Made by a program: the position numbers and the translations under genes | NCBI RefSeq assembly: GCF_020567705.1 | Contig: NZ_JAJDJU010000014.1 | Location: forward strand, 1 to 64,000 | DNA: 64,000 nucleotides | Source: Acidocella sp. KAb 2-4 | GTDB lineage: Bacteria; Pseudomonadota; Alphaproteobacteria; Acetobacterales; Acetobacteraceae | Direction: 5' to 3' | In this document: piece after piece, positions 1-64,000 of the stretch | Layout: every line of letters begins with the position of its first letter | How positions within the stretch are numbered: the stretch's first letter is position 1 | Notes under the pieces: generated by a model | What the model was told of the DNA's origin: nothing | Seen by the model: the letters and a program-made list of their open reading frames with translations, nothing else | Database searches by the model: none

Positions 1-28
1 CCTGGTTCAAATCCAGGTCCCGCAACCA
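1..28 (+). tRNA. 3' end of a tRNA gene (partial), probable ICE attachment site
   Basis: Bases 1-17 form a T-arm (CCTGG, loop TTCAAAT, CCAGG). They are followed by a 7-base acceptor strand TCCCGCA, discriminator A and an encoded CCA at 26-28. The anticodon lies before the window, so the isotype is not determined. The CGCAACCA end resembles initiator tRNA-fMet, which has an A at position 72, but a normal U1-A72 tRNA is equally possible. An integrase starts 170 bases downstream, so this end is likely the attL core of the element. Confidence 0.8.
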
Positions 29-53
29 GAAAATCAAACAAGATCAATAGCTT

Positions 54-76
54 AAAGCCACCGCAAGGTGGCTTTT
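54..76 (+). terminator. Rho-independent terminator after the tRNA
   Basis: A perfect 9-bp stem (AAAGCCACC / GGTGGCTTT) with a GCAA tetraloop ends in a short T run. It sits 25 bases after the tRNA CCA end and would terminate the tRNA transcript before the integrase gene. Confidence 0.7.
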
Positions 77-198
77 GGCGTTCTGACGCCCTAGGGCAGT
101 GTTAGGGTAATTTAACTCGAAATCCAAAACCTGATGGGCTATGGTCGTTGCCTGACTAGATCCTCAACCGCAGCGCAATATGTGCGCAAGGGGGCGTC

Positions 199-1503
199 AT
201 GCCGACCATCGAGTTGCTGGGCGGAAAGGTCCAGATTTATCAGCGCGGCAATAGCCGCTTTTGGCAGGCGCGGGCGTCTGTCGGCAACAAGCAGCGGCAG
301 TTCAGCACCAAGCAGGAAATTCAGGATCTGGCGGCCAAGGCCGCCGAGGCGTGGTATTTTAGCCTGCAAGGCAAGAGCCAGGCCGGCGTGCTGAATGACC
401 GCCCGACCTTCAAAAAAGCGGCCGATCAGTTCCTCAAGGAATACGGCGTTATCACAGAAGGTGAGCGTTCCGAGAAATGGACCGAAAGCCACGCGATCAG
501 GTTGCGAGTTCATCTGCTGCCGTTCTTTGGCAATTTGCCGCTCGACAAGGTGACGCCCGGCAAGGTACAAGAATACCGGGTTCACCGGATGACGACCTAC
601 GGCGCACCAAACGCGCATTCCAAAAGTCAGCATAAGCCGAAGTCCAAGCCGCCGGCACGCAGCACCTTGCATGATGAGGTGGTGACTTTGCGGATGGTGC
701 TCAAAACTGCCATCCGGCATGGCTGGCTGGAGCATTTGCCGGACCTCACACCGCCCTATCGGACGCAGGGCAAGATTGTGCACCGGCCTTGGTTCAGCCC
801 TGAGGAATATAAGCAACTCTACGAGGCGGCGCGCGCGAATGCGAAGGCGCCGGAGCGGGCTCACTACAGATGGAATGCCGAGCAGGTTTATGACTTTGTA
901 CTGTTCATGGCGAACACCGGCCTGCGGCCGGACGAAGCTTTCAACCTCCAGCACCGAGACGTGACGATTGCCCAGGAAGAAAGCAATAAGGCGGAAATTC
1001 TGGAGATCGAGGTTCGCGGCAAGCGTGGTGTTGGTCATTGTAAAAGTATGCCGGGGGCAGTGCGCGTCTATCAGCGGCTACTCGCCCGCGCAAAGCCAGC
1101 GCATGGCGAGTCTAGACGCGAGCGGCAACTGCGTCGCAAGAGCGGCGGTGAACCGCCGGCGATGCCGGAGCTCGAATATCCGAAGCCAACCGACCCCGTG
1201 TTCCCAGGCAATCACATCAAGCTGTTTAACAATCTGCTTGAGCGGGCAGGGCTGAAGATTGATCGCGATGGCAAAGCCAGGACTGCCTATAGTTTGCGCC
1301 ATACCTATATCTGCATGCGTTTGATGGAAGGTGCGGATATCTATCAGGTCGCGAAGAATTGCCGCACCTCGGTCGAGATGATCGAGAAGCATTACGCCGT
1401 CCATCTAAAGAACACGCTTGATGCGGCAGCGATCAACGTGGTGCGAAAGAAGGCTGCGCATAGGAAGCTGAAAGCAAAAGCTGCCAGCATGGATGCCGAT
1501 TAA
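199..1503 (+). CDS. int: Tyrosine recombinase (site-specific integrase)
   Basis: This 434-residue protein is a phage-type integrase that would insert and excise the element at the tRNA end. Residues about 70-190 form the SAM-like core-binding domain and 200-410 the catalytic domain. Visible catalytic residues are R243 in TGLRPDE, R367 followed by H368 in SLRHTY, and the nucleophile Y399 in EMIEKHYAVH. The histidine of the usual H-x-x-R box is replaced by Y364, a change I believe some ICE integrases of this size share. The gene points away from the tRNA into the element. No excisionase gene is recognised nearby. Start ATG chosen at 199; no strong ribosome binding site is evident. Confidence 0.92.
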   Translation: MPTIELLGGKVQIYQRGNSRFWQARASVGNKQRQFSTKQEIQDLAAKAAEAWYFSLQGKSQAGVLNDRPTFKKAADQFLKEYGVITEGERSEKWTESHAIRLRVHLLPFFGNLPLDKVTPGKVQEYRVHRMTTYGAPNAHSKSQHKPKSKPPARSTLHDEVVTLRMVLKTAIRHGWLEHLPDLTPPYRTQGKIVHRPWFSPEEYKQLYEAARANAKAPERAHYRWNAEQVYDFVLFMANTGLRPDEAFNLQHRDVTIAQEESNKAEILEIEVRGKRGVGHCKSMPGAVRVYQRLLARAKPAHGESRRERQLRRKSGGEPPAMPELEYPKPTDPVFPGNHIKLFNNLLERAGLKIDRDGKARTAYSLRHTYICMRLMEGADIYQVAKNCRTSVEMIEKHYAVHLKNTLDAAAINVVRKKAAHRKLKAKAASMDAD

Positions 1504-1573
1504 ACGTAAAATGGTTGTAGTGAAAACACAGCGCACAACGCCGCTAATCTGAAGCCGGTTCACCCGCCAAGAA

Positions 1574-1621
1574 GCGATCCGCTTGGCGGATCGCCCAAAA
1601 GCGCACCCCTTGCGGGTGCGC
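1574..1621. repeat. Two adjacent short hairpins after the integrase
   Basis: Two perfect inverted repeats lie side by side: GCGATCCGC/GCGGATCGC (1574-1594, 3-base loop) and GCGCACCC/GGGTGCGC (1601-1621, 5-base loop). They lie between the convergent integrase and CDF transporter genes and lack a T run. They could be bidirectional terminators or recombination-site structure; function is not known. Confidence 0.45.
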
Positions 1622-1674
1622 AATCAGGGGCTTGGCCCCGCTTAACTTATATTCATTGCGCATCGGCAATGCCC

Positions 1675-2271
1675 TCAAGCAGCCGCGCCGTGCTCCTCGC
1701 GGGCAGCGATCCAAACCTCGCGGGCGGCATCGGCGTTCATGGCAGCGATGCCGAGGCCGACTAGCAGGTCGGGCCAAGCGGCGCGCCATAAATACGCTGT
1801 CACAGCCCCCGCGAGGATAATGGCAATATTGGCCAGTACGTCGTTGCGCGCTGAGAGATAGGCAGCTTTGGCGAGGCTACCGCCGTGCGCGCGGTGGCGT
1901 GCCAGCATGAGCGCGCAGGCGGCGTTGACAAGAAGCGCGCCGACGGCCGTCACCGAGAGTACCACCGGTGACGGCGGCACGGGGTGCAGGAATTTCTGCC
2001 AGGCCATCCAGAGCGTAGCGAGGCCCGGCAGAAGCAGGATGCCAGCGAGCACCATCCCCAAACGCGCCCGCTGGCGCAGACTCCAACCCAGCGCCAGCAC
2101 GATGAGCAGGTTGACCGATGCGTCCTCCAGGAAATCAATACTGTCGGCGAAAAGCGAGACCGAGCCGATGGCTAATGCCACAGTGAACTCGATGCCAAAG
2201 TAGGCGAGGTTAAGCGCGCCTGCCCAGAACACGGTACGGCGGAATCTGGATTTTGTGATGGCCTCGCTCAA
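1675..2271 (-). CDS. Short cation diffusion facilitator (CDF) transporter
   Basis: A 198-residue membrane protein related to CzcD/ZitB efflux pumps, which exchange Zn, Co or Cd for protons across the inner membrane. It has about six membrane segments. Acidic positions line helix 2 (ADSIDFLEDAS) and helix 5 carries NDVLAN, in place of the H-x-x-x-D site of YiiP. The usual C-terminal cytosolic domain is absent, as in the short CDF subfamily. The only suitable start is TTG at 2271, preceded by AGGAG at a proper distance on the minus strand. It is followed by 188 bases without a gene, then the fusion protein below. Metal specificity cannot be told from sequence. Confidence 0.8.
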   Translation of the reverse strand: MSEAITKSRFRRTVFWAGALNLAYFGIEFTVALAIGSVSLFADSIDFLEDASVNLLIVLALGWSLRQRARLGMVLAGILLLPGLATLWMAWQKFLHPVPPSPVVLSVTAVGALLVNAACALMLARHRAHGGSLAKAAYLSARNDVLANIAIILAGAVTAYLWRAAWPDLLVGLGIAAMNADAAREVWIAAREEHGAAA

Positions 2272-2459
2272 GGGTGATGCTCCTGTCGGTTGCGGGCGGG
2301 TATCTCGAAAACATTCGCCCCTGGAAGTCTGGAAATTACCATTACTCAGGCCTTAGGGGCAGCCCAGAGCTGTTGCCATCACAAAAATCGCTGTTTGCCA
2401 TATTGTGGAAACAGAGCGTCTTGGGCCGCTCCGCACTTTCGTCGCGAGAGTCAAGCTTT

Positions 2460-4481
2460 TTAAGGTTGTCCGAGTAAAACCACGCCATTCCAGTTTGGCC
2501 CTGGGGGGATTCGGGCTTCCGGCTGTGTTCCTGGCAGTGCGGATTCGAGAACTTGCATAGGCTCGTCGACACCGTCTTGCTCATCGACCAAAGTGCCGAG
2601 TGGTTTCAGGTGTTCGATCTTTTCAGCGACCACGGTTCCGATCCAGAGCGGTTGCGTATTCCCAGCATCGGTAAGTGCCGTCCCAGACGGCCAGACCCGT
2701 AAAATCAACCGCTGACCGTGCGGCACATCCTGGCCGGCTTTAATCATCAGCAGAGCTTCCGCGCGGCCATTCTCGAGATGTGGCAACACGGGAAGCGCGT
2801 TTGCTTTCGCATCTGATAACAGCCATTCTGCGGACGACGACAAATTCCACGCTACCGGCACTTGCCAGCCATGGGCCAGCAATGCAGCTTTCAGCAGCGG
2901 CAACGGCCCTGCCCATTGCAGGATAAATGGTTCCTCGTAGTCACCTGTCAGATCGACACGCCATACCGGCATGCTGGCCCATCCGCCGTTGCGCCAATCC
3001 GTGAGGGACATCTCCCGCACCGGCAAATTGAGCGCGTAGCGCCGCATATCCGCGGCGTGTTTGGTTCCGATATGCAGCCCGGCGGCCAAAAGCAATGTGG
3101 CCAGCGCTGCCGCCCCGAGGCCGGGGGCGCGAACCTCCCTGCGCACATGCTGCAAATAAACGATTCCCAGCAATGCCACCCAGGCCACACCGAAAGCCAA
3201 TCCCGCCGTCACGTCCGACAGCCAGTGCGCACCGAGATAAAGCCGCGAGAAGGCAATGGCGCCAACCAGTAAGGCCGCCGCCAGCGTGACCAGCACGCGG
3301 GCGCGCGCTCCCACCTCCCTGCAAATCAAAATCACCAGAAATCCGTACAGGGCTGTGCTGGCCGTAACGTGGCCGCTGGGGAAGGAATAGGCGTCCCACC
3401 CCGTAAAGCCGGCTGTGGGTCTGGCATACTGCAAGGTGATCTTCATCAGAAACGCAAACAGGCTTGCCCCGGCCACCGCGGCAATCCCATAAAACGCCGC
3501 ACGCCACGCACGCCGCCAGGTGAGCCAGGCCAGTGTCACCAGAAATACAGGGATGACGACAGCCGCATCACCCAGCTCAGTCATGGCGACCATCACTTGG
3601 TCGATCACTGGCGTGCGCAGGGATTGCAGAAAATGGAAGATCGCCGCATCCGCGCGCACCAGCGGGTCTCCGGCGACAACATCCTGCAGCACACCGAAGA
3701 ACAGCCAAAGTCCGCCGATGAGAGTGGCGCCCAGCGCCAGCACGCCTAGCGTTTCTGGCCGCTCCGGGTCGAGTGCCGAGAGGACCAGCCGCCGCGCCCG
3801 GCCATCTCCCGCCGCAGCCCATCGCCGTACCGGCCCGCGCAGGCGCGCCATGAGTACAACAGACCACCGGATAACCCGCGGTATAAGCCAAACAACCAGC
3901 GCCAGCGCGGTAGAGAGAATCAATGCCAGCACCATCAGTCGCCCGGCAATGGCGTGTAAAATGGTTAGAGAGGCGCCAAGCGCCATGCCAAACCAAATAT
4001 GTGCCAACGCGTATAAAGCGGCGGCAACAATGTCGACGATATAGAACCTGATGGCGGACATACCAGCCATTCCCGCCACCATGGGAATCGCGGCCCGCAC
4101 GCCAGGCAAAAAGCGGGAAATCAGCACCGCCTTGCTGCCATCGCGGGCGAAGAATGCTTCCCCCGCCCTCAGCAGGCCAGGCCGCGCGCGGAACGGCCAC
4201 AATCCCATGGCGCGTTGCTTGTAGTGGCGGCCGAACTGATAGGAGAGGCCTTCACCTGTAAGAGCGCCGAAGGCTGTGAACCCGATCAGCGGCCACATCG
4301 CCAGGGCGCCGCCTGGCACCAGCGCGCCAAGCCCCACGATGACCGCCGTACCTGGCACCAAAGCGCCGAAAACCGGAAACGTCTCCGCGCCAGCGATCAG
4401 GAAGGCCACGCCATAAGCCAGCAGCCGATGTGCGGCCGCAAAGTCGATGATGGCGGTAATAAAAGCGTGCAGCAGGCCCAT
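2460..4481 (-). CDS. DedA - PAP2 phosphatase - LssY-like fusion membrane protein
   Basis: A 673-residue fusion. Residues about 1-200 are a DedA/VTT domain (a membrane-reentrant family linked to lipid carrier transport), with the typical FLPGVRA and PMVAGMAGM segments. Residues about 240-440 are a type 2 phosphatidic acid phosphatase with its three signatures: KITLQYARP, PSGH and SRLYLGAHWLSD. The rest resembles the LssY C-terminal domain found in type I secretion-linked proteins of Legionella. It probably dephosphorylates a lipid pyrophosphate or phospholipid at the periplasmic face. It is the last gene downstream of the RND genes on the same strand, about 40 bases after the outer-membrane component, so it may share their transcript. 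Confidence 0.88.
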   Translation of the reverse strand: MGLLHAFITAIIDFAAAHRLLAYGVAFLIAGAETFPVFGALVPGTAVIVGLGALVPGGALAMWPLIGFTAFGALTGEGLSYQFGRHYKQRAMGLWPFRARPGLLRAGEAFFARDGSKAVLISRFLPGVRAAIPMVAGMAGMSAIRFYIVDIVAAALYALAHIWFGMALGASLTILHAIAGRLMVLALILSTALALVVWLIPRVIRWSVVLMARLRGPVRRWAAAGDGRARRLVLSALDPERPETLGVLALGATLIGGLWLFFGVLQDVVAGDPLVRADAAIFHFLQSLRTPVIDQVMVAMTELGDAAVVIPVFLVTLAWLTWRRAWRAAFYGIAAVAGASLFAFLMKITLQYARPTAGFTGWDAYSFPSGHVTASTALYGFLVILICREVGARARVLVTLAAALLVGAIAFSRLYLGAHWLSDVTAGLAFGVAWVALLGIVYLQHVRREVRAPGLGAAALATLLLAAGLHIGTKHAADMRRYALNLPVREMSLTDWRNGGWASMPVWRVDLTGDYEEPFILQWAGPLPLLKAALLAHGWQVPVAWNLSSSAEWLLSDAKANALPVLPHLENGRAEALLMIKAGQDVPHGQRLILRVWPSGTALTDAGNTQPLWIGTVVAEKIEHLKPLGTLVDEQDGVDEPMQVLESALPGTQPEARIPPGPNWNGVVLLGQP

Positions 4482-4520
4482 GGGCGCGACGATTCCCTTA
4501 ATAATATTCTAGCGAGTTGC

Positions 4521-5792
4521 TCAGTCGTGAACGGGCAAGCCGAGCCCAAGCATTACGGCCAAGGAGAGTTTCGCCGTTTGCAGTTGCGTGCGCAGCTGTA
4601 TTCCCTCGCGCTGCCGTTGTCCCGCAGCAATGATGAGATCGGTCTCTGCCCGGGCATCCAGCCCGCCTGCAACAAAAGCGCGGCGCGCATTGGCAGCGAT
4701 GCCGACGGCCTGCGCGGCAGCTTGATCCGCCTGCATGTTTTGGCGTTGCAGCAGCGCGATGCTCTGTCCCAGCGCCTCGGCGCCGTTCCTTGTATCGGCC
4801 AGACTGGCGTCATATTGTGCGTGCAGGGCGGCGCGCGTGGCCTCGTCAGTTTTGATCGCTGGACGGTTGCGGTTGAACAGGGGCAAGGACAGCGTCACCT
4901 GAGGCCCGGCGCTGGTGACGCCTGATGTATCGCGCCCGCCTTGCCCGCCGAGGCTGATGGGCAAGAACTGGCTGCGGATCGCCGCGCGGAGTTTTTCGTC
5001 AGCCTCGGTATAGCCGTAGCGCAGGGCCAACAGATCCGGCCGGCGCTGCGGCAAGGTTGCCAGAGCTTGTTGCAACTGCGCTGACGAAATCGCCGCCACA
5101 GCAGGCGGCGCCAGTGTGATCGGGGTGCCTGGCGGCACTGCCAGCAGCGCGTCGAGCTGGGCTTCATCGCGCGCCTGGGCTTGTTCCTCGCTGTCCTGTG
5201 CTGCTCGGAGTATGGCCAGTGCGGTTTCCGCGACGGACTCATCCTGCTGGGTGAGATTGCCCGCCGCGGTCTGTGCCTGCACATTCTGGCCCAGCACCGT
5301 GAGCGCCTGCTCATCGTTGAGCAGGCTCGTCCGTTCGGCGGCCTCGCCGGTCAACGCCACGCCAAGTTGTTCCGCCCGCGCGGCCACCTGCCATTCCTGC
5401 CAGAGGATGTCTGCGTTCACCTGCAACAAGTGCGCCTTCGCGGCGTTTATGGTGGCTGAGCGGGTGATAAGTGGCGAGACATCCTCCACCAGGCTGCCCG
5501 CAAGGGAAGACATCGAGGCCGGGCCGCCGAGCAGCGCCTCGAACCCGATGGAAAGCGAGGGATCGGGCGGCGTTCCGGCCGCCAGCAGTTCCGCCTGAGC
5601 AATGCCGGCCTGCGCCCGCGCGGCCGTCAGGTCCGGGTCCCGCTGCACGGCCAGGGCGGCAAGTTGCGCCAGCGTCAAGGGTTGGGTGGCTGGCAACGAC
5701 GACGCAATCGGCGCCGTGTCGTGCAAGGGGGCGGGATGATAGGCGGCACAACCGGAAAGCCCGGCCAAGGCCAGCCAGATCATGCGCTTCAT
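4521..5792 (-). CDS. Outer-membrane efflux lipoprotein (TolC/OprM family)
   Basis: A 423-residue outer-membrane factor that would form the exit duct of the RND pump. The start at 5792 gives a lipoprotein signal peptide ending in LSGC, so the mature protein would be lipid-anchored. Two OEP repeats follow, with long alpha-helical stretches rich in Ala and Gln. The ATG overlaps the stop of the upstream RND gene (ATGA), implying translational coupling. A longer frame upstream to 5858 lacks a signal peptide and was not used. An ATG nine bases further in is an alternative start. Confidence 0.9.
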   Translation of the reverse strand: MKRMIWLALAGLSGCAAYHPAPLHDTAPIASSLPATQPLTLAQLAALAVQRDPDLTAARAQAGIAQAELLAAGTPPDPSLSIGFEALLGGPASMSSLAGSLVEDVSPLITRSATINAAKAHLLQVNADILWQEWQVAARAEQLGVALTGEAAERTSLLNDEQALTVLGQNVQAQTAAGNLTQQDESVAETALAILRAAQDSEEQAQARDEAQLDALLAVPPGTPITLAPPAVAAISSAQLQQALATLPQRRPDLLALRYGYTEADEKLRAAIRSQFLPISLGGQGGRDTSGVTSAGPQVTLSLPLFNRNRPAIKTDEATRAALHAQYDASLADTRNGAEALGQSIALLQRQNMQADQAAAQAVGIAANARRAFVAGGLDARAETDLIIAAGQRQREGIQLRTQLQTAKLSLAVMLGLGLPVHD

Positions 5793-8700
5793 GGCTGGCC
5801 CTCCGGCTTCCGCTCGCCGCGCCCCGTCAGATAAAGCGCCGGCAGCAGGTTGGTGCAAAGCAGCGCGCTCCAGAGAATGCCACCGCCGATCACCACGGCC
5901 AGCCCCTGCTCCGGCGCGGCACCTGTGCCGAAGCCTAAGGCGGTTGGTAGCATGCCGAGAATCGCCACGGCGGTCGTAAGGAAGATGGGGCGGAAGCGCA
6001 CGTTCAGCGCCTCGTCGATAGCCGCCTCGGGGCTCATGCCTTCGGCCTCATTGCGCCGGGCGCGGTCCAGTAGCACCACGCCATGATTCAGGCTTACCCC
6101 CGCCAAAGCCAGAAAGCCGATCAACCCGATACCGTTCAGCCCCAGCCCGCTTGCCGCCAAAGCCAGGCCACCACCGGTCATGGCCAACGGGATTTGTGCC
6201 ATCAGCAGCAACGGCACGCGACGGCCAGAGAAGCGCAGGAATAGAACCCAGGCAAGGGACGCGATGGCGGCGACGGCGGCAATCCCCAGCCCCAAAGCGG
6301 CGTGTTCCAGCATCGGGTACAGACCGCCGAACACGATCCGCTCGCCCGGCGGCAGATGTAGGCTGGCCAGGGCGCGCTTAGCCTCGGCAATGGCGAGGTT
6401 GGGCGCGGTGGTTGGCGTGGCCAGAATCTCCAGAGCGCGGGCGCCATCGATATGCATGAACTGATTTGGGCTGGTGGTGAGAGAGACATCTGCCAGCGTC
6501 CCTAAAGGCGTGGCGCTGCCCGGCCCCACCGGCAAGGCCCGCAATTCCGCCAGCGAGAGCAGATGCGGGTTCGGCAGGCGCAAATAAAGCGGTAGCGGCG
6601 CGGCGCCATCCGGCAGCTCTGCTACAACCTGCCCGGCTAGCAGGGCAGAGACTTGCCCGCTCAACTCTGCCGGCGTCATCCCCGCCGCCGCCAGCGCGGC
6701 TGTTCGCGGGGTGATGCGGATCTGCGTCTCGGGATAGCCCTCGTCGTTAAACAGGTCGCTCAGGCCCGGCACGTGGCTCAGGCGCTGCGCGATTGCCCCG
6801 GCACTGGCGGACATCTGGCTGAGATCATTTCCGTACAGGTCGAGCGCGAAGGGCTGGGGCAGGCCGTTCAGGCTCTCGCCCAGCCGTTCGATTGTCGGGG
6901 TGTCGATGCCTGTTTGCAGGGAGGGGAATTGCGTCTCGGCTTGCACCCGGCTGGCGATGGCGTCGAGACTGGCACCGCCTTCTCCGGGCTTGAGACGGAT
7001 GGTGATCTCCCCCGCGTAGGCGGGTTCGGTATAGGTAGAATCGGAGGCCGAGCCGATGCGCGCCAGCACATGCTCAACCGCCGGGTCCTGCGCCAGCCGG
7101 GCTGAGAGGCGGCGCATCAGCGCATCCGTATCCGCCAGGGAGGTGCCGGGGGTGAGCGTGAAGGATTCCAGAAGCACGCCCTCATTCGGCAAGGGCAGCA
7201 CGTTTACCGAGACGAGGCTCATCGCCCCCAGGCTGAGTAGCAGCAGAACCACGCAGCCCAGCACGGCGCGTTTGGGATAGGCTAGAGCGAGACGGAACAG
7301 GCGGCGGTTCCAGCCCATTAGCCGGATAACCAGCGCATTGGCCGTACGCGGCGGCCGCACGGTATGGCGGGGCAGTAGCCCGAGGCCCAGCGGGATCAAG
7401 GTGAGCGACACCAGCAGCGAGGCACCGAGTGAGAAGATCATGCCCAGTGCGAAGGGTACGCAGAACAGCCCCGCCAGCCCGCCGGTGAAGAGCAGCGGTA
7501 CGAAGACGAGCATCGTGGTGAGCGTGCCGATGATGTCTGGCGCCATGATTTCGCTAACCCCCCGCCAGATGCCGGGCCATTTATCGTCGCCGGCTTCCCA
7601 GCGGTGGAAGATACTCTCCAGCACGATGATGGCGTCATCCGCCACCAGCCCCAGTGCCACGATGATGGCGCCGAAGGTGAGCAGGTTGAGGCTCTGCCCG
7701 GTGGCATACAGCCCGGCTATGCCAAGCAGTAGCGAAGCAGGGATGGAGAGCGCCAGCAGCCAGGCGCCGCTGCTCACCCCCAGCACCGCCAGCAGCCCGG
7801 CAATGGCCAGCACCCCGCCGATGACCAGATTACGGCGCAGATCGGCGCTGACGGCACCCACCAGATGGCCTTGGCTGTAGATACGCAGTACCGAGACGCC
7901 GGATGGCAATGGCACGGCTTTTACGGCGTCCGCCAGTGCCTGGGTGACGGGCAGGGTAGACGCGCCCTGTTGCTTGAAGATGGTGAGCGCGATGGCGGGT
8001 TCGCCATCCAGCAATTCGCGCTGACCCACCGGCACAGTGCTGTGCAGGATGCGCGCCAGTGCCCCCAGCGCGATCGGCCCGTGTGGGCCCATTACCGGCA
8101 TTTGCGCCAGGGCGGCGACGCTGGGGGCGTTGGCGAAGGTGACAAGCAGATCGTCATGGCCGAGGCTGAGAGAGCCGCCCGGTACCAGCATGGCTTGCCC
8201 TACGAGCGCCTGGGTCAGCGCCTGTATTGTTACCCCGGCCTGTTCCATGGCGGTGAGGTCGGGCTGTACCCAGAGCGCCTCGCTGCCCAGCCCTGCCGTG
8301 TCGACGAGCTGCACCCCGGGCACGGCGCGCAAAGCGGGCACCAGCCTTGTTGCGACGGCACGCGCCACCTCGGCCTGCGATGTGCCGGGGGCGTAGCGTA
8401 CGGCATAATCCGCCACCTCGTTGATGGCATTCCCCATGATCTGCGTGAAAGGCTGCGCGCCAGGCGGCAGGCTGGTACGGGCGCGCTCGATGGCGCCGTT
8501 CACGGTCTGCAGATCAAATTCTGCGTTGGTGCCGGTGGCGAAGCGCAGATCGGTCTCGACCAGCCCATCGCTGATCGTGCTGCGAATATTGGAGACGCCG
8601 GGCAGGCCGAGCAACACGCCCTCGAGCGGCGTGGCGGCCATTGCCTCCATATCCGTGGCCGTGGTGCCGGGCAGATGAAGTGTTACACTCACCTCGGGAT

Positions 8701-8827
8701 AATTGAAGGCGGGCAGCACCTCTTCGGGAATGTTGAACAGTGCGAACAGCCCGTAACCGAGCAGAGCGGCATAGATCATCAGCCACAAGGCTGGGCGGCT
8801 GAGCAGGCGGAGAAAAGAAGCTGGCAT
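5789..8827 (-). CDS. RND-family efflux pump, inner-membrane subunit
   Basis: At 1012 residues this is a full-length RND permease: twelve predicted membrane segments and two large periplasmic loops. Transmembrane helix 4 carries two adjacent aspartates (D397, D398 in GLVADDAIIVLES). That matches the proton relay of AcrB-type drug exporters more than the CzcA/CusA metal exporters, which have a separate upstream aspartate and a glutamate. The gene lies 3 bases after the adaptor and overlaps the outer-membrane gene, forming a tripartite pump. Substrate is uncertain. The neighbouring sensor kinase looks metal-responsive, but the pump itself shows no clear metal-binding signature. Confidence 0.9.
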   Translation of the reverse strand: MPASFLRLLSRPALWLMIYAALLGYGLFALFNIPEEVLPAFNYPEVSVTLHLPGTTATDMEAMAATPLEGVLLGLPGVSNIRSTISDGLVETDLRFATGTNAEFDLQTVNGAIERARTSLPPGAQPFTQIMGNAINEVADYAVRYAPGTSQAEVARAVATRLVPALRAVPGVQLVDTAGLGSEALWVQPDLTAMEQAGVTIQALTQALVGQAMLVPGGSLSLGHDDLLVTFANAPSVAALAQMPVMGPHGPIALGALARILHSTVPVGQRELLDGEPAIALTIFKQQGASTLPVTQALADAVKAVPLPSGVSVLRIYSQGHLVGAVSADLRRNLVIGGVLAIAGLLAVLGVSSGAWLLALSIPASLLLGIAGLYATGQSLNLLTFGAIIVALGLVADDAIIVLESIFHRWEAGDDKWPGIWRGVSEIMAPDIIGTLTTMLVFVPLLFTGGLAGLFCVPFALGMIFSLGASLLVSLTLIPLGLGLLPRHTVRPPRTANALVIRLMGWNRRLFRLALAYPKRAVLGCVVLLLLSLGAMSLVSVNVLPLPNEGVLLESFTLTPGTSLADTDALMRRLSARLAQDPAVEHVLARIGSASDSTYTEPAYAGEITIRLKPGEGGASLDAIASRVQAETQFPSLQTGIDTPTIERLGESLNGLPQPFALDLYGNDLSQMSASAGAIAQRLSHVPGLSDLFNDEGYPETQIRITPRTAALAAAGMTPAELSGQVSALLAGQVVAELPDGAAPLPLYLRLPNPHLLSLAELRALPVGPGSATPLGTLADVSLTTSPNQFMHIDGARALEILATPTTAPNLAIAEAKRALASLHLPPGERIVFGGLYPMLEHAALGLGIAAVAAIASLAWVLFLRFSGRRVPLLLMAQIPLAMTGGGLALAASGLGLNGIGLIGFLALAGVSLNHGVVLLDRARRNEAEGMSPEAAIDEALNVRFRPIFLTTAVAILGMLPTALGFGTGAAPEQGLAVVIGGGILWSALLCTNLLPALYLTGRGERKPEGQP

Positions 8828-8830
8828 GGC

Positions 8831-9811
8831 TTAATTGGGCGGCTGGTAGAGGGCGGCGATGCCGCGATGGTAGAGCAGGGCGGCATCCTGCACGATGACC
8901 TGGTCCCCGGCGGCAAGGCCCGAGAGGATGGGGGTATGCGCGCCCTGCACCTCGCCAGGCACCACTTGCACGGCGCGGTCACCCTTGGAGTCATGCTGCA
9001 TCACCCACCAGCGCCCGTCATCCAGCACCAGCGCTTCACTTGGCACCAGCAACACCTGGCGAGGCGGCAGGGCGAGGCTGAGCGTGCCCGCCTCGTTCTG
9101 TTGCAGCGCCAAGCCTGAAAATGCCAGGACAAGCCCGCCATCCGCCTGCTTGTTGAGTACACCGCGCAGTGTCACGCTTTCGGGGGGCTGGCCATCTGCG
9201 GGAATAAACCGCGCCGCTGTGCCCGGGACGAGTGTAGTTGCCTGCGCACCATACAAAACCGCCCTCACCCAGGCGCCGGAATCGGGCTGCACGACCGCCA
9301 CCGCCTGACCTGGCAGCAACGCCGCCCCAGGCCCGGCGGCCAGGCTTTGTATCTGCCCGGCCACGGGGCTTTGCAGCAATGTGGCGGCTTGCAACGCCGT
9401 CAGTTTGGCTTTTGCGGCCTGCGCATTGGCACTGGCCTGCGCCACCGCCGCTTGGGTGGAAAAATGGTTCGCGAGTTTGCTCAGTTCCGCAGCCAGTGTA
9501 GCATTCGCGGCTTTGCTGGCCCCTTGCGCCTCCACCAAAGCTGCTGCGATCTCCGGCCCGCCGAGATGTCCAATGAGCTGGCCCGGCTTCACGGACTCGC
9601 CTTGTGCTACAGAGAGGCTGGTGAGTATCCCGGGCTGCAAGACATTGATGGTGACATCGGTGCCGGGCTGCACAGCGGCGAAGCCAGAGAGAACCGGCGC
9701 CTGTTGCGTGGCATGGACCGTAACCCAGCCGGGCGGCGCCTCGCCGGTGAGGGCAAAAGCGGCCAGCATCAGCCAGATTGGGCGTTGTGCGTTCCTTAAT
9801 AAGCTAGTCAT
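8831..9811 (-). CDS. RND periplasmic adaptor (membrane fusion protein)
   Basis: A 326-residue adaptor linking the inner pump to the outer channel. After an N-terminal signal or anchor it has a lipoyl-like half (GILTSLSVAQGESVKPGQL), an alpha-helical hairpin very rich in Ala (about 95-150), the second lipoyl half (LLQSPVAGQI) and beta-barrel domains. The ribosome binding site GGAG precedes the ATG at 9811. It is first in the pump operon and 63 bases downstream of the sensor kinase, on the same strand. Confidence 0.88.
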   Translation of the reverse strand: MTSLLRNAQRPIWLMLAAFALTGEAPPGWVTVHATQQAPVLSGFAAVQPGTDVTINVLQPGILTSLSVAQGESVKPGQLIGHLGGPEIAAALVEAQGASKAANATLAAELSKLANHFSTQAAVAQASANAQAAKAKLTALQAATLLQSPVAGQIQSLAAGPGAALLPGQAVAVVQPDSGAWVRAVLYGAQATTLVPGTAARFIPADGQPPESVTLRGVLNKQADGGLVLAFSGLALQQNEAGTLSLALPPRQVLLVPSEALVLDDGRWWVMQHDSKGDRAVQVVPGEVQGAHTPILSGLAAGDQVIVQDAALLYHRGIAALYQPPN

Positions 9812-9874
9812 CCGGCTCCATTAGGCGAGGCAGCCCACCAGAACGGCGCTAATTCGATGACAATTTTATCATTT

Positions 9875-11287
9875 TCACGCCTCCAGAGGCGGAAAGCGTA
9901 GCCGCACGACCGTACCTTTGCCGACCTCGCTCTCGATAGTCACCTGTCCGCCATGCAGATCTAGAATCGAATGTACGATGGAAAGTCCCAGTCCCGAGCC
10001 TTGCGCGGCTTTATGGCCGCGCGCCGGGTCAGTCTGGTAGAAGCGATCGAACAGCCGGGGCAGATGTTCGGGCGCGATACCCGGCCCCTGGTCGGCGATG
10101 GCAATTTCCACGCCGCTGGCGGGCGAGCCGGAAATGCTCAGCGTGATCTGCGAGCCAAGCGGCGCATGGCGCACCGCATTGGCCAGCACATTCCCCACCG
10201 CCTGCCGGAAAAGCAGCGTGTCGGCATAAAGCGCAGCCGCACCCTCGGTGCGGATAAGTAAATTTCTAGCGTTCGCCTGGGCGTCATATTGGGCGATCAC
10301 CCAGGCGCAAAGTTCAATTGCTTCGAAACGTTCATAACGAAGCGCGTGACTGGGGTTCTCCACGCGCGCCAGGAAAAGCAGGTTCTCGATTAACCCAGTC
10401 AGGCGCTGACAATCTTCCAGGGCTGAGGCAATCGTATCGCGATACTCCTCGCCGCTGCGTGGGCGGGTCAGGCAGACTTCCAGGCTGCCATTGAGGTTCG
10501 AGAGTGGCGTGCGCAGCTCATGGGCGATGTCGGCTGAGAAGCGTGAGAGGCGGCCGAAGTTGGAGTCCAGATTGTACAGCATCTGGTTGAAGACCTGCAC
10601 AAGCCCGGCCAGCTCGCGTGGCCAGGGCGGGTCCAGCGGGATGCGCCGGGAAAGTTGCGCGGACGTGATGCTCTGCGCCACCTTGGCGATGCGCGTCACT
10701 GGCGCCAGCGCGTGTGCGGCGGCCAGCCGCCCGGCCCCCAGCAAAAGCGGCACCATCAGCACGAAGAACACGGCCAGGGCGCGGTGAAAATCCGTCAGCA
10801 GCGCCTTGTCCCGCGTGATGTCCAGGGCAATTTGCAGCACCACGCCACCTGACCCCTGGGCACCTTGCAGGGGCAGGCTGCTCAGCAGCCAGGAGCTATT
10901 GCCTGTCTGGTAGGGGATGAGCGGCAGGCTCTGTACGCCGCGCACGGCGGGGAACATGGCCACAGGCAGTAGCGCGCCCATGTCCGGCGTCTCGCCCACC
11001 TGCCGCCCCGCCACCAGTACCCTGGCCTCATAGGCGCGCAGCCGGGCGCCATCAGTCTCTTTCAAAATCTCATTGATGAGTAGGTTCGGCGCGCCATCGC
11101 CTTCGTTCAGATCATCCTGAAATTCCGCAGCCTTGGCCTGGAGAAAATCCTTGTGCGCGGCGGTGAAATTCGTCTCCAGCTTCCCGTTGGCCAACAGCGC
11201 GAACAACCCAACCGCAAGCAGGGCGCCCAGCGTGTAAAGAAGTGCCAGTCGCCCACTGATGGAAGTTGGGCGGAGCCGGATTTTCAT
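9875..11287 (-). CDS. Sensor histidine kinase (CusS/IrlS-like)
   Basis: A 470-residue membrane sensor kinase. A first membrane segment is near residue 10-30, followed by a periplasmic sensing region and a second segment near 155-175, then HAMP. The H-box FSADIAHELRTP places the phosphorylated histidine at H256. N-box NVLANAVRHAP, G1 DQGPGI and G2 GSGLGLS complete the ATPase domain. The start at 11287 overlaps the response regulator stop (ATGA), which fixes it over the longer upstream frame. By family it likely senses a metal ion or envelope stress and controls the pump genes just downstream. Confidence 0.92.
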   Translation of the reverse strand: MKIRLRPTSISGRLALLYTLGALLAVGLFALLANGKLETNFTAAHKDFLQAKAAEFQDDLNEGDGAPNLLINEILKETDGARLRAYEARVLVAGRQVGETPDMGALLPVAMFPAVRGVQSLPLIPYQTGNSSWLLSSLPLQGAQGSGGVVLQIALDITRDKALLTDFHRALAVFFVLMVPLLLGAGRLAAAHALAPVTRIAKVAQSITSAQLSRRIPLDPPWPRELAGLVQVFNQMLYNLDSNFGRLSRFSADIAHELRTPLSNLNGSLEVCLTRPRSGEEYRDTIASALEDCQRLTGLIENLLFLARVENPSHALRYERFEAIELCAWVIAQYDAQANARNLLIRTEGAAALYADTLLFRQAVGNVLANAVRHAPLGSQITLSISGSPASGVEIAIADQGPGIAPEHLPRLFDRFYQTDPARGHKAAQGSGLGLSIVHSILDLHGGQVTIESEVGKGTVVRLRFPPLEA

Positions 11288-11955
11288 GACTCCAGAACAT
11301 AACCAGTGCCGCGGATCGTGTGCAGCAGGGCGGTCTCGAAGGGGGTGTCCAGCTTGGCGCGCAGGCGGCGCACCAGCGCATCCACGGCGTTGGATTGCTG
11401 GTCGTGGAACAGGCCCCAAATTGCCTCCGCGATCATTGTGCGCGACAAAACCCGCCCCTTGTTGCGCGCCAGCAGAAGTAGCAGCGCATACTCCTTGGCG
11501 GTGAGCTGCAATTCCTGCCCCGCCCGGCAGACACGGTGGCGTAGGGTGTCGATCTCAAGATCGCTCACCGCGACAACGCTGCTGTCTCGCGCGGCCTTGG
11601 GCTGACGTGCCAGATTACGCAGCCTTGCCAACAATTCCGCGAAGGCAAAGGGTTTAATTAGATAATCATTGGCACCGAGGTCAAACCCGCGCACGCGGTC
11701 CTCCACATGATCCCGTGCGGTCAGGAACAGAACCGGCGTGGCGCGGCCGGCGGCACGCAGGCGGGTCAGCACTTGCCAGCCATCCAGGCCTGGCAGCATG
11801 ACATCGAGGACGATGACGTCGAATTCATGGCGCAGTGCCAAGTCTAGCGCGTCCGTACCGTTACCCACCGTGTCCACGGCATGGCCATCCTCACGCAGCC
11901 CCTTGGTGAGGTAATCAACCGTTTTCTGTTCGTCTTCGGCCAGTAGAAGCTGCAT
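11284..11955 (-). CDS. OmpR-family response regulator (CusR/CopR-like)
   Basis: A 223-residue regulator. The receiver domain has the acidic pocket AEDEQ at its start, D51 as phosphoacceptor in VLDVMLPG, and the conserved K in LIKPFAF. The C-terminal winged helix ends with the usual RGTGYVL. The start MQLLLAEDE at 11955 was preferred over one ten codons upstream because it begins at the canonical receiver strand. It is first in the regulator-kinase-adaptor-pump-channel run, so the whole set may be one autoregulated operon. Confidence 0.92.
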   Translation of the reverse strand: MQLLLAEDEQKTVDYLTKGLREDGHAVDTVGNGTDALDLALRHEFDVIVLDVMLPGLDGWQVLTRLRAAGRATPVLFLTARDHVEDRVRGFDLGANDYLIKPFAFAELLARLRNLARQPKAARDSSVVAVSDLEIDTLRHRVCRAGQELQLTAKEYALLLLLARNKGRVLSRTMIAEAIWGLFHDQQSNAVDALVRRLRAKLDTPFETALLHTIRGTGYVLES

Positions 11956-12249
11956 GTCCGTTCTTTTATAAAGCCCGCCGGTCAATCATAGACCGGGCAA
12001 CGTAAACAGGCCAACGATGGCCCCTTCTGGCTTGAGAATCCATTGCTGTGGCGCTCGTTCTGGCCGGCTTCACGCGTGTTTCGTCTTCCGTCTGTTTGGT
12101 CACCACTGCGCTGATGAAACCAGCAAGCACCACCGGCCATAGTTCAAGTCGAAGCTTTTTGATAAAAAACTTGTGAGCCCGGATAAACAGGTTTCCATCC
12201 ACTTTTGTCTCGGTTCCGGGCCAGAGAGTAAAAGTTGGGCTGGGCGCTT
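11956..12249. other. Intergenic region between divergent blocks
   Basis: About 290 bases without a credible gene. A hairpin CCGGTC/GACCGG (11978-11996) lies just upstream of the response regulator and could be a leader or operator. On the minus strand an A/T-rich TTTATAAAAG follows it, near where a promoter is expected. I see no other recognised feature; small frames here have no family signature. Confidence 0.4.
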
Positions 12250-12295
12250 CATGACAGGTTTTAGTCCGGAGGAGAGGCTTCCGGCGCCTGTCATG
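12250..12295 (+). promoter_or_regulatory. Structured leader A (paired with leader at 13625)
   Basis: A perfect 9-bp inverted repeat (CATGACAGG at 12250-12258, CCTGTCATG at 12287-12295) encloses a smaller hairpin built on TCCGGA and TTCCGG. It ends 10 bases before the DUF932 start and includes the GGAG that would serve as ribosome binding site at its 3' foot. Almost the same structure, with compensating base changes, precedes the ParB gene. It may control translation or transcription of both. Confidence 0.6.
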
Positions 12296-12305
12296 GAGAA
12301 GTGCC

Positions 12306-13523
12306 ATGGATATCAATACGTCTACCGCGGTGGCGGTTGTAGGGGCGAACGCTGGCCGGGCTGGGTTGGCGGGTTTTAAGGTCGATGTCAGCCGGGGTGA
12401 GCGGCTGGGGCGGGTGTCGTCGGAATGGTTTTCGCGGCCCGACGATGAGCGGTTTCTGTCGCTGCCGGAGTTGTATGACGCGGTGAGGGCCCGTGCGGAG
12501 AGGGCTGAGGCGCGGACCGTGGAGAGCCGAGCCATCCGGGTGGAGGCGCGGCGTGACGATGGCGATCGGCTGGCACTGATTGTGCCAGGACAGGAGCGGC
12601 CGGTGGTGCCGACCCATTGGAGTTTTGCCCAGCTTTGCGGGCTGGTGGGTGCGCCGACGGGGTATATGCGTGAACTGCCCGCGCCGCTGGCGGGGATTAA
12701 TCTGCAACATGGACTGCTCAATCACCGCGCCGAGCTGGTGAAGACGCTGGAGACCAACGACGGGCGGGTAGAACTGCGCGCCGTTACTGGTCCGGATTAT
12801 GGGCGCATCTGGGACCACGAGCTTGTCTCGGCGGTGATGCGGATCGCCGGCAATGGCACCGGCGATACCGCCTGGAAAGTGCCGGGCGTGTTGGACTGGG
12901 CGACCATGACGCACAACCCGTATGTGGATGTGACGAAGGAGACGACAACGCTTTATGCCAGCGACCGGGATGTATTTCTGTTTCTGGTCGATGATACGCA
13001 CCCGATCGAGGCGGGGCGGTTGCCGAATGGTGAACCGGATCTATATTTTCGCGGGTTCTATTGCTGGAACAGCGAGGTCGGCTCGAAGACCCTGGGTATC
13101 GCGTCGTTTTATCTGCGCGCGGTTTGCGCCAATCGCAACATCTGGGGCGCCGAGGATTTTCAGGAGATCAGCATCCGGCATAGCAAATTCGCGACCCAGC
13201 GTTTTGCGCATGAGGCAGCACCGGCGCTGCGGCGATTTGCCAATTCCTCGCCCGCGCCGTTCGTGGCGGGGATTAGAGCCGCGCGGGAACAGATTGTCGC
13301 GCGCCAGGATGATGAGCGCGAGAGTTTTCTGCGTAAGCGCGGTTTCAGCAAGGGCGAGACAGCGAAGATTATCGCCACCGTACTGGAGGAGGAAGGTCAT
13401 CCGCCGGAGAGCGTGTTCGACTTCGTGCAGGGCATCACCGCGCTGGCGCGCTCGCGCCCGCATCAGGATGCCCGGCTGGAGCTGGAGGGCAAGGCGAAGC
13501 TGCTGTTGGAACGGGCGGCGTAA
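12306..13523 (+). CDS. DUF932 (phage/plasmid-like) protein
   Basis: A 405-residue protein of the DUF932 family, common on alphaproteobacterial plasmids and ICEs. It is of unknown function; some relatives sit near recombination or anti-restriction genes. The recognisable core runs from about residue 100 to 330, with the typical WEVP-like segment (here TAWKVPGVLDW), a central YFRGFYCWNSEVG stretch and RAVCANRNIWG. It opens the maintenance block, is followed by ParB and carries the same leader structure. No catalytic residues can be assigned. Confidence 0.85.
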   Translation: MDINTSTAVAVVGANAGRAGLAGFKVDVSRGERLGRVSSEWFSRPDDERFLSLPELYDAVRARAERAEARTVESRAIRVEARRDDGDRLALIVPGQERPVVPTHWSFAQLCGLVGAPTGYMRELPAPLAGINLQHGLLNHRAELVKTLETNDGRVELRAVTGPDYGRIWDHELVSAVMRIAGNGTGDTAWKVPGVLDWATMTHNPYVDVTKETTTLYASDRDVFLFLVDDTHPIEAGRLPNGEPDLYFRGFYCWNSEVGSKTLGIASFYLRAVCANRNIWGAEDFQEISIRHSKFATQRFAHEAAPALRRFANSSPAPFVAGIRAAREQIVARQDDERESFLRKRGFSKGETAKIIATVLEEEGHPPESVFDFVQGITALARSRPHQDARLELEGKAKLLLERAA

Positions 13524-13624
13524 CGGGCGCGTTGTTCTTCGTGGTTATGTTTGCCGTGGGCCGGTTTTGGTCCACGGCATTTTTTATGGAGCCGGGCAGA
13601 GAGGCAGAGGGCGGAGCAAAAATT

Positions 13625-13671
13625 CGTGACGGGTTATAGGTCAGGAGAGTGGCTCCGGGCCGCCCGTCATG
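13625..13671 (+). promoter_or_regulatory. Structured leader B (homologue of leader at 12250)
   Basis: The arms CGTGACGGG and CCCGTCATG pair over 9 positions with one G-T wobble. An inner hairpin GGAG...CTCC lies between. Compared with leader A, one pair changes from A-T to G-C and another from A-T to G-T while pairing is kept. The remaining sequence is closely similar, including the GTCATGGAG foot. It stops 11 bases before the ParB start. The covariation favours a conserved RNA or DNA structure over chance similarity. Confidence 0.6.
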
Positions 13672-13682
13672 GAGTTTTTCCC

Positions 13683-15818
13683 ATGGCCAAAACTGTTCAG
13701 AAAATCACGCTCAGTGCCTCGCGCGATATCCCATTCGATCGGCTGGTGCTCTCGCAATCCAATGTCCGGCGCATAAAGGCCGGCGTTTCGATCGAAGAAT
13801 TAGCGGCGGATATTGCGCGGCGCACGCTGCTGCAAAGCATCACGGTCCGTCCCGTGCTGGATGAGGCGGGTGCCGAGACCGGCATGTTCGAAATCCCTGC
13901 CGGCGGGCGCCGCTACCGCGCGCTGGAATTGCTGGTGAAGCAAAAGCGCCTGGCCAAGACCGCGCCGATCCCCTGCGTTGTGCGCACCGAGGGTATCGCA
14001 GAGGAGGACAGCCTGGCGGAGAATGTGCAGCGTGCGCCGCTGCATCCGCTGGATCAGTTCCGGGCGTTTCAGGCGTTGCGCGAGAAGGGGCAGAGCGAGG
14101 AGGAAATTGCGGCGGTGTTTTTTGTCGCGGTCTCGGTGGTGAAGCAGCGGCTGCGGCTGGCTGCCGTCTCGCCCCGGTTGCTGGAAGTGTATGCTGAGGA
14201 CGAGATGAACCTCGACCAGCTGATGGCGTTCTCGGTCAGCCCGGACCATGAGCGCCAGGAGCAGGTGTGGGAGGCGCTGCAGCGTTCCTACAACAAAGAG
14301 CCTTACCAGATCCGCCGGATGCTGACCGAAGGGGCGGTGCGCGCCTCTGACAAGCGGGCACAATATGCCGGTGAGGATTATATCGCGGCAGGTGGGCCGA
14401 TCATGCGCGATCTGTTCCAGCAGGATGATGGCGGCTGGTTGCAGGATGCCGGGCTGCTGGTGCGCGTGGTGGCGGAAAAGTTGGAGCGCGATGGCGATGC
14501 TCTCCGCGCCGAGGGCTGGAAATGGGTCGAAATGGCACCTGAATTTCCGTATGGCCACAGCTACGGCCTGCGGCGCATTCCGGGCACGCGCCGTCCGTTG
14601 ACCGATGAAGAAATCGCTCAGGTCGAGGCGTTACGGGTCGAGGCTGAGCAACTCGAGGAGGAAGCCGCCGTGGCGGATGAAGTCTCCGATGATGCCGATG
14701 CTCGCCTCGCGGAAATCGAGGCGGAGATTGACGCGCTGACCCAGCGCCCGCCGGTGTATGACCCTGCCGAAATTGCCATGGCAGGTGTGTTTGTCAGTAT
14801 CGACGGCAGTGGCGCGCTGCGGGTGGAACGCGGCTATGTTCGCCCCGAGGATGAGCCGGTGGTGGTTGAAGAAGCCGATGAGGTGGATTTGGCAAGCGAG
14901 GGCAGTGGTATCGCAAATGATGATAGCGATCCCGCCATGCTGGAAAGCCGCATCATCGTCGCGCATGTCGGTGATGCGGCCGATCCGGAGCCGGAGGAGG
15001 AAGACGGCATCAAGCCTTTGCCCGACCGGCTGCTGACGGAGCTGACGGCCTATCGCACTCTGGCGCTGCGCGAGGCGTTGGGCCATGAGCCCGGTATTGC
15101 TTACCTCGCCCTGCTGCACGCGCTGTGCCTGCGGCTATTCTACCGCTACGGTGCCGAATCCTGCCTGGAGATTGAGGCGAAGAGCGTGATGTTCGGCGCC
15201 CAGGCGCAGGGCTTGGCTGATACGCCCTTGGCGGCACGGGTTGATGCGCGGCACGAGGCCTGGGCGGCGCAATTGCCGGAGGATACCAGCGAATTATGGG
15301 AGGTTTTGGCGGCGTTCGACAGCGACAGCCGGGAGGCCTTATTCGCCCATTGCGTGGCGCTGACGCTGAATGCCACGCATGACGCCTATAATCGCCGCCC
15401 CCGGGCGCTGGCGCATGCAGGGCGGCTGGCTGAGACGATGACGCTTGATCTGGTAGCTGCTGGGTGGGTGCCGACGGCGGAGAATTATTTCGGCCGGGTG
15501 ACGAAGGCGCGCATTCTGGAGGCGGTGCGCGAGGCTAAGGGCGAGCAGGCCGCGCAACGGCTTGAGGGGCTGAAGAAGGACGCCATGGCCGAGGCCGCAG
15601 CGCAGGCGCTGGCGGGCTCTGGCTGGCTACCAGAGGCGCTGCGCACGAAAGGCGTGGAGACCATGACGATGTGGGCAGATTCTGTGGCAGAAGCCACGCA
15701 TTGTGCCGTCGCCGCCGATGCCAGCGCGGATGTGGCAGACGAGGTGGTTGAGGCTGCCGATCTTCCATCCGCTGAAGACGAAGCACAGATCGAGCCGCAC
15801 GAGATCGCGGCGGAGTGA
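13683..15818 (+). CDS. ParB/RepB/Spo0J-family partition-type protein, long form
   Basis: A 711-residue protein. Residues about 10-115 are a ParB/Srx-like N-terminal domain with the CTP-binding motif GGRRYRAL and ENVQRAPLHPLDQ. A helix-turn-helix region follows near 125-170 (SEEEIAAVFFVAVSVVKQRLRL). The long C-terminal half has acidic linkers and a second folded part seen in plasmid and ICE ParB proteins of alphaproteobacteria. The ATG at 13683 follows the leader hairpin and fits the ParB start; the open frame extends 44 codons further upstream without family similarity. No parA is adjacent. The ParA-like ATPase is 17 kb away, so this protein may instead act as a nucleoid-type regulator of element genes. 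Confidence 0.9.
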   Translation: MAKTVQKITLSASRDIPFDRLVLSQSNVRRIKAGVSIEELAADIARRTLLQSITVRPVLDEAGAETGMFEIPAGGRRYRALELLVKQKRLAKTAPIPCVVRTEGIAEEDSLAENVQRAPLHPLDQFRAFQALREKGQSEEEIAAVFFVAVSVVKQRLRLAAVSPRLLEVYAEDEMNLDQLMAFSVSPDHERQEQVWEALQRSYNKEPYQIRRMLTEGAVRASDKRAQYAGEDYIAAGGPIMRDLFQQDDGGWLQDAGLLVRVVAEKLERDGDALRAEGWKWVEMAPEFPYGHSYGLRRIPGTRRPLTDEEIAQVEALRVEAEQLEEEAAVADEVSDDADARLAEIEAEIDALTQRPPVYDPAEIAMAGVFVSIDGSGALRVERGYVRPEDEPVVVEEADEVDLASEGSGIANDDSDPAMLESRIIVAHVGDAADPEPEEEDGIKPLPDRLLTELTAYRTLALREALGHEPGIAYLALLHALCLRLFYRYGAESCLEIEAKSVMFGAQAQGLADTPLAARVDARHEAWAAQLPEDTSELWEVLAAFDSDSREALFAHCVALTLNATHDAYNRRPRALAHAGRLAETMTLDLVAAGWVPTAENYFGRVTKARILEAVREAKGEQAAQRLEGLKKDAMAEAAAQALAGSGWLPEALRTKGVETMTMWADSVAEATHCAVAADASADVADEVVEAADLPSAEDEAQIEPHEIAAE

Positions 15819-15830
15819 TCCCAGAACCCC

Positions 15831-15852
15831 GAGGCGGCCCAAAGGCCGCCTC
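15831..15852 (+). terminator. Hairpin after the ParB gene
   Basis: A perfect 9-bp stem GAGGCGGCC/GGCCGCCTC with a CAAA loop lies 12 bases after the ParB stop. It has no T run, so it may stabilise the mRNA 3' end or act as a weak terminator. Confidence 0.5.
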
Positions 15853-15879
15853 GCCTCTATTCCTTCACACCATCCAAAC

Positions 15880-15916
15880 CCGGCTTCGTGCCGAGTTTTG
15901 CATTTCTGGAGACAGA
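15880..15916 (+). promoter_or_regulatory. Leader C1: hairpin plus shared tail before ribosome binding site
   Basis: A short stem CGGC/GCCG is followed by GTTTTGCATTTCTGGAG, which carries the ribosome binding site. The same layout and the same 17-base tail occur upstream of the gene at 16869, where the stem is longer. It looks like a terminator-type hairpin placed directly in the leader, possibly an attenuator. Confidence 0.5.
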
Positions 15917-15918
15917 TC

Positions 15919-16416
15919 ATGTCAGACAATCACAATCCAGCATCTGGTCAGCAACCGCTTCCTGCGGTTGATCTTTTTATGGCGGCATGGGAACAAAAAG
16001 AACGCGCGTATCGCGAGCGCGCGTGTGCCGTGCTCGAGGGCAACAAGAAAGTGCTTTTCGGTATTCTGGCGGAACATGGCATTACCGCCGTGATCGTGAA
16101 TTTCGACGGCTATGGCGATAGCGGCCAGATCGAGGACATCACTGCCCAGAGCGGCGATGTTGTCGTTGAATTGCCTGATGAGCGGATTGAGATTTTCCGG
16201 CCGGGCTGGGATAGCCCGGACGTTGAACGCCAGACCCATACGGTGCGCGAAGCCATTGAGGCGCTATCCTATGATTTTTTGGCGCAGACGCATTGCGGCT
16301 GGGAGAATAATGAGGGCGCCTATGGCGATTTTACCTTCGACGTAACGGAGGGCAGCATCACGCTCGACTATAATGAGCGCTATACCGCCTCCGAAAACTA
16401 TTCGCATGAATTTTGA
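15919..16416 (+). CDS. DUF6878-like protein
   Basis: A 165-residue soluble protein that matches my memory of the DUF6878 family seen on alphaproteobacterial plasmids beside ParB and DUF932. Characteristic segments are VLFGILAEHGITAV, DGYGDSGQIE and the acidic C-terminus EGSITLDYNER. Function is unknown. The ATG at 15919 sits 7 bases after CTGGAG. The open frame upstream of it overlaps the ParB gene and was rejected. The next gene follows after 10 bases, so the two are probably co-translated. Confidence 0.75.
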   Translation: MSDNHNPASGQQPLPAVDLFMAAWEQKERAYRERACAVLEGNKKVLFGILAEHGITAVIVNFDGYGDSGQIEDITAQSGDVVVELPDERIEIFRPGWDSPDVERQTHTVREAIEALSYDFLAQTHCGWENNEGAYGDFTFDVTEGSITLDYNERYTASENYSHEF

Positions 16417-16426
16417 GGAGGCGAAG

Positions 16427-16792
16427 ATGGCGCATCCTTATCACCACGCTTTATCCTCTGCAAAAAAATGGGGCGGGACGGCGGAAGATTTTTTGAGCCT
16501 GCATACCTGGTTCGATGAGAGCAAGATGATCTCATCGGATTTTCGGCATCGAGCACTTCGCCATCATGCCGAAGGCATCTTCATGGCCGAGAGATTTTTT
16601 GGTTCCGTCATGACGATCTCGACGGGGCGTATTGTGCCTGTGCGCCTGATCGGCGAGCAGCATGTCCGTGAAGATCTCGGCTTCATACCAGGCTTCGCGG
16701 ATTGGATCAGAGCGATCCGCCCCGAACCCTGGATGGGCCGGACCATGGCGCTGCATCAGCAGCTTGATCCTTTCGAAGTCGATGCTGCCTGA
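16427..16792 (+). CDS. DUF6915-like protein
   Basis: A 121-residue protein that resembles the family I know as DUF6915: it begins MAHPYHHALSSAKKWGG and has WFDESK, DFRHRALRHHAEGIF and an RAIRPEPWMG end. It is rich in histidine near the middle (RHRALRHH). Function is unknown. A strong GAGGAGG ribosome binding site sets the ATG at 16427, ten bases after the previous stop. Confidence 0.72.
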   Translation: MAHPYHHALSSAKKWGGTAEDFLSLHTWFDESKMISSDFRHRALRHHAEGIFMAERFFGSVMTISTGRIVPVRLIGEQHVREDLGFIPGFADWIRAIRPEPWMGRTMALHQQLDPFEVDAA

Positions 16793-16829
16793 CCTTCTCG
16801 TTTTATCATTTATCTCTTTCAACCAATAA

Positions 16830-16864
16830 CCCGGCCCCGTGCCGGGTTTTGCATTTCTGGAGGC
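16830..16864 (+). promoter_or_regulatory. Leader C2: terminator-like hairpin upstream of the 16869 gene
   Basis: A 6-bp stem CCCGGC/GCCGGG with a CCCGT loop runs into TTTT (16847-16850), the form of a rho-independent terminator. The tail GTTTTGCATTTCTGGAG is identical to the one at leader C1, and the start codon follows a few bases later. It could end the preceding transcript or attenuate the following gene. Confidence 0.55.
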
Positions 16865-16868
16865 CAAA

Positions 16869-17372
16869 ATGGCGGATTATTTTTCACCGACCGTGATACC
16901 GGAAATCATTCCGAATGCGGATATGACGAAGCTGGAGCTTTTGTTGCTCTCGCAGATGTTTGATGCGGACTCGGATGGCGACGGAACGTATTTCCATTCC
17001 TGGCAAGGCCCATCGGATCTGATCTGGGTCAATCGCGCTGAACTTAGCGCGGCGCTGGACGCGACCCGCGGCAGCAAAAGCCAAGTGTATTTCTATGTGG
17101 AGGAGAAACTCAAAAATGCCACATCGGGTGATGACATCATTGAGCTGGATATGAGCGGGTTGTCGTGGGAGGTGATTCTCCAAGACATCGTGCGGCGCTC
17201 AGCCAAATTGCGTTATATCACCGTGATGACGGCGTTCACCTGTTCGAAAATGCGCGCCGATGGTTTTGGCGGCATGGCGTTGTTCATTACCGCCGAGGCC
17301 ATCAAAGCCTGCTCGACCACGGAGTTTCTGTCGGACTGTCTTGCCGACATCGCCGGGCAGGAGGGCGGGTAG
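16869..17372 (+). CDS. Conserved hypothetical protein of the maintenance block
   Basis: A 167-residue protein I do not recognise by name. It is soluble and mixed acidic, with an N-terminal segment IPNADMTKLELLLLSQMFD followed by DSDGDGTYF. This reads like a small helical domain before a beta-rich part. Similar short genes commonly accompany ParB and DUF6878 on alphaproteobacterial plasmids. The start at 16869 is set by the CTGGAGG site and the shared leader. Confidence 0.6.
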   Translation: MADYFSPTVIPEIIPNADMTKLELLLLSQMFDADSDGDGTYFHSWQGPSDLIWVNRAELSAALDATRGSKSQVYFYVEEKLKNATSGDDIIELDMSGLSWEVILQDIVRRSAKLRYITVMTAFTCSKMRADGFGGMALFITAEAIKACSTTEFLSDCLADIAGQEGG

Positions 17373-17459
17373 AAGGATGCCCGGGACAATTTACGCAGAA
17401 CCATGACCAATGCGGATGGGCCGAACCCGGCAGCGGGACGGCCCATTTTGCGTGGGCGA

Positions 17460-17885
17460 TTACAGCAGCATCGTTTTCACGCCCAGTGCTGCGCCAGCTT
17501 CGCCGAGGCGGCGGTCAAGCGTGCATAGGGTGGCGCCGTGATCCGCGCAGATGGCCAGGTGCAGGGCATCGCCCGCGCGCAGGCCGAGCGTGTATTGGTC
17601 CGCGAAGCGGGCAGCGGTGCGGAACTGCGGCCCGCTGACGGCCAAGTGCAAAAAACTTTCAGCGGCGAGTTGTGTGAACATCGCCAAAGCTTCGGCGCGG
17701 TGGACGGGTTGCAGCTGGCCGGTGCGTAATTTGATCGACAAGGCCGAGGAGAATTCGGTCATCACCCAGTCGCTGATGGCGAGGTCTCCGGCTTGCTGTG
17801 CCGCCAGCCAGGCCTGCATGCGCGGGGTCTCGGCTTCATTGGTTAGGGCGGCGACCAGCAGTGACGTGTCGAGATACAGGCTCAA
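17460..17885 (-). CDS. vapC: VapC-type toxin (PIN ribonuclease)
   Basis: A 141-residue PIN-domain protein, predicted to cut RNA when freed from its antitoxin. The four acidic positions are visible: D6 (YLDTSLL), E in [10 protein letters not shown] in RAGDALHL and D in TLDRRLG. The start is TTG at 17885, overlapping the antitoxin stop by 4 bases, as usual in vapBC operons. It is the downstream gene of the pair. Confidence 0.88.
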
Positions 17886-18124
17886 TAGCGCGCCTCGTCG
17901 CGCATTTTACGGATGGCCTCACGCGCGGGCTCAGCCTGGGTGGGCATATTCGCGGTTGTGGCTTGCAGCGCCCCGAGATTGACCGGCTTGCGCGGGATAT
18001 CAGCCGCGACGAGTTGCGCCACCGGCTTGCCCCTTCGGGTGATGCGTACGGCTTCTCCGGCGGCGGCCCGTTCGACGAGCTCGCTCAGATGCGCCTTGGC
18101 GTCGGCGAGGTTAACGCTGCCCAT
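17882..18124 (-). CDS. vapB: Phd/YefM-type antitoxin (VapB partner)
   Basis: An 80-residue antitoxin with the Phd/YefM N-terminal fold ([20 protein letters not shown], then [16 protein letters not shown]). That part binds DNA and represses the operon; the charged C-terminus would block the toxin. AGGAG lies 6 bases before the ATG at 18124. A longer frame to 18211 lacks support. Confidence 0.87.
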
Positions 18125-18212
18125 GGGATGCTCCTGACCAGTTAGATGGTCACTTGTAGCACGGATGCCGTGGGAGTGGAAGATTTTTGGCGGGCGTGGT
18201 GGCCCGGCCAAC

Positions 18213-18225
18213 CTCCGATTCGGAA
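18213..18225. promoter_or_regulatory. Dyad site 1 (TCCGATTCGGA core)
   Basis: An 11-base perfect palindrome around a central T, in the region between the divergent vapB and Toprim genes. The same dyad, extended to TTCCGATTCGGAA, recurs near 32767 and 34080, both in control regions. It may be an operator for an element-encoded regulator. Confidence 0.45.
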
Positions 18226-18327
18226 GATAGCGCGTGGGCAGGGCGGAACGATAGGCTGCGCTGTTCGGCAGCTTGATGGGCTGGTGCCCCGGTTGGCGGA
18301 AACTCTTTGGTGGTGGAGGAGAAAGCG

Positions 18328-19446
18328 ATGCCCAAGCGTGATTTTACCATGCCTGTGGCTGAGCTGGCGCAAATGCTGGCCCGGCAGGCTGAGGCAGTGT
18401 GCCGGCATTATCTGTCGGCTGGCCGGCGCCAGGGCCACTATTGGCTGGTGGGAGATGTTCATAACACGCCGGGGCGGTCCTTATTTGTGCGGCTGAGTGG
18501 CGGCGGCACGGGCAAGGGCGCCGCCGGGCGTTGGCAGGACGCCGCCGAGGGCACGCATGGCGATTTGCTGGATTTGATCCGGGAAAACTGCGGCCTGACG
18601 GATTTCCGCGACGTAGCCGAGGAGGCGCGGCGGTTTCTCGGGCTGGCTGGCAGCGACAGCGCTCCAGCCGCTGTCAGCATTGATCCCGCACCAAATAATA
18701 CAGACGATACTGATGCTATGGCAGCACAGGTTCAACGCTCTGCCCGGCGTCTGTTCGCCAAGGCTCAATCGCTGCCTGGAACGCTTGGCGAAACCTATTT
18801 GCGTCGTCGCGGTATTACCTCGGTGGCGGTTGCTGATATCGACTCTGGTGCGCTGCGCTTTCACCCACGCTGCTTCTATCGTGCGACACCTGACGCGATG
18901 CCGGAAGCCTGGCCCGCGTTGATTGCGGCGGTGACCGATCTTGATGGCATGATCACCGGTGTGCACCGCACCTGGCTCGATCCTGGCGGCTTTGATCGCA
19001 TTCGGCTGGGCAAGGCACCGCTTGAGACACCACGGCGTGCAATGGGCCATCTGCTCGGCCATGCCGTCCGGTTCGGTCTGGCGAATGGTCTTGATGTGCT
19101 CGTCGCCGGGGAGGGCATCGAGACCATGCTGTCGCTGCGCTGCGTGATGCCCAACATGCCGATGGCAGCCGCACTCTCGGCCGGGCATTTGGCTGCCCTG
19201 CTGCTGCCTACCGGGCTGCGGCGGCTCTACATTGCCCGCGATGCTGATTCCGCGGGCGAGCGCGCCTTGGCGGGCTTGACCGAACGCGCCTATGCCGCCG
19301 GAATCGAGGCGATCACCCTCTCGCCATCCCTTGGCGATTTCAACGATGATCTCCGCGCGCTTGGTCTCGCTGAACTACGGGCAAAGTTGCGGGTGCAACT
19401 GACGCCGCAGGATGTCGCGCGCTTCATGAAGCCAGCTGAGATTTGA
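18328..19446 (+). CDS. Toprim-domain, primase-like protein (DUF7146 type)
   Basis: A 372-residue protein resembling plasmid and phage primase-type proteins. An N-terminal part (about 1-110) is followed by a Toprim domain near 245-360. The expected glutamate is in VAGEGIETML and the D-x-D pair in YIARDADSAGERA, which would bind the divalent metals used for primer synthesis or strand cleavage. The N-terminus lacks an obvious CHC2 zinc finger. GGAGGAG lies just before the ATG at 18328; an upstream ATG at 18307 precedes this site and was rejected. It may help replicate the element after transfer. Confidence 0.82.
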   Translation: MPKRDFTMPVAELAQMLARQAEAVCRHYLSAGRRQGHYWLVGDVHNTPGRSLFVRLSGGGTGKGAAGRWQDAAEGTHGDLLDLIRENCGLTDFRDVAEEARRFLGLAGSDSAPAAVSIDPAPNNTDDTDAMAAQVQRSARRLFAKAQSLPGTLGETYLRRRGITSVAVADIDSGALRFHPRCFYRATPDAMPEAWPALIAAVTDLDGMITGVHRTWLDPGGFDRIRLGKAPLETPRRAMGHLLGHAVRFGLANGLDVLVAGEGIETMLSLRCVMPNMPMAAALSAGHLAALLLPTGLRRLYIARDADSAGERALAGLTERAYAAGIEAITLSPSLGDFNDDLRALGLAELRAKLRVQLTPQDVARFMKPAEI

Positions 19447-19555
19447 CGCGGTGGAAGCGCTGATTGCTGCTCTATGACGCCGGTAGAGTTACCGCAGGCA
19501 GGTATGCCTATGTTGCCGGGGGCCGCGCCGGCGGCCTTCCGAGAGGGCGCTCTGT
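19447..19555 (+). other. Intergenic stretch before the nested palindrome
   Basis: This has no gene. It contains a compact hairpin GGCCGC/GCGGCC with a GCCG loop (19521-19536) that may end the Toprim transcript or belong to the larger leader that follows. Confidence 0.35.
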
Positions 19556-19780
19556 GCCGTGGGCGGCGGCGGCCCGCAATGGCGGCGGGGCCGCTATTTT
19601 CCGCCGCCCCGGGGAACGGTCAGCAACACTGATCATACCGAGTGACGCCGGGGCTTTGCATCGCGAAGCAAAATAGCGGCCCCGCCGCCATCCTCCGCTT
19701 ACGCTCCGGCCTCACCGGTGCGGGCCGCCGCCGCCCACGGCTGGGATCGCCATGGAAGGCCGCGATGGGCGCGGGCTTCC
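19556..19780 (+). promoter_or_regulatory. Leader D1: nested long palindrome before DUF2493 gene
   Basis: The outer arms are 19556-19578 and 19719-19741 (23 of 23 paired). The inner arms are 19579-19600 and 19670-19691 (22 of 22 paired). The two 5' arms are contiguous while the 3' arms are separated by a 27-base bulge, so a single stem of 45 pairs can form. A second hairpin (19754-19780: GGAAG, mismatch, CCGCG paired with CGCGG, mismatch, CTTCC) ends just before the ribosome binding site. A related structure precedes the DUF736 gene. It may be a regulatory RNA leader or a mobile palindromic element. Confidence 0.65.
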
Positions 19781-19798
19781 GGCAAACAGGAGCACCCC

Positions 19799-20737
19799 AT
19801 GACCCGCGACTTTGACGATACCGGCTATGAGCCACCGCATGCCGCTTCATCCACCGCGCATATTCTCAACGAACTCCAGCTTTATGGCTACCATCCTGGC
19901 CAGGACGAGCCCGACCCGCGGCCATTGCCCGAAGCGCCGCTGATCGCGGGCGCCGTTGCGGATATATTTGATGCCTTCGCAGCCACCCTGTCCGACACGC
20001 GGCTGGAGCCTGATCTCGAGGAACTGCTCTGGGCCACGGTCAATTTGTTCCACCGCGCCGTTGGGCGGATCGAGCGGGCGCTTGACGATAATGAGCAGGC
20101 GCAAAAACGCAGCCAGAAGGAGCAGGATGGCTCCGAGATACGTTCCGTCGAGCTGGAACGTCTCACGGCCGAGGGGCAGACACTGCTGGAACGGCGCGAC
20201 TGCCTGGAATTCTTTCGTGACCAGGCCGCCGAGCAGTTTGAGCGCCAAACACGTTCAGCCTGGCGCCCGCGCTCAGGCTCGATGGTCAATCACCGCGCGT
20301 TGACCGCCGCACTCATCGACAGCCGTGACTTCATCGCCGCCAAGCGCCGGGCCGAGACCGAGCCGCTGCTGCCCTCCGGTCCGAAAATCGCCTTCACCGG
20401 CGGGATGGAGTGCAACGACCACAGGCTGATCTGGGACAAGCTCGACAAAGTGCATGCCAAGCACCCGGATATGGTGTTGCTGCATGGCGGCAGTCCGAAG
20501 GGGGCCGAGCGTATCGCCGCCGCCTGGGCCGATGCCCGCAAGGTGACGCAGATTGCCTATCGCCCCGACTGGTCACGGCATGCCAAGGCGGCGCCGTTCA
20601 AGCGCAATGATGCGCTGCTGGATGCCCTGCCAATCGGCGTTATGGTGTTTCCTGGCACCGGCATTCAGGAAAACCTCGCCGAGAAGGCCAAAAAACTCGG
20701 CATTCCGGTGTGGAGCTTTGGGAATGGGGGCGCATAG
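19799..20737 (+). CDS. DUF2493 (SLOG-superfamily, YspA-like) protein
   Basis: A 312-residue protein. Residues about 195-305 form a DUF2493 domain: KIAFTGGMECNDH at its first strand, then LHGGSPKGAERIAAAWA, a nucleotide-binding loop of the SLOG/Rossmann type, and VMVFPGTG. The N-terminal half is helical and charged. SLOG proteins bind nucleotides or ADP-ribose derivatives; the ligand here is unknown. CAGGAG precedes the ATG at 19799, and a longer frame from 19718 runs through the leader stem and was rejected. DUF2493 genes are frequent in ICE maintenance blocks. Confidence 0.83.
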   Translation: MTRDFDDTGYEPPHAASSTAHILNELQLYGYHPGQDEPDPRPLPEAPLIAGAVADIFDAFAATLSDTRLEPDLEELLWATVNLFHRAVGRIERALDDNEQAQKRSQKEQDGSEIRSVELERLTAEGQTLLERRDCLEFFRDQAAEQFERQTRSAWRPRSGSMVNHRALTAALIDSRDFIAAKRRAETEPLLPSGPKIAFTGGMECNDHRLIWDKLDKVHAKHPDMVLLHGGSPKGAERIAAAWADARKVTQIAYRPDWSRHAKAAPFKRNDALLDALPIGVMVFPGTGIQENLAEKAKKLGIPVWSFGNGGA

Positions 20738-20776
20738 CCCTCACAATGCCGATCCGCCGCATTAAACGATAGCACC

Positions 20777-21013
20777 TCATCCCACGGGGCAGCATCCGCT
20801 ACCCTGCCCGCCATCGATTTGGATTGGTGGGCAGGGGATGCTGCCGAAGGAGCAGAACACGCAGCAATGCCCGGGCTTGGGCCGTAACAGGGCGTTGCAT
20901 CCTTTGCACTCGTAAAAATACTGGCAGGCATCGGTCGGCATTGTTTCGGTCGCCTGAAAGCCGCAATGCGGGCAGGTGATGGTTGATTCCAGGATCACAG
21001 ATACCTCACGCAT
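20777..21013 (-). CDS. GDCCVxC-domain small protein
   Basis: A 78-residue cysteine-rich protein. Motifs are CPHC (14-17), CKGC (36-39) and GHCCVFC (48-54) followed by PCPPIQ. The family is named for GDCCVxC and often has selenocysteine in place of a cysteine; here the D is H49 and all positions are normal cysteines. It overlaps merT by 8 bases, so it is the second gene of the mercury operon. It probably binds Hg(II) or a similar soft metal in the cytoplasm; this role is inferred from context. Confidence 0.82.
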   Translation of the reverse strand: MREVSVILESTITCPHCGFQATETMPTDACQYFYECKGCNALLRPKPGHCCVFCSFGSIPCPPIQIDGGQGSGCCPVG

Positions 21014-21383
21014 AGAGATAGCCGATAACCAGCAGCACCAGCCCGGCGATGAGGCTGATGATCGTCATGCCACGGACCATGGGCTTGGCGCACACAGCGC
21101 CGGTTGCGCAAGCGCCAGCGGGCTGGCGCCGCCACAGCAACCCTGCACCCGCCGTAAGGCACAATGCTGTCATGGCCAGTAGCAGCGGCCGGTGCGGCGC
21201 GGCGAACAGCGCGATGCCGGATAGCCATGCCGAGCTGAGACCCGCCGTTGCCAGCAGGAATGGCAGGCCGCAACAGGAGGCCACGCCGAACGCGGCGCCC
21301 AGGCCGCTCAAGGTCAGGAGCGTCGCACCTGTGTCTCGAATGGGACGACTGGTTGGGTTTGGTTCGGTTGGGATTGGCGGCAT
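21006..21383 (-). CDS. merT: MerT mercuric ion transporter
   Basis: A 125-residue inner-membrane protein with three membrane segments. The Hg(II)-binding vicinal pair C37-C38 lies in the first segment (VASCCGLPFLL). A second cysteine pair, C92 and C98, lies in the loop (ACATGAVC), as in MerT. AAGGAG precedes the ATG at 21383. It is divergent from merR with a MerR-type promoter between. No merA reductase or merP is seen, so imported mercury is not obviously reduced by products encoded here. Confidence 0.88.
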   Translation of the reverse strand: MPPIPTEPNPTSRPIRDTGATLLTLSGLGAAFGVASCCGLPFLLATAGLSSAWLSGIALFAAPHRPLLLAMTALCLTAGAGLLWRRQPAGACATGAVCAKPMVRGMTIISLIAGLVLLVIGYLYA

Positions 21384-21414
21384 TTTATGATCTCCTTGCG
21401 GTAGGCGTCATCGG

Positions 21415-21445
21415 CTCGTAGCATCTGTAGTTGCTACAGACTCAA
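21415..21445 (-). promoter_or_regulatory. MerR-type promoter/operator for merT
   Basis: On the minus strand, -35 TTGAGT (21440-21445) and -10 TACGAG (21415-21420) are separated by 19 bases, the overlong spacer typical of MerR-activated promoters. The spacer holds a perfect dyad TCTGTAG-TTG-CTACAGA (21424-21440). Bound MerR with Hg(II) would untwist it and start merT transcription. Confidence 0.75.
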
Positions 21446-21465
21446 GCACTGAATTAAGGTGGCCG

Positions 21466-21897
21466 ATGAACCGAGATGCCATGAACCGAGATGCCATGAG
21501 CCGGGATGACATGCCGATCGGAGATTTCTCACGCCGCACGGGCTGCGCGATCGAGACCATCCGGTTTTATGAAAAGATCGGCATTTTGCCGAAGCCGCGC
21601 CGGCGGGGCCGGTATCGTCTCTACGAAGCAACCGATATTGGGCGGCTGGTTTTTGTGCGGCGGGCGCGCGAGCTTGGTTTTACGCTTGATGAGGTGCGGG
21701 CACTGCTGCATCTGGCAGGCGCCGGGGCGCAGGCGTGCGGTGAAGTGCGAGACCTTGCCAGCGCGCATTTGCAGGATGTGCGCAGGCGTGTCGCCGATCT
21801 GCGGGCCATGGAACGCGTTTTGACCGAGGCCGTGCAGCGTTGCGATGCCGGAGGTGAGGCGGCTTGCCCGCTGATAGAGACGCTGTCGGCGGCTTGA
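21466..21897 (+). CDS. merR: MerR-family mercury-responsive regulator
   Basis: A regulator of 128-143 residues, depending on the start. It has the winged-helix CAIETIRFYEKIGILP and a dimer coiled coil. Hg-binding cysteines are C91, C126 and C134; the 35-residue spacing between the first two matches MerR of Tn501 (C82, C117). The N-terminus is a tandem repeat of a 5-residue unit (MNRDA, MNRDA, MSRDD, then MPIGD), giving four in-frame ATGs. The true start is therefore uncertain; the last one would give the standard MerR length. It is divergent from merT. Confidence 0.88.
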   Translation: MNRDAMNRDAMSRDDMPIGDFSRRTGCAIETIRFYEKIGILPKPRRRGRYRLYEATDIGRLVFVRRARELGFTLDEVRALLHLAGAGAQACGEVRDLASAHLQDVRRRVADLRAMERVLTEAVQRCDAGGEAACPLIETLSAA

Positions 21898-22300
21898 ACA
21901 CTGAGCCGCCCGGCGACACTGGGCGGGGATTTATCGAGGGCCTTTAACTCCACTTTGTTCGGCGGAATGGGAGCAGAAAAGGTGACGACCGTCGGCGGCA
22001 TCGCCGCGGTTTGGCGCAGGCGGTGCGTGAACCGGGGCAGGGTAGTTGGCCGAGATTGTTCCCCCCACGTTGGAGCATGTTGGCACTCACCCGTGTTTAG
22101 CTTTGACACATCATGTGATGAAGACGGTGGCGTTGTGGCTGGTGCCGATTTCGGCAGGACGAGCATGCATGTCTGTGAAACAAGTCCAGTTATTTCACTA
22201 TTGTTGTTACCGATTGCTCGCAGGTCCGGGTTTGCCGTTTATCTCCAGGCCTGTTGGTCGCCGCACCACGCGGCCTCTCAGTGGCTGATCTGACCGAAGG
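21898..22300. other. Gene-free stretch after merR
   Basis: About 400 bases with open frames on both strands but none with a recognisable family, ribosome binding site or neighbour logic. It may contain decayed sequence. No terminator with a T run is seen after merR. Confidence 0.4.
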
Positions 22301-22480
22301 ACGATCGCCTTCCTGCAATGGCGGCGGCGGGCTTTTTTCCCCGACAGCTAAAGCTGTCTCCTCGCGGGCGCTGCGCTTCAAAAAAGCCCGCCGCCGCCAT
22401 CCTACGCTGACGCTACGGCCGCATGCGGTGCAGGCCGATCGTGCCCCCGGTCAATTGATCGCCATCGAGGCTGCGATGGT
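22301..22480 (+). promoter_or_regulatory. Leader D2: nested long palindrome before DUF736 gene
   Basis: The inner arms 22318-22338 and 22380-22400 pair perfectly over 21 bases. The outer arms 22301-22317 and 22429-22442 pair as CCTGCA/TGCAGG and ACGATCG/CGATCGT around a small internal loop. The 28-base 3' bulge (22401-22428) closely matches the bulge of leader D1. A small hairpin GACAGC/GCTGTC (22343-22358) fills the loop. The downstream hairpin CCATCG/CGATGG and the CGCGGGCT...AAACAG tail also match D1, up to the ribosome binding site. Confidence 0.65.
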
Positions 22481-22510
22481 CGCGGGCTCGAAACAGCAAG
22501 GAGAATTGAC

Positions 22511-22834
22511 GTGGCTACCATCGGAACCTTTAAGAAAGTCGGCAATGAATTCCACGGTGAAATCGTAACCTTGAGCGTACAGACGAAGAATGTGCGCATC
22601 GTGCCGGAAGCCAACCGTACAAGTGATAACGCCCCCAGCCATCGTATATACGTTTCAAAAGCTGATCTCGGTGCTGGCTGGTCCAAACGCTCCGCTGAGG
22701 GGCGGGATTATATCTCGGTCAAGCTGGATGATCCGAGCTTCAGCGCGCCGATTTACGCCAACCTGTTCGGCGATGAAGGCAGCGACGGGTACACCCTCAT
22801 CTGGTCCCGCAGCCGTAAACAAAATGGGGAGTAA
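22511..22834 (+). CDS. DUF736 family protein
   Basis: A 107-residue protein of the DUF736 family, small and mainly beta-structured, very frequent on alphaproteobacterial plasmids. It begins MATIGTFKKVGNEFHGEIVTLS, and the core contains RIVPEANRTSDNAPSHRIY and GAGWSKRSAEGRDYISVKLDDPSF. Function is unknown. The start is GTG at 22511, with AGGAG 7 bases upstream. It is preceded by the nested palindrome leader. Confidence 0.88.
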   Translation: MATIGTFKKVGNEFHGEIVTLSVQTKNVRIVPEANRTSDNAPSHRIYVSKADLGAGWSKRSAEGRDYISVKLDDPSFSAPIYANLFGDEGSDGYTLIWSRSRKQNGE

Positions 22835-22845
22835 GCACCACAACG

Positions 22846-22874
22846 ACCCCCGCCCGGCGATGCCGGGCGGGGGT
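22846..22874 (+). terminator. Strong GC hairpin after the DUF736 gene
   Basis: A perfect 13-bp stem (ACCCCCGCCCGGC and its complement) with a 3-base loop lies 12 bases after the stop. No T run follows, so termination could be factor-assisted. Confidence 0.6.
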
Positions 22875-23197
22875 GTGTTATAAACTTGACGGGAGCTTTT
22901 GGGAAATGTCGATATCAGCTAGCAAAAAGTCCAGGCACGGAGCACGCAGCTTTTTGAAAAAAGCTGCACCAAAAACTTTTTGAATTGTCAGAGTAGACAG
23001 GCCATACTGGAACTCCTCATCCGAGATGACTTACAAATATTGACGCTCAGTATCGGTCACAAATAATTCAGTCATTCGTAATGACTCCGAAAATGGCTGC
23101 TATACTGCGAAAATCGGCCATTCCGCAGCTACCATCGACGTTTCCGATAATAAGCAGGATGGGCCGATTCCAGACGGACTGCATTAGGACAGGCAGC
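22875..23197. other. Gene-free stretch between maintenance block and met genes
   Basis: This holds a hairpin GCAGCTTTTT/AAAAAGCTGC (22946-22967) inside an A/T-rich segment. From memory it resembles dispersed palindromes of Acetobacteraceae genomes. A 47-codon open stretch on the plus strand (roughly 23044-23187) has no start codon and matches nothing I know. It may mark the boundary where the metabolic cargo was joined. Confidence 0.4.
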
Positions 23198-23229
23198 GGC
23201 TAAAACCAGACAGTGCTTTTAGCCTTTTT
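23198..23229 (+). terminator. Terminator facing the met genes
   Basis: GGCTAAAA (23198-23205) pairs with TTTTAGCC (23217-23224), followed by TTTTT. On the plus strand this is a good rho-independent terminator that would insulate the met genes from upstream transcription. Confidence 0.6.
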
Positions 23230-23248
23230 CCGACGATGAACCCCGCGC

Positions 23249-24176
<928 letters not shown>

Positions 24177-24180
<4 letters not shown>

Positions 24181-26468
24181 GCCGCTGCCGCGCGCAAGGC
24201 GCGTGCCGCGCTGACCAGATTGGCGAGCGCCGGGATCACCTCGTTCCACTGCCGGGTTTTCAGGCCGCAATCGGGATTCACCCATAGCCGCTCTGCGGGA
24301 ATACGCGCCGCCGCCTTTTGCATCAGCGCTATGATATGCGCCTGATCGGGGATGTTGGGCGAGTGGATGTCGTAAACGCCGGGGCCGATCTGGTTGGGGT
24401 AGTTGAAGTCATCGAACACGTCGAGCAGTTCCATGTCCGAACGCGAGGTCTCGATGGTGATCACATCCGCGTCCATATTAGCAATTTCGGCGATGATGTC
24501 GTTGAACTCGGAATAGCACATATGGGTGTGGATCTGGGTTTCATCCCTGACGCCATTGGCGGTGATGCGGAATGAGTCCACCGCCCAGTCCAGATAATCC
24601 TGCCACTGGGATTTGCGCAGCGGCAGCCCTTCGCGCAGCGCCGCTTCGTCAATCTGGATGATGCGCACGCCAGCCTTTTCCAGATCCAACACTTCCTCGC
24701 GGATCGCGAGCGCCAGCTGATAGCAGGAGACGGAACGCGGCTGATCATCACGCACGAAGGACCAGTTGAGGATGGTCACCGGACCGGTGAGCATGCCCTT
24801 CACAGGCTTGTCAGTGAGCGAAGCGGCGTAGCTGATCCATTCGACCGTCATCGCTTTCGGGCGGCTGATGTCGCCGAAGAGAATTGGCGGCTTCACGCAG
24901 CGCGAGCCATAAGACTGCACCCAGCCGGACTGGCTGAACGCGTAGCCCTCAAGCTGCTCGCCGAAATACTCAACCATGTCGTTGCGCTCGGCCTCGCCAT
25001 GCACCAGCACGTCCAGCCCCAGCGCCTCCTGTTCGCGCACGCTGTGCTCGATTTCAGCACGCATGGCCTGGGTGTAGGCGGTCTCATCAATGGTGCCGGC
25101 CTTGAACGCGCTGCGCGCCAGGCGGATTTCCTTGGTCTGCGGGAACGAGCCGATGGTCGTGGTGGGGTAGATCGGCAGATGCAGAAGGGTGGCCTGCTTT
25201 GCCGCGCGCACCGCGAACGGGCTCTGGCGGCGCCCAAGCTCAGCGGTGATCGCGGCCACCGCGGCTTTCACGGCCGGGCTATTCACCCGCGCTGAAGCAC
25301 GTCGCGCGGCAACGGCGGCGCGGTTGGCGGCAAGCTCAGGCGATACAGCGTCACGTCCCTGGGCCAGCGCGGTGGCCAGCACGCTGATCTCGCCAAGTTT
25401 CTGCACGGCGAAGGCCAGCCAGGAGCGGATCTGGGCATCCAGTTTGTGCTCACTTTCCAGGTCAACCGGCACATGCAGCAGCGAGCACGAGGGCGCCAGC
25501 CACAGCCGCTCACCGAGCGTTTTCGCTACAGGCTCCAGCCAGTCCAGCGTGGCCTCCAGATCGGTCTTCCAGATGTTGCGGCCGTTGACCACGCCCAGCG
25601 AAATGACGCGCTCAGCCGGGCTGGCCTGGATCAAGGCTTTGACCTCATCGCGGGCATTGATGGCATCGAGATGCACGCCCTGCACTGGCAACGCGGCCGC
25701 CAGCGGGAGGTTATCCTGTAACTGGCCGAAATACATGGCCAGCAGCAGTTTCACCGCGCCGATATCGAGGCTCTGGTAAGCGGCGCGGAAAGCGTTCTGC
25801 CAGGTGGCATCCAGCTCGGTGACTAGGATGGGTTCATCAATCTGCACCCATTCAGCGCCCGCCGCGCCAAGGGTAGCCAGCAGCTCAGCGTAGACTGGCA
25901 GCAGGCGAGGGAGCAGCGCGAGTTTGTCTGAGCCATCCTTGGCCTTGCCCAGCGCCAGATAGGTCACCGGACCGATGATCACGGGCTTGGCCTTCACGCC
26001 TTGGGCCTTGGCCTCGGCGAGTTGGGCCAGCAGGCGGGAGGCGTCGAGCTTGAATTGCGTTCCGGTTTCGAACTCGGGAACGATGTAATGGTAATTGGTG
26101 TCAAACCACTTGGTCATCTCGCCCGCCGCCACGCCACCGCAGCAGGCATGGTCATCGGTCCCGGCCGCCGAGCGGCCGCGCGCCACGCGGAAGTAATTGT
26201 CCAGCGCATCACCGTGGAAACCGCGCACGCGCGCGGGCAGGTTGCCCAGGGTGAAGCTCATGTCGAGAATCTGGTCGTAGAAGGCAAAATCACCCACGGG
26301 CACCAGGTCCAGCGCGGCTTGGTCCTGCCAATGCTTTGCGCGCAGCTCAGCGCCGGCGCGCAGCAAATCTTCGCGCGAGGATTGCCCCTTCCAGTAGGAT
26401 TCAAGCGCGAATTTGAGTTCACGTTTGGCGCCGATGCGCGGGAAACCGAGATTATGGGTCGTGACCAT
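24177..26468 (-). CDS. metE: MetE, cobalamin-independent methionine synthase
   Basis: A 763-residue enzyme, full length, which moves the methyl group of methyl-tetrahydropteroyl-triglutamate to homocysteine, making methionine without vitamin B12. The N-terminal barrel starts [11 protein letters not shown]. The catalytic C-terminal barrel keeps the zinc ligands H649 and C651 (HTHMC), E673 (ITIETSRS) and C734 (NPDCGLKTR). It is the first gene of a metE-metF operon and divergent from metR, whose likely operator lies between them. As cargo it could free the host from B12 dependence. Confidence 0.96.
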
Positions 26469-26557
26469 GGGCGTTCACCTGAAAAATGAGGAGCGAAGGA
26501 GGCGGCTTCTTATCTGGTTGAGTTCATGAATAAAAATGGTATAAATTCATAAATCGA

Positions 26558-26570
26558 TGAAATTCATTCA
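26558..26570. promoter_or_regulatory. MetR box
   Basis: TGAAATTCATTCA matches the MetR consensus TGAA-N5-TTCA exactly. It lies between metE and metR, 88 bases before the metE start and 16 before the preferred metR start. A further TTCATGAA (26523-26530) nearby could be a second half-site region. MetR with homocysteine would activate metE from here. Confidence 0.75.
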
Positions 26571-26585
26571 CATATGGAGCTGCGC

Positions 26586-27500
26586 ATGGCGATCCTCGAA
26601 CGCATCCACCTGGCCATTATCCGCGAGGTTGAGCGCCAGGGCTCGCTGACGGCGGCAGCCGCGCAGCTCAACCTGACCCAGTCGGCGCTCTCTCATGCCA
26701 TCGCCAAGCTGGAAGACCAGATCGGGGTAAAAATCTGGCGGCGCGAAGGGCGCAGCCTGCAGCCGACCCAGCCCGGCGAGTTTCTGCTAGCGGCTGCCAA
26801 CCGCCTGCTGCCGCAATTTGCCCATGCCGAGGAGCGCCTGCGGCAATTCGCCAAAGGGGAGCGGGGTACGCTGCGCATCGGCATGGAGTGTCACCCCTGT
26901 TATCAATGGCTGCTCAAAATCGTGGCGCCGTATCTGGATAACTGGCCGAAGGTGAAGGTGGATGTGCGGCAGAAATTTCAGTTCGGCGGCATCGGCGCGC
27001 TGTTTGGCTACGAGATCGACATGCTGGTCACGCCCGATCCGCTCCATAAACCGGGCCTGCGCTTCACGCCGGTGTTTGATTACGAGCAGGTTCTGGTAGT
27101 CGGACCAGAGCATCCGCTGCGCGACGCCGATTTTGTGTTGCCGCACCAGCTAGCCGAAGAAACGCTGATTACCTATCCAGTCCCGGCCGACCGGCTGGAC
27201 ATCTACACCCAGTTTCTTACCCCCGCCGGAATCAGCCCCCGGCAGCATAAACCGATTGAGACCACCGACATCATGCTGCTGATGGTGGCGCATGGCCGCG
27301 GCGTGGCCGCCCTGCCGCGCTGGCTGGTGGAGGAAAATGCCGCGAAGTTCAACGTCAGCCCCGTCCGCCTGGGGCGCGATGGCGTTGCCAAGCAGATTTT
27401 CTTAGGGCTGCGCGAGGCAGATGCGGACATCGACTATATCCGCGCCTTCATTGAGCTGGCGTCCACCCGCCGCGCAGAAGCGACCCCGCAGCCGATCTGA
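26586..27500 (+). CDS. metR: MetR, LysR-type activator of methionine synthesis
   Basis: A 304-residue LysR regulator. The N-terminal helix-turn-helix reads VERQGSLTAAAAQLNLTQSALSHAIAKLE, typical of MetR, and the effector domain contains GMECHPCYQWL, a MetR-like segment around the homocysteine pocket. The start at 26586 follows GGAG; an ATG at 26574 lies 3 bases after the operator and is less likely. It is divergent from metE, and its stop is 8 bases from the convergent thiC stop. Confidence 0.92.
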   Translation: MAILERIHLAIIREVERQGSLTAAAAQLNLTQSALSHAIAKLEDQIGVKIWRREGRSLQPTQPGEFLLAAANRLLPQFAHAEERLRQFAKGERGTLRIGMECHPCYQWLLKIVAPYLDNWPKVKVDVRQKFQFGGIGALFGYEIDMLVTPDPLHKPGLRFTPVFDYEQVLVVGPEHPLRDADFVLPHQLAEETLITYPVPADRLDIYTQFLTPAGISPRQHKPIETTDIMLLMVAHGRGVAALPRWLVEENAAKFNVSPVRLGRDGVAKQIFLGLREADADIDYIRAFIELASTRRAEATPQPI

Positions 27501-27508
27501 GATAAACG

Positions 27509-29530
<2,022 letters not shown>

Positions 29531-29698
29531 CTACGTTATGGCGGAGCTGTCAATGCGGCCCGTCGAGTTCATCGAATGGCCGCGTCGGAGCAGACCATGA
29601 ACATCCAGAAACGGTGAGTATGGGCGCAATGACGCCGGAAGTGGCCGTTGGAAACAGAATGGTGGCTTTTGACGACTTCTTGCCGGCCATGATTATGC

Positions 29699-30130
29699 TC
29701 AGGGCAAGCGGGCAAACGGATCATGCACTGGCACGCCCAGCGGCTCAAAATGCCGCAGGTTGCGGGTCAGGATGGTCAGTCCGTGGTGCTGGGCGGTGGC
29801 GGCGATGATGATGTCGGCGAAGCCGGGCGCATAACCCTGGCCTCGGGAGCGGTCGGATAGACTGCCGGCGAGGCGGGCAGTGGCAAGGTCGAAGGGGAAG
29901 ATGCGGGCCGCGTAGAGGTGCAGCACGGTCTCCAGCCAAGCGGTTAGGTCACGGGCTTTGCGGGTTGCCCCCTCACGCTTGGCCTTGGCGATCCCATCCT
30001 CAATCTCGGCGATGGTGACGGTGGAGAGAAATAATTCAGCCGAGTGGGCGTCCATCCAGGCGGCCAACTCGGGCAGGGGAACGCGCGAAGGTGCGCGCGC
30101 CGAGATGACATTGGTATCGACGAGATACAA
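29699..30130 (-). CDS. vapC: VapC-type toxin (second module)
   Basis: A 143-residue PIN-domain ribonuclease. Acidic catalytic residues are D5 (LVDTNVIS), E in IAEIEDG, and D in FADIIIAATA, with the terminal N/D position in LTRNLRHF. The start is TTG at 30130, three bases after the antitoxin stop. Sequence is unlike the VapC at 17460, so it is an independent module rather than a duplication. Confidence 0.87.
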   Translation of the reverse strand: MYLVDTNVISARAPSRVPLPELAAWMDAHSAELFLSTVTIAEIEDGIAKAKREGATRKARDLTAWLETVLHLYAARIFPFDLATARLAGSLSDRSRGQGYAPGFADIIIAATAQHHGLTILTRNLRHFEPLGVPVHDPFARLP

Positions 30131-30133
30131 GGA

Positions 30134-30376
30134 TCAAAGGCCGCTATCACGGAGCGGGGAGGGGTTGCGCGGCGGCAGATCGCCCGCATCGAGAGGTGCC
30201 GCCATCAGCAATTGGCCGAAGGAAGGCACATGCGAGAGCCGCTGCCATTCCGCGAAGCTCAATACCACTGCCTCGGGCTTGCCGTGGCGGGTAATGATGG
30301 CGGGTTCGCCGCGCACGGCATCGTCAACCACGGCAGACAAGCTGGCCTTGGCGTCGCGAAGTTGGATTTCCCGCAT
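30134..30376 (-). CDS. vapB: Phd/YefM-type antitoxin (second module)
   Basis: An 80-residue antitoxin with the Phd fold: MREIQLRDAKASLSAVVDDAV, then EPAIITRHGKPEAVVLS. CGGAGG lies before the ATG at 30376. It is upstream of its toxin, with the normal order for autoregulation. The open frame continues upstream to 30577 without similarity. Confidence 0.86.
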   Translation of the reverse strand: MREIQLRDAKASLSAVVDDAVRGEPAIITRHGKPEAVVLSFAEWQRLSHVPSFGQLLMAAPLDAGDLPPRNPSPLRDSGL

Positions 30377-30494
30377 GGCGGCCTCCGGGTGGTGGGGTGA
30401 ACTACAGTAGTCATATTTAGGCCGGAGGGCTGGGGATGGCAAGGAGAAAGCACTTGGCTGCGGTTCGTTCGGCGGGTGGGGGCGGAGTTGGCGT

Positions 30495-31199
30495 CTATTG
30501 AGCAAGCGCTGAGGGGCCCGCTGGTGAAATGGGATCGGTCCAGACCGGCAGCATGCAGTAATGCCGGCCGCTGGCATCCTGTTGGAGGTTCTTGCGGCAC
30601 ACCGCCATGGCGCTGGCGCCGTTATTGTCCTGCATCAGCTGCCCCCACGCGATGGCCTCCGATGGTCCGGCCTTCATGGCGGCTGTGATCAGGTTAGACG
30701 CAACCTCGCCCTGGAAACGCCCGGCATTGAGCCCGGCGGCGTAGGTGAAGATACTGGGCACCAGGCTAATCGCCAGCACCGCGGCGCACCAGGCGGCGAT
30801 GGTTTTGTACTTCACTGTCTTTGCCTGCTGCCGTACGGCGTAATTGATCGTTCCGGCGAGTTTGGGCGTCAGCTGCTCGACGATACCAGCCTGTTTGGTC
30901 TGGAGCGTTGCCTCGGTCTGCTGGATGGCAAGCTGCGTCTTCTTGATTGTGTCGTGATATTCACGGTCGAGCCGGTCGCTGGCATCGTGGAAATACCGCA
31001 CGGCCTGGTTATGCAGCCGCCATTGCAGGCGCAGCGAGGAGGACAAAGCCTTGATGAGCGGCAGCACGGGGTCGTTTTTAAGCCCGGTGACCTGGATGGC
31101 GCGCTCCAGCTCGTCTTGCATCTGGGCGATATCCCGACCGAGTATCTCGCTGTATCGGCGCAGGTCGAGATCGTCCTTGGGCTCATTTACGGCAGCCAT
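30495..31199 (-). CDS. Hypothetical membrane protein in the ParA-like operon
   Basis: A 234-residue protein I do not recognise. Residues about 1-140 are charged and helical, with probable coiled coil (DREYHDTIKKTQLAIQQTEATLQTKQ). One membrane segment follows near 150-175 (AAWCAAVLAISLVPSIFTYAAG), and then a short C-terminal part with two cysteines. The layout resembles plasmid mobilisation or TraK/MbeB-type accessory proteins, but this is only a resemblance. The ATG at 31199 overlaps the upstream ATPase gene by 13 bases, implying co-translation. Confidence 0.6.
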   Translation of the reverse strand: MAAVNEPKDDLDLRRYSEILGRDIAQMQDELERAIQVTGLKNDPVLPLIKALSSSLRLQWRLHNQAVRYFHDASDRLDREYHDTIKKTQLAIQQTEATLQTKQAGIVEQLTPKLAGTINYAVRQQAKTVKYKTIAAWCAAVLAISLVPSIFTYAAGLNAGRFQGEVASNLITAAMKAGPSEAIAWGQLMQDNNGASAMAVCRKNLQQDASGRHYCMLPVWTDPISPAGPSALAQ

Positions 31200-32122
31200 G
31201 AGCTGACTCCCGCAAAATTGGCGTCCATCGCTTCCAGCCATAGCCTGACCCGGGCGCGGTCGAACGGACCAAGCGGTGTGTCGGCCCGGCCATTCTTGCC
31301 CGCGACGGCGTCATTGAATTTCAGCCGGCGGATTTCCACGGGCTGGGCCGCCACGAGCCTTGGCATGAACACCGGCACAGCACCTTCATTGATGGCACGA
31401 CGGACAGCGCTGTGGCGCAGAATGCGCGCGAAGGCCATGTCGCGCGTCTCACCGACATCCACCATGGCTTCGTTCAGGATGATGGCGGAGGCGGTTGGCT
31501 TGAAGCCCAACCCTTGCAAGGTGGCGAGTGGCGACAAATCCTCTTCCTGCGGCCCGACCGTATGGAACAGTACGACCGCGAAGCCCTGCGCCTCAAACAG
31601 CGCGACCAGATCGGGTAGCTCGACGGCGAGGCGGCGCAACGTGGTGTCGCCTCCGCCAAGGTCGATCAGCGCCGATATTTTCTGGGTCAGGCTGTGCTGC
31701 AGTAATCGATCCAGCCATTTCAGGGACATTGCGGGGTCGATGGTTTCCGGCGGGCGCGCCACTTTGTCGATATAACGGGAGAAGGTGTCGTTCGTAGTGT
31801 CCAGATCCGCCATTAGCAAAGGCGTGCCGTTCAGCAGGGTTTTCTCCGCCAGCCAGCGTATGCCGGTGGTTTTGCCGGTCTTGCCCCGCCCCACCCAGAA
31901 AATGATTTTGTGCCGCCCGCTTAAATCCATGCCTGTCAGGGGCGCCGGGCCGGGCAAAGCCATTGCCTGACCGGCGGCGCTGACCAGTTCCATCTCCGGG
32001 CCGGTATCTTCGTCCTGCCCAAAATTGAATATTGATGTCGGGGTGGCAGGAGAGGGCGGCCGGCCGGAGGTTGGATTTGGAAACCGTAGTAATTCCGGCG
32101 TGTTGTCTTTCTGTTCAGGCAT
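31187..32122 (-). CDS. ParA/MinD-like P-loop ATPase
   Basis: A 311-residue protein with a Walker A box GRGKTGKTT (78-86). This is the deviant lysine form K-x-x-G-K-T-T of the ParA/MinD class, followed by LLMADLDTTN as the Walker A' region. A proline-rich N-terminal extension of about 65 residues is unusual. It could drive partition or position the element or transfer machinery. It is the middle gene of a three-gene minus-strand operon downstream of the 12-bp repeats, with a clear GGAG site. Confidence 0.72.
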   Translation of the reverse strand: MPEQKDNTPELLRFPNPTSGRPPSPATPTSIFNFGQDEDTGPEMELVSAAGQAMALPGPAPLTGMDLSGRHKIIFWVGRGKTGKTTGIRWLAEKTLLNGTPLLMADLDTTNDTFSRYIDKVARPPETIDPAMSLKWLDRLLQHSLTQKISALIDLGGGDTTLRRLAVELPDLVALFEAQGFAVVLFHTVGPQEEDLSPLATLQGLGFKPTASAIILNEAMVDVGETRDMAFARILRHSAVRRAINEGAVPVFMPRLVAAQPVEIRRLKFNDAVAGKNGRADTPLGPFDRARVRLWLEAMDANFAGVSSWLP

Positions 32123-32159
32123 TGTGGGGCTCCTTTTTAAAGAGGTCGATCAGCCTTGT

Positions 32160-32702
32160 TCAGGACGGCGGCTTTTTGCCGAGCAGGCGTTCCATGACTT
32201 CGTCGTAAGTGGGGGATGGCGGCCGGATGATGGGGGCGGCTGGCTCGTCGGAAGGCGGCGCGTCAGTTTCCGAGCGTCTGACCTCCCAATCGATAAAACG
32301 CGCTGGCTGAAATTCAGGCTCGCCCGCAACATCCGATGGATATGGCTCGATAAATTGTGCAGATACTGGCGGAGCGGGTGGCATCGGTGTTTGCGCCACT
32401 AACCCCTGCGAAGACATTGTCTGATTGCGGCGCCGATAGCCTTTCAATGGCAGACGTGCCCGGTAGGCTTCGCTCTGCAGCCAATCCGCCGTCCATGGTT
32501 TACCCGTGCGGTAGGTGATGCCTGCCATGGTCATGGCGCGCGCGATTGCTGCCCATGACCAGCCACTTTGCACCAGCGCCAGCAGCATTTCGGCGTGCAG
32601 GCGCAACCAGGGGCGGATGACATCACCTGATGACCATAGCGCAAGAAACTTCGCGGCCAGGGCGTTGATCTCATCATCGGAAGGGGTACGCTTGAGGGCC
32701 AT
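32160..32702 (-). CDS. Hypothetical protein with an N-terminal helical DNA-binding-like region
   Basis: About 180 residues. The N-terminal half reads WSWAAIARAMTMAGITYRTGKPWTADWLQSE, which looks like a helix-turn-helix as in small mobilisation or copy-control proteins. The C-terminal half is proline-rich and probably disordered. The start is uncertain: ATG at 32702, or TTG at 32765 with 21 more residues. It is first in the ParA-like operon and next to the iteron-like repeats, so it is a candidate for the repeat-binding partner. Confidence 0.55.
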   Translation of the reverse strand: MALKRTPSDDEINALAAKFLALWSSGDVIRPWLRLHAEMLLALVQSGWSWAAIARAMTMAGITYRTGKPWTADWLQSEAYRARLPLKGYRRRNQTMSSQGLVAQTPMPPAPPVSAQFIEPYPSDVAGEPEFQPARFIDWEVRRSETDAPPSDEPAAPIIRPPSPTYDEVMERLLGKKPPS

Positions 32703-32766
32703 GCGATGAACCAGCTTGGTGAAATTCAAAGCTTCACCTTGGCATTTTTGCTTCTGGAATTTCAAC

Positions 32767-32794
32767 TTCCGAATCGGAATCTTGACAAAGTCAA
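32767..32794. promoter_or_regulatory. Dyad site 2 and adjacent palindrome
   Basis: TTCCGAATCGGAA (32767-32779) is the same 13-base dyad as at 34080 read on the other strand; the two share 21 bases in all. It adjoins a second palindrome TTGAC-AAA-GTCAA (32782-32794), which contains a -35-like TTGACA. It sits directly upstream of the ParA-like operon. Confidence 0.5.
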
Positions 32795-32820
32795 ATTTGG
32801 TTCATCAGCCCAAAGCTGTG

Positions 32821-32904
32821 CTCATTCCTATGCTGATTCCTAATCTCAATCCTGAGTGCAATCCTAACCTCATCCCTATGCTTAATCCTGATCTCTAATC
32901 TCGT
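32821..32904. repeat. Six imperfect 12-bp tandem repeats (iteron-like)
   Basis: Consecutive 12-base units (CTCATTCCTATG, CTGATTCCTAAT, CTCAATCCTGAG, TGCAATCCTAAC, CTCATCCCTATG, CTTAATCCTGAT) are followed by a partial seventh. The core is ATCCTNAN. Placement upstream of the ParA-like operon suggests a centromere, iteron or operator array. An open frame reads through it as repeated N/I-P, but has no other gene features. Confidence 0.65.
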
Positions 32905-33165
32905 CTGTCTGATGTGGTATCAGGTTACGTTTCTACGACAGACCAAGGAATGCTAGCGCATTCGGTAGAGATGGAATCTTGAGGGTCACGCGGAGATATT
33001 TTCCGCAGCAATGACGTGGTGATGAACAACAACAGCAGTGCAACGCCCTGAACAGCCAACGGTCCATTCGCGCTTCCCGGATATTACCAATATTTCAATT
33101 TACGCAAACATTCGTAATGCGGTAGTGCAAAATGCGTTGTCTCCAAATCGACTGGGAGGCTTATA
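32905..33165. other. Upstream region of luxR
   Basis: No gene is seen. A weak dyad TTACG...CGTAA lies at 33100-33117. GGGAGG precedes the luxR start with good spacing. Confidence 0.35.
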
Positions 33166-33903
33166 ATGATTGCTAATAACGATGACTGCTACGCAGAGAT
33201 CGTCACGCAAATTGGCGAGGCCAAGAGCCTTGCCGCAATGCAAAAGATTGCTGGCGACATATGCAAGGTCTACAACCTGGCGAACATTGCCTATCATGCG
33301 CTCTATATTCCGGGTGCGAAGGTGTTCAATCCGATCCTACTGCTGACATATGATCCAGGCTGGATCGCACGATACAAGGACAACGACTACTTCAAAATCG
33401 ATCCGGTGGTTGTGAGTGGCACGAAGAGCTTTTTGCCCCTGGATTGGGTAAATCTCGACCGCGAGAGCGCAGTTGCACGTGGCTTTTTCGCCGAAGCTGA
33501 CCGGTATGATGTCGGCAGACAAGGAATAACTTTGCCTGTACGAGGGGCAGCCGGAGAACGCGCCTTGTTCACAATCACCTCCAATATGTCGATGAGAGAA
33601 TGGGACAAGCGCCGGATTGGCTACATGAAAGAGTTCCAGATGATCGCGCATTATATGCATGATCGAATTGTGGATTTATCTGGCTATCGAGATGCCAAGC
33701 CAAAACCATTGTTATCGGCACGTGAAATGACATGCCTTGAGTTTGCAGCGCAGGGCGCAGCGGTAAAGCAGATCGCAGGTAAGTTAAAAATTACTGACCG
33801 GGCCGTTCGTCTATTTTTGAGTTCTGCTTGCGCTAAGCTTGATTGTGCTACGATACACCAGGTAGTTGCCAAGACCATCACACTTGAGATGCTGCGCCCG
33901 TAA
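33166..33903 (+). CDS. luxR: LuxR-type quorum-sensing regulator
   Basis: A 245-residue protein with an autoinducer-binding domain and a C-terminal LuxR helix-turn-helix. The acyl-homoserine-lactone pocket residues are present: W66, Y70, D79, P80, W94 and G120, matching W57, Y61, D70, P71, W85 and G113 of TraR. The HTH (LLSAREMTCLEFAAQGAAVKQIAGKL) is somewhat divergent in its recognition helix (RAVRLFLSSACAKL). GGGAGG precedes the ATG. It likely reads the signal made by the adjacent LuxI and controls transfer genes. Confidence 0.92.
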   Translation: MIANNDDCYAEIVTQIGEAKSLAAMQKIAGDICKVYNLANIAYHALYIPGAKVFNPILLLTYDPGWIARYKDNDYFKIDPVVVSGTKSFLPLDWVNLDRESAVARGFFAEADRYDVGRQGITLPVRGAAGERALFTITSNMSMREWDKRRIGYMKEFQMIAHYMHDRIVDLSGYRDAKPKPLLSAREMTCLEFAAQGAAVKQIAGKLKITDRAVRLFLSSACAKLDCATIHQVVAKTITLEMLRP

Positions 33904-34079
33904 ATTTAAGTCGGCGGCTGCCACCCGACGAAAACCCGTCCCGTCAAATCCTCAATCGGTTGAAAGCATGCCCTGGCACGTCTCGTGACCGGGGTGATTT
34001 ACATTGTCCAGCGCGTAACTCGCCGGCCAAATTTAGATAAAATTTCGATGAAATGCGTGATTGATTGCTCGTGTCAAGA

Positions 34080-34092
34080 TTCCGATTCGGAA
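34080..34092. promoter_or_regulatory. Dyad site 3 (TTCCGATTCGGAA)
   Basis: A perfect 6-bp inverted repeat around one base, 131 bases before the luxI start. It shares 21 contiguous bases with site 2 in opposite orientation, which is far beyond chance. It could be the operator that controls the luxI-virB operon. Confidence 0.5.
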
Positions 34093-34135
34093 GATTGCAA
34101 GCTCGCTGATCTGGTTTGTAAAAATGAATCCACCG

Positions 34136-34171
34136 CGCCGGGGACGCTCAGCAAACTCCCCCCCCCCGGCG
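34136..34171 (+). promoter_or_regulatory. Hairpin with a ten-C tract upstream of luxI
   Basis: CGCCGGGG (34136-34143) pairs with CCCCGGCG (34164-34171). The 3' arm is the end of a run of ten C residues (34158-34167). The rest of the 320-base luxR-luxI gap has no gene. The tract lies about 56 bases before the start codon and may be prone to slippage. Confidence 0.5.
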
Positions 34172-34223
34172 GAAACCAGATTTCGGCAGTCAAAATATTT
34201 CAACGAACTCAAGCGGAGCAAAG

Positions 34224-34838
34224 ATGATCATAAATTTGAGCCGGGACGATAGGATCGAGCATCCGGCGTTATTTGACCAGATGTTTCAGTCCCGCGCAGC
34301 GGTCTTTCATGATCGCCTGGGTTGGGATGTCGTTGTTAAAGACGGTCGTGAAACGGATCGCTATGACGAGGAGGCGGATCCCGTCTATCTCCTCGCGGTT
34401 GATGGCGATCAGCGCGTGCACGGTTCGCTGCGGCTGCTTGCCACCACCGGGCCGACGATGCTGCAAGGCGAGTTTAAGCATTTCTTCGATGGTGACGTCG
34501 ACGTGGCGGCACCCACGATCTGGGAATGCACGCGATTTTGCGTGCCGCCTATTTTTGGCAGTTCCGCCCCGGATGTGGGTACAGTCTCCGCCGAATTACT
34601 GATCGGCTTGTGCGAGTTATGCCTGGCGTCGGGCATTGAGTTCGTCGTTGGTGTTTATGAAACGTCGATGACCCGCATCTATGCGCGGATCGGCTGGAGC
34701 CCGGAACCGCTGGCGCGCGCACGTCCAGAGATTGGGAACATAACCGCCGGTATCTGGGAGGCTACTCCGGCAGCGCTTTCATCCATGCGTCAACGCCTGT
34801 CCGTTCGGACGAGCGGACGCCGGGTTCTGGTGGCGTAG
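34224..34838 (+). CDS. luxI: LuxI-type acyl-homoserine-lactone synthase
   Basis: A 204-residue enzyme making an acyl-homoserine lactone from S-adenosylmethionine and an acyl carrier. All eight conserved residues fall at the classical positions: R24, F28, W34, D45, D48, R70, E101 and R104. The C-terminal, acyl-chain-selecting part cannot be read for chain length. Its TAG is directly followed by the virB1 ATG, so luxI appears to be the first gene of the mating-pore operon. Confidence 0.94.
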   Translation: MIINLSRDDRIEHPALFDQMFQSRAAVFHDRLGWDVVVKDGRETDRYDEEADPVYLLAVDGDQRVHGSLRLLATTGPTMLQGEFKHFFDGDVDVAAPTIWECTRFCVPPIFGSSAPDVGTVSAELLIGLCELCLASGIEFVVGVYETSMTRIYARIGWSPEPLARARPEIGNITAGIWEATPAALSSMRQRLSVRTSGRRVLVA

Positions 34839-35591
34839 ATGGCCATGCGGCGGGCCAACTTTCGGAGATATCGGCTCACCGGTATGCTGGTGTGCCTGAT
34901 CGCGGCAGGCCCGGCACCAGTCTTCGCTGCGACGTTATCGGATGCGGATTTTGCCGGTCTCGCGGCGCGTTGCGCGCCAGGGGTGCCGGTATGGGTTCTG
35001 CGCGGTGTTGCCCGCACGGAGAGCGATTTTCATCCATGGATGCTGCACGATAACAGTACCCATGCCAGTGCCAGCCCGGCGAGCTTCGCCGCCGCTGAGG
35101 CTCAGGCAGCCACTTGGATGGCCAGAGGGCATTCTGTCGATCTGGGCTTGATGCAAATCAACAGCGCCAACCTGCCCGCGTTGGGAATGACCATAGGCGC
35201 GGCGCTTGATCCTTGCTCGTCATTGGCGGGCGGTGCGGAAGTGCTGCGAGCCGCTTACGGCACAGGCCCGGTTCCCACCAGGCAGCAGGCAGCTTTGCTC
35301 ATGGCGTTGTCGATCTACAATACCGGCTCACCACTCAAAGGGATCATGAACGGCTATGCGAGGCGCGTAATGCGCCATGCTGATGAGGCGGCGACGGCCC
35401 TATCCGTTCCGCCGCTGCCGCCTGCCATCGCCCCAGACATGCCACCCTCCTGGGATGTATCGGCCACCGGCAGTTACGCGAGGACACATGGCGCGCCCTG
35501 GCTGGTGCCGCTCGGGCTGGATGCGACGGCGCTAAAAATTGCTCTGGCCGATGAGGCTGCTTCCCCACCCCAAACGATGAGGTCGCCATGA
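34839..35591 (+). CDS. virB1: VirB1-type lytic transglycosylase
   Basis: A 250-residue periplasmic enzyme that opens the peptidoglycan for the conjugation channel. A signal peptide ends at FAA near residue 31. The SLT domain follows with the catalytic glutamate in GVARTESDFHPW, then VDLGLMQIN and ALSIYNTGSP. The ATG touches the luxI stop, and the stop overlaps the virB2 ATG. Confidence 0.9.
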   Translation: MAMRRANFRRYRLTGMLVCLIAAGPAPVFAATLSDADFAGLAARCAPGVPVWVLRGVARTESDFHPWMLHDNSTHASASPASFAAAEAQAATWMARGHSVDLGLMQINSANLPALGMTIGAALDPCSSLAGGAEVLRAAYGTGPVPTRQQAALLMALSIYNTGSPLKGIMNGYARRVMRHADEAATALSVPPLPPAIAPDMPPSWDVSATGSYARTHGAPWLVPLGLDATALKIALADEAASPPQTMRSP

Positions 35592-35950
35592 TGGACATGA
35601 TCGCCCGGATGCTTCTTGCGCAGGCACGGATGTTTCGCCTGACCAGATTATGGCCCGTGGCTGCCCGAACGTGGCCCGTTACGCTGCTGGCGGTCATGCT
35701 TGGGCTTCCTGCGTTTGCCTACGCCCAGACTGTCTCAGGCGGGGCGAGCCCGCAGACGATGATCAATAATGTCTGCACCTTCATCCTGGGGCCGTTTGGT
35801 GAGACAATCGCCGTGCTCGGGATTATCGGCATCGGGTTTCTGTTCATGTTCGGCCGGGCGTCGCTCGGCGTGATCGCGGGCATCATCGGCGGCATCGTCA
35901 TCATGTTTGGCGCTTCCTATCTCGGCCAGACTTTGACCGGGGGCGGTTGA
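35588..35950 (+). CDS. virB2: VirB2-type pilin
   Basis: A 120-residue TrbC/VirB2 major pilin. A long signal sequence ends at AYAQ near residue 46, followed by two hydrophobic helices (ETIAVLGIIGIGFLFMFG and VIAGIIGGIVIMFGASYL) joined by a short positive turn. This is the form of the conjugative pilus subunit. Two ATGs (35588, 35591) are possible; the first overlaps the virB1 stop as ATGA. Confidence 0.88.
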   Translation: MMDMIARMLLAQARMFRLTRLWPVAARTWPVTLLAVMLGLPAFAYAQTVSGGASPQTMINNVCTFILGPFGETIAVLGIIGIGFLFMFGRASLGVIAGIIGGIVIMFGASYLGQTLTGGG

Positions 35951-35951
35951 G

Positions 35952-36287
35952 ATGGAGCCCCTTGAAGCTGACACGCTATATCTCGCGGCGACGAGGCCCG
36001 CGATGTTCATGGGCGTGCCACTTAGTCTGGGGGCGATGCTGCTCATGCTGGCCGGGCTGATCGTCGTGATTTTCAAGAACCCGCTTTATTTGGTGGTCAT
36101 GGCGCCGCTCTGGCTGGCGGCTCGGGAGTTGGTGGCGCGGGACTATAACGCCGTCGGTGTTGTGATGCTGTATCTGCGCACCGCAGGCCGGTCGGTGGAC
36201 AGCAAGAGATGGGGCGGGGCCTCGGTGTCACCTGCACCGGTTCCTGGCCGCGCTCGTTACCGGGGTATGCGCGATGTGGGGGGATAG
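35952..36287 (+). CDS. virB3: VirB3-type inner-membrane protein
   Basis: A 111-residue protein with the VirB3 N-terminal pattern (LYLAATRPAMFMGVPLS), followed by two adjacent membrane helices (about 22-60). VirB3 works with VirB4 in the inner-membrane complex. It ends 14 bases inside the virB4 gene. Confidence 0.86.
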   Translation: MEPLEADTLYLAATRPAMFMGVPLSLGAMLLMLAGLIVVIFKNPLYLVVMAPLWLAARELVARDYNAVGVVMLYLRTAGRSVDSKRWGGASVSPAPVPGRARYRGMRDVGG

Positions 36288-38664
36288 CGCCCGCGCGGAG
36301 CGCGCCGCCACGCAATATTTGCCCTATATCGGACATATCGGGCCGCAGACCGTGCTGCTGGAAAGCGGGGCGCTGCTGGCGATGGGGCATGTTGAGGGCC
36401 AGGCGTTCGAGCTGGCCGATCATGCGCTGCGCAATGCAAGACTGCGGCTACTGAACACGACCTACCGCAATCTCGCCGACGACAATGTCACCATCCATAC
36501 GCATCTCATCCGCCATGCCGATCTGGGGGCAGCACCCACCCGCTGCTTCAGCTCCGGCTTTGCCCACGCGCTGGACGCCGCATACCGCGACGAGGTGTTG
36601 GCGGGTCGGCTGTACCGGAACGATTATTTTATCAGCCTGCTGATCTCGCCGCGCAGCCCGCTTGGCTCGGGCATGGCCAGAAGGTGGGCGCGGCTTGGGC
36701 GTAACCCCCCGGAAGCAGCTGATGGGCTGGCGCGAGAGTTAGAGGACCAATGGCTTGTTTTGGCCAATGGGCTGGAAGGGTTCAGAGTCAGGCGACTTGG
36801 TGTGTATGAGCGGGATGGGATCGCCTTCTCGGAAATCGCCGAGGCGTTGCGCCTGATTATCACCGGCAGGCCGCTGCCGGTGCCGGTTGTTTCCGGGCAT
36901 CTGGGTGATTCGATTTACACTGATCGCGTTATTTGCGGGCGGCGGGGGATAGAGATCCGCGCGCCGGATAAGAGCTTGTTCGGGACGATATTCTCCTTTC
37001 GGGAGTATCCGGCAAAAACCCGGCCTGGGATTTTGAACACGCTGCTTTCGGTGCCGTTCCCCATCGTGCTGGCGCAATCCTTCGCCTTTGTTACCCGTGC
37101 CCAGGCGCAGGATAGGCTGTCTTTGAAATCCGCCCAGATGCTGGGCGCGCAGGACAAGGCGGTGAGCCAGATCGCCGGGTTGGAGGAAGCGGCGGATGCC
37201 CTGGCCTCCAATGAATTTGTTATGGGCGCGCATCACCTCTCGCTGGCGGTCTATGGAGATTCGCTGGCGGCGGTAGAGGAGCACGCGGGGCGGGCGCGCG
37301 GGCGGTTGGCCGATGCCGGGGCGGTGGTGGTCGAGGAGCGGCTGGGGCTGGAGGCGGCCTTTTGGTCGCAACTCCCGGGTAATCTGGAATGGCGCACGCG
37401 GCCCGGGGCAATCAATTCCCGCAATTTTGCTGGGCTGTCGAGCTTTGATAATTTCCCAGCAGGAGAAGAGCGCGGACATTGGGGTGCTGCTATCGCGCGC
37501 TTCCGCACGGATGGTGGCACAGCCTATGACTACGTGCCGCATGTTGCCGATGTTGCGATGACGATCATCTTCGGTCCCATAGGCTCGGGCAAGACCGCGC
37601 TGCTGATGTTCCTGTTGGCGATGTTCGAGCAGGCGATGGTGGAGGAAAATACCCCATCGGGCCGGGCTGGCTCGGTGGTGTTTTTCGATAAGGACCGGGG
37701 TGGGGAATTGCTGGTGCGCGCCACGGGCGGCACTTATCTGGAATTGCGCCGTGGTGAGGTGTCGGGGTTGGCACCGCTGCGTGGGCTGAAAGATACCGAA
37801 GCGGACCGGGATTTTCTGCGGGGTTGGCTGATCGCGTTAGTGCAAAGTGATGGCAAGGGCGGGCTAAATCCGGAGGAAGAGAAGCGCCTGGAGCGTGCGA
37901 TCGCCCGGCAGATGAGCATGCCGGAAAATCTGCGTTCGCTGGCTGGTTTGCGGGAATTTCTCGGTCATGCCGACCCGATGGGGCTGGGTCCTCGCCTCGA
38001 GAAATGGTGCCGGGGTAATGCGCTGGGCTGGGCGTTCGATGGGGAGCACGACGAGGTGCGGCTCGATGGCGCGATCACCGGCGTCGATATGACCCAACTG
38101 CTCGAACATGACGAGGTCTGCGCGCCGGCGGGGGCTTATCTGCTCTATCGTGTGACACAAATCCTCGATGGGCGGCGCGTCGTGCTGAGTATCGATGAAT
38201 TCCGCTTCTACCTTAAAAACCCGCAATTCGCGGCGGTGGTTGATAATCTTTTGTTGACGGTGCGCAAGAGCAATGGCGCGGTGTTTCTGGCGTTGCAGAT
38301 GCCCGAGCATATTCTGGAGAGCCCGCTGGGGCCGTCGATCGTGGCGCAATGTCAGACCAAGATCATGTTCCCGTCGCCGACGGCGGACCGCGCGGTTTAT
38401 ATTGACGGCCTCAAATGCACTGAAGGAGAATATCGCGCGGTGCGCGAAGAGATGGCGGTCGGTAAGCGCCGCTTCCTGCTCAAGCGCGAGCAAGCCAGCG
38501 TTATTTGTGAATTCGATCTCGGCCAGATGCGCGATTATGTCGCTATACTTTCCGGCCGGACGAATACCGTGCGCTTTGCAGAAAAACTGCGCCGCGAGCT
38601 GGGCGATGAGCCAGACAAATGGCTGTCGGAATTTTTGAGATCCTACCATGACGCCAAGGACTGA
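36274..38664 (+). CDS. virB4: VirB4-type ATPase
   Basis: A 796-residue ATPase energising pilus assembly and transfer. Walker A is GPIGSGKT (434-441) and Walker B LSIDEF (D641, E642). The N-terminal CagE/TrbE domain occupies the first 400 residues. The start at 36274 overlaps virB3, a common coupling in VirB operons. The full length matches the family. Confidence 0.94.
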   Translation: MWGDSARAERAATQYLPYIGHIGPQTVLLESGALLAMGHVEGQAFELADHALRNARLRLLNTTYRNLADDNVTIHTHLIRHADLGAAPTRCFSSGFAHALDAAYRDEVLAGRLYRNDYFISLLISPRSPLGSGMARRWARLGRNPPEAADGLARELEDQWLVLANGLEGFRVRRLGVYERDGIAFSEIAEALRLIITGRPLPVPVVSGHLGDSIYTDRVICGRRGIEIRAPDKSLFGTIFSFREYPAKTRPGILNTLLSVPFPIVLAQSFAFVTRAQAQDRLSLKSAQMLGAQDKAVSQIAGLEEAADALASNEFVMGAHHLSLAVYGDSLAAVEEHAGRARGRLADAGAVVVEERLGLEAAFWSQLPGNLEWRTRPGAINSRNFAGLSSFDNFPAGEERGHWGAAIARFRTDGGTAYDYVPHVADVAMTIIFGPIGSGKTALLMFLLAMFEQAMVEENTPSGRAGSVVFFDKDRGGELLVRATGGTYLELRRGEVSGLAPLRGLKDTEADRDFLRGWLIALVQSDGKGGLNPEEEKRLERAIARQMSMPENLRSLAGLREFLGHADPMGLGPRLEKWCRGNALGWAFDGEHDEVRLDGAITGVDMTQLLEHDEVCAPAGAYLLYRVTQILDGRRVVLSIDEFRFYLKNPQFAAVVDNLLLTVRKSNGAVFLALQMPEHILESPLGPSIVAQCQTKIMFPSPTADRAVYIDGLKCTEGEYRAVREEMAVGKRRFLLKREQASVICEFDLGQMRDYVAILSGRTNTVRFAEKLRRELGDEPDKWLSEFLRSYHDAKD

Positions 38665-38676
38665 CAGGAGGATGAA

Positions 38677-39399
38677 TTGAATCCGAATAGACTTGCATAT
38701 GCAGTTGTGATCGCGGGAGTGATGCTGAGCCTCGGGTTGGCGCCAAAGGCCGCCGCGCAAATGGCGGTGATCGACAGCGCCAATCTGGGACAGAACATCC
38801 AGACCGCGGCGCAATCGGTCATCGCGGTGGAGCAGCTCAAGGCGCAATTGTCGCAGCTTGAGCAGACCTATCAGATGTTCACCAACCCCACTAATGTCAT
38901 GGGCATGGCGGCTGGAATGGAGAACCAGTCGATCGAAAACCCGATGCCCATGGCGAACGCGATGGCGGGGCTGGTCGGAGGAACAACCGCGCCGTCCGGT
39001 GCGGCCGCAAGTTATTATAACCAGAACCATGTTTATGCACCAACGGATGGTTCGGCCGCGAGTGCGCAGTTGAACGCCAATGGCAATGCCATCGCAAATA
39101 TCGAAGGCATTGCATCGACGAATCTCGCCGCGATTCAACAGCGTATGCAGGATTTACCGAATCTGGAATCGGATTTGAACGCCGCTACCTCGATCACCCA
39201 GGTCGATGCGATCAATGGCCGCATCGCGGCGGAATCGCAATTCGTGCAGGCGCAGCAGGCGCAGGCACAGAACCTTCAGGTGCTGGCGAGCGAGCAGGCG
39301 TCGTCGCAGCAACAGCAGCAGCAAGAGCATTTCGATCAGGATCAGACCAACCTTGTGAGCGAATTACAATCCGATGCGGCTACTAATGGAGGTCAATGA
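38677..39399 (+). CDS. virB5: VirB5-type minor pilin
   Basis: A 240-residue secreted protein. A signal peptide ends at AAAQ near residue 28. Coiled-coil helices follow (IAVEQLKAQLSQLEQTYQMF), and there is a Gln-rich stretch near the end. The start is TTG at 38677, seven bases after AGGAGG; the nearby ATG runs into a stop. VirB5/TrbJ proteins sit at the pilus tip and contact recipient cells. Confidence 0.82.
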   Translation: MNPNRLAYAVVIAGVMLSLGLAPKAAAQMAVIDSANLGQNIQTAAQSVIAVEQLKAQLSQLEQTYQMFTNPTNVMGMAAGMENQSIENPMPMANAMAGLVGGTTAPSGAAASYYNQNHVYAPTDGSAASAQLNANGNAIANIEGIASTNLAAIQQRMQDLPNLESDLNAATSITQVDAINGRIAAESQFVQAQQAQAQNLQVLASEQASSQQQQQQEHFDQDQTNLVSELQSDAATNGGQ

Positions 39400-39749
39400 T
39401 GATTTATCCATCCAGATTGCAGATCATAATTGGCCTGGCCGTTATTATTGCCGGGACTGGCGTGATTGTTGGTATTGATTTTAACATGCGCTCGTCCAGA
39501 AATGCGGCACCGAGCCAGGCGGGTATATCTGCGCCCGCTGCCACAGTGCACACGGCCAGCTGGTATGTTGCCAATCCCGCCATCGCCAAAAGGGATGAGG
39601 CGCGGTGTGGCGACAACGCCGCTTCAATATCGCAGGCGGCCTGTCAAAATGTTGAATCGGCCGAAGAACAATTGCTTGCCGATGAGATGCATCAGGCTGC
39701 CATATCGAATAGCGCCAACACTAATCCAAACGCCGCTGCGGCACCATGA
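39396..39749 (+). CDS. EexN/TrbK-like entry-exclusion protein
   Basis: A 117-residue protein with one N-terminal membrane anchor (IIIGLAVIIAGTGVIVGI) and a periplasmic tail. The segment SWYVANPAIAKRDEARC followed about 15 residues later by CQNVESAE resembles the short cysteine-pair domain of EexN-type exclusion proteins. It has no lipobox cysteine, unlike typical lipoprotein EexN. Its position between virB5 and virB6 is where exclusion genes are often found. It would stop donor cells from receiving a second copy. Confidence 0.6.
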   Translation: MMIYPSRLQIIIGLAVIIAGTGVIVGIDFNMRSSRNAAPSQAGISAPAATVHTASWYVANPAIAKRDEARCGDNAASISQAACQNVESAEEQLLADEMHQAAISNSANTNPNAAAAP

Positions 39750-39757
39750 GGTAAAAA

Positions 39758-40675
39758 ATGGCCAGCGCTGACAATTATGCGCCGTTTTACACTTTTGATC
39801 AGATTATCCAGGCGCCGTTTACCAGCAGCCTGGAGACAACAGTCAATGCGGCAATGTCAGCTGTGCAGGGGCCGCTGACCGCACTGGTTGTGCTGTGGAT
39901 CATAGTCACGGGCATTCTGGTTATGCGCGGCGACGTCGGAGTTCGCCAGGGGGTCAGCAGGATTATTACCGTCAGTCTGGTCATGGCAATTTTGATGTCC
40001 ACGACACTCTACGACCAATATATCGTGAGCTTCTTCACGGCGGGCTTGCCGAATTATTTTGCTTCGTCATTCCTGGGGGTGACCGGAACAGCACCGGCAG
40101 CGCATCAGTTTGACGCGCTTTGGAATTCCGCATCAGAAGTTTTTGCGATTGCCGAAAATCATATGAATTTCCTCAACGTACTTTATTCAGTTCAGCTGGC
40201 AATTTTGCAGAGCCTTATGGTGTTTCCCATTGGTCTGGTGTTCTTGATCTACGAATCGACAAGGATTTTGACGGATATTGTTGTGTGCCTGGGGCCGTTT
40301 GTTCTCTCGGGATATTTATTCAGCGCAACACGTGGCGTGGCTGACCGATTTATCGGCAAGTTGATCGGTTTGATGATTTTGACGTTGTTGGTTGATATTG
40401 TGCTTGCGATTATCATCAATGGCTTCGTCACCTACGTGAACAGCACGTTGGGAAATGTCGCGACGGCATCTAAGCCGGAAGCCATTTTGATTTGTACCCA
40501 GCTCGTCATCTTTCTGGCGATTGGTAGCTTGATCACCTGCTTCTTGCCCGGGATCGCCGCTTATATCGGCGGCGGAATTTCCGTCAGCCCGCTCGCCATG
40601 GCCGCCTCGGCAACGCAAGCGGGGCGTATCGTTCAATCTTCACGTGGTAAATCAAACACAGGATTGGTCCGATGA
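39758..40675 (+). CDS. virB6: VirB6/TrbL-type channel protein
   Basis: A 305-residue polytopic inner-membrane protein with about six helices, including ALVVLWIIVTGILVMRG near residue 42. It forms part of the substrate path through the inner membrane. The last codon overlaps the next start (ATGA). Confidence 0.88.
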   Translation: MASADNYAPFYTFDQIIQAPFTSSLETTVNAAMSAVQGPLTALVVLWIIVTGILVMRGDVGVRQGVSRIITVSLVMAILMSTTLYDQYIVSFFTAGLPNYFASSFLGVTGTAPAAHQFDALWNSASEVFAIAENHMNFLNVLYSVQLAILQSLMVFPIGLVFLIYESTRILTDIVVCLGPFVLSGYLFSATRGVADRFIGKLIGLMILTLLVDIVLAIIINGFVTYVNSTLGNVATASKPEAILICTQLVIFLAIGSLITCFLPGIAAYIGGGISVSPLAMAASATQAGRIVQSSRGKSNTGLVR

Positions 40676-40965
40676 TCAGCAATGCTCGTCTTGTTCCATA
40701 TTTTGCCGAGGGTGCAAGTTGCGCCTTTTGGGGGTGGATTCTCTACCGGCGGTTCGTGTCATCCAAACCGCTTCCAGGTATTTTGGGATTCGCTGGCAAA
40801 TTCATCAAATTTTGTCTTATTCTCATCACCTTCGGGCTTCTCGCTGGGTGTTCCAATCCTGATCATCTTGCCGTGGCGTCCGGTCCGATCTTCGCGCTGA
40901 ATGCGGGGCATTGGCAGCCGACACCGCAGGATCTGGCCGCCCCTCCCAAGGTTGCGGACCGGTAG
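40672..40965 (+). CDS. virB7: VirB7-like lipoprotein
   Basis: A 97-residue product with a lipobox LLAGC near residue 60, preceded by a hydrophobic stretch. The lipobox is unusually far from the ATG. A GTG at 40756 would give a normal signal peptide length and may be the real start. VirB7 anchors VirB9 in the outer membrane. Position between virB6 and virB8 supports the call. Confidence 0.65.
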   Translation: MISNARLVPYFAEGASCAFWGWILYRRFVSSKPLPGILGFAGKFIKFCLILITFGLLAGCSNPDHLAVASGPIFALNAGHWQPTPQDLAAPPKVADR

Positions 40966-40971
40966 GGCGTG

Positions 40972-41664
40972 ATGGATCAGAATTCCGGCGCATTCCCGCT
41001 CGCGCCCGCCATGCTGGATAAGCATTACAACGAGGTTTTGTCGTTTCAGGAAGCGCGGGCGCGCTCGGCCCGGCTGCTCTCCAAGGGCGCGTTGGTGGCG
41101 TTCGGCCTCTCCATGCTCGCCAATCTGGGGCTGGCATGGGCGGTGGCCTCGATGTTGCCACTGACCAAATTGGTGCCGGTGTATTTTCTCATCCGCCCGG
41201 ATGGCACGATCGATAATTCAGTCGCGCTTTCAACCTTGCCGGCCTCCACGCATCAAGCGGTGATCCGCGCGGCCCTCTGGCAATATGTGCAGATGCGCGA
41301 AGGTTATTCCTACGATACCGCACGGTATCGGTATGACATCGTCTCCGGCATGTCGGATGCCGCGACAAAAGCCGCCTATCAGGCGTGGTTCAATTATCCA
41401 AACCCGCAATCGCCGCAGGTGACCATCGGCAAGAATGGCGTCGTGACCGTGGAGCCGATTTCGGTGGCGCTGATCGGTCCTGGCGTGGCGCAAGTTCGCT
41501 ACCAACGGATCTTTGAGGCGGGCATGAATACCGCAGTTACCACCACCTGGACTGCGACGGAGCAATTCGAGCAGGTCGATACCATGCCTGATGCCGAACG
41601 GCTGGACGATCCTGGAGGCATCATCATTACCAGCTATCAAGATGAAGAGGATACAGCGCCATGA
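40972..41664 (+). CDS. virB8: VirB8-type inner-membrane scaffold
   Basis: A 230-residue bitopic protein. A short cytoplasmic part and a membrane helix near 37-57 (VAFGLSMLANLGLAWAVASML) precede the NTF2-like periplasmic domain (ALWQYVQMREGYSYDTARYRYDIV). It nucleates the translocation complex. A GTG three bases before the ATG is an alternative start. Confidence 0.9.
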   Translation: MDQNSGAFPLAPAMLDKHYNEVLSFQEARARSARLLSKGALVAFGLSMLANLGLAWAVASMLPLTKLVPVYFLIRPDGTIDNSVALSTLPASTHQAVIRAALWQYVQMREGYSYDTARYRYDIVSGMSDAATKAAYQAWFNYPNPQSPQVTIGKNGVVTVEPISVALIGPGVAQVRYQRIFEAGMNTAVTTTWTATEQFEQVDTMPDAERLDDPGGIIITSYQDEEDTAP

Positions 41665-42587
41665 GACGAGCTTTTGCGTTGGTGCTCGTGATTGGTGTGA
41701 CAAGTATGGTGATGGCGCGCGGCGCCAATGCTGATCAGACGCCGAATGCGGGCCATTATGACAGCCGAATGCGCTATGTCGCCTACAACCCGGGCCAGGT
41801 TGTGCATCTATCGACGATCATCGGCGCGACGATGGTGGTGAGCTTCGCGCCGGGTGAGATGGTGACCTCGGTGGCGGAGACCGATAGTTTGCATCTAGCG
41901 GCGGTGCCGAAGGGCAATTACCTGTTCCTCAAGCCCAGTGCAGCGCTCACCTTGCAGCCGATTATCGTGCTCACCCAGCGCCCGAATGGCACGCTGCGGC
42001 GCTATGTTTTTGAGATCGAGACCGTGAATGCCCCGAGCACGGCAGATGGGGCGGCGGGTGTGTTCTACTCGGTGCAGTTCACCTATCCGGCGGATGCGGC
42101 TAAAGCGGCGGCGGAGCGCGCGGCTGCCGATGCCAAAAAGGTGGCGGCGCTCAACAGGCTGGCTTTGGCGCGGGCGACACAAACCGCCGCACAGTCGGCA
42201 TTTCAGAATGAGCAGAGCAACCCTTATGCCGGGCCGCGCAATTACAAATACGTCGCACGTGGAGACCGCTCGCTGGCACCCTTAGCAGTCTGGGATAATG
42301 GCTATTCCACGCTACTGCAATTTGCAGGCAACGCGCGCATCCCCTCGATCTTCGTGATTGACCCGGATGGGAAGGAGGCAACGGCCAGCTATGCCGTCAA
42401 TGGCGATATCGTGCAGCTCGACCAGACCGCACGGGAATGGCGCCTGCGCGATGGCGGCACGGTGCTGGATATTTATAACGTCGGTTACCAGTCGGTGGGT
42501 GGCAATCCGGAGACGGGTACGACCAGCCCGGATGTGTCGCGGGTCGTTGTGCCGCCCGGTAACAACCTGCCGGGAGCCACGCCATGA
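41661..42587 (+). CDS. virB9: VirB9-type outer-membrane core protein
   Basis: A 308-residue protein with a signal peptide ending near ANA. The VirB9/CagX pattern includes RMRYVAYNPGQVVHLSTIIG near the start and PSIFVIDPDGKEA...YAVNGD at the end. It forms the outer ring with VirB7 and VirB10. It overlaps virB8 and virB10 by 4 bases each. Confidence 0.92.
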   Translation: MRRAFALVLVIGVTSMVMARGANADQTPNAGHYDSRMRYVAYNPGQVVHLSTIIGATMVVSFAPGEMVTSVAETDSLHLAAVPKGNYLFLKPSAALTLQPIIVLTQRPNGTLRRYVFEIETVNAPSTADGAAGVFYSVQFTYPADAAKAAAERAAADAKKVAALNRLALARATQTAAQSAFQNEQSNPYAGPRNYKYVARGDRSLAPLAVWDNGYSTLLQFAGNARIPSIFVIDPDGKEATASYAVNGDIVQLDQTAREWRLRDGGTVLDIYNVGYQSVGGNPETGTTSPDVSRVVVPPGNNLPGATP

Positions 42588-43753
42588 GCGGGCAAGCTCC
42601 CAACGGGCCGGAGATGGGGAGTCGAAGCGATCAGGCGGCAGCCTCGCCGGTGGAGGATGGGCGTTCGCCCGTTGCAGGCACGCCGCGCCGGGAGCTGACC
42701 ACCGGCACCAAGCTTGGCATTCTGGCGCTGGTGGCGGTTTTGGGGCTGGGCTTCATCTGGTTCAACGCGCTGTTCAGCCATAAGTGGGCGGACCAGCAAA
42801 AAATCATTCCAGCGGCATATACGAATGGCGGCGAAGTTTTTAACGGGCCGCCGGACTCGGCCATGAAGCCCGCCGCGCAAAAACTACCAGCGCCCGCCAC
42901 TACACAAACTGGGTTGTTGGACGCACCCGCGCAAACCTCGCCCGCTGCGGCGCCGATCCTGGCCTTCTCCGGATCGTCGGTGCCGGTTCCCAAACAGCCG
43001 GCCGCCTCGAGCGTCAGTCAGCCGGGCGCCACGGCGGCGGTGACGCCGATGCAGGATAATTCCCCCTTGGCGGCGCGGCTTAAGCCCACGGTTCTCGATG
43101 GCGAGCAGGCCTCGGTTATGCGGCATCCGGACATGGTGATCACCGAGGGCACGATGATCCCGTGCACCCTGCAAACGGCTATCGATAGCCAGTTGCCTGG
43201 GTTTGTGACCTGTGTGGTGCCGATCGATATTCGCGGTGCTACTGGCAATGTCGTGCTGCTCGACCGAGGCACAAAGATCGTCGGCCAGTTGGAGAGCGGG
43301 CTTCTGCACGGACAGAACCGGGTGTTCGTCGATTGGACCCGGGCCGAGACGCCGGATCATGTCATCGTCACGCTGGATTCCCCCGGCTCCGATGAATTGG
43401 GCCGGGCGGGGTTGCCGGGCGAGGTGGATAATCATTTCTGGGACCGGTTTGGCGGGGCGCTGATGCTGACGATGGTGCAAGGCGGGTTGCAGGCCGGAAC
43501 CCTGGCGGCGGCAGGGAATGGCAACAGCAATTCGACCTCGCAGCAGGCAGCACTTGGCTTTGTGTATGCCGCGCAGAGCAATGGCCAGTCGGTTGCCAAC
43601 ACGGCCTTGGCGAATTCCATCAACATTCCGCCGACACTGACCAAGAACCAGGGCGATACCGTCTCGCTGATCGTGGCGCATGATCTGGATTTTTCCAGCG
43701 TGTACCGGTTGAGGCTGGATAATACCGGCGCGGAGACGGGCAATGGCGGGTGA
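42584..43753 (+). CDS. virB10: VirB10-type core protein
   Basis: A 389-residue protein spanning both membranes. A membrane helix is near 43-60 (LGILALVAVLGLGFIWF), a proline-rich linker follows, and the TrbI/VirB10 beta-barrel domain contains GTMIPCTLQTAIDSQLPGFVTC and LLDRGTKIVGQ. It gates the outer pore in response to ATP use. Confidence 0.93.
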   Translation: MSGQAPNGPEMGSRSDQAAASPVEDGRSPVAGTPRRELTTGTKLGILALVAVLGLGFIWFNALFSHKWADQQKIIPAAYTNGGEVFNGPPDSAMKPAAQKLPAPATTQTGLLDAPAQTSPAAAPILAFSGSSVPVPKQPAASSVSQPGATAAVTPMQDNSPLAARLKPTVLDGEQASVMRHPDMVITEGTMIPCTLQTAIDSQLPGFVTCVVPIDIRGATGNVVLLDRGTKIVGQLESGLLHGQNRVFVDWTRAETPDHVIVTLDSPGSDELGRAGLPGEVDNHFWDRFGGALMLTMVQGGLQAGTLAAAGNGNSNSTSQQAALGFVYAAQSNGQSVANTALANSINIPPTLTKNQGDTVSLIVAHDLDFSSVYRLRLDNTGAETGNGG

Positions 43754-44783
43754 GGCAGCGCGCTTGCTGACATATTTGATGCAGCCGCTGGCGTCCTGGC
43801 TGGATGATCCCGCCACGGAAGAGATTTGTATCAACCGGCCGGGGGAGTTGTTTGTCCGCCAGCGCGGCCAGTTCCGGGCGGAAGCCATAGCGCTCGATTA
43901 TGCGGACCTCGAGGATATCGCCACGCTGGCCGGCGCGCTGCGTAAGCAGGATGTCGGACCGCGCAGCCCGCTTTGCGCCACCGAATTGCCCGGCGGGGAG
44001 CGGCTGCAAATCTGCATGCCGCCCGCCGTTCCGGCTGGTACGCTCAGCATCACCATCCGCAAGCCGGGAGGCTCGGTGGCACCGCTCGACTCGCTGGTGA
44101 GCCGTTACCAGGTGGCGGGCTGGAATAACTGGGCCAGCCGCAAAGAGGCGGCGCAGCGGGACTTTGCCGCCTTGCTTGCCCTGTATGATGCTGGTGACAT
44201 CAAAACCTTCTTGGAGCGCGCGGTGCAGGCGCGGCTCACCATCCTGCTGTGCGGTGCTACCGGCTCGGGCAAAACGACGATGAGTAAAACCCTCATCAGC
44301 GCCATCCCGTCGCAGGAGCGGCTGATCACCATTGAGGACACGCTGGAGCTGGTCATCCTCCAGCCTAATCATGTCCGGTTGCTCTATGCCAAGGATAATA
44401 TCGGCTTGGCGCGGGTGACGTCGGAAATGCTGCTGCAAGCCAGCCTGCGCATGAAGCCGGATCGGATCTTGTTGCAGGAGCTACGCGACGATGCCGCCTG
44501 GACCTACATCAATGAAATCGTTTCTGGTCATCCCGGCTCGATTACCACCATCCATGGGCGTAATCCCGAGCAGGCGTTCAGGCGGTTGTTTGCCCTGGTG
44601 AAGGGTAGCCCGCAGGGCGGGAGGTGGGATGACAAGACGCTGATGGAGTTTTTATCCGCAGCCGTCGATCTGATCATTCCATTCCACAATGAGGGCGCGG
44701 TGTACGAGATCGGGGAAGTGTGGTTTGCGGCTGACGCTGCGCGCCGTGGTGAGAGTGCTGCGCATTTGTTGCGGGCGGCATAA
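43743..44783 (+). CDS. virB11: VirB11-type hexameric ATPase
   Basis: A 346-residue traffic ATPase with Walker A GATGSGKTT (171-179), the Asp box ITIEDTLEL and the His box SGHPGSITTIH. It works with VirB4 and VirD4 to move DNA and pilin. The start overlaps virB10 by 11 bases. Confidence 0.94.
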   Translation: MAGEAARLLTYLMQPLASWLDDPATEEICINRPGELFVRQRGQFRAEAIALDYADLEDIATLAGALRKQDVGPRSPLCATELPGGERLQICMPPAVPAGTLSITIRKPGGSVAPLDSLVSRYQVAGWNNWASRKEAAQRDFAALLALYDAGDIKTFLERAVQARLTILLCGATGSGKTTMSKTLISAIPSQERLITIEDTLELVILQPNHVRLLYAKDNIGLARVTSEMLLQASLRMKPDRILLQELRDDAAWTYINEIVSGHPGSITTIHGRNPEQAFRRLFALVKGSPQGGRWDDKTLMEFLSAAVDLIIPFHNEGAVYEIGEVWFAADAARRGESAAHLLRAA

Positions 44784-44786
44784 ATC

Positions 44787-46670
44787 ATGAGCGTCTCCAT
44801 CTCAGAACAAACCGGCCAATTCATCGTCAAAGGAGGTTTTGGCATTATCCTAACATTGATCGCTTGGACCGTGGTGGCATCATTTGTATTTCTGTTCGGC
44901 ACAGGAATGCTGCATGAGTTTCCGCATCCATTCTGGCAATGGTGGCTGTATGCGTTGAATTTTGACGGTAACCCGCGCGTGTCGCTCTGGCTCAAAATCA
45001 GTGCCGGGGTGGGTGCCATGCCACCGGTGCTGATGATCACAGCACTCATCTATCGCGGCCAGCAAGTGGTGGGCCCAAAACTCCGGCGGCCACTCTTTGG
45101 CGGTATCGTCAAATCGCCGCTGGCGGTGACCGATAATCATGGACGCGCCGCATGGATGGCGATGGCGGCGGCGCGCGAACGCTTTCCTGGCCCAAATCCT
45201 GCCTTTGGCGGCATTGTCGTCGGTGAGGCTTATCGCGTTGACCAGGAGAAGGTGGCGGTTCGGCGCTTCGATCCGGACGATGCCAAAAGCTGGGGGCAGG
45301 GCGGTCAGGCGCCTTTGCTGATCGATCCGTGCCGTGAGGGGCCGACCCATTCGCTGATGATCATCGGCAGCGGTGGCTACAAGACCACCACGGCCGTCTC
45401 CACCTTGCTGCATTGGACCGGCTCAGCGGTCATTCTTGATCCCGCCGGAGAGATCGCGCCGATGTTGCGGGACGCGCGTAAGGCGATGGGGCACATGGTG
45501 CATGAGCTCGACCCGCGCGCAGGGACTGGCTTCAACGTGCTGGACTGGATCGACACCACCTCGCCGCTGGCGGCCACCAACATCGATTCCGTTGTTGCCT
45601 GGGTGTGCGGGGATACCAAGCCAGCGGCCAGAAAAGATGATTTTTTCGACAGCATGGCGCGCAATATGGTGCGCTGTTTTTTGGCCCATATTCTGTTCGA
45701 CGAGACAGCGCCGGCAAAGCTCAAGACCTTGCGCGCGGTACGCCGGGCGATCGCTATGCCGGTCAATGAGGTCAGGGCCGTGCTGCGGGGGATTTTTGAG
45801 GCGAGCCCCAGCGCATATGCGCGCCAGTTAGCCGGGCCGGTATGCGGGCTGGTGGATGAGACCTTCAGCGGGGTGATCGGCAGCGCCGCCGAGCTGACCA
45901 CCTGGCTCGCCAACCCGGCCTTTGCCAATCTGGTCTCCGGCAACAGTTTTAGGACCTCCGCCCTGCTGGACGGCAAGGTGACGATCTTCCTGAAAATGCC
46001 GTTGAAGGCGTTGGAGACCGAACCCGGGATATCGCGCACCATCATCGGCGCGCTGTTGAATGCCGTGTACGAGGCGGATGGCGCGATGCAGGGCCGGGTG
46101 TTGTTCCTGCTCGATGAAGCGGCGCGGCTTGGCTATATGAAAATCCTGGAAACCGCGCGGGATGCCGGGCGCAAATACGGCATCACCATGCAATTGCTTT
46201 ATCAGTCGAGCGGGCAGATCGTCGAGCAATGGGGCGAACAGGGCAAACGCTCTTGGTATGACGGCGTCTCCTATCGCTGCTACGCGGCGGTGCAGGATCT
46301 CGATACCGCCACTGAGCTCGAAAACTCCTTTGGCACCTATGGGGTGATGGCGAGTTCCGAGGGGATGAATACCGGCAAATCCGGCAAAGCCATGCAAGCA
46401 TCCTCGCTCTCGCGCGGTTCAAATATTTCTTACCATGAAATCGGTCGGCCGCTGATCCGTAAGGCGGAGTTGCTGCATGATGTGCGTGATGATGAGATGT
46501 TCGTCCTGGCGCGCGGCATGGCCCCGTTGCGCTGCGGGCGTGCGATTTATTTCCGCAGACCCGAGATGCGGGCGCTTGTCGCGGAAAACCGCTTCCACAA
46601 GCCGGGATATCAGGTAGGTCCCAACCAGCAATCAAACCAGGAAGGAGTAGGAACCGATGTCAGAAATTGA
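44787..46670 (+). CDS. virD4: VirD4/TraG-type coupling protein
   Basis: A 627-residue coupling ATPase that brings the relaxase-DNA complex to the channel. Two N-terminal membrane helices (about 15-40 and 70-90) precede Walker A GSGGYKTT (194-201) and Walker B FLLDEAAR (D443, E444). It follows virB11 by 3 bases and overlaps the next small gene. Confidence 0.93.
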   Translation: MSVSISEQTGQFIVKGGFGIILTLIAWTVVASFVFLFGTGMLHEFPHPFWQWWLYALNFDGNPRVSLWLKISAGVGAMPPVLMITALIYRGQQVVGPKLRRPLFGGIVKSPLAVTDNHGRAAWMAMAAARERFPGPNPAFGGIVVGEAYRVDQEKVAVRRFDPDDAKSWGQGGQAPLLIDPCREGPTHSLMIIGSGGYKTTTAVSTLLHWTGSAVILDPAGEIAPMLRDARKAMGHMVHELDPRAGTGFNVLDWIDTTSPLAATNIDSVVAWVCGDTKPAARKDDFFDSMARNMVRCFLAHILFDETAPAKLKTLRAVRRAIAMPVNEVRAVLRGIFEASPSAYARQLAGPVCGLVDETFSGVIGSAAELTTWLANPAFANLVSGNSFRTSALLDGKVTIFLKMPLKALETEPGISRTIIGALLNAVYEADGAMQGRVLFLLDEAARLGYMKILETARDAGRKYGITMQLLYQSSGQIVEQWGEQGKRSWYDGVSYRCYAAVQDLDTATELENSFGTYGVMASSEGMNTGKSGKAMQASSLSRGSNISYHEIGRPLIRKAELLHDVRDDEMFVLARGMAPLRCGRAIYFRRPEMRALVAENRFHKPGYQVGPNQQSNQEGVGTDVRN

Positions 46671-46881
46671 CGCCGATCTCGACCGTGCCGCCGCCGCGTA
46701 CTGGCTTTCGGTGGCGAGTAAATCCACACCGGAGAAGAATGCCGCCCTGGCCCGGGCAGTGAGCCTTCTGCGCGATGCACGGGCGGAGGCGCGTATCCCT
46801 GACAGCGCGCGCCAGCCAACGCTCAATGATCTGGAAGCACCGCCCCTGGACGTGCCGCATCGGCGGCGGCTGACGCCATGA
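46657..46881 (+). CDS. Small hypothetical protein after virD4
   Basis: A 74-residue, charged, alpha-helical protein without membrane segment or recognised family. It starts 14 bases inside virD4, so it is probably translated with the transfer operon. It could be a relaxosome accessory protein; no motif supports this. Confidence 0.6.
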   Translation: MSEIDADLDRAAAAYWLSVASKSTPEKNAALARAVSLLRDARAEARIPDSARQPTLNDLEAPPLDVPHRRRLTP

Positions 46882-46933
46882 AAACTCGTTCTGATTCCAC
46901 GCTGAGCTGCCGTAGCGCCGTCTCGCTTGTCTG

Positions 46934-47341
46934 ATGGAAAGTCCGAACGACAAGGCGAATCGTAGAGGCTCGCCCGCATCTTCGCATTTGTCCCTGGAGG
47001 TAATTGCCACTCGGCTGGCCGCACTTGATGCCGGGCAGGCGGCGATGAATGGCGCGCTGGGGTTGATGCTCGATACGTTGCATGTTCAGACCACGATGCT
47101 GCGCAAGCTCAATGAGTTTGCCACTGCGGATTCAGCGCCTTCGCCGTTGCTCAAAACCCTGCAGGGCCTGACCGCCGCGATCATGGAGCTCGATGCATCG
47201 GTCGGCGATGTGGAACGGAAATTCGATGGTCTGGCTCAGGTTCTGAGCGTGGCCTTTGGCGTGCCGCCCGGCGAAGCACCGCCGGATCATAACGGGCCGG
47301 AATGGCCACAGAGTCCGGCCATGGATGGTGAGGGCGGCTGA
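46934..47341 (+). CDS. Small hypothetical protein upstream of the relaxase
   Basis: A 135-residue protein, mostly helical (LSLEVIATRLAALDAGQAAMNGALGLMLDTLHVQTTMLRKL), with likely coiled coil. It resembles small relaxosome helpers only in size and place. Its TGA is directly followed by the relaxase ATG, so the two are tightly coupled. Confidence 0.6.
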   Translation: MESPNDKANRRGSPASSHLSLEVIATRLAALDAGQAAMNGALGLMLDTLHVQTTMLRKLNEFATADSAPSPLLKTLQGLTAAIMELDASVGDVERKFDGLAQVLSVAFGVPPGEAPPDHNGPEWPQSPAMDGEGG

Positions 47342-50300
47342 ATGCTGACCTATCGCACCGGGGCGGCGGGAGCGCCAGCTGCGGCGAGGTTCATGAGCGA
47401 ACATTTATTGCAGCAGACCTTGTCGCCCGAGATGGCGGCGATGGCGGAATATTACGAGCAGGGCGTAACGCCGCCAACGCTCGCCGATGCGGCCGCGTCG
47501 CGCTACGGCCGGTTCACGGCCGGTGGCACTCCTTTGGCGGCGGAAACGCTGGATGGGCTGGTGCGGGTGGAAGCAGAGCGTCTCGCCGAGAGCGGTGTCG
47601 CGCTTGCCGCTGGCGCGGGTGACGGGCGGGATGAACTGATCTTGCGTGCCTTGGCAGCCTTCGCGGCGGCTGGGCTGGTGGGCCGTGAAGAGGCGCTGGC
47701 TAGCTTAGCTCGGCAGTCTGGGGCGGGACCAGCCAGCGAAGGGAGCGGGGCGGGGGCAGGCGACAACGAGAGGCGCTTCGATGCTGCGATGGCTGAGGCC
47801 GTTGTTGCGCCAGATCGTAGCAGCGCGACGGCAGCGCCCCGGCGGGACATGAACCCGATGCTGGCGCGGCGACTGGGGATTGAGCCGCAGCGCGGGTTGA
47901 AGCCGGATGAGGTGGCGTGCCTGCTGAACGGGCAGCGTGCGGATGGCAGCGCCATCGAGGGCCGGGTGCAGCGTGCCTCGAGCCTGCCGCTGTCACAGAT
48001 TTTTGGCTTGGATGCAGCACGGGTGCCAACGCCCGAACAACTGGCGCGGATGCTGGCCGGGCGGAAGGTCAATGGCGAGGCGTTGCCCGCCGAGGAAGCT
48101 GAGCGGGCGGTGCGACGTTTGCTCTCGGGCCTGTGCGTCAAAGACAAAACGCTGACTACCGAACAACGCGTGCATATTCACGCCGGGCGTGATGCCGAGG
48201 GGCGGGAGGTGGAGGCCCGCCAATACCGGACTATTCTTGAAGCCGCCAAGATGCGAATCGGCTATATCGATCTGACCTTCTCCGCGCCCAAATCGCTTTC
48301 CATCGCCTGGGCGTTTGCTCCCACCAAAGCCGAGCGAGCGATGCTGCACCAGGCACATCGGGATGCCATCGATAATGTCATGGCCGCTATTGAGCAGGAG
48401 ATCGGCCGGGCCTCAATCGGGGACGCGGCTAAGCGGGGCTATGAGGCTGGATCCATCGGTTGGGTATCCTTCGACCATTACGCAGCCCGGCCGACGGTTG
48501 AGATCGTGCGGGAGGATGAGCAGGGCCAGCCGGTCACGGAGTTGCATACGCTCACCGGCACGCAGGGCCGCGCACCGGGCGACATGCAGATGCACACCCA
48601 TGTTGCCGTGTTCAACCTTGTCGAGACGCCGAGCGGGCGGGTTGGCAGCATCAACCTCGCTCTGCTTGAGGGGCGGATTCATGAATGGGGCGCGCTGTAT
48701 CAGGCCTATCTCGCCAATCATCTGCGCGCCCATGGCGTGGAGGTGGAACTCGATGCCCGAACCGAGATGGCCAAACTCTCCGCCGTGCCCGACAGCATTG
48801 TCGCGCAATTCAGCAAGCGGACCATGGGCGGCACCGCAGCGGCGCGGGTCTATGCGCGCTCCCTTGGCCTTGATTGGGAAACATTGTCCCCGGCCCGCAA
48901 AATCGCCCTGCTGAAAGCCGGGGTGCAGAACCCGCGTGAGGCCAAGAGCGATGATGTCAGCGATCTCGCCGCCTGGCGAGCGACGGTAAAGCGGCTGGGT
49001 TATGAGCACCGAAGCGTGCTGCGTCCGGATGGTGTCATGCCTCGTCCCAGCCGGGAGCAGCGGCTTGAGGCCGCCTTCCAGGCCGCACTGCCGCTGCTGG
49101 GCAGGCAATTCGATCGACGGGCGGTAATTGCTGGTGCGGATGCCCGGATCGCCGCCGCCAAGGGGCTGATCGCCGCGGGGATTGGGGAGGCCGTTGACGT
49201 GGACGCCATCACGCAGGCCTTTCGTGAACGCGGTGTTCAGCGCCGGGGTGAGGACGTCGCATTGATCTGGGGGCGTGTGCCGGGGCGCCAGGGCCGGGAC
49301 CGGGTGGCGGTGACCACGACGCTCGAGCTTCGTGAGGAACAGAGGCTCATCGAGACGGCACGGGTTGGGGCGCGGGACCACAGTGCCGCGCTCTCGCGCA
49401 AAGCCATCGCGGCAGCGGTGGCCTCATTCCCGGACATCGATTTTACCAGCGCGCATGGCCGCGCACAGCGGCGGATCATCGATCAGCTGGGCACTGGCGG
49501 ACGGGTTGGGCTCGCCATTGGCGTGGCGGGCTCCGGCAAGAGCACCTTGCTGAAGCCTTTGGTCCGGGCTTGGCAGGCGGAAGACAGGGTGGTCCATGGC
49601 ATCGCCCTGGCGTGGAGGCAATCGGATGATCTGGCAGAAGTCGGGATCGCGGCCGCGAATACACGCGCCGTGAGGGCGTTCCTGCGGGATTTGGAGCGGG
49701 GAAAGCTCGTGCTCGGCCGCAAATCCGTCGTGGTTGTCGATGAAGTGGGGTTGCTCGGCACACGCCAGCTGAACGCCATCATGGCGGCGCAGGCAGAGAA
49801 GGGCTTCCAACTGGTCATGATTGGCGACCCCAAGCAGATGCAGGCGGTGGAGGCCGGGCCGGTGATCGAGCTGCTGCGCCAGGCCCTGGGCGCCGACAAG
49901 GTGCCGGAATTGGGCTCTTCGGTCAGGCAAAAGGCGGCGGACGAGCGCGAGACCGTGCTGATGTTCCGCAATGGCCAGACAGAGGAGGCCGTGCGCCGCA
50001 AGGATGCCAACGGCACGTTGCAGGTTGTTCCGGGCGGGTATGAAGAGGCGGTGGCGCAAACGGCTTTCCTATGGCGGCAGCGGCTTGAGGCGAACCGGGA
50101 TCGGCCAGACTTCAGCATTTCGGTGAGTGCGCCGAGTAACGCGGAAGCGCATGATATCAGCCTGGCTATTCGCCAGCAGCGCCGGACCATGGGGGAAATT
50201 GGGCCGGATCAGGTCACCGTCAAAGCCACGGATGGAGCGGGAGAGCGAGAATATGAGTTGGAACTCGCCGTGGGGGACCGCGTGCGGTTGTTCCGGCGTA

Positions 50301-51133
50301 CAAATGCCAAATTCACCGAGACCGGCACGGTCGGGAATATCGGTCGCAACGGGTCGGTGTTGGAAATTATAGCCGTCGATGGCGCCGGGCTGATCTTCAG
50401 GAATGGTGTGGGCAGGGAGGGGGAGGTCGTCTGGGAAACGTTGCGCGATGAGGCCAGCGGCAGGGTTCAATTGGCTTATGGTGATGCGCTGACAACAAAT
50501 ACCGCGCAGGGCACCACCGTGACGGAGCATATTCATGCGATGCCCGCCGGCACGAAACTGGTCTCGGCGTTTGGGGCCTATACATCGGGCAGCCGACATC
50601 GGGAGCAGAGTTTTATCGTGACATCGGAAGGGGCGGAGCGGGCCGAGGTGATTGCGCGGCGGCCGCTGGGTGATAAGCGCGAGATTGGGCGCGGTGATCT
50701 GTTGAACAACATCATCCGCAATTTTGCGCAAGCGCCCGAAAAGGAAGCGGCGCTGGCATTGATCGATCGTGCCGTTGGCCTGCGGCGTGGCGCGGTCCAG
50801 GCGATGCAGAGGGTTCACCGGGCAGCGGAAGCGCGCGGGGATGTCAGGGATCAGCCGTCGATGCTGGCTGAGGGGTTGATGAGCCGCCGGGTTGCACAGG
50901 CGTTTGCCGAGATTCTACCCGGTTTGGCGGCGCAAATGCGCCGTCATGGCGGGGCATTGGCACATGTTGCCCGTATCGGCGCGGATGTGGCGGAGCTTCT
51001 GGCCAGGTTGGCCCGTCGCCCGTTGGTCACTCACCAGGCTGAGGCGGAATTCTGGCATCGGGTTGGTCAACGAGGCCAAGATTTGCAGGATCACATGGAG
51101 CAGCGGACGCAAATGAGGCGGCATGGTCGATGA
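47342..51133 (+). CDS. MobF-type relaxase/helicase (TrwC/TraI family)
   Basis: A 1263-residue bifunctional protein that nicks oriT and unwinds the transferred strand. The N-terminal tyrosine pair Y37-Y38 (AEYYEQG) and the HUH pair H418/H420 (QMHTHVAV) form the nickase. IDLTFSAPKS near 309 is a family signature. The helicase Walker A GVAGSGKST is near residue 727. The stretch between the tyrosines and the LTFSAPKS signature is about 220 residues longer than in TrwC, and it contains two similar segments around 198-217 and 229-248. No oriT could be located with confidence. Confidence 0.93.
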   Translation: MLTYRTGAAGAPAAARFMSEHLLQQTLSPEMAAMAEYYEQGVTPPTLADAAASRYGRFTAGGTPLAAETLDGLVRVEAERLAESGVALAAGAGDGRDELILRALAAFAAAGLVGREEALASLARQSGAGPASEGSGAGAGDNERRFDAAMAEAVVAPDRSSATAAPRRDMNPMLARRLGIEPQRGLKPDEVACLLNGQRADGSAIEGRVQRASSLPLSQIFGLDAARVPTPEQLARMLAGRKVNGEALPAEEAERAVRRLLSGLCVKDKTLTTEQRVHIHAGRDAEGREVEARQYRTILEAAKMRIGYIDLTFSAPKSLSIAWAFAPTKAERAMLHQAHRDAIDNVMAAIEQEIGRASIGDAAKRGYEAGSIGWVSFDHYAARPTVEIVREDEQGQPVTELHTLTGTQGRAPGDMQMHTHVAVFNLVETPSGRVGSINLALLEGRIHEWGALYQAYLANHLRAHGVEVELDARTEMAKLSAVPDSIVAQFSKRTMGGTAAARVYARSLGLDWETLSPARKIALLKAGVQNPREAKSDDVSDLAAWRATVKRLGYEHRSVLRPDGVMPRPSREQRLEAAFQAALPLLGRQFDRRAVIAGADARIAAAKGLIAAGIGEAVDVDAITQAFRERGVQRRGEDVALIWGRVPGRQGRDRVAVTTTLELREEQRLIETARVGARDHSAALSRKAIAAAVASFPDIDFTSAHGRAQRRIIDQLGTGGRVGLAIGVAGSGKSTLLKPLVRAWQAEDRVVHGIALAWRQSDDLAEVGIAAANTRAVRAFLRDLERGKLVLGRKSVVVVDEVGLLGTRQLNAIMAAQAEKGFQLVMIGDPKQMQAVEAGPVIELLRQALGADKVPELGSSVRQKAADERETVLMFRNGQTEEAVRRKDANGTLQVVPGGYEEAVAQTAFLWRQRLEANRDRPDFSISVSAPSNAEAHDISLAIRQQRRTMGEIGPDQVTVKATDGAGEREYELELAVGDRVRLFRRTNAKFTETGTVGNIGRNGSVLEIIAVDGAGLIFRNGVGREGEVVWETLRDEASGRVQLAYGDALTTNTAQGTTVTEHIHAMPAGTKLVSAFGAYTSGSRHREQSFIVTSEGAERAEVIARRPLGDKREIGRGDLLNNIIRNFAQAPEKEAALALIDRAVGLRRGAVQAMQRVHRAAEARGDVRDQPSMLAEGLMSRRVAQAFAEILPGLAAQMRRHGGALAHVARIGADVAELLARLARRPLVTHQAEAEFWHRVGQRGQDLQDHMEQRTQMRRHGR

Positions 51134-51155
51134 GGGAAGTAAGCGGATTGTATTG

Positions 51156-51161
51156 TATAAT
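51156..51161 (+). promoter_or_regulatory. Probable -10 box of the DUF1778-GNAT operon
   Basis: A perfect TATAAT, preceded by TTGTATTG, lies 17 bases before the antitoxin start. No good -35 element is seen, so activity may depend on an extended -10 context. Confidence 0.45.
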
Positions 51162-51178
51162 GCGCTACGGCGATCTAT

Positions 51179-51502
51179 ATGAATCCCATGACAAAAGCCA
51201 CAGCCATGATCCCATCAGCCAAACGTAAGGACCATCCGCTCTCGATGCGGTTGCCGGAAGGTGACATCGCCATTATCGACCGCGCCGCCGATTTGCGCGG
51301 GCGCTCACGGACGGATTTTGTGCGTGAGGCTGCGGTGCGGGCTGCCGAGGAAGTGCTTATGGAAAGCACGCTGGTGCGTATGAGCACAGAGGGGTTTGAG
51401 GCCTTTATTCAAGCTGTGTCCGCGCCTGCCGCTCCCGTGCCGGAAATGGCGGCATCGCTTCGCCGCAGGGCGCCGTGGGAGAAGGAAACGGCAAAACGCT
51501 GA
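51179..51502 (+). CDS. DUF1778 antitoxin (TacA-like)
   Basis: A 107-residue protein with a ribbon-helix-helix start (HPLSMRLPEGDIAIIDRAADLRGRSRTDFVREAA), typical of DUF1778 antitoxins. It would repress its promoter and neutralise the GNAT toxin. Several in-frame ATGs make the start uncertain. The stop overlaps the toxin ATG by one base (TGATG). Confidence 0.87.
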   Translation: MNPMTKATAMIPSAKRKDHPLSMRLPEGDIAIIDRAADLRGRSRTDFVREAAVRAAEEVLMESTLVRMSTEGFEAFIQAVSAPAAPVPEMAASLRRRAPWEKETAKR

Positions 51503-52035
51503 TGGCGGAGCCGCGGCTCTCCGCGCCGGAATTGCTGAATGCCGGTCACGATGTATCCCAGTTCTCCTGCGGCAAGCCCTCGCTCGACCATTGGCTGAAG
51601 ACCCGGGCGCTGGCCAACCAGCAAAAGGGGTTCACGGTAGTCATGGTCGTCCATGTGGGGGGCAGGGTGGTAGGCTATTACGGCCTGGCGCCGACCGCCA
51701 TTGTGCCAGCCAGCCTGCCACGCGCGATCCGCACCGGCCAGCCACCGAACCCGGTGCCATGTATTCTGCTCGGGCAGCTTGCGACGGACCACGCTTGGGG
51801 TGGGCAAGGGATTGGCCTGGGATTGTTCAATCACGCCCTTGCCCGCAGCGTGAATGGCGCCGTGCTGATCGGCGGGCGGGCGCTTATCGTCAATGCCATT
51901 GATGACGAGGCGGCGGGGTTTTGGCGCCGCCGTGGCTTTTTACCGTCGACGGATGACGCGCTGGTGCTGTTCAGGTCGATTGCCGATATCGCCGCTTCCT
52001 TAGCATTCGCGGCTCAGAACCCCTTAGTGTATTAG
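51502..52035 (+). CDS. GNAT-family toxin (TacT-like)
   Basis: A 177-residue acetyltransferase. Relatives acetylate the amino group of charged tRNAs and stop translation. The family start LNAGHDVSQFSCGKPSLDHWLK, the acetyl-CoA loop near LATDHAWGGQGIGLGL, and FWRRRGF are visible. The ATG at 51502 overlapping the antitoxin stop was preferred to one nine codons upstream. Confidence 0.87.
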   Translation: MAEPRLSAPELLNAGHDVSQFSCGKPSLDHWLKTRALANQQKGFTVVMVVHVGGRVVGYYGLAPTAIVPASLPRAIRTGQPPNPVPCILLGQLATDHAWGGQGIGLGLFNHALARSVNGAVLIGGRALIVNAIDDEAAGFWRRRGFLPSTDDALVLFRSIADIAASLAFAAQNPLVY

Positions 52036-52134
52036 CGAGATTGATTGATTGAAACAAATAAAATCAATGTTTTGTGAGGAGTTTTGGCCCGGTGCGGGCG
52101 TAAATTTTTGGCCGAACTCGGTCGTCTCTTGGTT

Positions 52135-52165
52135 TTGAATTTCCGCGACGGCTGGAGAGTAGAAC
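52135..52165 (+). promoter_or_regulatory. CueR-type promoter of the copper operon
   Basis: -35 TTGAAT (52135-52140) and -10 TAGAAC (52160-52165) are 19 bases apart. The spacer TTCCGCGACGGCTGGAGAG recalls the CueR dyad (TTCC...GGAAG), though imperfect. This would make the operon copper-inducible through the CueR-like protein encoded at 60963. The rest of the gap 52036-52253 has no gene. Confidence 0.6.
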
Positions 52166-52253
52166 TTCTGCTGTCACGTGGGTAACTAATCCGTGAGGCG
52201 ACGGATGCGCCGCTACTTGAGGCTAACCGGTTCATGGCTTATCATAATCAACG

Positions 52254-52619
52254 ATGGACCTTTACAAGGCATTTGGACGCGGGATTTTGGCGCTGATCAT
52301 TGTGATCACGTTGTCCGTCCCGTCGTTCGCCCGCGCCATGTCGATGCAAACCAGTCAAGCTCAAGCGAATATGAGCGTGATGGTTGGTTGTCATGGGCAG
52401 CCTTGTAGCGACCATCAATCCAATAGCCCTGTTCAAAACAAAGCTGCAACCTGCATGACAGCTTTCTGCATCGCTCCTCTTCTTTTGGCGCCAAACCCGG
52501 TGGCGGTTTTTAGCACCGTGTCTTACCCGATAGTTCATCGGGTTATTGCCGCGACGTTCCCGCTGGGTATGTCGCAAAACCCTGACCCATACCCTCCCAG
52601 ACAGAATCACCTGATTTAA
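52254..52619 (+). CDS. Small secreted Cys/His/Met protein, copper operon leader gene
   Basis: A 121-residue protein with a signal peptide ending at ARA near residue 28. The mature part has Met, His and Cys (MSMQTSQ, VGCHGQPCSDH, TCMTAFC), suggesting copper binding in the periplasm. I do not recognise the family. It is first after the CueR-type promoter and is followed by a hairpin. Confidence 0.6.
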   Translation: MDLYKAFGRGILALIIVITLSVPSFARAMSMQTSQAQANMSVMVGCHGQPCSDHQSNSPVQNKAATCMTAFCIAPLLLAPNPVAVFSTVSYPIVHRVIAATFPLGMSQNPDPYPPRQNHLI

Positions 52620-52646
52620 CCGCCTCCGAAATTTCGGAAGGCGGTT
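52618..52646 (+). terminator. Hairpin between first copper gene and multicopper oxidase
   Basis: AACCGCC and GGCGGTT enclose CCGAAA/TTTCGG, giving about 13 pairs with one bulged A. It overlaps the stop codon of the leader gene. No long T run follows, so read-through into the oxidase gene is likely. Confidence 0.5.
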
Positions 52647-52735
52647 CTAGCAGCTTGGTTGGCGCTTAGCGCCAATTTGCTTACGATTTTACCAATCTAT
52701 TCGGAAATCGTGGTTCATCTGTTGAGGATTGTTTC

Positions 52736-54175
52736 ATGTCGAATTTTTGGCCGGAGGCGTTGAGTCGCCGGCGTTTACTAATGGCGAGTAGTGCCGCTTT
52801 AACGATACCTCTATTTGCTGCCCAGCGTGCCGTCGCCGAAGGCGACAAGGATATAGTAACCCTCAAACCCGCGCCAGGTTTGGCGCCGATCATGGGGGCT
52901 GGGCAGGCGGAGACGCCGGTCCTTGCCTATAACGGCATGGTCAGTGGGCCGGTGTTGCGACTGGCGCAGGGCAAGCTGTTTCAGGCCGATGTTATAAACG
53001 GACTGAATGAAGGCACGACGGTTCATTGGCATGGCATCAGCCTGCCCAACGCCATGGATGGCGTGCCCGGCCTGACGCAAGCCAGCATCAAGCCTGGTGG
53101 CAGTTTTCACTATGCTTTCACACCGCCGGATGCCGGCACATTCTGGTATCACCCGCATGACCATACAGCCCAGCAAATGGGCCGCGGCATGGCTGGTGCG
53201 TTGATTGTTGAAGAACCAGAGCCGCCCGGTTTTGACCGCGATGTGCTCTGGGTTCTCCAAGACTGGGAACTGCTTTCAGACAATCAGATTGTTGATGGCT
53301 TTGATAATGAGATGGAAGGCATGATGTCGGGCCGCATCGGCCCGACGGTGACGATTAACGGTACAATCCCGACGCCGGTATCCATCCGAGCTGGTGAGAG
53401 GATCCGCCTGCGGCTGATTAATGCTTGTCTTGCCCGCTTTATGGCGCTGCGCTTTGCCGGGCATCGTGTTGTCGTGATGGCACTGGATGGCCAACCGGTT
53501 GCGCAGCCATTTGAGCCGGATGGTGGTCTAACCGTAATTGCGCCGGCACAACGTGTGGATCTGCTGCTTCAAGCAACCGGCGAGCCTGGAAGCAAATACC
53601 CGGTTACGGACGAGTTTTATGGGAATAACCAGAGCTATAAGCTGGTTGATCTAGCTTATTCAGGAGATTCAAAATTAACCATCTCCACGAAGCCGATTAT
53701 TCTACCGCCTAATCCGGTTCCCAAACCCGATCTCACAAACCCTGTTCGCCATCAGCTTACCATCGTTGGTGGTGGAATGAGCGGCATGGGTATGGGAGGC
53801 ATGATGGGTGGAATGGGGATGATGGCTGACGGAAATGCCGCCACGCCCCAAATATGGGGTATCAAAGGACCCGACGGTTTAAACCAGGGCATGGCGCCGA
53901 TTTTGACGCTGCCGCTGGGCCGCACTGCCGTCATTAGCCTAATCAACCAGACCAAATGGTGGCACCCCATGCATTTGCATGGCTACAGTTTCCATGTGCT
54001 CTCGCGTAATGGGAACGCCGAGCAATTCCCGCACATCCGCGACACAGTGATCCTGCGACCGAAAGATACGGTGACAATCGCGTTTGTCGCCAACAATCCG
54101 GGAGATTGGATGTTTCATTGCCACGTCGTCGAACACCAGGATTTTGGCCTGATGACCGTAATTCGTATCGCCTAA
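52736..54175 (+). CDS. Multicopper oxidase, Tat-exported
   Basis: A 479-residue periplasmic oxidase that would convert toxic Cu(I) to Cu(II). A Tat signal is present (SRRRLLM). All copper sites are visible: HWHG (97-100), WYHPHDH (137-143), HPMHLHG (410-416) and HCHVVEHQ (461-468). A Met-rich loop (GMGMGGMMGGMGMM) before the last domain is typical for cuprous oxidases such as CueO. GAGGA precedes the ATG. It could be called CueO- or CopA-like; the length is nearer CueO. Confidence 0.92.
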   Translation: MSNFWPEALSRRRLLMASSAALTIPLFAAQRAVAEGDKDIVTLKPAPGLAPIMGAGQAETPVLAYNGMVSGPVLRLAQGKLFQADVINGLNEGTTVHWHGISLPNAMDGVPGLTQASIKPGGSFHYAFTPPDAGTFWYHPHDHTAQQMGRGMAGALIVEEPEPPGFDRDVLWVLQDWELLSDNQIVDGFDNEMEGMMSGRIGPTVTINGTIPTPVSIRAGERIRLRLINACLARFMALRFAGHRVVVMALDGQPVAQPFEPDGGLTVIAPAQRVDLLLQATGEPGSKYPVTDEFYGNNQSYKLVDLAYSGDSKLTISTKPIILPPNPVPKPDLTNPVRHQLTIVGGGMSGMGMGGMMGGMGMMADGNAATPQIWGIKGPDGLNQGMAPILTLPLGRTAVISLINQTKWWHPMHLHGYSFHVLSRNGNAEQFPHIRDTVILRPKDTVTIAFVANNPGDWMFHCHVVEHQDFGLMTVIRIA

Positions 54176-54204
54176 AATTTGTATCAAACAAGGAGTCAAA
54201 AACA

Positions 54205-54663
54205 ATGAATAACATGCTAAAATATGCAGTATTCGCGCTCTCGGCGGTGACGCCGTTATCCGCAATCGCGGCACCTATCCAGGCGACATTATATAAAAAC
54301 CCTGAATGTGATTGTTGCCAGAACTATGCCCAATATCTCGATAAAAACGGCTTTGATGTTAAAGTTATACCGTCACCAAACCTCGATGCCTTGACTCAGG
54401 AAGCTGGGGTGCCGACAGCATTAAATGGGTGTCATCTCACGAAGATTGATGGTTATGTGATCGAAGGTCATGTCCCAGCTTCGATTGTAAAAAAACTTTT
54501 GACGGAGCGACCTGCGATTAAAGGCATTGCCATTGCGGGCATGCCGGCAGGTGTACCGGGAATGCCAAGTATGACGGGCATGAGCTCCGGCCCGATCAAT
54601 GTTTATGAGGTTGGAACATCGACCCCCGTCATTTATGCGACGGTTCAACCGGGCGAATTCTAA
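54205..54663 (+). CDS. DUF411 metal-binding protein
   Basis: A 152-residue periplasmic protein with a signal peptide ending at AIAA. The DUF411 core has YKNPECDCCQNYAQYL near the start and GCHLTKIDGYVIEGHVP, with C and H residues suited to copper. AAGGAG precedes the ATG at 54205. DUF411 proteins commonly accompany copper resistance genes. Confidence 0.88.
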   Translation: MNNMLKYAVFALSAVTPLSAIAAPIQATLYKNPECDCCQNYAQYLDKNGFDVKVIPSPNLDALTQEAGVPTALNGCHLTKIDGYVIEGHVPASIVKKLLTERPAIKGIAIAGMPAGVPGMPSMTGMSSGPINVYEVGTSTPVIYATVQPGEF

Positions 54664-54696
54664 GAAACTACACGCAACCAACAAAGGAATAAGTTA

Positions 54697-55068
54697 ATGA
54701 TCAAAATCGCACAAGTTATCGCAATATCAACCGTTTTAGTTGGAGTTGCAGCTGGTATTTCGACGGCGCGAGCAGCCACGCCGCCTGCACCAACAAATGA
54801 TATGACCGCAGGAAATGGCGGTGGAATGATGGGTGGCGGCATGATGGGTAGCGGTATGATGGGCGGAGGCGGCATGACGGCCGGCCATGATAAAACGAAA
54901 GGAAAATCCGGCGGTGATATGATGGGCATGATGAATATGATGGCGTCATGCTCCAATATGATGACAGCACAAATCAACATGATGAATGCCATGACAAACG
55001 AGATCAATGCTCAGACAAAGCTGCTAAATCAAGAAGCGGCGTCTGGTGCTGGCTCGGCTCAAAAATAA
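54697..55068 (+). CDS. Methionine-rich periplasmic protein
   Basis: A 123-residue secreted protein. A signal peptide ends near ARA. The mature part is full of GMM repeats (GGGMMGGGMMGSGMMGGGGM and DMMGMMNMMASC), an arrangement that binds Cu(I) or Ag(I) loosely. No catalytic domain. Probably a periplasmic copper buffer for the oxidase. Confidence 0.72.
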   Translation: MIKIAQVIAISTVLVGVAAGISTARAATPPAPTNDMTAGNGGGMMGGGMMGSGMMGGGGMTAGHDKTKGKSGGDMMGMMNMMASCSNMMTAQINMMNAMTNEINAQTKLLNQEAASGAGSAQK

Positions 55069-55089
55069 GCTTTGAAATAAATGATTGGA

Positions 55090-55121
55090 CGGGGATGCAC
55101 GATTAAATCCGTGCATCCCCG
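55090..55121 (+). terminator. Perfect 11-bp hairpin in the copper operon
   Basis: CGGGGATGCAC pairs fully with GTGCATCCCCG over a 10-base loop. It lies 21 bases after the Met-rich gene and before the next ribosome binding site. It could be an internal terminator or mRNA stabiliser that sets lower expression downstream. Confidence 0.55.
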
Positions 55122-55147
55122 CGCCCAACTCGCTGAGGAACCAGATT

Positions 55148-55627
55148 TTGAAGGATGTTATTTCAATAGAGCCGACATCAGTGATACAATGGCAATTTAT
55201 TCGTCGTTATATGCTCACCATGGCGGCAGGTAATCTCCTCTGGGAAATTCTCCAGCAGCCATTCTATACATTGTGGCAGACAGCTTCTCTGGTTTATCTG
55301 ACTTTTGCGATCGTGCATTGCTGGATCGGTGATGTGATGATTGCGGCGTCCTGCCTTGCTCTAGGGATATGCACGTCACGCATTCTACGATCGAGACAGT
55401 TTTTCCCAGTGGGTGCTTTTGTGACCCTTCTTGCAGGATTAGCTTATACAATATTCAGCGAGTGGCGAAATATGTCCATTCATCATTTCTGGACTTACAG
55501 CGCTTACATGCCACGACTACCGTTCGTTGGAACCGGTCTTCTACCCATATTACAATGGATTTTAATTCCGATGCTTTCACTCTATTTGGCGCGGAAATTG
55601 TCATTGAAATTGATGGCTATCTCATGA
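55148..55627 (+). CDS. Hypothetical membrane protein of the copper operon
   Basis: A 159-residue protein with about four membrane segments (AAGNLLWEILQQPFYTLW, the AIVHCWIGDVMIAASCLALGI stretch, PVGAFVTLLAGLAYTIF and PILQWILIPMLSLYLA). I do not recognise the family. TTG at 55148 with GAGGAA upstream avoids reading through the hairpin, so it was chosen over TTG at 55085. Its stop overlaps the next ATG. Confidence 0.6.
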   Translation: MKDVISIEPTSVIQWQFIRRYMLTMAAGNLLWEILQQPFYTLWQTASLVYLTFAIVHCWIGDVMIAASCLALGICTSRILRSRQFFPVGAFVTLLAGLAYTIFSEWRNMSIHHFWTYSAYMPRLPFVGTGLLPILQWILIPMLSLYLARKLSLKLMAIS

Positions 55628-57789
55628 ACGTTATCAAAACGAAGCTTCAATTTATCGCGTTGACGCTGTGTCTAAGCCTCACACTACAGACATTAATATC
55701 TCGGTCTGCTTTTGCTGCAACAACGCCGTGGGTTGGCGATGGCAACGCAGCGGCCAGATTGATTACAGCCGTGGAAGCGACGGGCTCAGCCGGACAAATC
55801 GATGCTGCTCTACAGATACGCTTGGCACCAGGCTGGCACGCCTATTGGCGCAGTCCAGGCGACGCAGGATTTCCGCCATCGATTGATTGGGGTGGCTCCG
55901 AAAATTTAAAATCTGCCCAGTTATTCTGGCCCGCACCGAAGCGTTTCATCCTAGATGGTTTGATCACCCAAGGCTATGAGAATAGCGTGGTACTGCCGAT
56001 TGCGGTCACGCTCGAGCGAGCAACTCAGCCAGCGCGCCTGCAGGCCAGCGTGCGTTATGCAGCATGCAAGGATATTTGTGTTCCTTATACCGCGAAGTTC
56101 ACGTTGCCGCTCCCTTCCGGCGTGGCACTTCCGGGGCCAGAGGCGTCGATGATCGCCAATGCGTGGACCACTGTTCCAGGAACACCAGCCGAAGCGGGGC
56201 TTGGAGTTTCATCGGTTGTTATTTCACGTGTCGATACCCCAAGTCCGGGATCGGTTCTTTCGGTTATAATCGACATGGGCTCAAAGCCTCTGTTATATCC
56301 TGATGTTTTTATAGAGGGATTACTAGGCTCCGCACCGGGTGCTCCGACGATTACGCTCAATCCGACAAATCACCGTGCCATTTTAAGTGTGTTTCTAAAA
56401 AACCATGCCGCTGCATCGATCGCCGGCAAAAATTTGCAGTTTACATTAGCGGGTGGGACGCAGCCCGCGACATTTGCGGCCGCACCTGTAGATGGTCCGC
56501 TGCCTGCACAATCAAGTGACCAGAATACTCCCGGCATTATCCTCATCGCACTTCTCGGTGGTTTGATTTTAAATGTTATGCCCTGCGTATTGCCGGTGCT
56601 CTCGTTGAAGCTATTCGGCCTGATATCAGCAACCGGCACACAAAGACTGCAGTTCAGGTTCAATCTTCTGGCGACCGCAGCAGGTGTTGTGTCTTCCTTC
56701 CTTGTGATCGCAACGCTTTTAATTCTTCTAAAAATAGCCGGTCAGGCGATCGGTTGGGGGATTCAATTCCAGCAGCCGTGGTTTCTGGGTACCATGGCGG
56801 TTGTTACCACATTATTTGCGGCAAACCTTTGGGACTGGCTCCCGGTTTCGACGCCGAGCTTTGCGCGACACGCGGCAGGGGTCGGCATGCGTAGCCATCC
56901 TCGCATCCTGGCTTTTTTCACGGGAGTATTCGCTACCATTCTGGCCACCTCCTGCTCCGCCCCCTTTGTGGGCACCGCAGTTGGTTTTGCCCTGGCGCGC
57001 GATCCTCTCACAATTGTCCAGATTTTCGTGGCACTCGGGGTCGGCATGGCCTTTCCTTATCTTGCCGTAGCAGCGCTACCCGGACTGGCCCGTTTTTTGC
57101 CAAAGTCTGGCCCGTGGATGATCAAGCTTCGGGTCGTTTTGGGATTTGCACTCCTTGGCACGGCAATCTGGTTAATTTCTATCATCGCCGCAGTCGTTTC
57201 ATTAATGGCGGCGATAATTTCCAGCGTCATCTTGCTGACTTTCTTGGTCATCTTGTTTCTCCGTCATCGAACACCTCTTGTATCGTCAAAACGCCGTCGG
57301 ATTTGGTCAGGCGTAGCCGCAACCGTGGCATTCACTGCGGTCATTACGCCAATTGTATTTCAACGATTGGAAACTCAGTCGACGCCTATCGAGGCGAGTT
57401 TCGATCCAGTATTCCAACCTTTTGAGCAGTCTCGCATAAATGAACTGGTTGCCAAAAATAAACTGGTTTTTGTTGATGTGACCGCAGCGTGGTGTCTTGT
57501 ATGTAAAGTCAACGCACTCACGGTCTTGGAGCGTAACCCTGTAGCGGCGCAATTACGGTCGGCAAATGTCGTCGCCATGCGCGCTGACTGGACCCGGCCG
57601 AACCCAATTATCACCGCCTATCTGGAAAGCTTTCATCGCTACGGCGTACCGTTGGACGTCATCTATGGGCCGGGTGCGCCGTCTGGAATACTTCTCCCAA
57701 GTCTGCTGACGCCAGGTGCCGTGATGGATGCATTTCAACACGCTGGCACCCCCATTCATTCCAACAATCGAGCAGAGGCTTCACAATGA
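55624..57789 (+). CDS. ScsB/DsbD-like thiol:disulfide interchange protein
   Basis: A 721-residue electron carrier across the inner membrane. A signal peptide and a periplasmic DsbD-like domain with C residues in YAACKDICVPY come first. An eight-helix transporter domain follows, beginning MPCVLPVLSLKL. The thioredoxin-like end has CLVC at 624-627 (WCLVCKVNAL). The layout matches ScsB, known from suppressor-of-copper-sensitivity operons. It would supply reducing power to the downstream TlpA-like and SCO proteins. Confidence 0.88.
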   Translation: MNVIKTKLQFIALTLCLSLTLQTLISRSAFAATTPWVGDGNAAARLITAVEATGSAGQIDAALQIRLAPGWHAYWRSPGDAGFPPSIDWGGSENLKSAQLFWPAPKRFILDGLITQGYENSVVLPIAVTLERATQPARLQASVRYAACKDICVPYTAKFTLPLPSGVALPGPEASMIANAWTTVPGTPAEAGLGVSSVVISRVDTPSPGSVLSVIIDMGSKPLLYPDVFIEGLLGSAPGAPTITLNPTNHRAILSVFLKNHAAASIAGKNLQFTLAGGTQPATFAAAPVDGPLPAQSSDQNTPGIILIALLGGLILNVMPCVLPVLSLKLFGLISATGTQRLQFRFNLLATAAGVVSSFLVIATLLILLKIAGQAIGWGIQFQQPWFLGTMAVVTTLFAANLWDWLPVSTPSFARHAAGVGMRSHPRILAFFTGVFATILATSCSAPFVGTAVGFALARDPLTIVQIFVALGVGMAFPYLAVAALPGLARFLPKSGPWMIKLRVVLGFALLGTAIWLISIIAAVVSLMAAIISSVILLTFLVILFLRHRTPLVSSKRRRIWSGVAATVAFTAVITPIVFQRLETQSTPIEASFDPVFQPFEQSRINELVAKNKLVFVDVTAAWCLVCKVNALTVLERNPVAAQLRSANVVAMRADWTRPNPIITAYLESFHRYGVPLDVIYGPGAPSGILLPSLLTPGAVMDAFQHAGTPIHSNNRAEASQ

Positions 57790-58400
57790 ATTTTTATGAG
57801 CGTCATATCCTGCCGCCTTTGCTAAATTTTGCCATGGGACAAAAACAGCTCCAACCATTCCGTGAACGTGTGATAGCGAGTGCAACCGGCGAAGTGCTGG
57901 AACTCGGTATCGGATCTGGGCTTAATCTGACGCATTACGGGAGCAGCGTGCGCTCAGTAACCGGTGTAGAACCATCGGCAGAACTGTTGAAAATGGCTGA
58001 GCACCTAGTAGATCGGGCCATTGTGCCGGTAGAATTGTTAAAAGCTTCCGCCGAGGATTTGCCGATGGAATCTGCTTCCTTTGACACAGTTGTCACCACC
58101 TGGACACTTTGCACAATCCCGAACGCGCATAATGCACTACAGGAAGCGAGGCGCGTACTCCGGCCAGGCGGCATCCTGTTATTTGTTGAACACGGCCGTG
58201 CGCCGGAAGCGAATGTCGCCCGATGGCAGGACCGGCTTGACCATGTCTGGGGATCCATCGCAGGCGGCTGTCATCTAAACCGTAAAATCGATGCTCTTAT
58301 CACCGATGCAGGGTTCGATATTCAGATATTGCATCATCACCGAATACCTGGACCACGAACGCATACGTATTTTTACGAGGGGCAGGCTAGGCCCCTATGA
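57786..58400 (+). CDS. Class I SAM-dependent methyltransferase
   Basis: A 204-residue cytoplasmic enzyme. Motif I is VLELGIGSGLNL, followed by GVEPSAELLKMA and the late motif VLRPGGILLFVEHG. Small methyltransferases of this type appear in metal and metalloid resistance operons, but the substrate is not known. It overlaps both neighbours by 4 bases, so it is fully embedded in the operon. Confidence 0.82.
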   Translation: MNFYERHILPPLLNFAMGQKQLQPFRERVIASATGEVLELGIGSGLNLTHYGSSVRSVTGVEPSAELLKMAEHLVDRAIVPVELLKASAEDLPMESASFDTVVTTWTLCTIPNAHNALQEARRVLRPGGILLFVEHGRAPEANVARWQDRLDHVWGSIAGGCHLNRKIDALITDAGFDIQILHHHRIPGPRTHTYFYEGQARPL

Positions 58401-59062
58401 GAATCATCCGAGGTCTTGCGATCGGTACTGGAATCGCGGTTGCTGTATTAATCACTATGGTGGCGATTAATCCGGCGCTGCTTAAGCATGTGGCATCAAG
58501 CTTACTAGCGCCAGTATCTGGTTCAGACAATGGCGGACAAATGGCCACGACAACCAATTCGGGAATTCCACCTGGAGCGCCAATCGGTGGTTCATTCCAG
58601 CTGATAAATCAGCTCAGCCAGCCGGTAACCGATGCCACCTATCACGGCAAATATATGCTGGTGTTTTTCGGCTATAGCCATTGCCCTGATGAATGTCCCC
58701 TGACATTGCAGAAGATGGTTTTGATTATGAATGCGTTGGGACCATTAGCGCAGCATGTTGCACCGATTTTTATCACGATTGATCCAACGCGCGATACGCC
58801 GCCTGCCTTGAAAGCCTATCTCTCAAAATTTGGACCAGATTTGATAGGTCTGACGGGAAGTAACGCGCAGATTGCCGGCGTGGCCCATGAATATGCTGTG
58901 GCGTTCAATACGAATGATCTCGAAGCATCCGGTGCGAGTTTGATCAGCCACTCGACATATATCTACCTTATGGGTCCGGATGGAAAATTTCTAAACCTGT
59001 TTCCGTTTACCATAACTGTTACTCAGCTAACTTCAGTCCTGAAAGCCCAAATAAACTCATGA
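58397..59062 (+). CDS. SCO1/SenC-family copper chaperone
   Basis: A 221-residue membrane-anchored protein with a thioredoxin fold. Copper ligands C96 and C100 lie in HCPDECPLTL and the distal histidine in LISHSTYIYL. SCO proteins load copper into cytochrome oxidase or guard against oxidative stress. Here it is likely a copper-handling partner of the ScsB-like protein. Confidence 0.92.
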   Translation: MRIIRGLAIGTGIAVAVLITMVAINPALLKHVASSLLAPVSGSDNGGQMATTTNSGIPPGAPIGGSFQLINQLSQPVTDATYHGKYMLVFFGYSHCPDECPLTLQKMVLIMNALGPLAQHVAPIFITIDPTRDTPPALKAYLSKFGPDLIGLTGSNAQIAGVAHEYAVAFNTNDLEASGASLISHSTYIYLMGPDGKFLNLFPFTITVTQLTSVLKAQINS

Positions 59063-59619
59063 TCGAGCGCAAGACAATGCCACGCCGGATCCTGTTGCGC
59101 ACGGCTTTACTGGCGCCCCCTTTTGCCATGGGAGCAAGCCAGGTTGCGAAAGCGCAGGAATTGCCTGATCCGCAGATGGACCAAACAGCGCCAATCGCAG
59201 TGCCACTATTAAAATTTACGACAGCCGCCGGAACGCCGATCAGCCTTAAGAATTTCAAGGGTAAATTTATTCTTCTCAATATCTGGGCGACCTGGTGTGG
59301 ACCATGCCGTGAGGAAATGCCGACCCTTGACCGTTTGCAAGCCAAACTCGGTGGCACGCATTTTCAAGTTGTGCCGATATCCATTGATGCGGGTGGGCTG
59401 GCACCCGTGCAGCAATTCTACCACGAAATCGGCATAAAACATCTTGGCATCTATTTGAATATCACTGGCGATGCCATGGACGCCCTAAATTTAGAAGGTA
59501 TTCCGGCTAGTTTTCTTATTAACCCAGCTGGATTGCAAATCGCCAGTCTCGCCGGTGCTGCTGATTGGAGCAGCCCATCAGCCGTCGCTTTTTTTCAAAA
59601 GGCGATGGCCGCACCCTAA
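59059..59619 (+). CDS. TlpA-like thioredoxin
   Basis: A 186-residue exported reductase. An N-terminal signal with an RR pair (PRRILLRTALLAPP) suggests Tat or Sec export. The active site is ATWCGPCREEM (WCGPC at 79-83). It probably receives electrons from the ScsB-like protein and reduces copper-site cysteines in SCO. Confidence 0.9.
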   Translation: MIERKTMPRRILLRTALLAPPFAMGASQVAKAQELPDPQMDQTAPIAVPLLKFTTAAGTPISLKNFKGKFILLNIWATWCGPCREEMPTLDRLQAKLGGTHFQVVPISIDAGGLAPVQQFYHEIGIKHLGIYLNITGDAMDALNLEGIPASFLINPAGLQIASLAGAADWSSPSAVAFFQKAMAAP

Positions 59620-59644
59620 CTTCAACTCAAATGGAGAATTTACA

Positions 59645-60031
59645 ATGAACTGTTGCTCACCTTCACCAAACTCTAACCCAACATCCCATCAATCCGGCCT
59701 CTCTCGTTGGCGTTCACGCCTGATGGGACGCACCGGAATCGTTCTTGGACTAATCGCTATTGGCGGCGGCGCTTTGGCTTTTGGCGGTGGCTGGGGAAAG
59801 CTGGTCGCCATAGGTGTTGCGCCAATAATACTTTCAATCCTACCCTGTTTGGTCATGTGCGGCCTTGGATTTTGCATGATGGGTATGTGCAAAAACAAGT
59901 CCCATCCTCCAACACAGCCCTTCGGCCAAAATAATTTCCGCGAAGGCAACAGGTATATGATGCAAGGCAACTCATTGGAATCAACGCCTCAAACAACGCC
60001 CTATGCTCAGAAACCATTCTCTAAAAGTTAA
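59645..60031 (+). CDS. Small membrane protein at the end of the copper operon
   Basis: A 128-residue protein beginning MNCCSPSPNSN. It has two membrane helices (about 30-50 and 52-80) with C and M residues at the end of the second (LPCLVMCGLGFCMMGMC). The tail is polar. The pattern suggests a metal-handling membrane protein; the family is not recognised. It is the last gene of the plus-strand run. Confidence 0.62.
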   Translation: MNCCSPSPNSNPTSHQSGLSRWRSRLMGRTGIVLGLIAIGGGALAFGGGWGKLVAIGVAPIILSILPCLVMCGLGFCMMGMCKNKSHPPTQPFGQNNFREGNRYMMQGNSLESTPQTTPYAQKPFSKS

Positions 60032-60032
60032 A

Positions 60033-60098
60033 AGGTTCGCGAACCTATTCCATAAAAAATGATCTGGTTGAAAGCTTAAAAAAATACTCGATCGAGTA
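60033..60098. repeat. Two perfect 14-bp palindromes between convergent copper operons
   Basis: AGGTTCGCGAACCT (60033-60046) and TACTCGATCGAGTA (60085-60098) are both loop-free palindromes in an A/T-rich gap. They may serve as bidirectional terminators or protein sites. The rest of the gap to 60267 has no credible gene. Confidence 0.5.
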
Positions 60099-60267
60099 GC
60101 ACTTTTTGGTCTGGCGGCATTCTAATGATCTTCTTAAATGAAAGTTGACAAAAATGCTTGTATTCTCAAAGCGGATTGGTCCCTTAGATCGCAGCAGTAA
60201 TCACGTAACTTTGGCAGGATTCCAGGTTGCATTCGAGCACGTTTTCGATGAAGATGAGCGTACACAG

Positions 60268-60966
60268 TTACATAGCTTCCTTGATGCCGGCACGGACAAG
60301 AAACCAATTCATAGGGTACGTGGTCGCGAATCCAATGATCATGCCGATCTGCATCATGAACCAATAGACCGGGCTGTCGGGATGTAGTTGTGGTCCAAAA
60401 AACACGAAACGCATAAGCGTCATCCAGCCGAACAACCCAACTTCAAAGGCGGTTAGCGACAGGAAATCCGCCTTGACCGCTGCGATGATCCCATCCTTCA
60501 GGCCGAGGCCGCGCATCGGTGCGATCGAAAAATATTGGAAGGCCACACCCAGGGTGAATGCAAATGCATAGTCGAGCAAAAGCTCGGTGCCGAAAGTCGA
60601 GCCGACAAATGCCGCCCCTGTGAAGAAAACCAGAAACTCCGCGATGATATCGCCGAGTGTGCAACCGGCACCGCAATGGGTTGAGCCTACAAAAGTGGAG
60701 ACCCAAAAGGGCTGTTCCGGTTTTTTGTGATGGCGATGGCCGCTATTTTTTGATATTTTGGCAGGTTGCGGCTTCGCGGCGCGACCGAGCGCATAATAGG
60801 CCCAGAGGCCAATCGGCCCGAAATAGAGTGCGGTTATCGGCCAGACCGGATTCATCACTGCCATCGGCTGAGGCCGTTTTCGAATATCAATAACGGTCAG
60901 CGCTGCAGATGCAAACGCGGTGATCAGTGAAACGATCGAGACAATTGTGAGCCAAGGTGGGATCAT
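60268..60966 (-). CDS. DUF4396 membrane protein
   Basis: A 232-residue membrane protein with about six helices. Family signs are FVGSTHCGAGCTLGDIIAEF, which carries H, C and C in a helix, and TYPMNWFLVRAGIKE at the end. Function is unknown, but DUF4396 genes sit often next to copper regulators and ATPases. The ATG overlaps the regulator stop (ATGA), fixing the start against a longer frame. Confidence 0.85.
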   Translation of the reverse strand: MIPPWLTIVSIVSLITAFASAALTVIDIRKRPQPMAVMNPVWPITALYFGPIGLWAYYALGRAAKPQPAKISKNSGHRHHKKPEQPFWVSTFVGSTHCGAGCTLGDIIAEFLVFFTGAAFVGSTFGTELLLDYAFAFTLGVAFQYFSIAPMRGLGLKDGIIAAVKADFLSLTAFEVGLFGWMTLMRFVFFGPQLHPDSPVYWFMMQIGMIIGFATTYPMNWFLVRAGIKEAM

Positions 60967-61442
60967 GCATTTACTCCTTTTTGGCGGCGCGTTCCTGCGG
61001 TGGGTACCTTGACGGCGCAGGTACCTTGATCCTGCGTTAATTTGGTGGGCTTTACGGCTAGATCGTCCATAATAGGGCAGTTGGGGCGCTGATCTCCACG
61101 GCAATGATCCGCGAGGTGCTCGACTGCCCGCAACATGACTTCCATCTCGGCGATCTTGCGGCGGAGGGAGGTGGCGTGATCGAGTGCGATCCGCTTCACA
61201 TCGGCACTGGCGCGCGCCTCATTGCGCCAGAGCGAGAGCAGACGTTCGATATTGGCAATCGAGTATCCGAGATCACGTGCCCGCCTGATGAATCGAAGCG
61301 TATGGATATCGCTTTCGGTATAGGTCCGGTAATTGCCTTCGGTGCGTCCAACGGCCGGCAACAGCCTTATGCTCTCGTAGTAACGGATCATTTTCGTGGA
61401 GACGCCGGATTGTTTTGCCGCGTCGCTGATAGTGTTCGGCAT
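60963..61442 (-). CDS. cueR: CueR-like copper-responsive MerR regulator
   Basis: A 159-residue MerR regulator. The winged helix reads SGVSTKMIRYYESIRLLP. The metal loop has C114 and C122, eight residues apart (CRGDQRPNC), just as C112 and C120 of E. coli CueR that hold one Cu(I). It lies between CopA and DUF4396, all on the minus strand, and could also act on the CueR-type promoter at 52135. Confidence 0.88.
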   Translation of the reverse strand: MPNTISDAAKQSGVSTKMIRYYESIRLLPAVGRTEGNYRTYTESDIHTLRFIRRARDLGYSIANIERLLSLWRNEARASADVKRIALDHATSLRRKIAEMEVMLRAVEHLADHCRGDQRPNCPIMDDLAVKPTKLTQDQGTCAVKVPTAGTRRQKGVNA

Positions 61443-61497
61443 AATGGCCTCGGTCGTGTCGAGATTGTGTATAATTTCAAGCAGCTTTCTGAGTCGT

Positions 61498-63999
61498 CTA
61501 ACTGGCGATTGCAATTTTGACGTCGGGCTCAGGCGCAACAATCCGAACCGCGCGTCCGTTCGGCTTCCAGCGGCGCAACAGCAGCGCGTTGGAGACGACG
61601 CTGACGCTGGAGAAGGCCATGGCAGCGCCGGCGATCACCGGGCTGAGATAGCCGAGGGCGGCAAGTGGAATTCCCACTACGTTGTAAAAGAAGGCCCAAA
61701 ATAGACCCTGACGGATCTTGGAAAAAGTGCGGCGGCTGATGTCGATTGCGTCCGCGACAAGTGCTGGGTCGCCGCGCATCAAGGTCATTCCAGCGGTATG
61801 TATCGCAACGTCTGAGCCGGTGCCCATGGCGATACCAAGATCTGCTTGCGCAAGCGCCGGTGCATCGTTCACGCCGTCGCCCACCATGGCGACGATACGC
61901 CCCACCTTCTGCAGGGCATGGACAGCTTCGGCTTTGTGCTCGGGCAGGATTTCTGCCTGCACGTCGTCGATGCCGAGTGAATGAGCTGCGACTCGCGCGC
62001 TTCCCGGATTATCGCCAGTCAGCATCGCGACGCGCAGCCCCCGGGCATGCAGGGCGGCAACCGCTTGCCGCGCCGTGGATTTCAACGCATCGCCGAAGCC
62101 GATCAGGCCAATGACGCGCGGATCGGGACCTGTCTCGATCAGCCAAGACACGGTGCGTCCTTCCTCCTGGAGTGCGGTGGCACGGGCCTCCAACACGGTC
62201 GAATCGAGACCGTTTTCCTCGATCACGCGGCGCGAACCGAGCACCAGTTCATGTCCATCGACGGTTGCTTTCATGCCGCGCCCCGGCAGCGTCCGTACAT
62301 CCGTTGAATGTGGTGGCCGGATACCATCGGCTTTTGCCCGCTCGCGTACGGCCTTGGCGAGCGGGTGCTCGCTTGCTTGCTGTACCCCGACCGCGAGACG
62401 CAGCAGTTCCGCGACTTGGGCACCGTCCACCGCTTCGAGTGCGATAATCGAGGGATTGCCTTCGGTGAGCGTGCCAGTCTTGTCGAAGGCTACGGTGTCT
62501 ATCCGGTGGGCGATCTCCAGGGTCTCTGCGTCCTTGATCAGGATGCCATATTTTGCTGCGACGCCGGTTCCCGCCATGACAGCGGTCGGCGTGGCGAGGC
62601 CGAGCGAGCACGGACAGGCGATGACCAGCACCGAAACAGCAGCCAGGATCGCGTGCTCGACTTGTCCGGTCGTAAGCCACCAGGCCAAAAAGGTCACCGC
62701 GGCGATACCGAGCACCACGGGCACGAACACCGCGGCGACCCTATCGACCAGCTTCTGCATCGGTGCTTTCGTCGCCTGGGCATTCTCGACCAAACGCACG
62801 ATGCGCGCGAGCGCCGATTCCGCGCCGACCGCGCTGGTTTCGACAAGGAGCAATCCTTCTCCATTGATGGCACCGCCGATCACCTTGTCACCCGGCGACT
62901 TCAGCACCGGCAGGCTCTCACCGGTCAACATGGATTCGTCAGCAGCGCTTTCGCCTTCTTGGATTACGCCGTCTACTGGGATGCGCTCGCCAGGCCTGAT
63001 GACCACGATATCACCCACCGTCACCTGATTGACCGCGACTTCGCGTTCCGTGCCGTCGGTTTCGCGCAGGCGCGCCCGCTCCGGGCGCAGTGCCGTGAGC
63101 GCGCGCAATGCCTCTCCGGTCTGGCGCTTACCACGCGCCTCCAGCCATTTGCCGAACAGCATCAGGGTGATCACGATTGTCGAGGAATCGAAGTAGAGCG
63201 CTGCGGGTGTTGTTCCCGTCGCCCAAGCGCGGATGAGTAGCCAGAGGCTGAGCCCATAGGCAGCGGAGGTGCCCAGGGCGACAAGCAGGTCCATGTTGCC
63301 AGTGCCTGCCCGCAGCGCTTTCCAGCCGGCACGGTAGAAGCGCCCGCCGAGCCAGAATTGCACCGGCGTGGCGAGGGCGAGCTCCACCCAGCCGGGCAAC
63401 TCAAACGGGCTGCCGGTAAGACGCAGGATCATAATTATAAATAACGGTGCGGTGAGCAGGGCGGCGATACGGACATGAATCAGCGCTGCACGAGATTCAT
63501 GCTTTTTTCTGTCGTCTTCCGAAACGCCCCGTCCGGTGAGGCGTGCTCCGTACCCGGCATGCTCCACCGCGGCGATTAGTGCCGTTTCGTCAACGCCGAT
63601 TCCGCTGACACGCGCCATTTCGTTAGCCAGATTCACACTAGCCGATGTGACGCCTGAAACTTTGTGTAACGCGCGTTCCACCCGCGCGACACAGGAGGCG
63701 CAAGTCATGCCGTCGATCGCCAGTTCGATATCGTGGCTTGCCACACCGTACCCAGCCTTTTCAACGGCAGTCACCACGGCGCCAATATTGGCCTCGGCAC
63801 TCGCGAATGTGACCTGCACATGCTCGGAACTCAGGTTGACTGATACCGCAGCGACGCCGGGCACATGCTGAATCGCCCCTTCGACCCGCGAAACACACGA
63901 CGCGCAAGTCATGCCCTCAATAGAGAGTTCAATCCGGCTTGAATTACCTCCCTGCGGGACTTTGGTGGTTGCCCCCGCGACCATACTTGCGGTGTTCAT
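61498..63999 (-). CDS. copA: CopA copper-exporting P1B-type ATPase
   Basis: An 833-residue Cu(I) exporter of the inner membrane. Two N-terminal heavy-metal domains carry GMTCASC at 29-35 and 97-103. The ion site is CPC at 462-464, the phosphorylated aspartate D506 in DKTGT, and the hinge GDGVNDAP near 705. The ATG at 63999 is one base from the window end, so its promoter and a possible longer N-terminus are not visible. GC here is higher than in the neighbouring copper operon. Confidence 0.95.
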
Positions 64000-64000
64000 C

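Follow-up and report, generated by a model that had tools for sequence, protein, structure and literature searches.

EGeRS1, which occurs on Bacillus conjugative plasmids related to pLS20 (the pLS20 family), is a structured element directly upstream of the ribosome-binding sites of several presumed establishment genes, ardC among them, and is described as marking a regulon (PMC8708921). In the gonococcal genetic island, the 5' UTR of parAB, and also that of traH, is described as forming a stem-loop that covers the ribosome-binding site, and deletion of the inner legs of the parA hairpin raised reporter expression more than 10-fold (PMC8716806). Frpo and ssi sequences are described as single-stranded-DNA promoters, hairpins located before early anti-defence genes of conjugative elements (PMC11541004), and ArdC of R388 is reported to be required in the recipient (PMC7213743).

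Like EGeRS1, the leader described here, which occurs twice in the window (the whole stretch of 64,000 nucleotides of Acidocella sp. KAb 2-4 DNA that was analysed), is a structured element directly before several establishment-type genes including ardC, and one element was indeed found in front of ardC as well as other genes. However, EGeRS1 is set apart by its description as a Bacillus element of ~400-750 bp with many inverted repeats (PMC8708921), whereas the leader is ~80 nt long, comprises one hairpin plus an AGAG-NN-AGAG element, belongs to Alphaproteobacteria and had its base-pair covariation tested. The gonococcal parAB switch is similar in being a stem-loop of partition genes of a transfer element, placed at the ribosome-binding site, but by its description it concerns single loci and has two stem-loops, of which breaking the first has the opposite effect; the description consulted does not mention AGAG signals (PMC8716806). 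Frpo and ssi are likewise hairpins before early genes of mobile elements (PMC11541004). Unlike these DNA promoters, the leader is selected on the mRNA strand and its hairpin overlaps the ribosome-binding site.

The radC RNA is associated with DNA-handling and anti-restriction genes, and both it and the leader are proteobacterial cis-acting RNAs. Listed as RF01754 (PMC2864571), radC RNA has 149 positions and a different fold, and membership of the leaders in it was rejected, since a search of 10 genomes gave one match over the cut-off, away from any leader.

The two leaders of the window

The two leaders precede a DUF932-type gene and a ParB-like gene, and their parts are as follows.

12225-12305, + strand: leader of the DUF932-type gene
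12225-12234, + strand: AGAG-NN-AGAG element of this leader (AGAGTAAAAG, matching at 7/8), from sequence and a distance conserved in relatives
12249-12296, + strand: hairpin of this leader, from sequence, folding and comparative alignments
12249-12258/12287-12296, + strand: outer stem
12266-12272/12278-12284, + strand: inner stem
12273-12277, + strand: pentaloop AGAGG
12295-12298, + strand: GGAG, likely ribosome-binding site of the DUF932-type gene, its GG paired in the stem foot
12306-13523, + strand: DUF932-type gene of 405 aa, the first of the two with a leader (Pfam DUF932 just below cut-off, PHROG 1362)
13552-13585, + strand: terminator-like hairpin with T run, in the gap separating the genes
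13600-13682, + strand: leader of the ParB-like gene
13600-13609, + strand: AGAG-NN-AGAG element of this leader (AGAGGCAGAG, exact), from sequence and comparison
13624-13672, + strand: hairpin of this leader, from sequence, folding and comparative alignments
13624-13633/13663-13672, + strand: outer stem
13641-13647/13653-13659, + strand: inner stem
13648-13652, + strand: pentaloop AGTGG
13671-13674, + strand: GGAG, likely ribosome-binding site of the ParB-like gene, its GG paired in the stem foot
13683-15818, + strand: ParB-like gene of 711 aa, the second of the two with a leader (Pfam ParB_N; Noc/Spo0J/KorB-like N-terminal part)

The preliminary description of this DNA had reported a 9-position stem before each gene, with the ribosome-binding site at its foot and the start about 10 bases further on, and these features are present in the sequence. 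The stems are CATGACAGG/CCTGTCATG at 12250-12258/12287-12295 and CGTGACGGG/CCCGTCATG at 13625-13633/13663-13671, and the start codons at 12306 and 13683 lie 10 and 11 bases 3' of them, respectively. Between the copies one stem pair changes from A-T to G-C and another from A-T to G-T, both changes preserving pairing as had been noted, and the inner hairpin is retained, with one mismatch in the ParB copy (13643/13657). Model R1, the covariance model of the family, matches the DUF932 leader at 12243-12301 (65.8 bits) and the ParB leader at 13618-13677 (68.4 bits), the only two strong matches in this genome. Terminator-like sites such as that at 13552-13585 are no commoner here than in shuffles. 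The DUF932-type protein scores 21.3 bits against Pfam DUF932, slightly below the cut-off of 23, and its poor predicted structure (mean pLDDT 43.9) was left unused; five proteins of the block gave no match in PADLOC.

Both leaders fold better than their dinucleotide shuffles (z of -3.88 for DUF932 and -3.02 for ParB), at about -31 kcal/mol in a single fold of each. With Rfam 15, no family reached its gathering score over the leaders, and the only match in the window was a TPP riboswitch elsewhere. Searching the leaders at E<=5 gave three matches far under the gathering score, two of them overlapping leaders, and eight further loci gave none at E<=1; among three other loci (L103, L106 and L183), a single leader coincides in part with a match of 19.6 bits, the family concerned having a gathering score of 90. 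A description of the leader was likewise not found in the open-licence literature, a scope that takes in few of the subscription papers. A riboswitch or RNA thermometer would, as a sensor of ligand or temperature, have its structure at the ribosome-binding site as observed here, but such a reading is very improbable given that the leaders match no Rfam family, that their folding energy is high for a thermometer and that the genes downstream are neither metabolic nor heat-shock genes.

Covariation and the selected strand

Two copies alone are weak evidence of structure, because a loose scan, asking only for an 8-bp stem that encloses a further hairpin, succeeds about equally in real upstream DNA (80/95 and 66/69) and in the same DNA shuffled once each (86/95 and 61/69). 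The question was therefore decided by comparative alignment. The first alignment (A1) had 56 rows drawn from 77 upstream stretches matching a loose sequence pattern that itself partly demands the motif; 21 near-copies were excluded, one misplaced row (L049) was removed, and the DUF932 leader of the window was added by hand. In it 94.6% of cells are paired, compared with 86.4 in shuffles, and 84 cells are double changes, compared with 22.9 in shuffles and 7-26 in slid registers. Its 10 pairs with changes on both sides are less telling, this number being reached by 20/500 shuffles.

The second alignment was made afresh from 93 leaders, a set that was found with model R1 and is hence biased towards it. 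Near-copies were removed from this set at a threshold of 90%, by position-wise comparison. It included 91 leaders absent from model building; none of the 91 is at least 95% identical to any row of the model, and 5 are at least 90% identical. Paired cells make up 95.9% (88.7 in shuffles) and double-change cells number 113 (34.4 in shuffles, 23-41 in slid registers). Pairing-preserving changes on both sides occur in 13/17 base pairs, where shuffles have a mean of 7.6 and slid registers 7-10. In both alignments, comparison with slid registers is tilted towards a structure that was itself taken from the alignment being tested. None of 500 shuffles reached 13 such pairs or equalled the real value on any of the five measures. 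The covariation check on related leaders that had been proposed at the outset thus bears out, in both alignments, the earlier claim that the paralogous leaders are under structural selection. As judged from these sequence comparisons, both leaders of the window are members of one RNA family, with an outer stem of 10 pairs, an inner stem of 7 pairs and, as the usual cap, a pentaloop AGAGK.

The covariation lies on the mRNA strand, as expected of a cis-acting RNA leader. Read on that strand, G-U outnumbers A-C by 154 to 15 for the 56 rows, which were aligned before any model existed, by 249 to 26 in the 93-row alignment and by 405 to 33 among 150 nonredundant leaders. This asymmetry indicates that the selected structure is RNA rather than duplex DNA, so that, on the substitution pattern, selection acts on the RNA form of the leader; binding of the hairpin as DNA, which had been suggested for assay alongside RNA, is disfavoured for the same reason. 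A DNA-level element with the RNA irrelevant, either a Frpo-type promoter in single-stranded DNA or an operator at which ParB binds DNA, might have been suspected, given that some conjugative plasmids are described as driving early anti-defence genes from such promoters (PMC11541004) and that ParB/KorB relatives are DNA binders. However, a template-strand hairpin predicts the reverse of what is seen, as the coding strand tolerates G-T and mostly not A-C (154 to 15, 405 to 33), and the outer arms are separated by ~30 nt, which is not the layout of a short operator. The leader also stops at the ribosome-binding site, its spacing being fixed, and a simple sigma-70 scan found a promoter-like site at neither leader. 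The wobble asymmetry and this simple promoter scan together led us to reject the promoter or operator reading, to which we give hardly any credence.

The ribosome-binding site and proposed translational control

GGAG was present in 150/150 matched stretches, 7-9 nt before the start in 134/150, and each of the two foot pairs that hold its GG was kept in 87/93 leaders. The predicted mean unpaired probability is 0.09 for the GG and 0.19 for GGAG as a whole, the latter compared with 0.40 when the upstream letters are shuffled, and GGAG is predicted to be less accessible than in its own shuffled control in 83% of leaders. The conserved stem covers only the GG of GGAG, and the start codon is predicted to be 0.38 unpaired. 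Beyond the features reported earlier, the comparison brought out a second conserved piece, AGAG-NN-AGAG, 16-20 nt upstream of the model start in 110/149 leaders (0.0 in shuffles), and a third gene family, ArdC. The pentaloop is AGAGG in 90/150 and AGAGT in 25/150. An extra hairpin around AGAG-NN-AGAG has a convincing look in single leaders. As a conserved feature it was rejected, its own arms pairing no better than swapped arms.

We consider it likely that these sequences are a cis-acting leader family that restrains the translation of establishment-type genes of mobile elements until it is opened, with co-expression achieved through a trans-acting factor. The leader of the mRNA would fold into an outer and an inner stem, the outer foot pairing with the GG of GGAG, and with the ribosome-binding site so paired, translation is expected to be low when the hairpin is closed and higher when it is open. 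A trans-acting factor, an RNA-binding protein or antisense RNA, likely recognises AGAG-NN-AGAG and the AGAGK loop and would decide when the hairpin opens or stays closed, and leader-bearing genes may thereby be co-expressed, perhaps for a short time once a new cell has been entered. The comparisons show the RNA family, its covariation and strand, its position at the ribosome-binding site and its gene partners; reduced translation by occlusion, a factor acting in trans and a timing linked to establishment are what we infer. The translational half of the earlier proposal of a translational or autoregulatory switch fits both the structural selection and the position of the ribosome-binding site at the foot.

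The near-invariant hairpin and its fixed spacing could also suit a constitutive translation or stability module, in which hairpin and purine tract shield the mRNA or even out expression across hosts with no switch, and no linked regulator gene was recognised among the families most enriched near leaders in 122 loci, where most smaller clusters are without annotation. Pairing of the foot GG (87/93), however, is unnecessary for protection and should cost translation, and both the strictness of the loop and the AGAG-NN-AGAG element hint at recognition, making such a module rather unlikely.

Gene partners and distribution of the leader

Distinct leader matches numbered 282, weak ones included, as matches were admitted at E<=1, 0.05, 0.01 or 0.001 depending on the search. 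They lie before ParB (157), DUF932 (55) and ArdC (32) genes, one ArdC member being confirmed by Pfam ArdcN and MPTase-PolyVal, so that 244/282 occupy the fixed place of a cis-acting leader before three gene families; the other 38 stand before other frames or none, and part of them are weak chance matches. The common leader points to one RNA-level control, apparently undescribed, over DUF932, ParB-like and ArdC genes, which probably serve alphaproteobacterial mobile DNA that is settling in a new cell. The earlier expectation that related loci would keep the stem, with substitutions that remain paired, holds in part: DUF932 relatives lack the leader in 61/95 cases, whereas substitutions in stem-bearing leaders mostly keep pairing.

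The leader follows one ParB subfamily closely. ParB starts at least 50% identical to the window protein carry it in 52/53 cases, the sole miss lying at a contig edge, and those below 50% in 0/16, at a cut-off picked after the identities were seen. The best ParB match is at least 50% identical in 21/385 genomes, and all 21 have a leader match in a tally read by eye from tables. The 29 leader-bearing DUF932 loci with a ParB all carry the leader-linked subfamily (5 further ones have no ParB within the locus), and leaders resemble one another slightly more within a locus than between loci, in counts whose loci are not independent and include some close relatives. These observations would suit autoregulation, in which the AGAG signals of the leader RNA would be bound by the ParB-like protein (or by DUF932), which would thereby repress translation of its own and co-regulated messages. 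Such autoregulation of ParB through the leader, the other half of the earlier proposal, is possible, but we think it unlikely. A fold search with the predicted ParB returned DNA- and CTP-binding ParB/Noc/KorB relatives (32/32 rows at E<=0.001 are ParB-like), and in the 50 rows listed, out of 123, no RNA-binding protein was recognised. One genome (G065) has a DUF932 leader and no ParB match at E<=1e-30, and three others combine a more distant best ParB with a leader match (G162, 49%; G148, 36%; G288, 32%, with a weak leader match only). Plain co-inheritance could explain the linkage, and related proteins in other lineages have different leaders, likewise common to DUF932 and ParB (14/15 loci, some of them close relatives and not independent).

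With respect to timing, a translational form of "zygotic induction" is a tentative and somewhat doubtful proposal: an RNA-binding repressor in cells that hold the element would silence the ParB, DUF932 and ArdC messages and, being absent from a fresh recipient, would permit a burst of translation. The leaders of other lineages would then be equivalent, and RNA-level timing would have evolved several times. The leader defines an RNA family that has strong covariation and is absent from Rfam 15, and it makes the timing of early genes in such elements a testable question. On plasmids and integrative elements of Alphaproteobacteria it marks genes that are likely controlled together, it groups DUF932 and the leader-linked ParB subfamily, both poorly understood, with a known anti-restriction gene, and it can be used as a label for finding more candidate establishment genes. 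When the frames of the 122 loci were clustered, the families most enriched near leaders were toprim (39/86 leader loci vs 2/36 others), DUF2493/YspA-like proteins (36/86 vs 3/36), the strawberry-notch helicase identified by Pfam (27/86 vs 2/36) and the ParB cluster (57/86 vs 17/36).

Two leaders and their relatives

The window carries two copies of an RNA leader (an AGAG-NN-AGAG element followed by a hairpin with GGAG at its foot), each running up to a start codon, one before a DUF932-type gene (405 aa) and the other before a ParB-like gene (711 aa).

Leaders and gene block in the window
12225-12234, + strand: AGAG element, DUF932 leader
12249-12296, + strand: hairpin, DUF932 leader
12295-12298, + strand: GGAG, DUF932 leader
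12306, + strand: start of the DUF932-type gene
13600-13609, + strand: AGAG element, ParB leader
13624-13672, + strand: hairpin, ParB leader
13671-13674, + strand: GGAG, ParB leader
13683, + strand: start of the ParB-like gene
12.3-20.7 kb: DUF932-ParB-toprim-YspA block

The preliminary description, in which both genes follow a nine-position stem with the ribosome-binding site at its foot, was right base by base when checked against the sequence. Both leaders fold better than their shuffles (z -3.88 for DUF932 and -3.02 for ParB). On their own, the two copies prove little, because a loose hairpin definition was met about equally often in shuffled upstream DNA. A terminator-like hairpin (13552-13585) lies between the two genes, about 14 nt 5' of the ParB AGAG element; terminator-like sites in the DUF932-ParB stretch (2, against a shuffle mean of 2.3) are not in excess, and a simple sigma-70 promoter scan found no promoter-like site at either leader.

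Plasmid records with a relative of the DUF932 protein number 313, and a genome search with this protein gave 584 confirmed stretches, of which the best 80 were used; the closest relatives among these 80 were from Acidocella and other Alphaproteobacteria, which points to that class for the window. Eight plasmid regions were examined together with their annotation. The same leader was found 5' of ParB and DUF932 at dozens of loci.

Covariation, strand, and the ribosome-binding site

An alignment of 56 leaders gave a consensus fold of 17 pairs, 10 of them changed on both sides, a number equalled by 20 of 500 shuffles. Paired cells (94.6%, against 86.4 in shuffles and 31-48% in slid registers) and double-change cells (84 against 22.9) were matched by none of the 500. 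A covariance model built from this alignment, R1, was applied to loci and genomes to collect more leaders; in the source genome its only strong matches were the two window copies, the next best scoring 21.2 bits. A second set, newly aligned, combined the window copies with 91 nonredundant leaders from outside R1's building set, none at least 95% identical to an R1 row and 5 at least 90%. In these 93 rows, 95.9% of cells were paired (at most 49% in slid registers), both-side changes occurred at 13 of 17 pairs (shuffles, 7.6; slid registers, 7-10), and there were 113 double-change cells (shuffles, 34.4; slid registers, 23-41); on none of five measures did any of 500 shuffles equal the real value. 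The 91 leaders were picked by R1 and hence biased towards it, but the effect is far outside the controls despite this bias.

On the mRNA strand, G-U/U-G exceeded A-C/C-A pair cells by 154 to 15 in the 56-row alignment, which predates any model, and by 249 to 26 in the 93-row alignment; 150 nonredundant leaders fitted to R1 had 405 and 33, respectively, beside 2031 Watson-Crick pairs. The selected structure is accordingly RNA and not DNA: no such bias would arise in duplex DNA, and in a hairpin of the template strand it should run the other way.

The hairpin holds a constant position relative to the start. GGAG was present in all 150 matched stretches, its last copy 7-9 nt before the start in 134, and of its letters GG alone belongs to the conserved stem. 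The two lowest pairs, in which U or C faces GG, are each kept in 87/93 leaders and never show a double change, which agrees with GG being fixed by the ribosome. The mean unpaired probability was predicted at 0.09 (GG), 0.19 (GGAG), and 0.38 (start codon); with upstream letters shuffled, GGAG rose to 0.40, and the real value lay under its own control in 83%. The hairpin is thus predicted to occlude the ribosome-binding site, and translational control, possibly by a switch, is the best reading of the leader and a probable one.

In 33/40 DUF932, 64/92 ParB, and 13/17 ArdC leaders, AGAG-NN-AGAG is found 16-20 nt 5' of the model start (0.0 at the same place in shuffles). Farther 5', column conservation is at most 0.6 bit for DUF932 and ParB, and at most 0.8 bit for ArdC, a small set. 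Because conservation drops off there, the conserved unit spans from AGAG to the start codon, like a 5' untranslated region. A swap test gave no support for an extra upstream stem around the element.

Distribution and associated genes

The leader is a genuine, widespread RNA family of establishment-type genes, apparently without an existing name: no Rfam family matches it, the radC RNA model gave no match at a leader in 10 genomes, and no published description was found in the literature searched, largely open-licence. Closest in role are EGeRS1 of pLS20 (PMC8708921) and the gonococcal parAB RNA switch (PMC8716806). Locus L272 (G747:C1:442886-443026) holds a radC RNA (64.9 bits, above cut-off) in a genome with five leader matches elsewhere.

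Among 282 distinct matches, 157 precede ParB, 55 DUF932, 32 ArdC (identified by Pfam for one member and by similarity to it for the rest), 21 other frames, and 17 none. Weak chance matches contribute to the last two categories, as do two small unknown families and an AlpA-type regulator. ArdC of R388 is required in the recipient (PMC7213743). The two small families, without a Pfam match in the one member scanned of each, are candidate further regulon members: one of about 172 aa (L007:7769, L009:7766, L149:15817, L261:3333, L263:1211) and one of about 128 aa (L145:9737, L160:9647, L162:10144, L217:6317).

Matches occurred in 53/150 genomes of the order, 29/385 of the class, and 35/398 in a phylum set that mixes genomes from inside and outside the class in unstated proportion. 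Of the 35 phylum hits, 34 fell within the same class, and the one exception is a weak partial match. From protein-defined starts, the leader was present at 52/53 ParB genes of at least 50% identity (the sole miss at a contig edge), 0/16 below 50%, and 34/95 DUF932 genes. Across the 385 genomes, it occurred in 21/21 whose best ParB match was at least 50% identical, and in 3 (G162, G148, and weakly G288) of the 14 whose ParB was more distant, being absent in 11. Five leader-bearing genomes had no ParB at E<=1e-30; there the leader precedes a frame labelled ParB by script (G096, G326), DUF932 (G065), or no clear frame (G247, G206).

At loci with ParB below 50%, the DUF932 and ParB upstream regions are alike in 14/15 over 60-188 nt, with identities of 82-98%, sharing sequence that differs from the main leader. 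Their scores are 60-307; the remaining locus scores 19 and control pairs no higher than 24. Two other leader classes were recognised, B (L019, L027, L031, L032, L054, L063) and C (L002, L021, L023, L060), with one to three copies per genome in whole-genome pattern scans and no Rfam match at the eight loci scanned. A shared leader before the DUF932/ParB pair thus looks like a general habit, in support of a regulatory role.

Candidate trans factors and the mobile element

Leaders of the same locus were slightly more alike than across loci, both for DUF932-ParB (0.685 vs 0.671; 47 loci, p 0.004) and for ArdC-ParB (0.755 vs 0.717; 26 loci, 0/2000 permutations), in keeping with a shared factor or shared descent. 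Around 122 loci, the most enriched families were toprim, DUF2493/YspA-like, strawberry-notch helicase, and ParB, and no small regulator gene was recognised among the annotated clusters, a minority of all. The ParB-like protein model (mean pLDDT 83.9, pTM 0.57) matches Noc, Spo0J, and KorB, all 32 fold-search rows at E<=0.001 being ParB-like, and its sequence profile matches the same three within positions 10-201. For the DUF932-type protein (12306-13523), there were no solved-structure sequence relatives at E<=0.1, and the structure prediction, from 25 sequences, was poor.

In its gene content the window resembles a piece of an integrative conjugative element, with LuxR/LuxI, Trb transfer genes, a coupling protein of TraG type, and a relaxase of TrwC type. 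The quorum-sensing pair adjoins the Trb operon, coupling protein, and relaxase at 33166-51133, and a TPP riboswitch (80.2 bits) lies at 29405-29524 on the minus strand.
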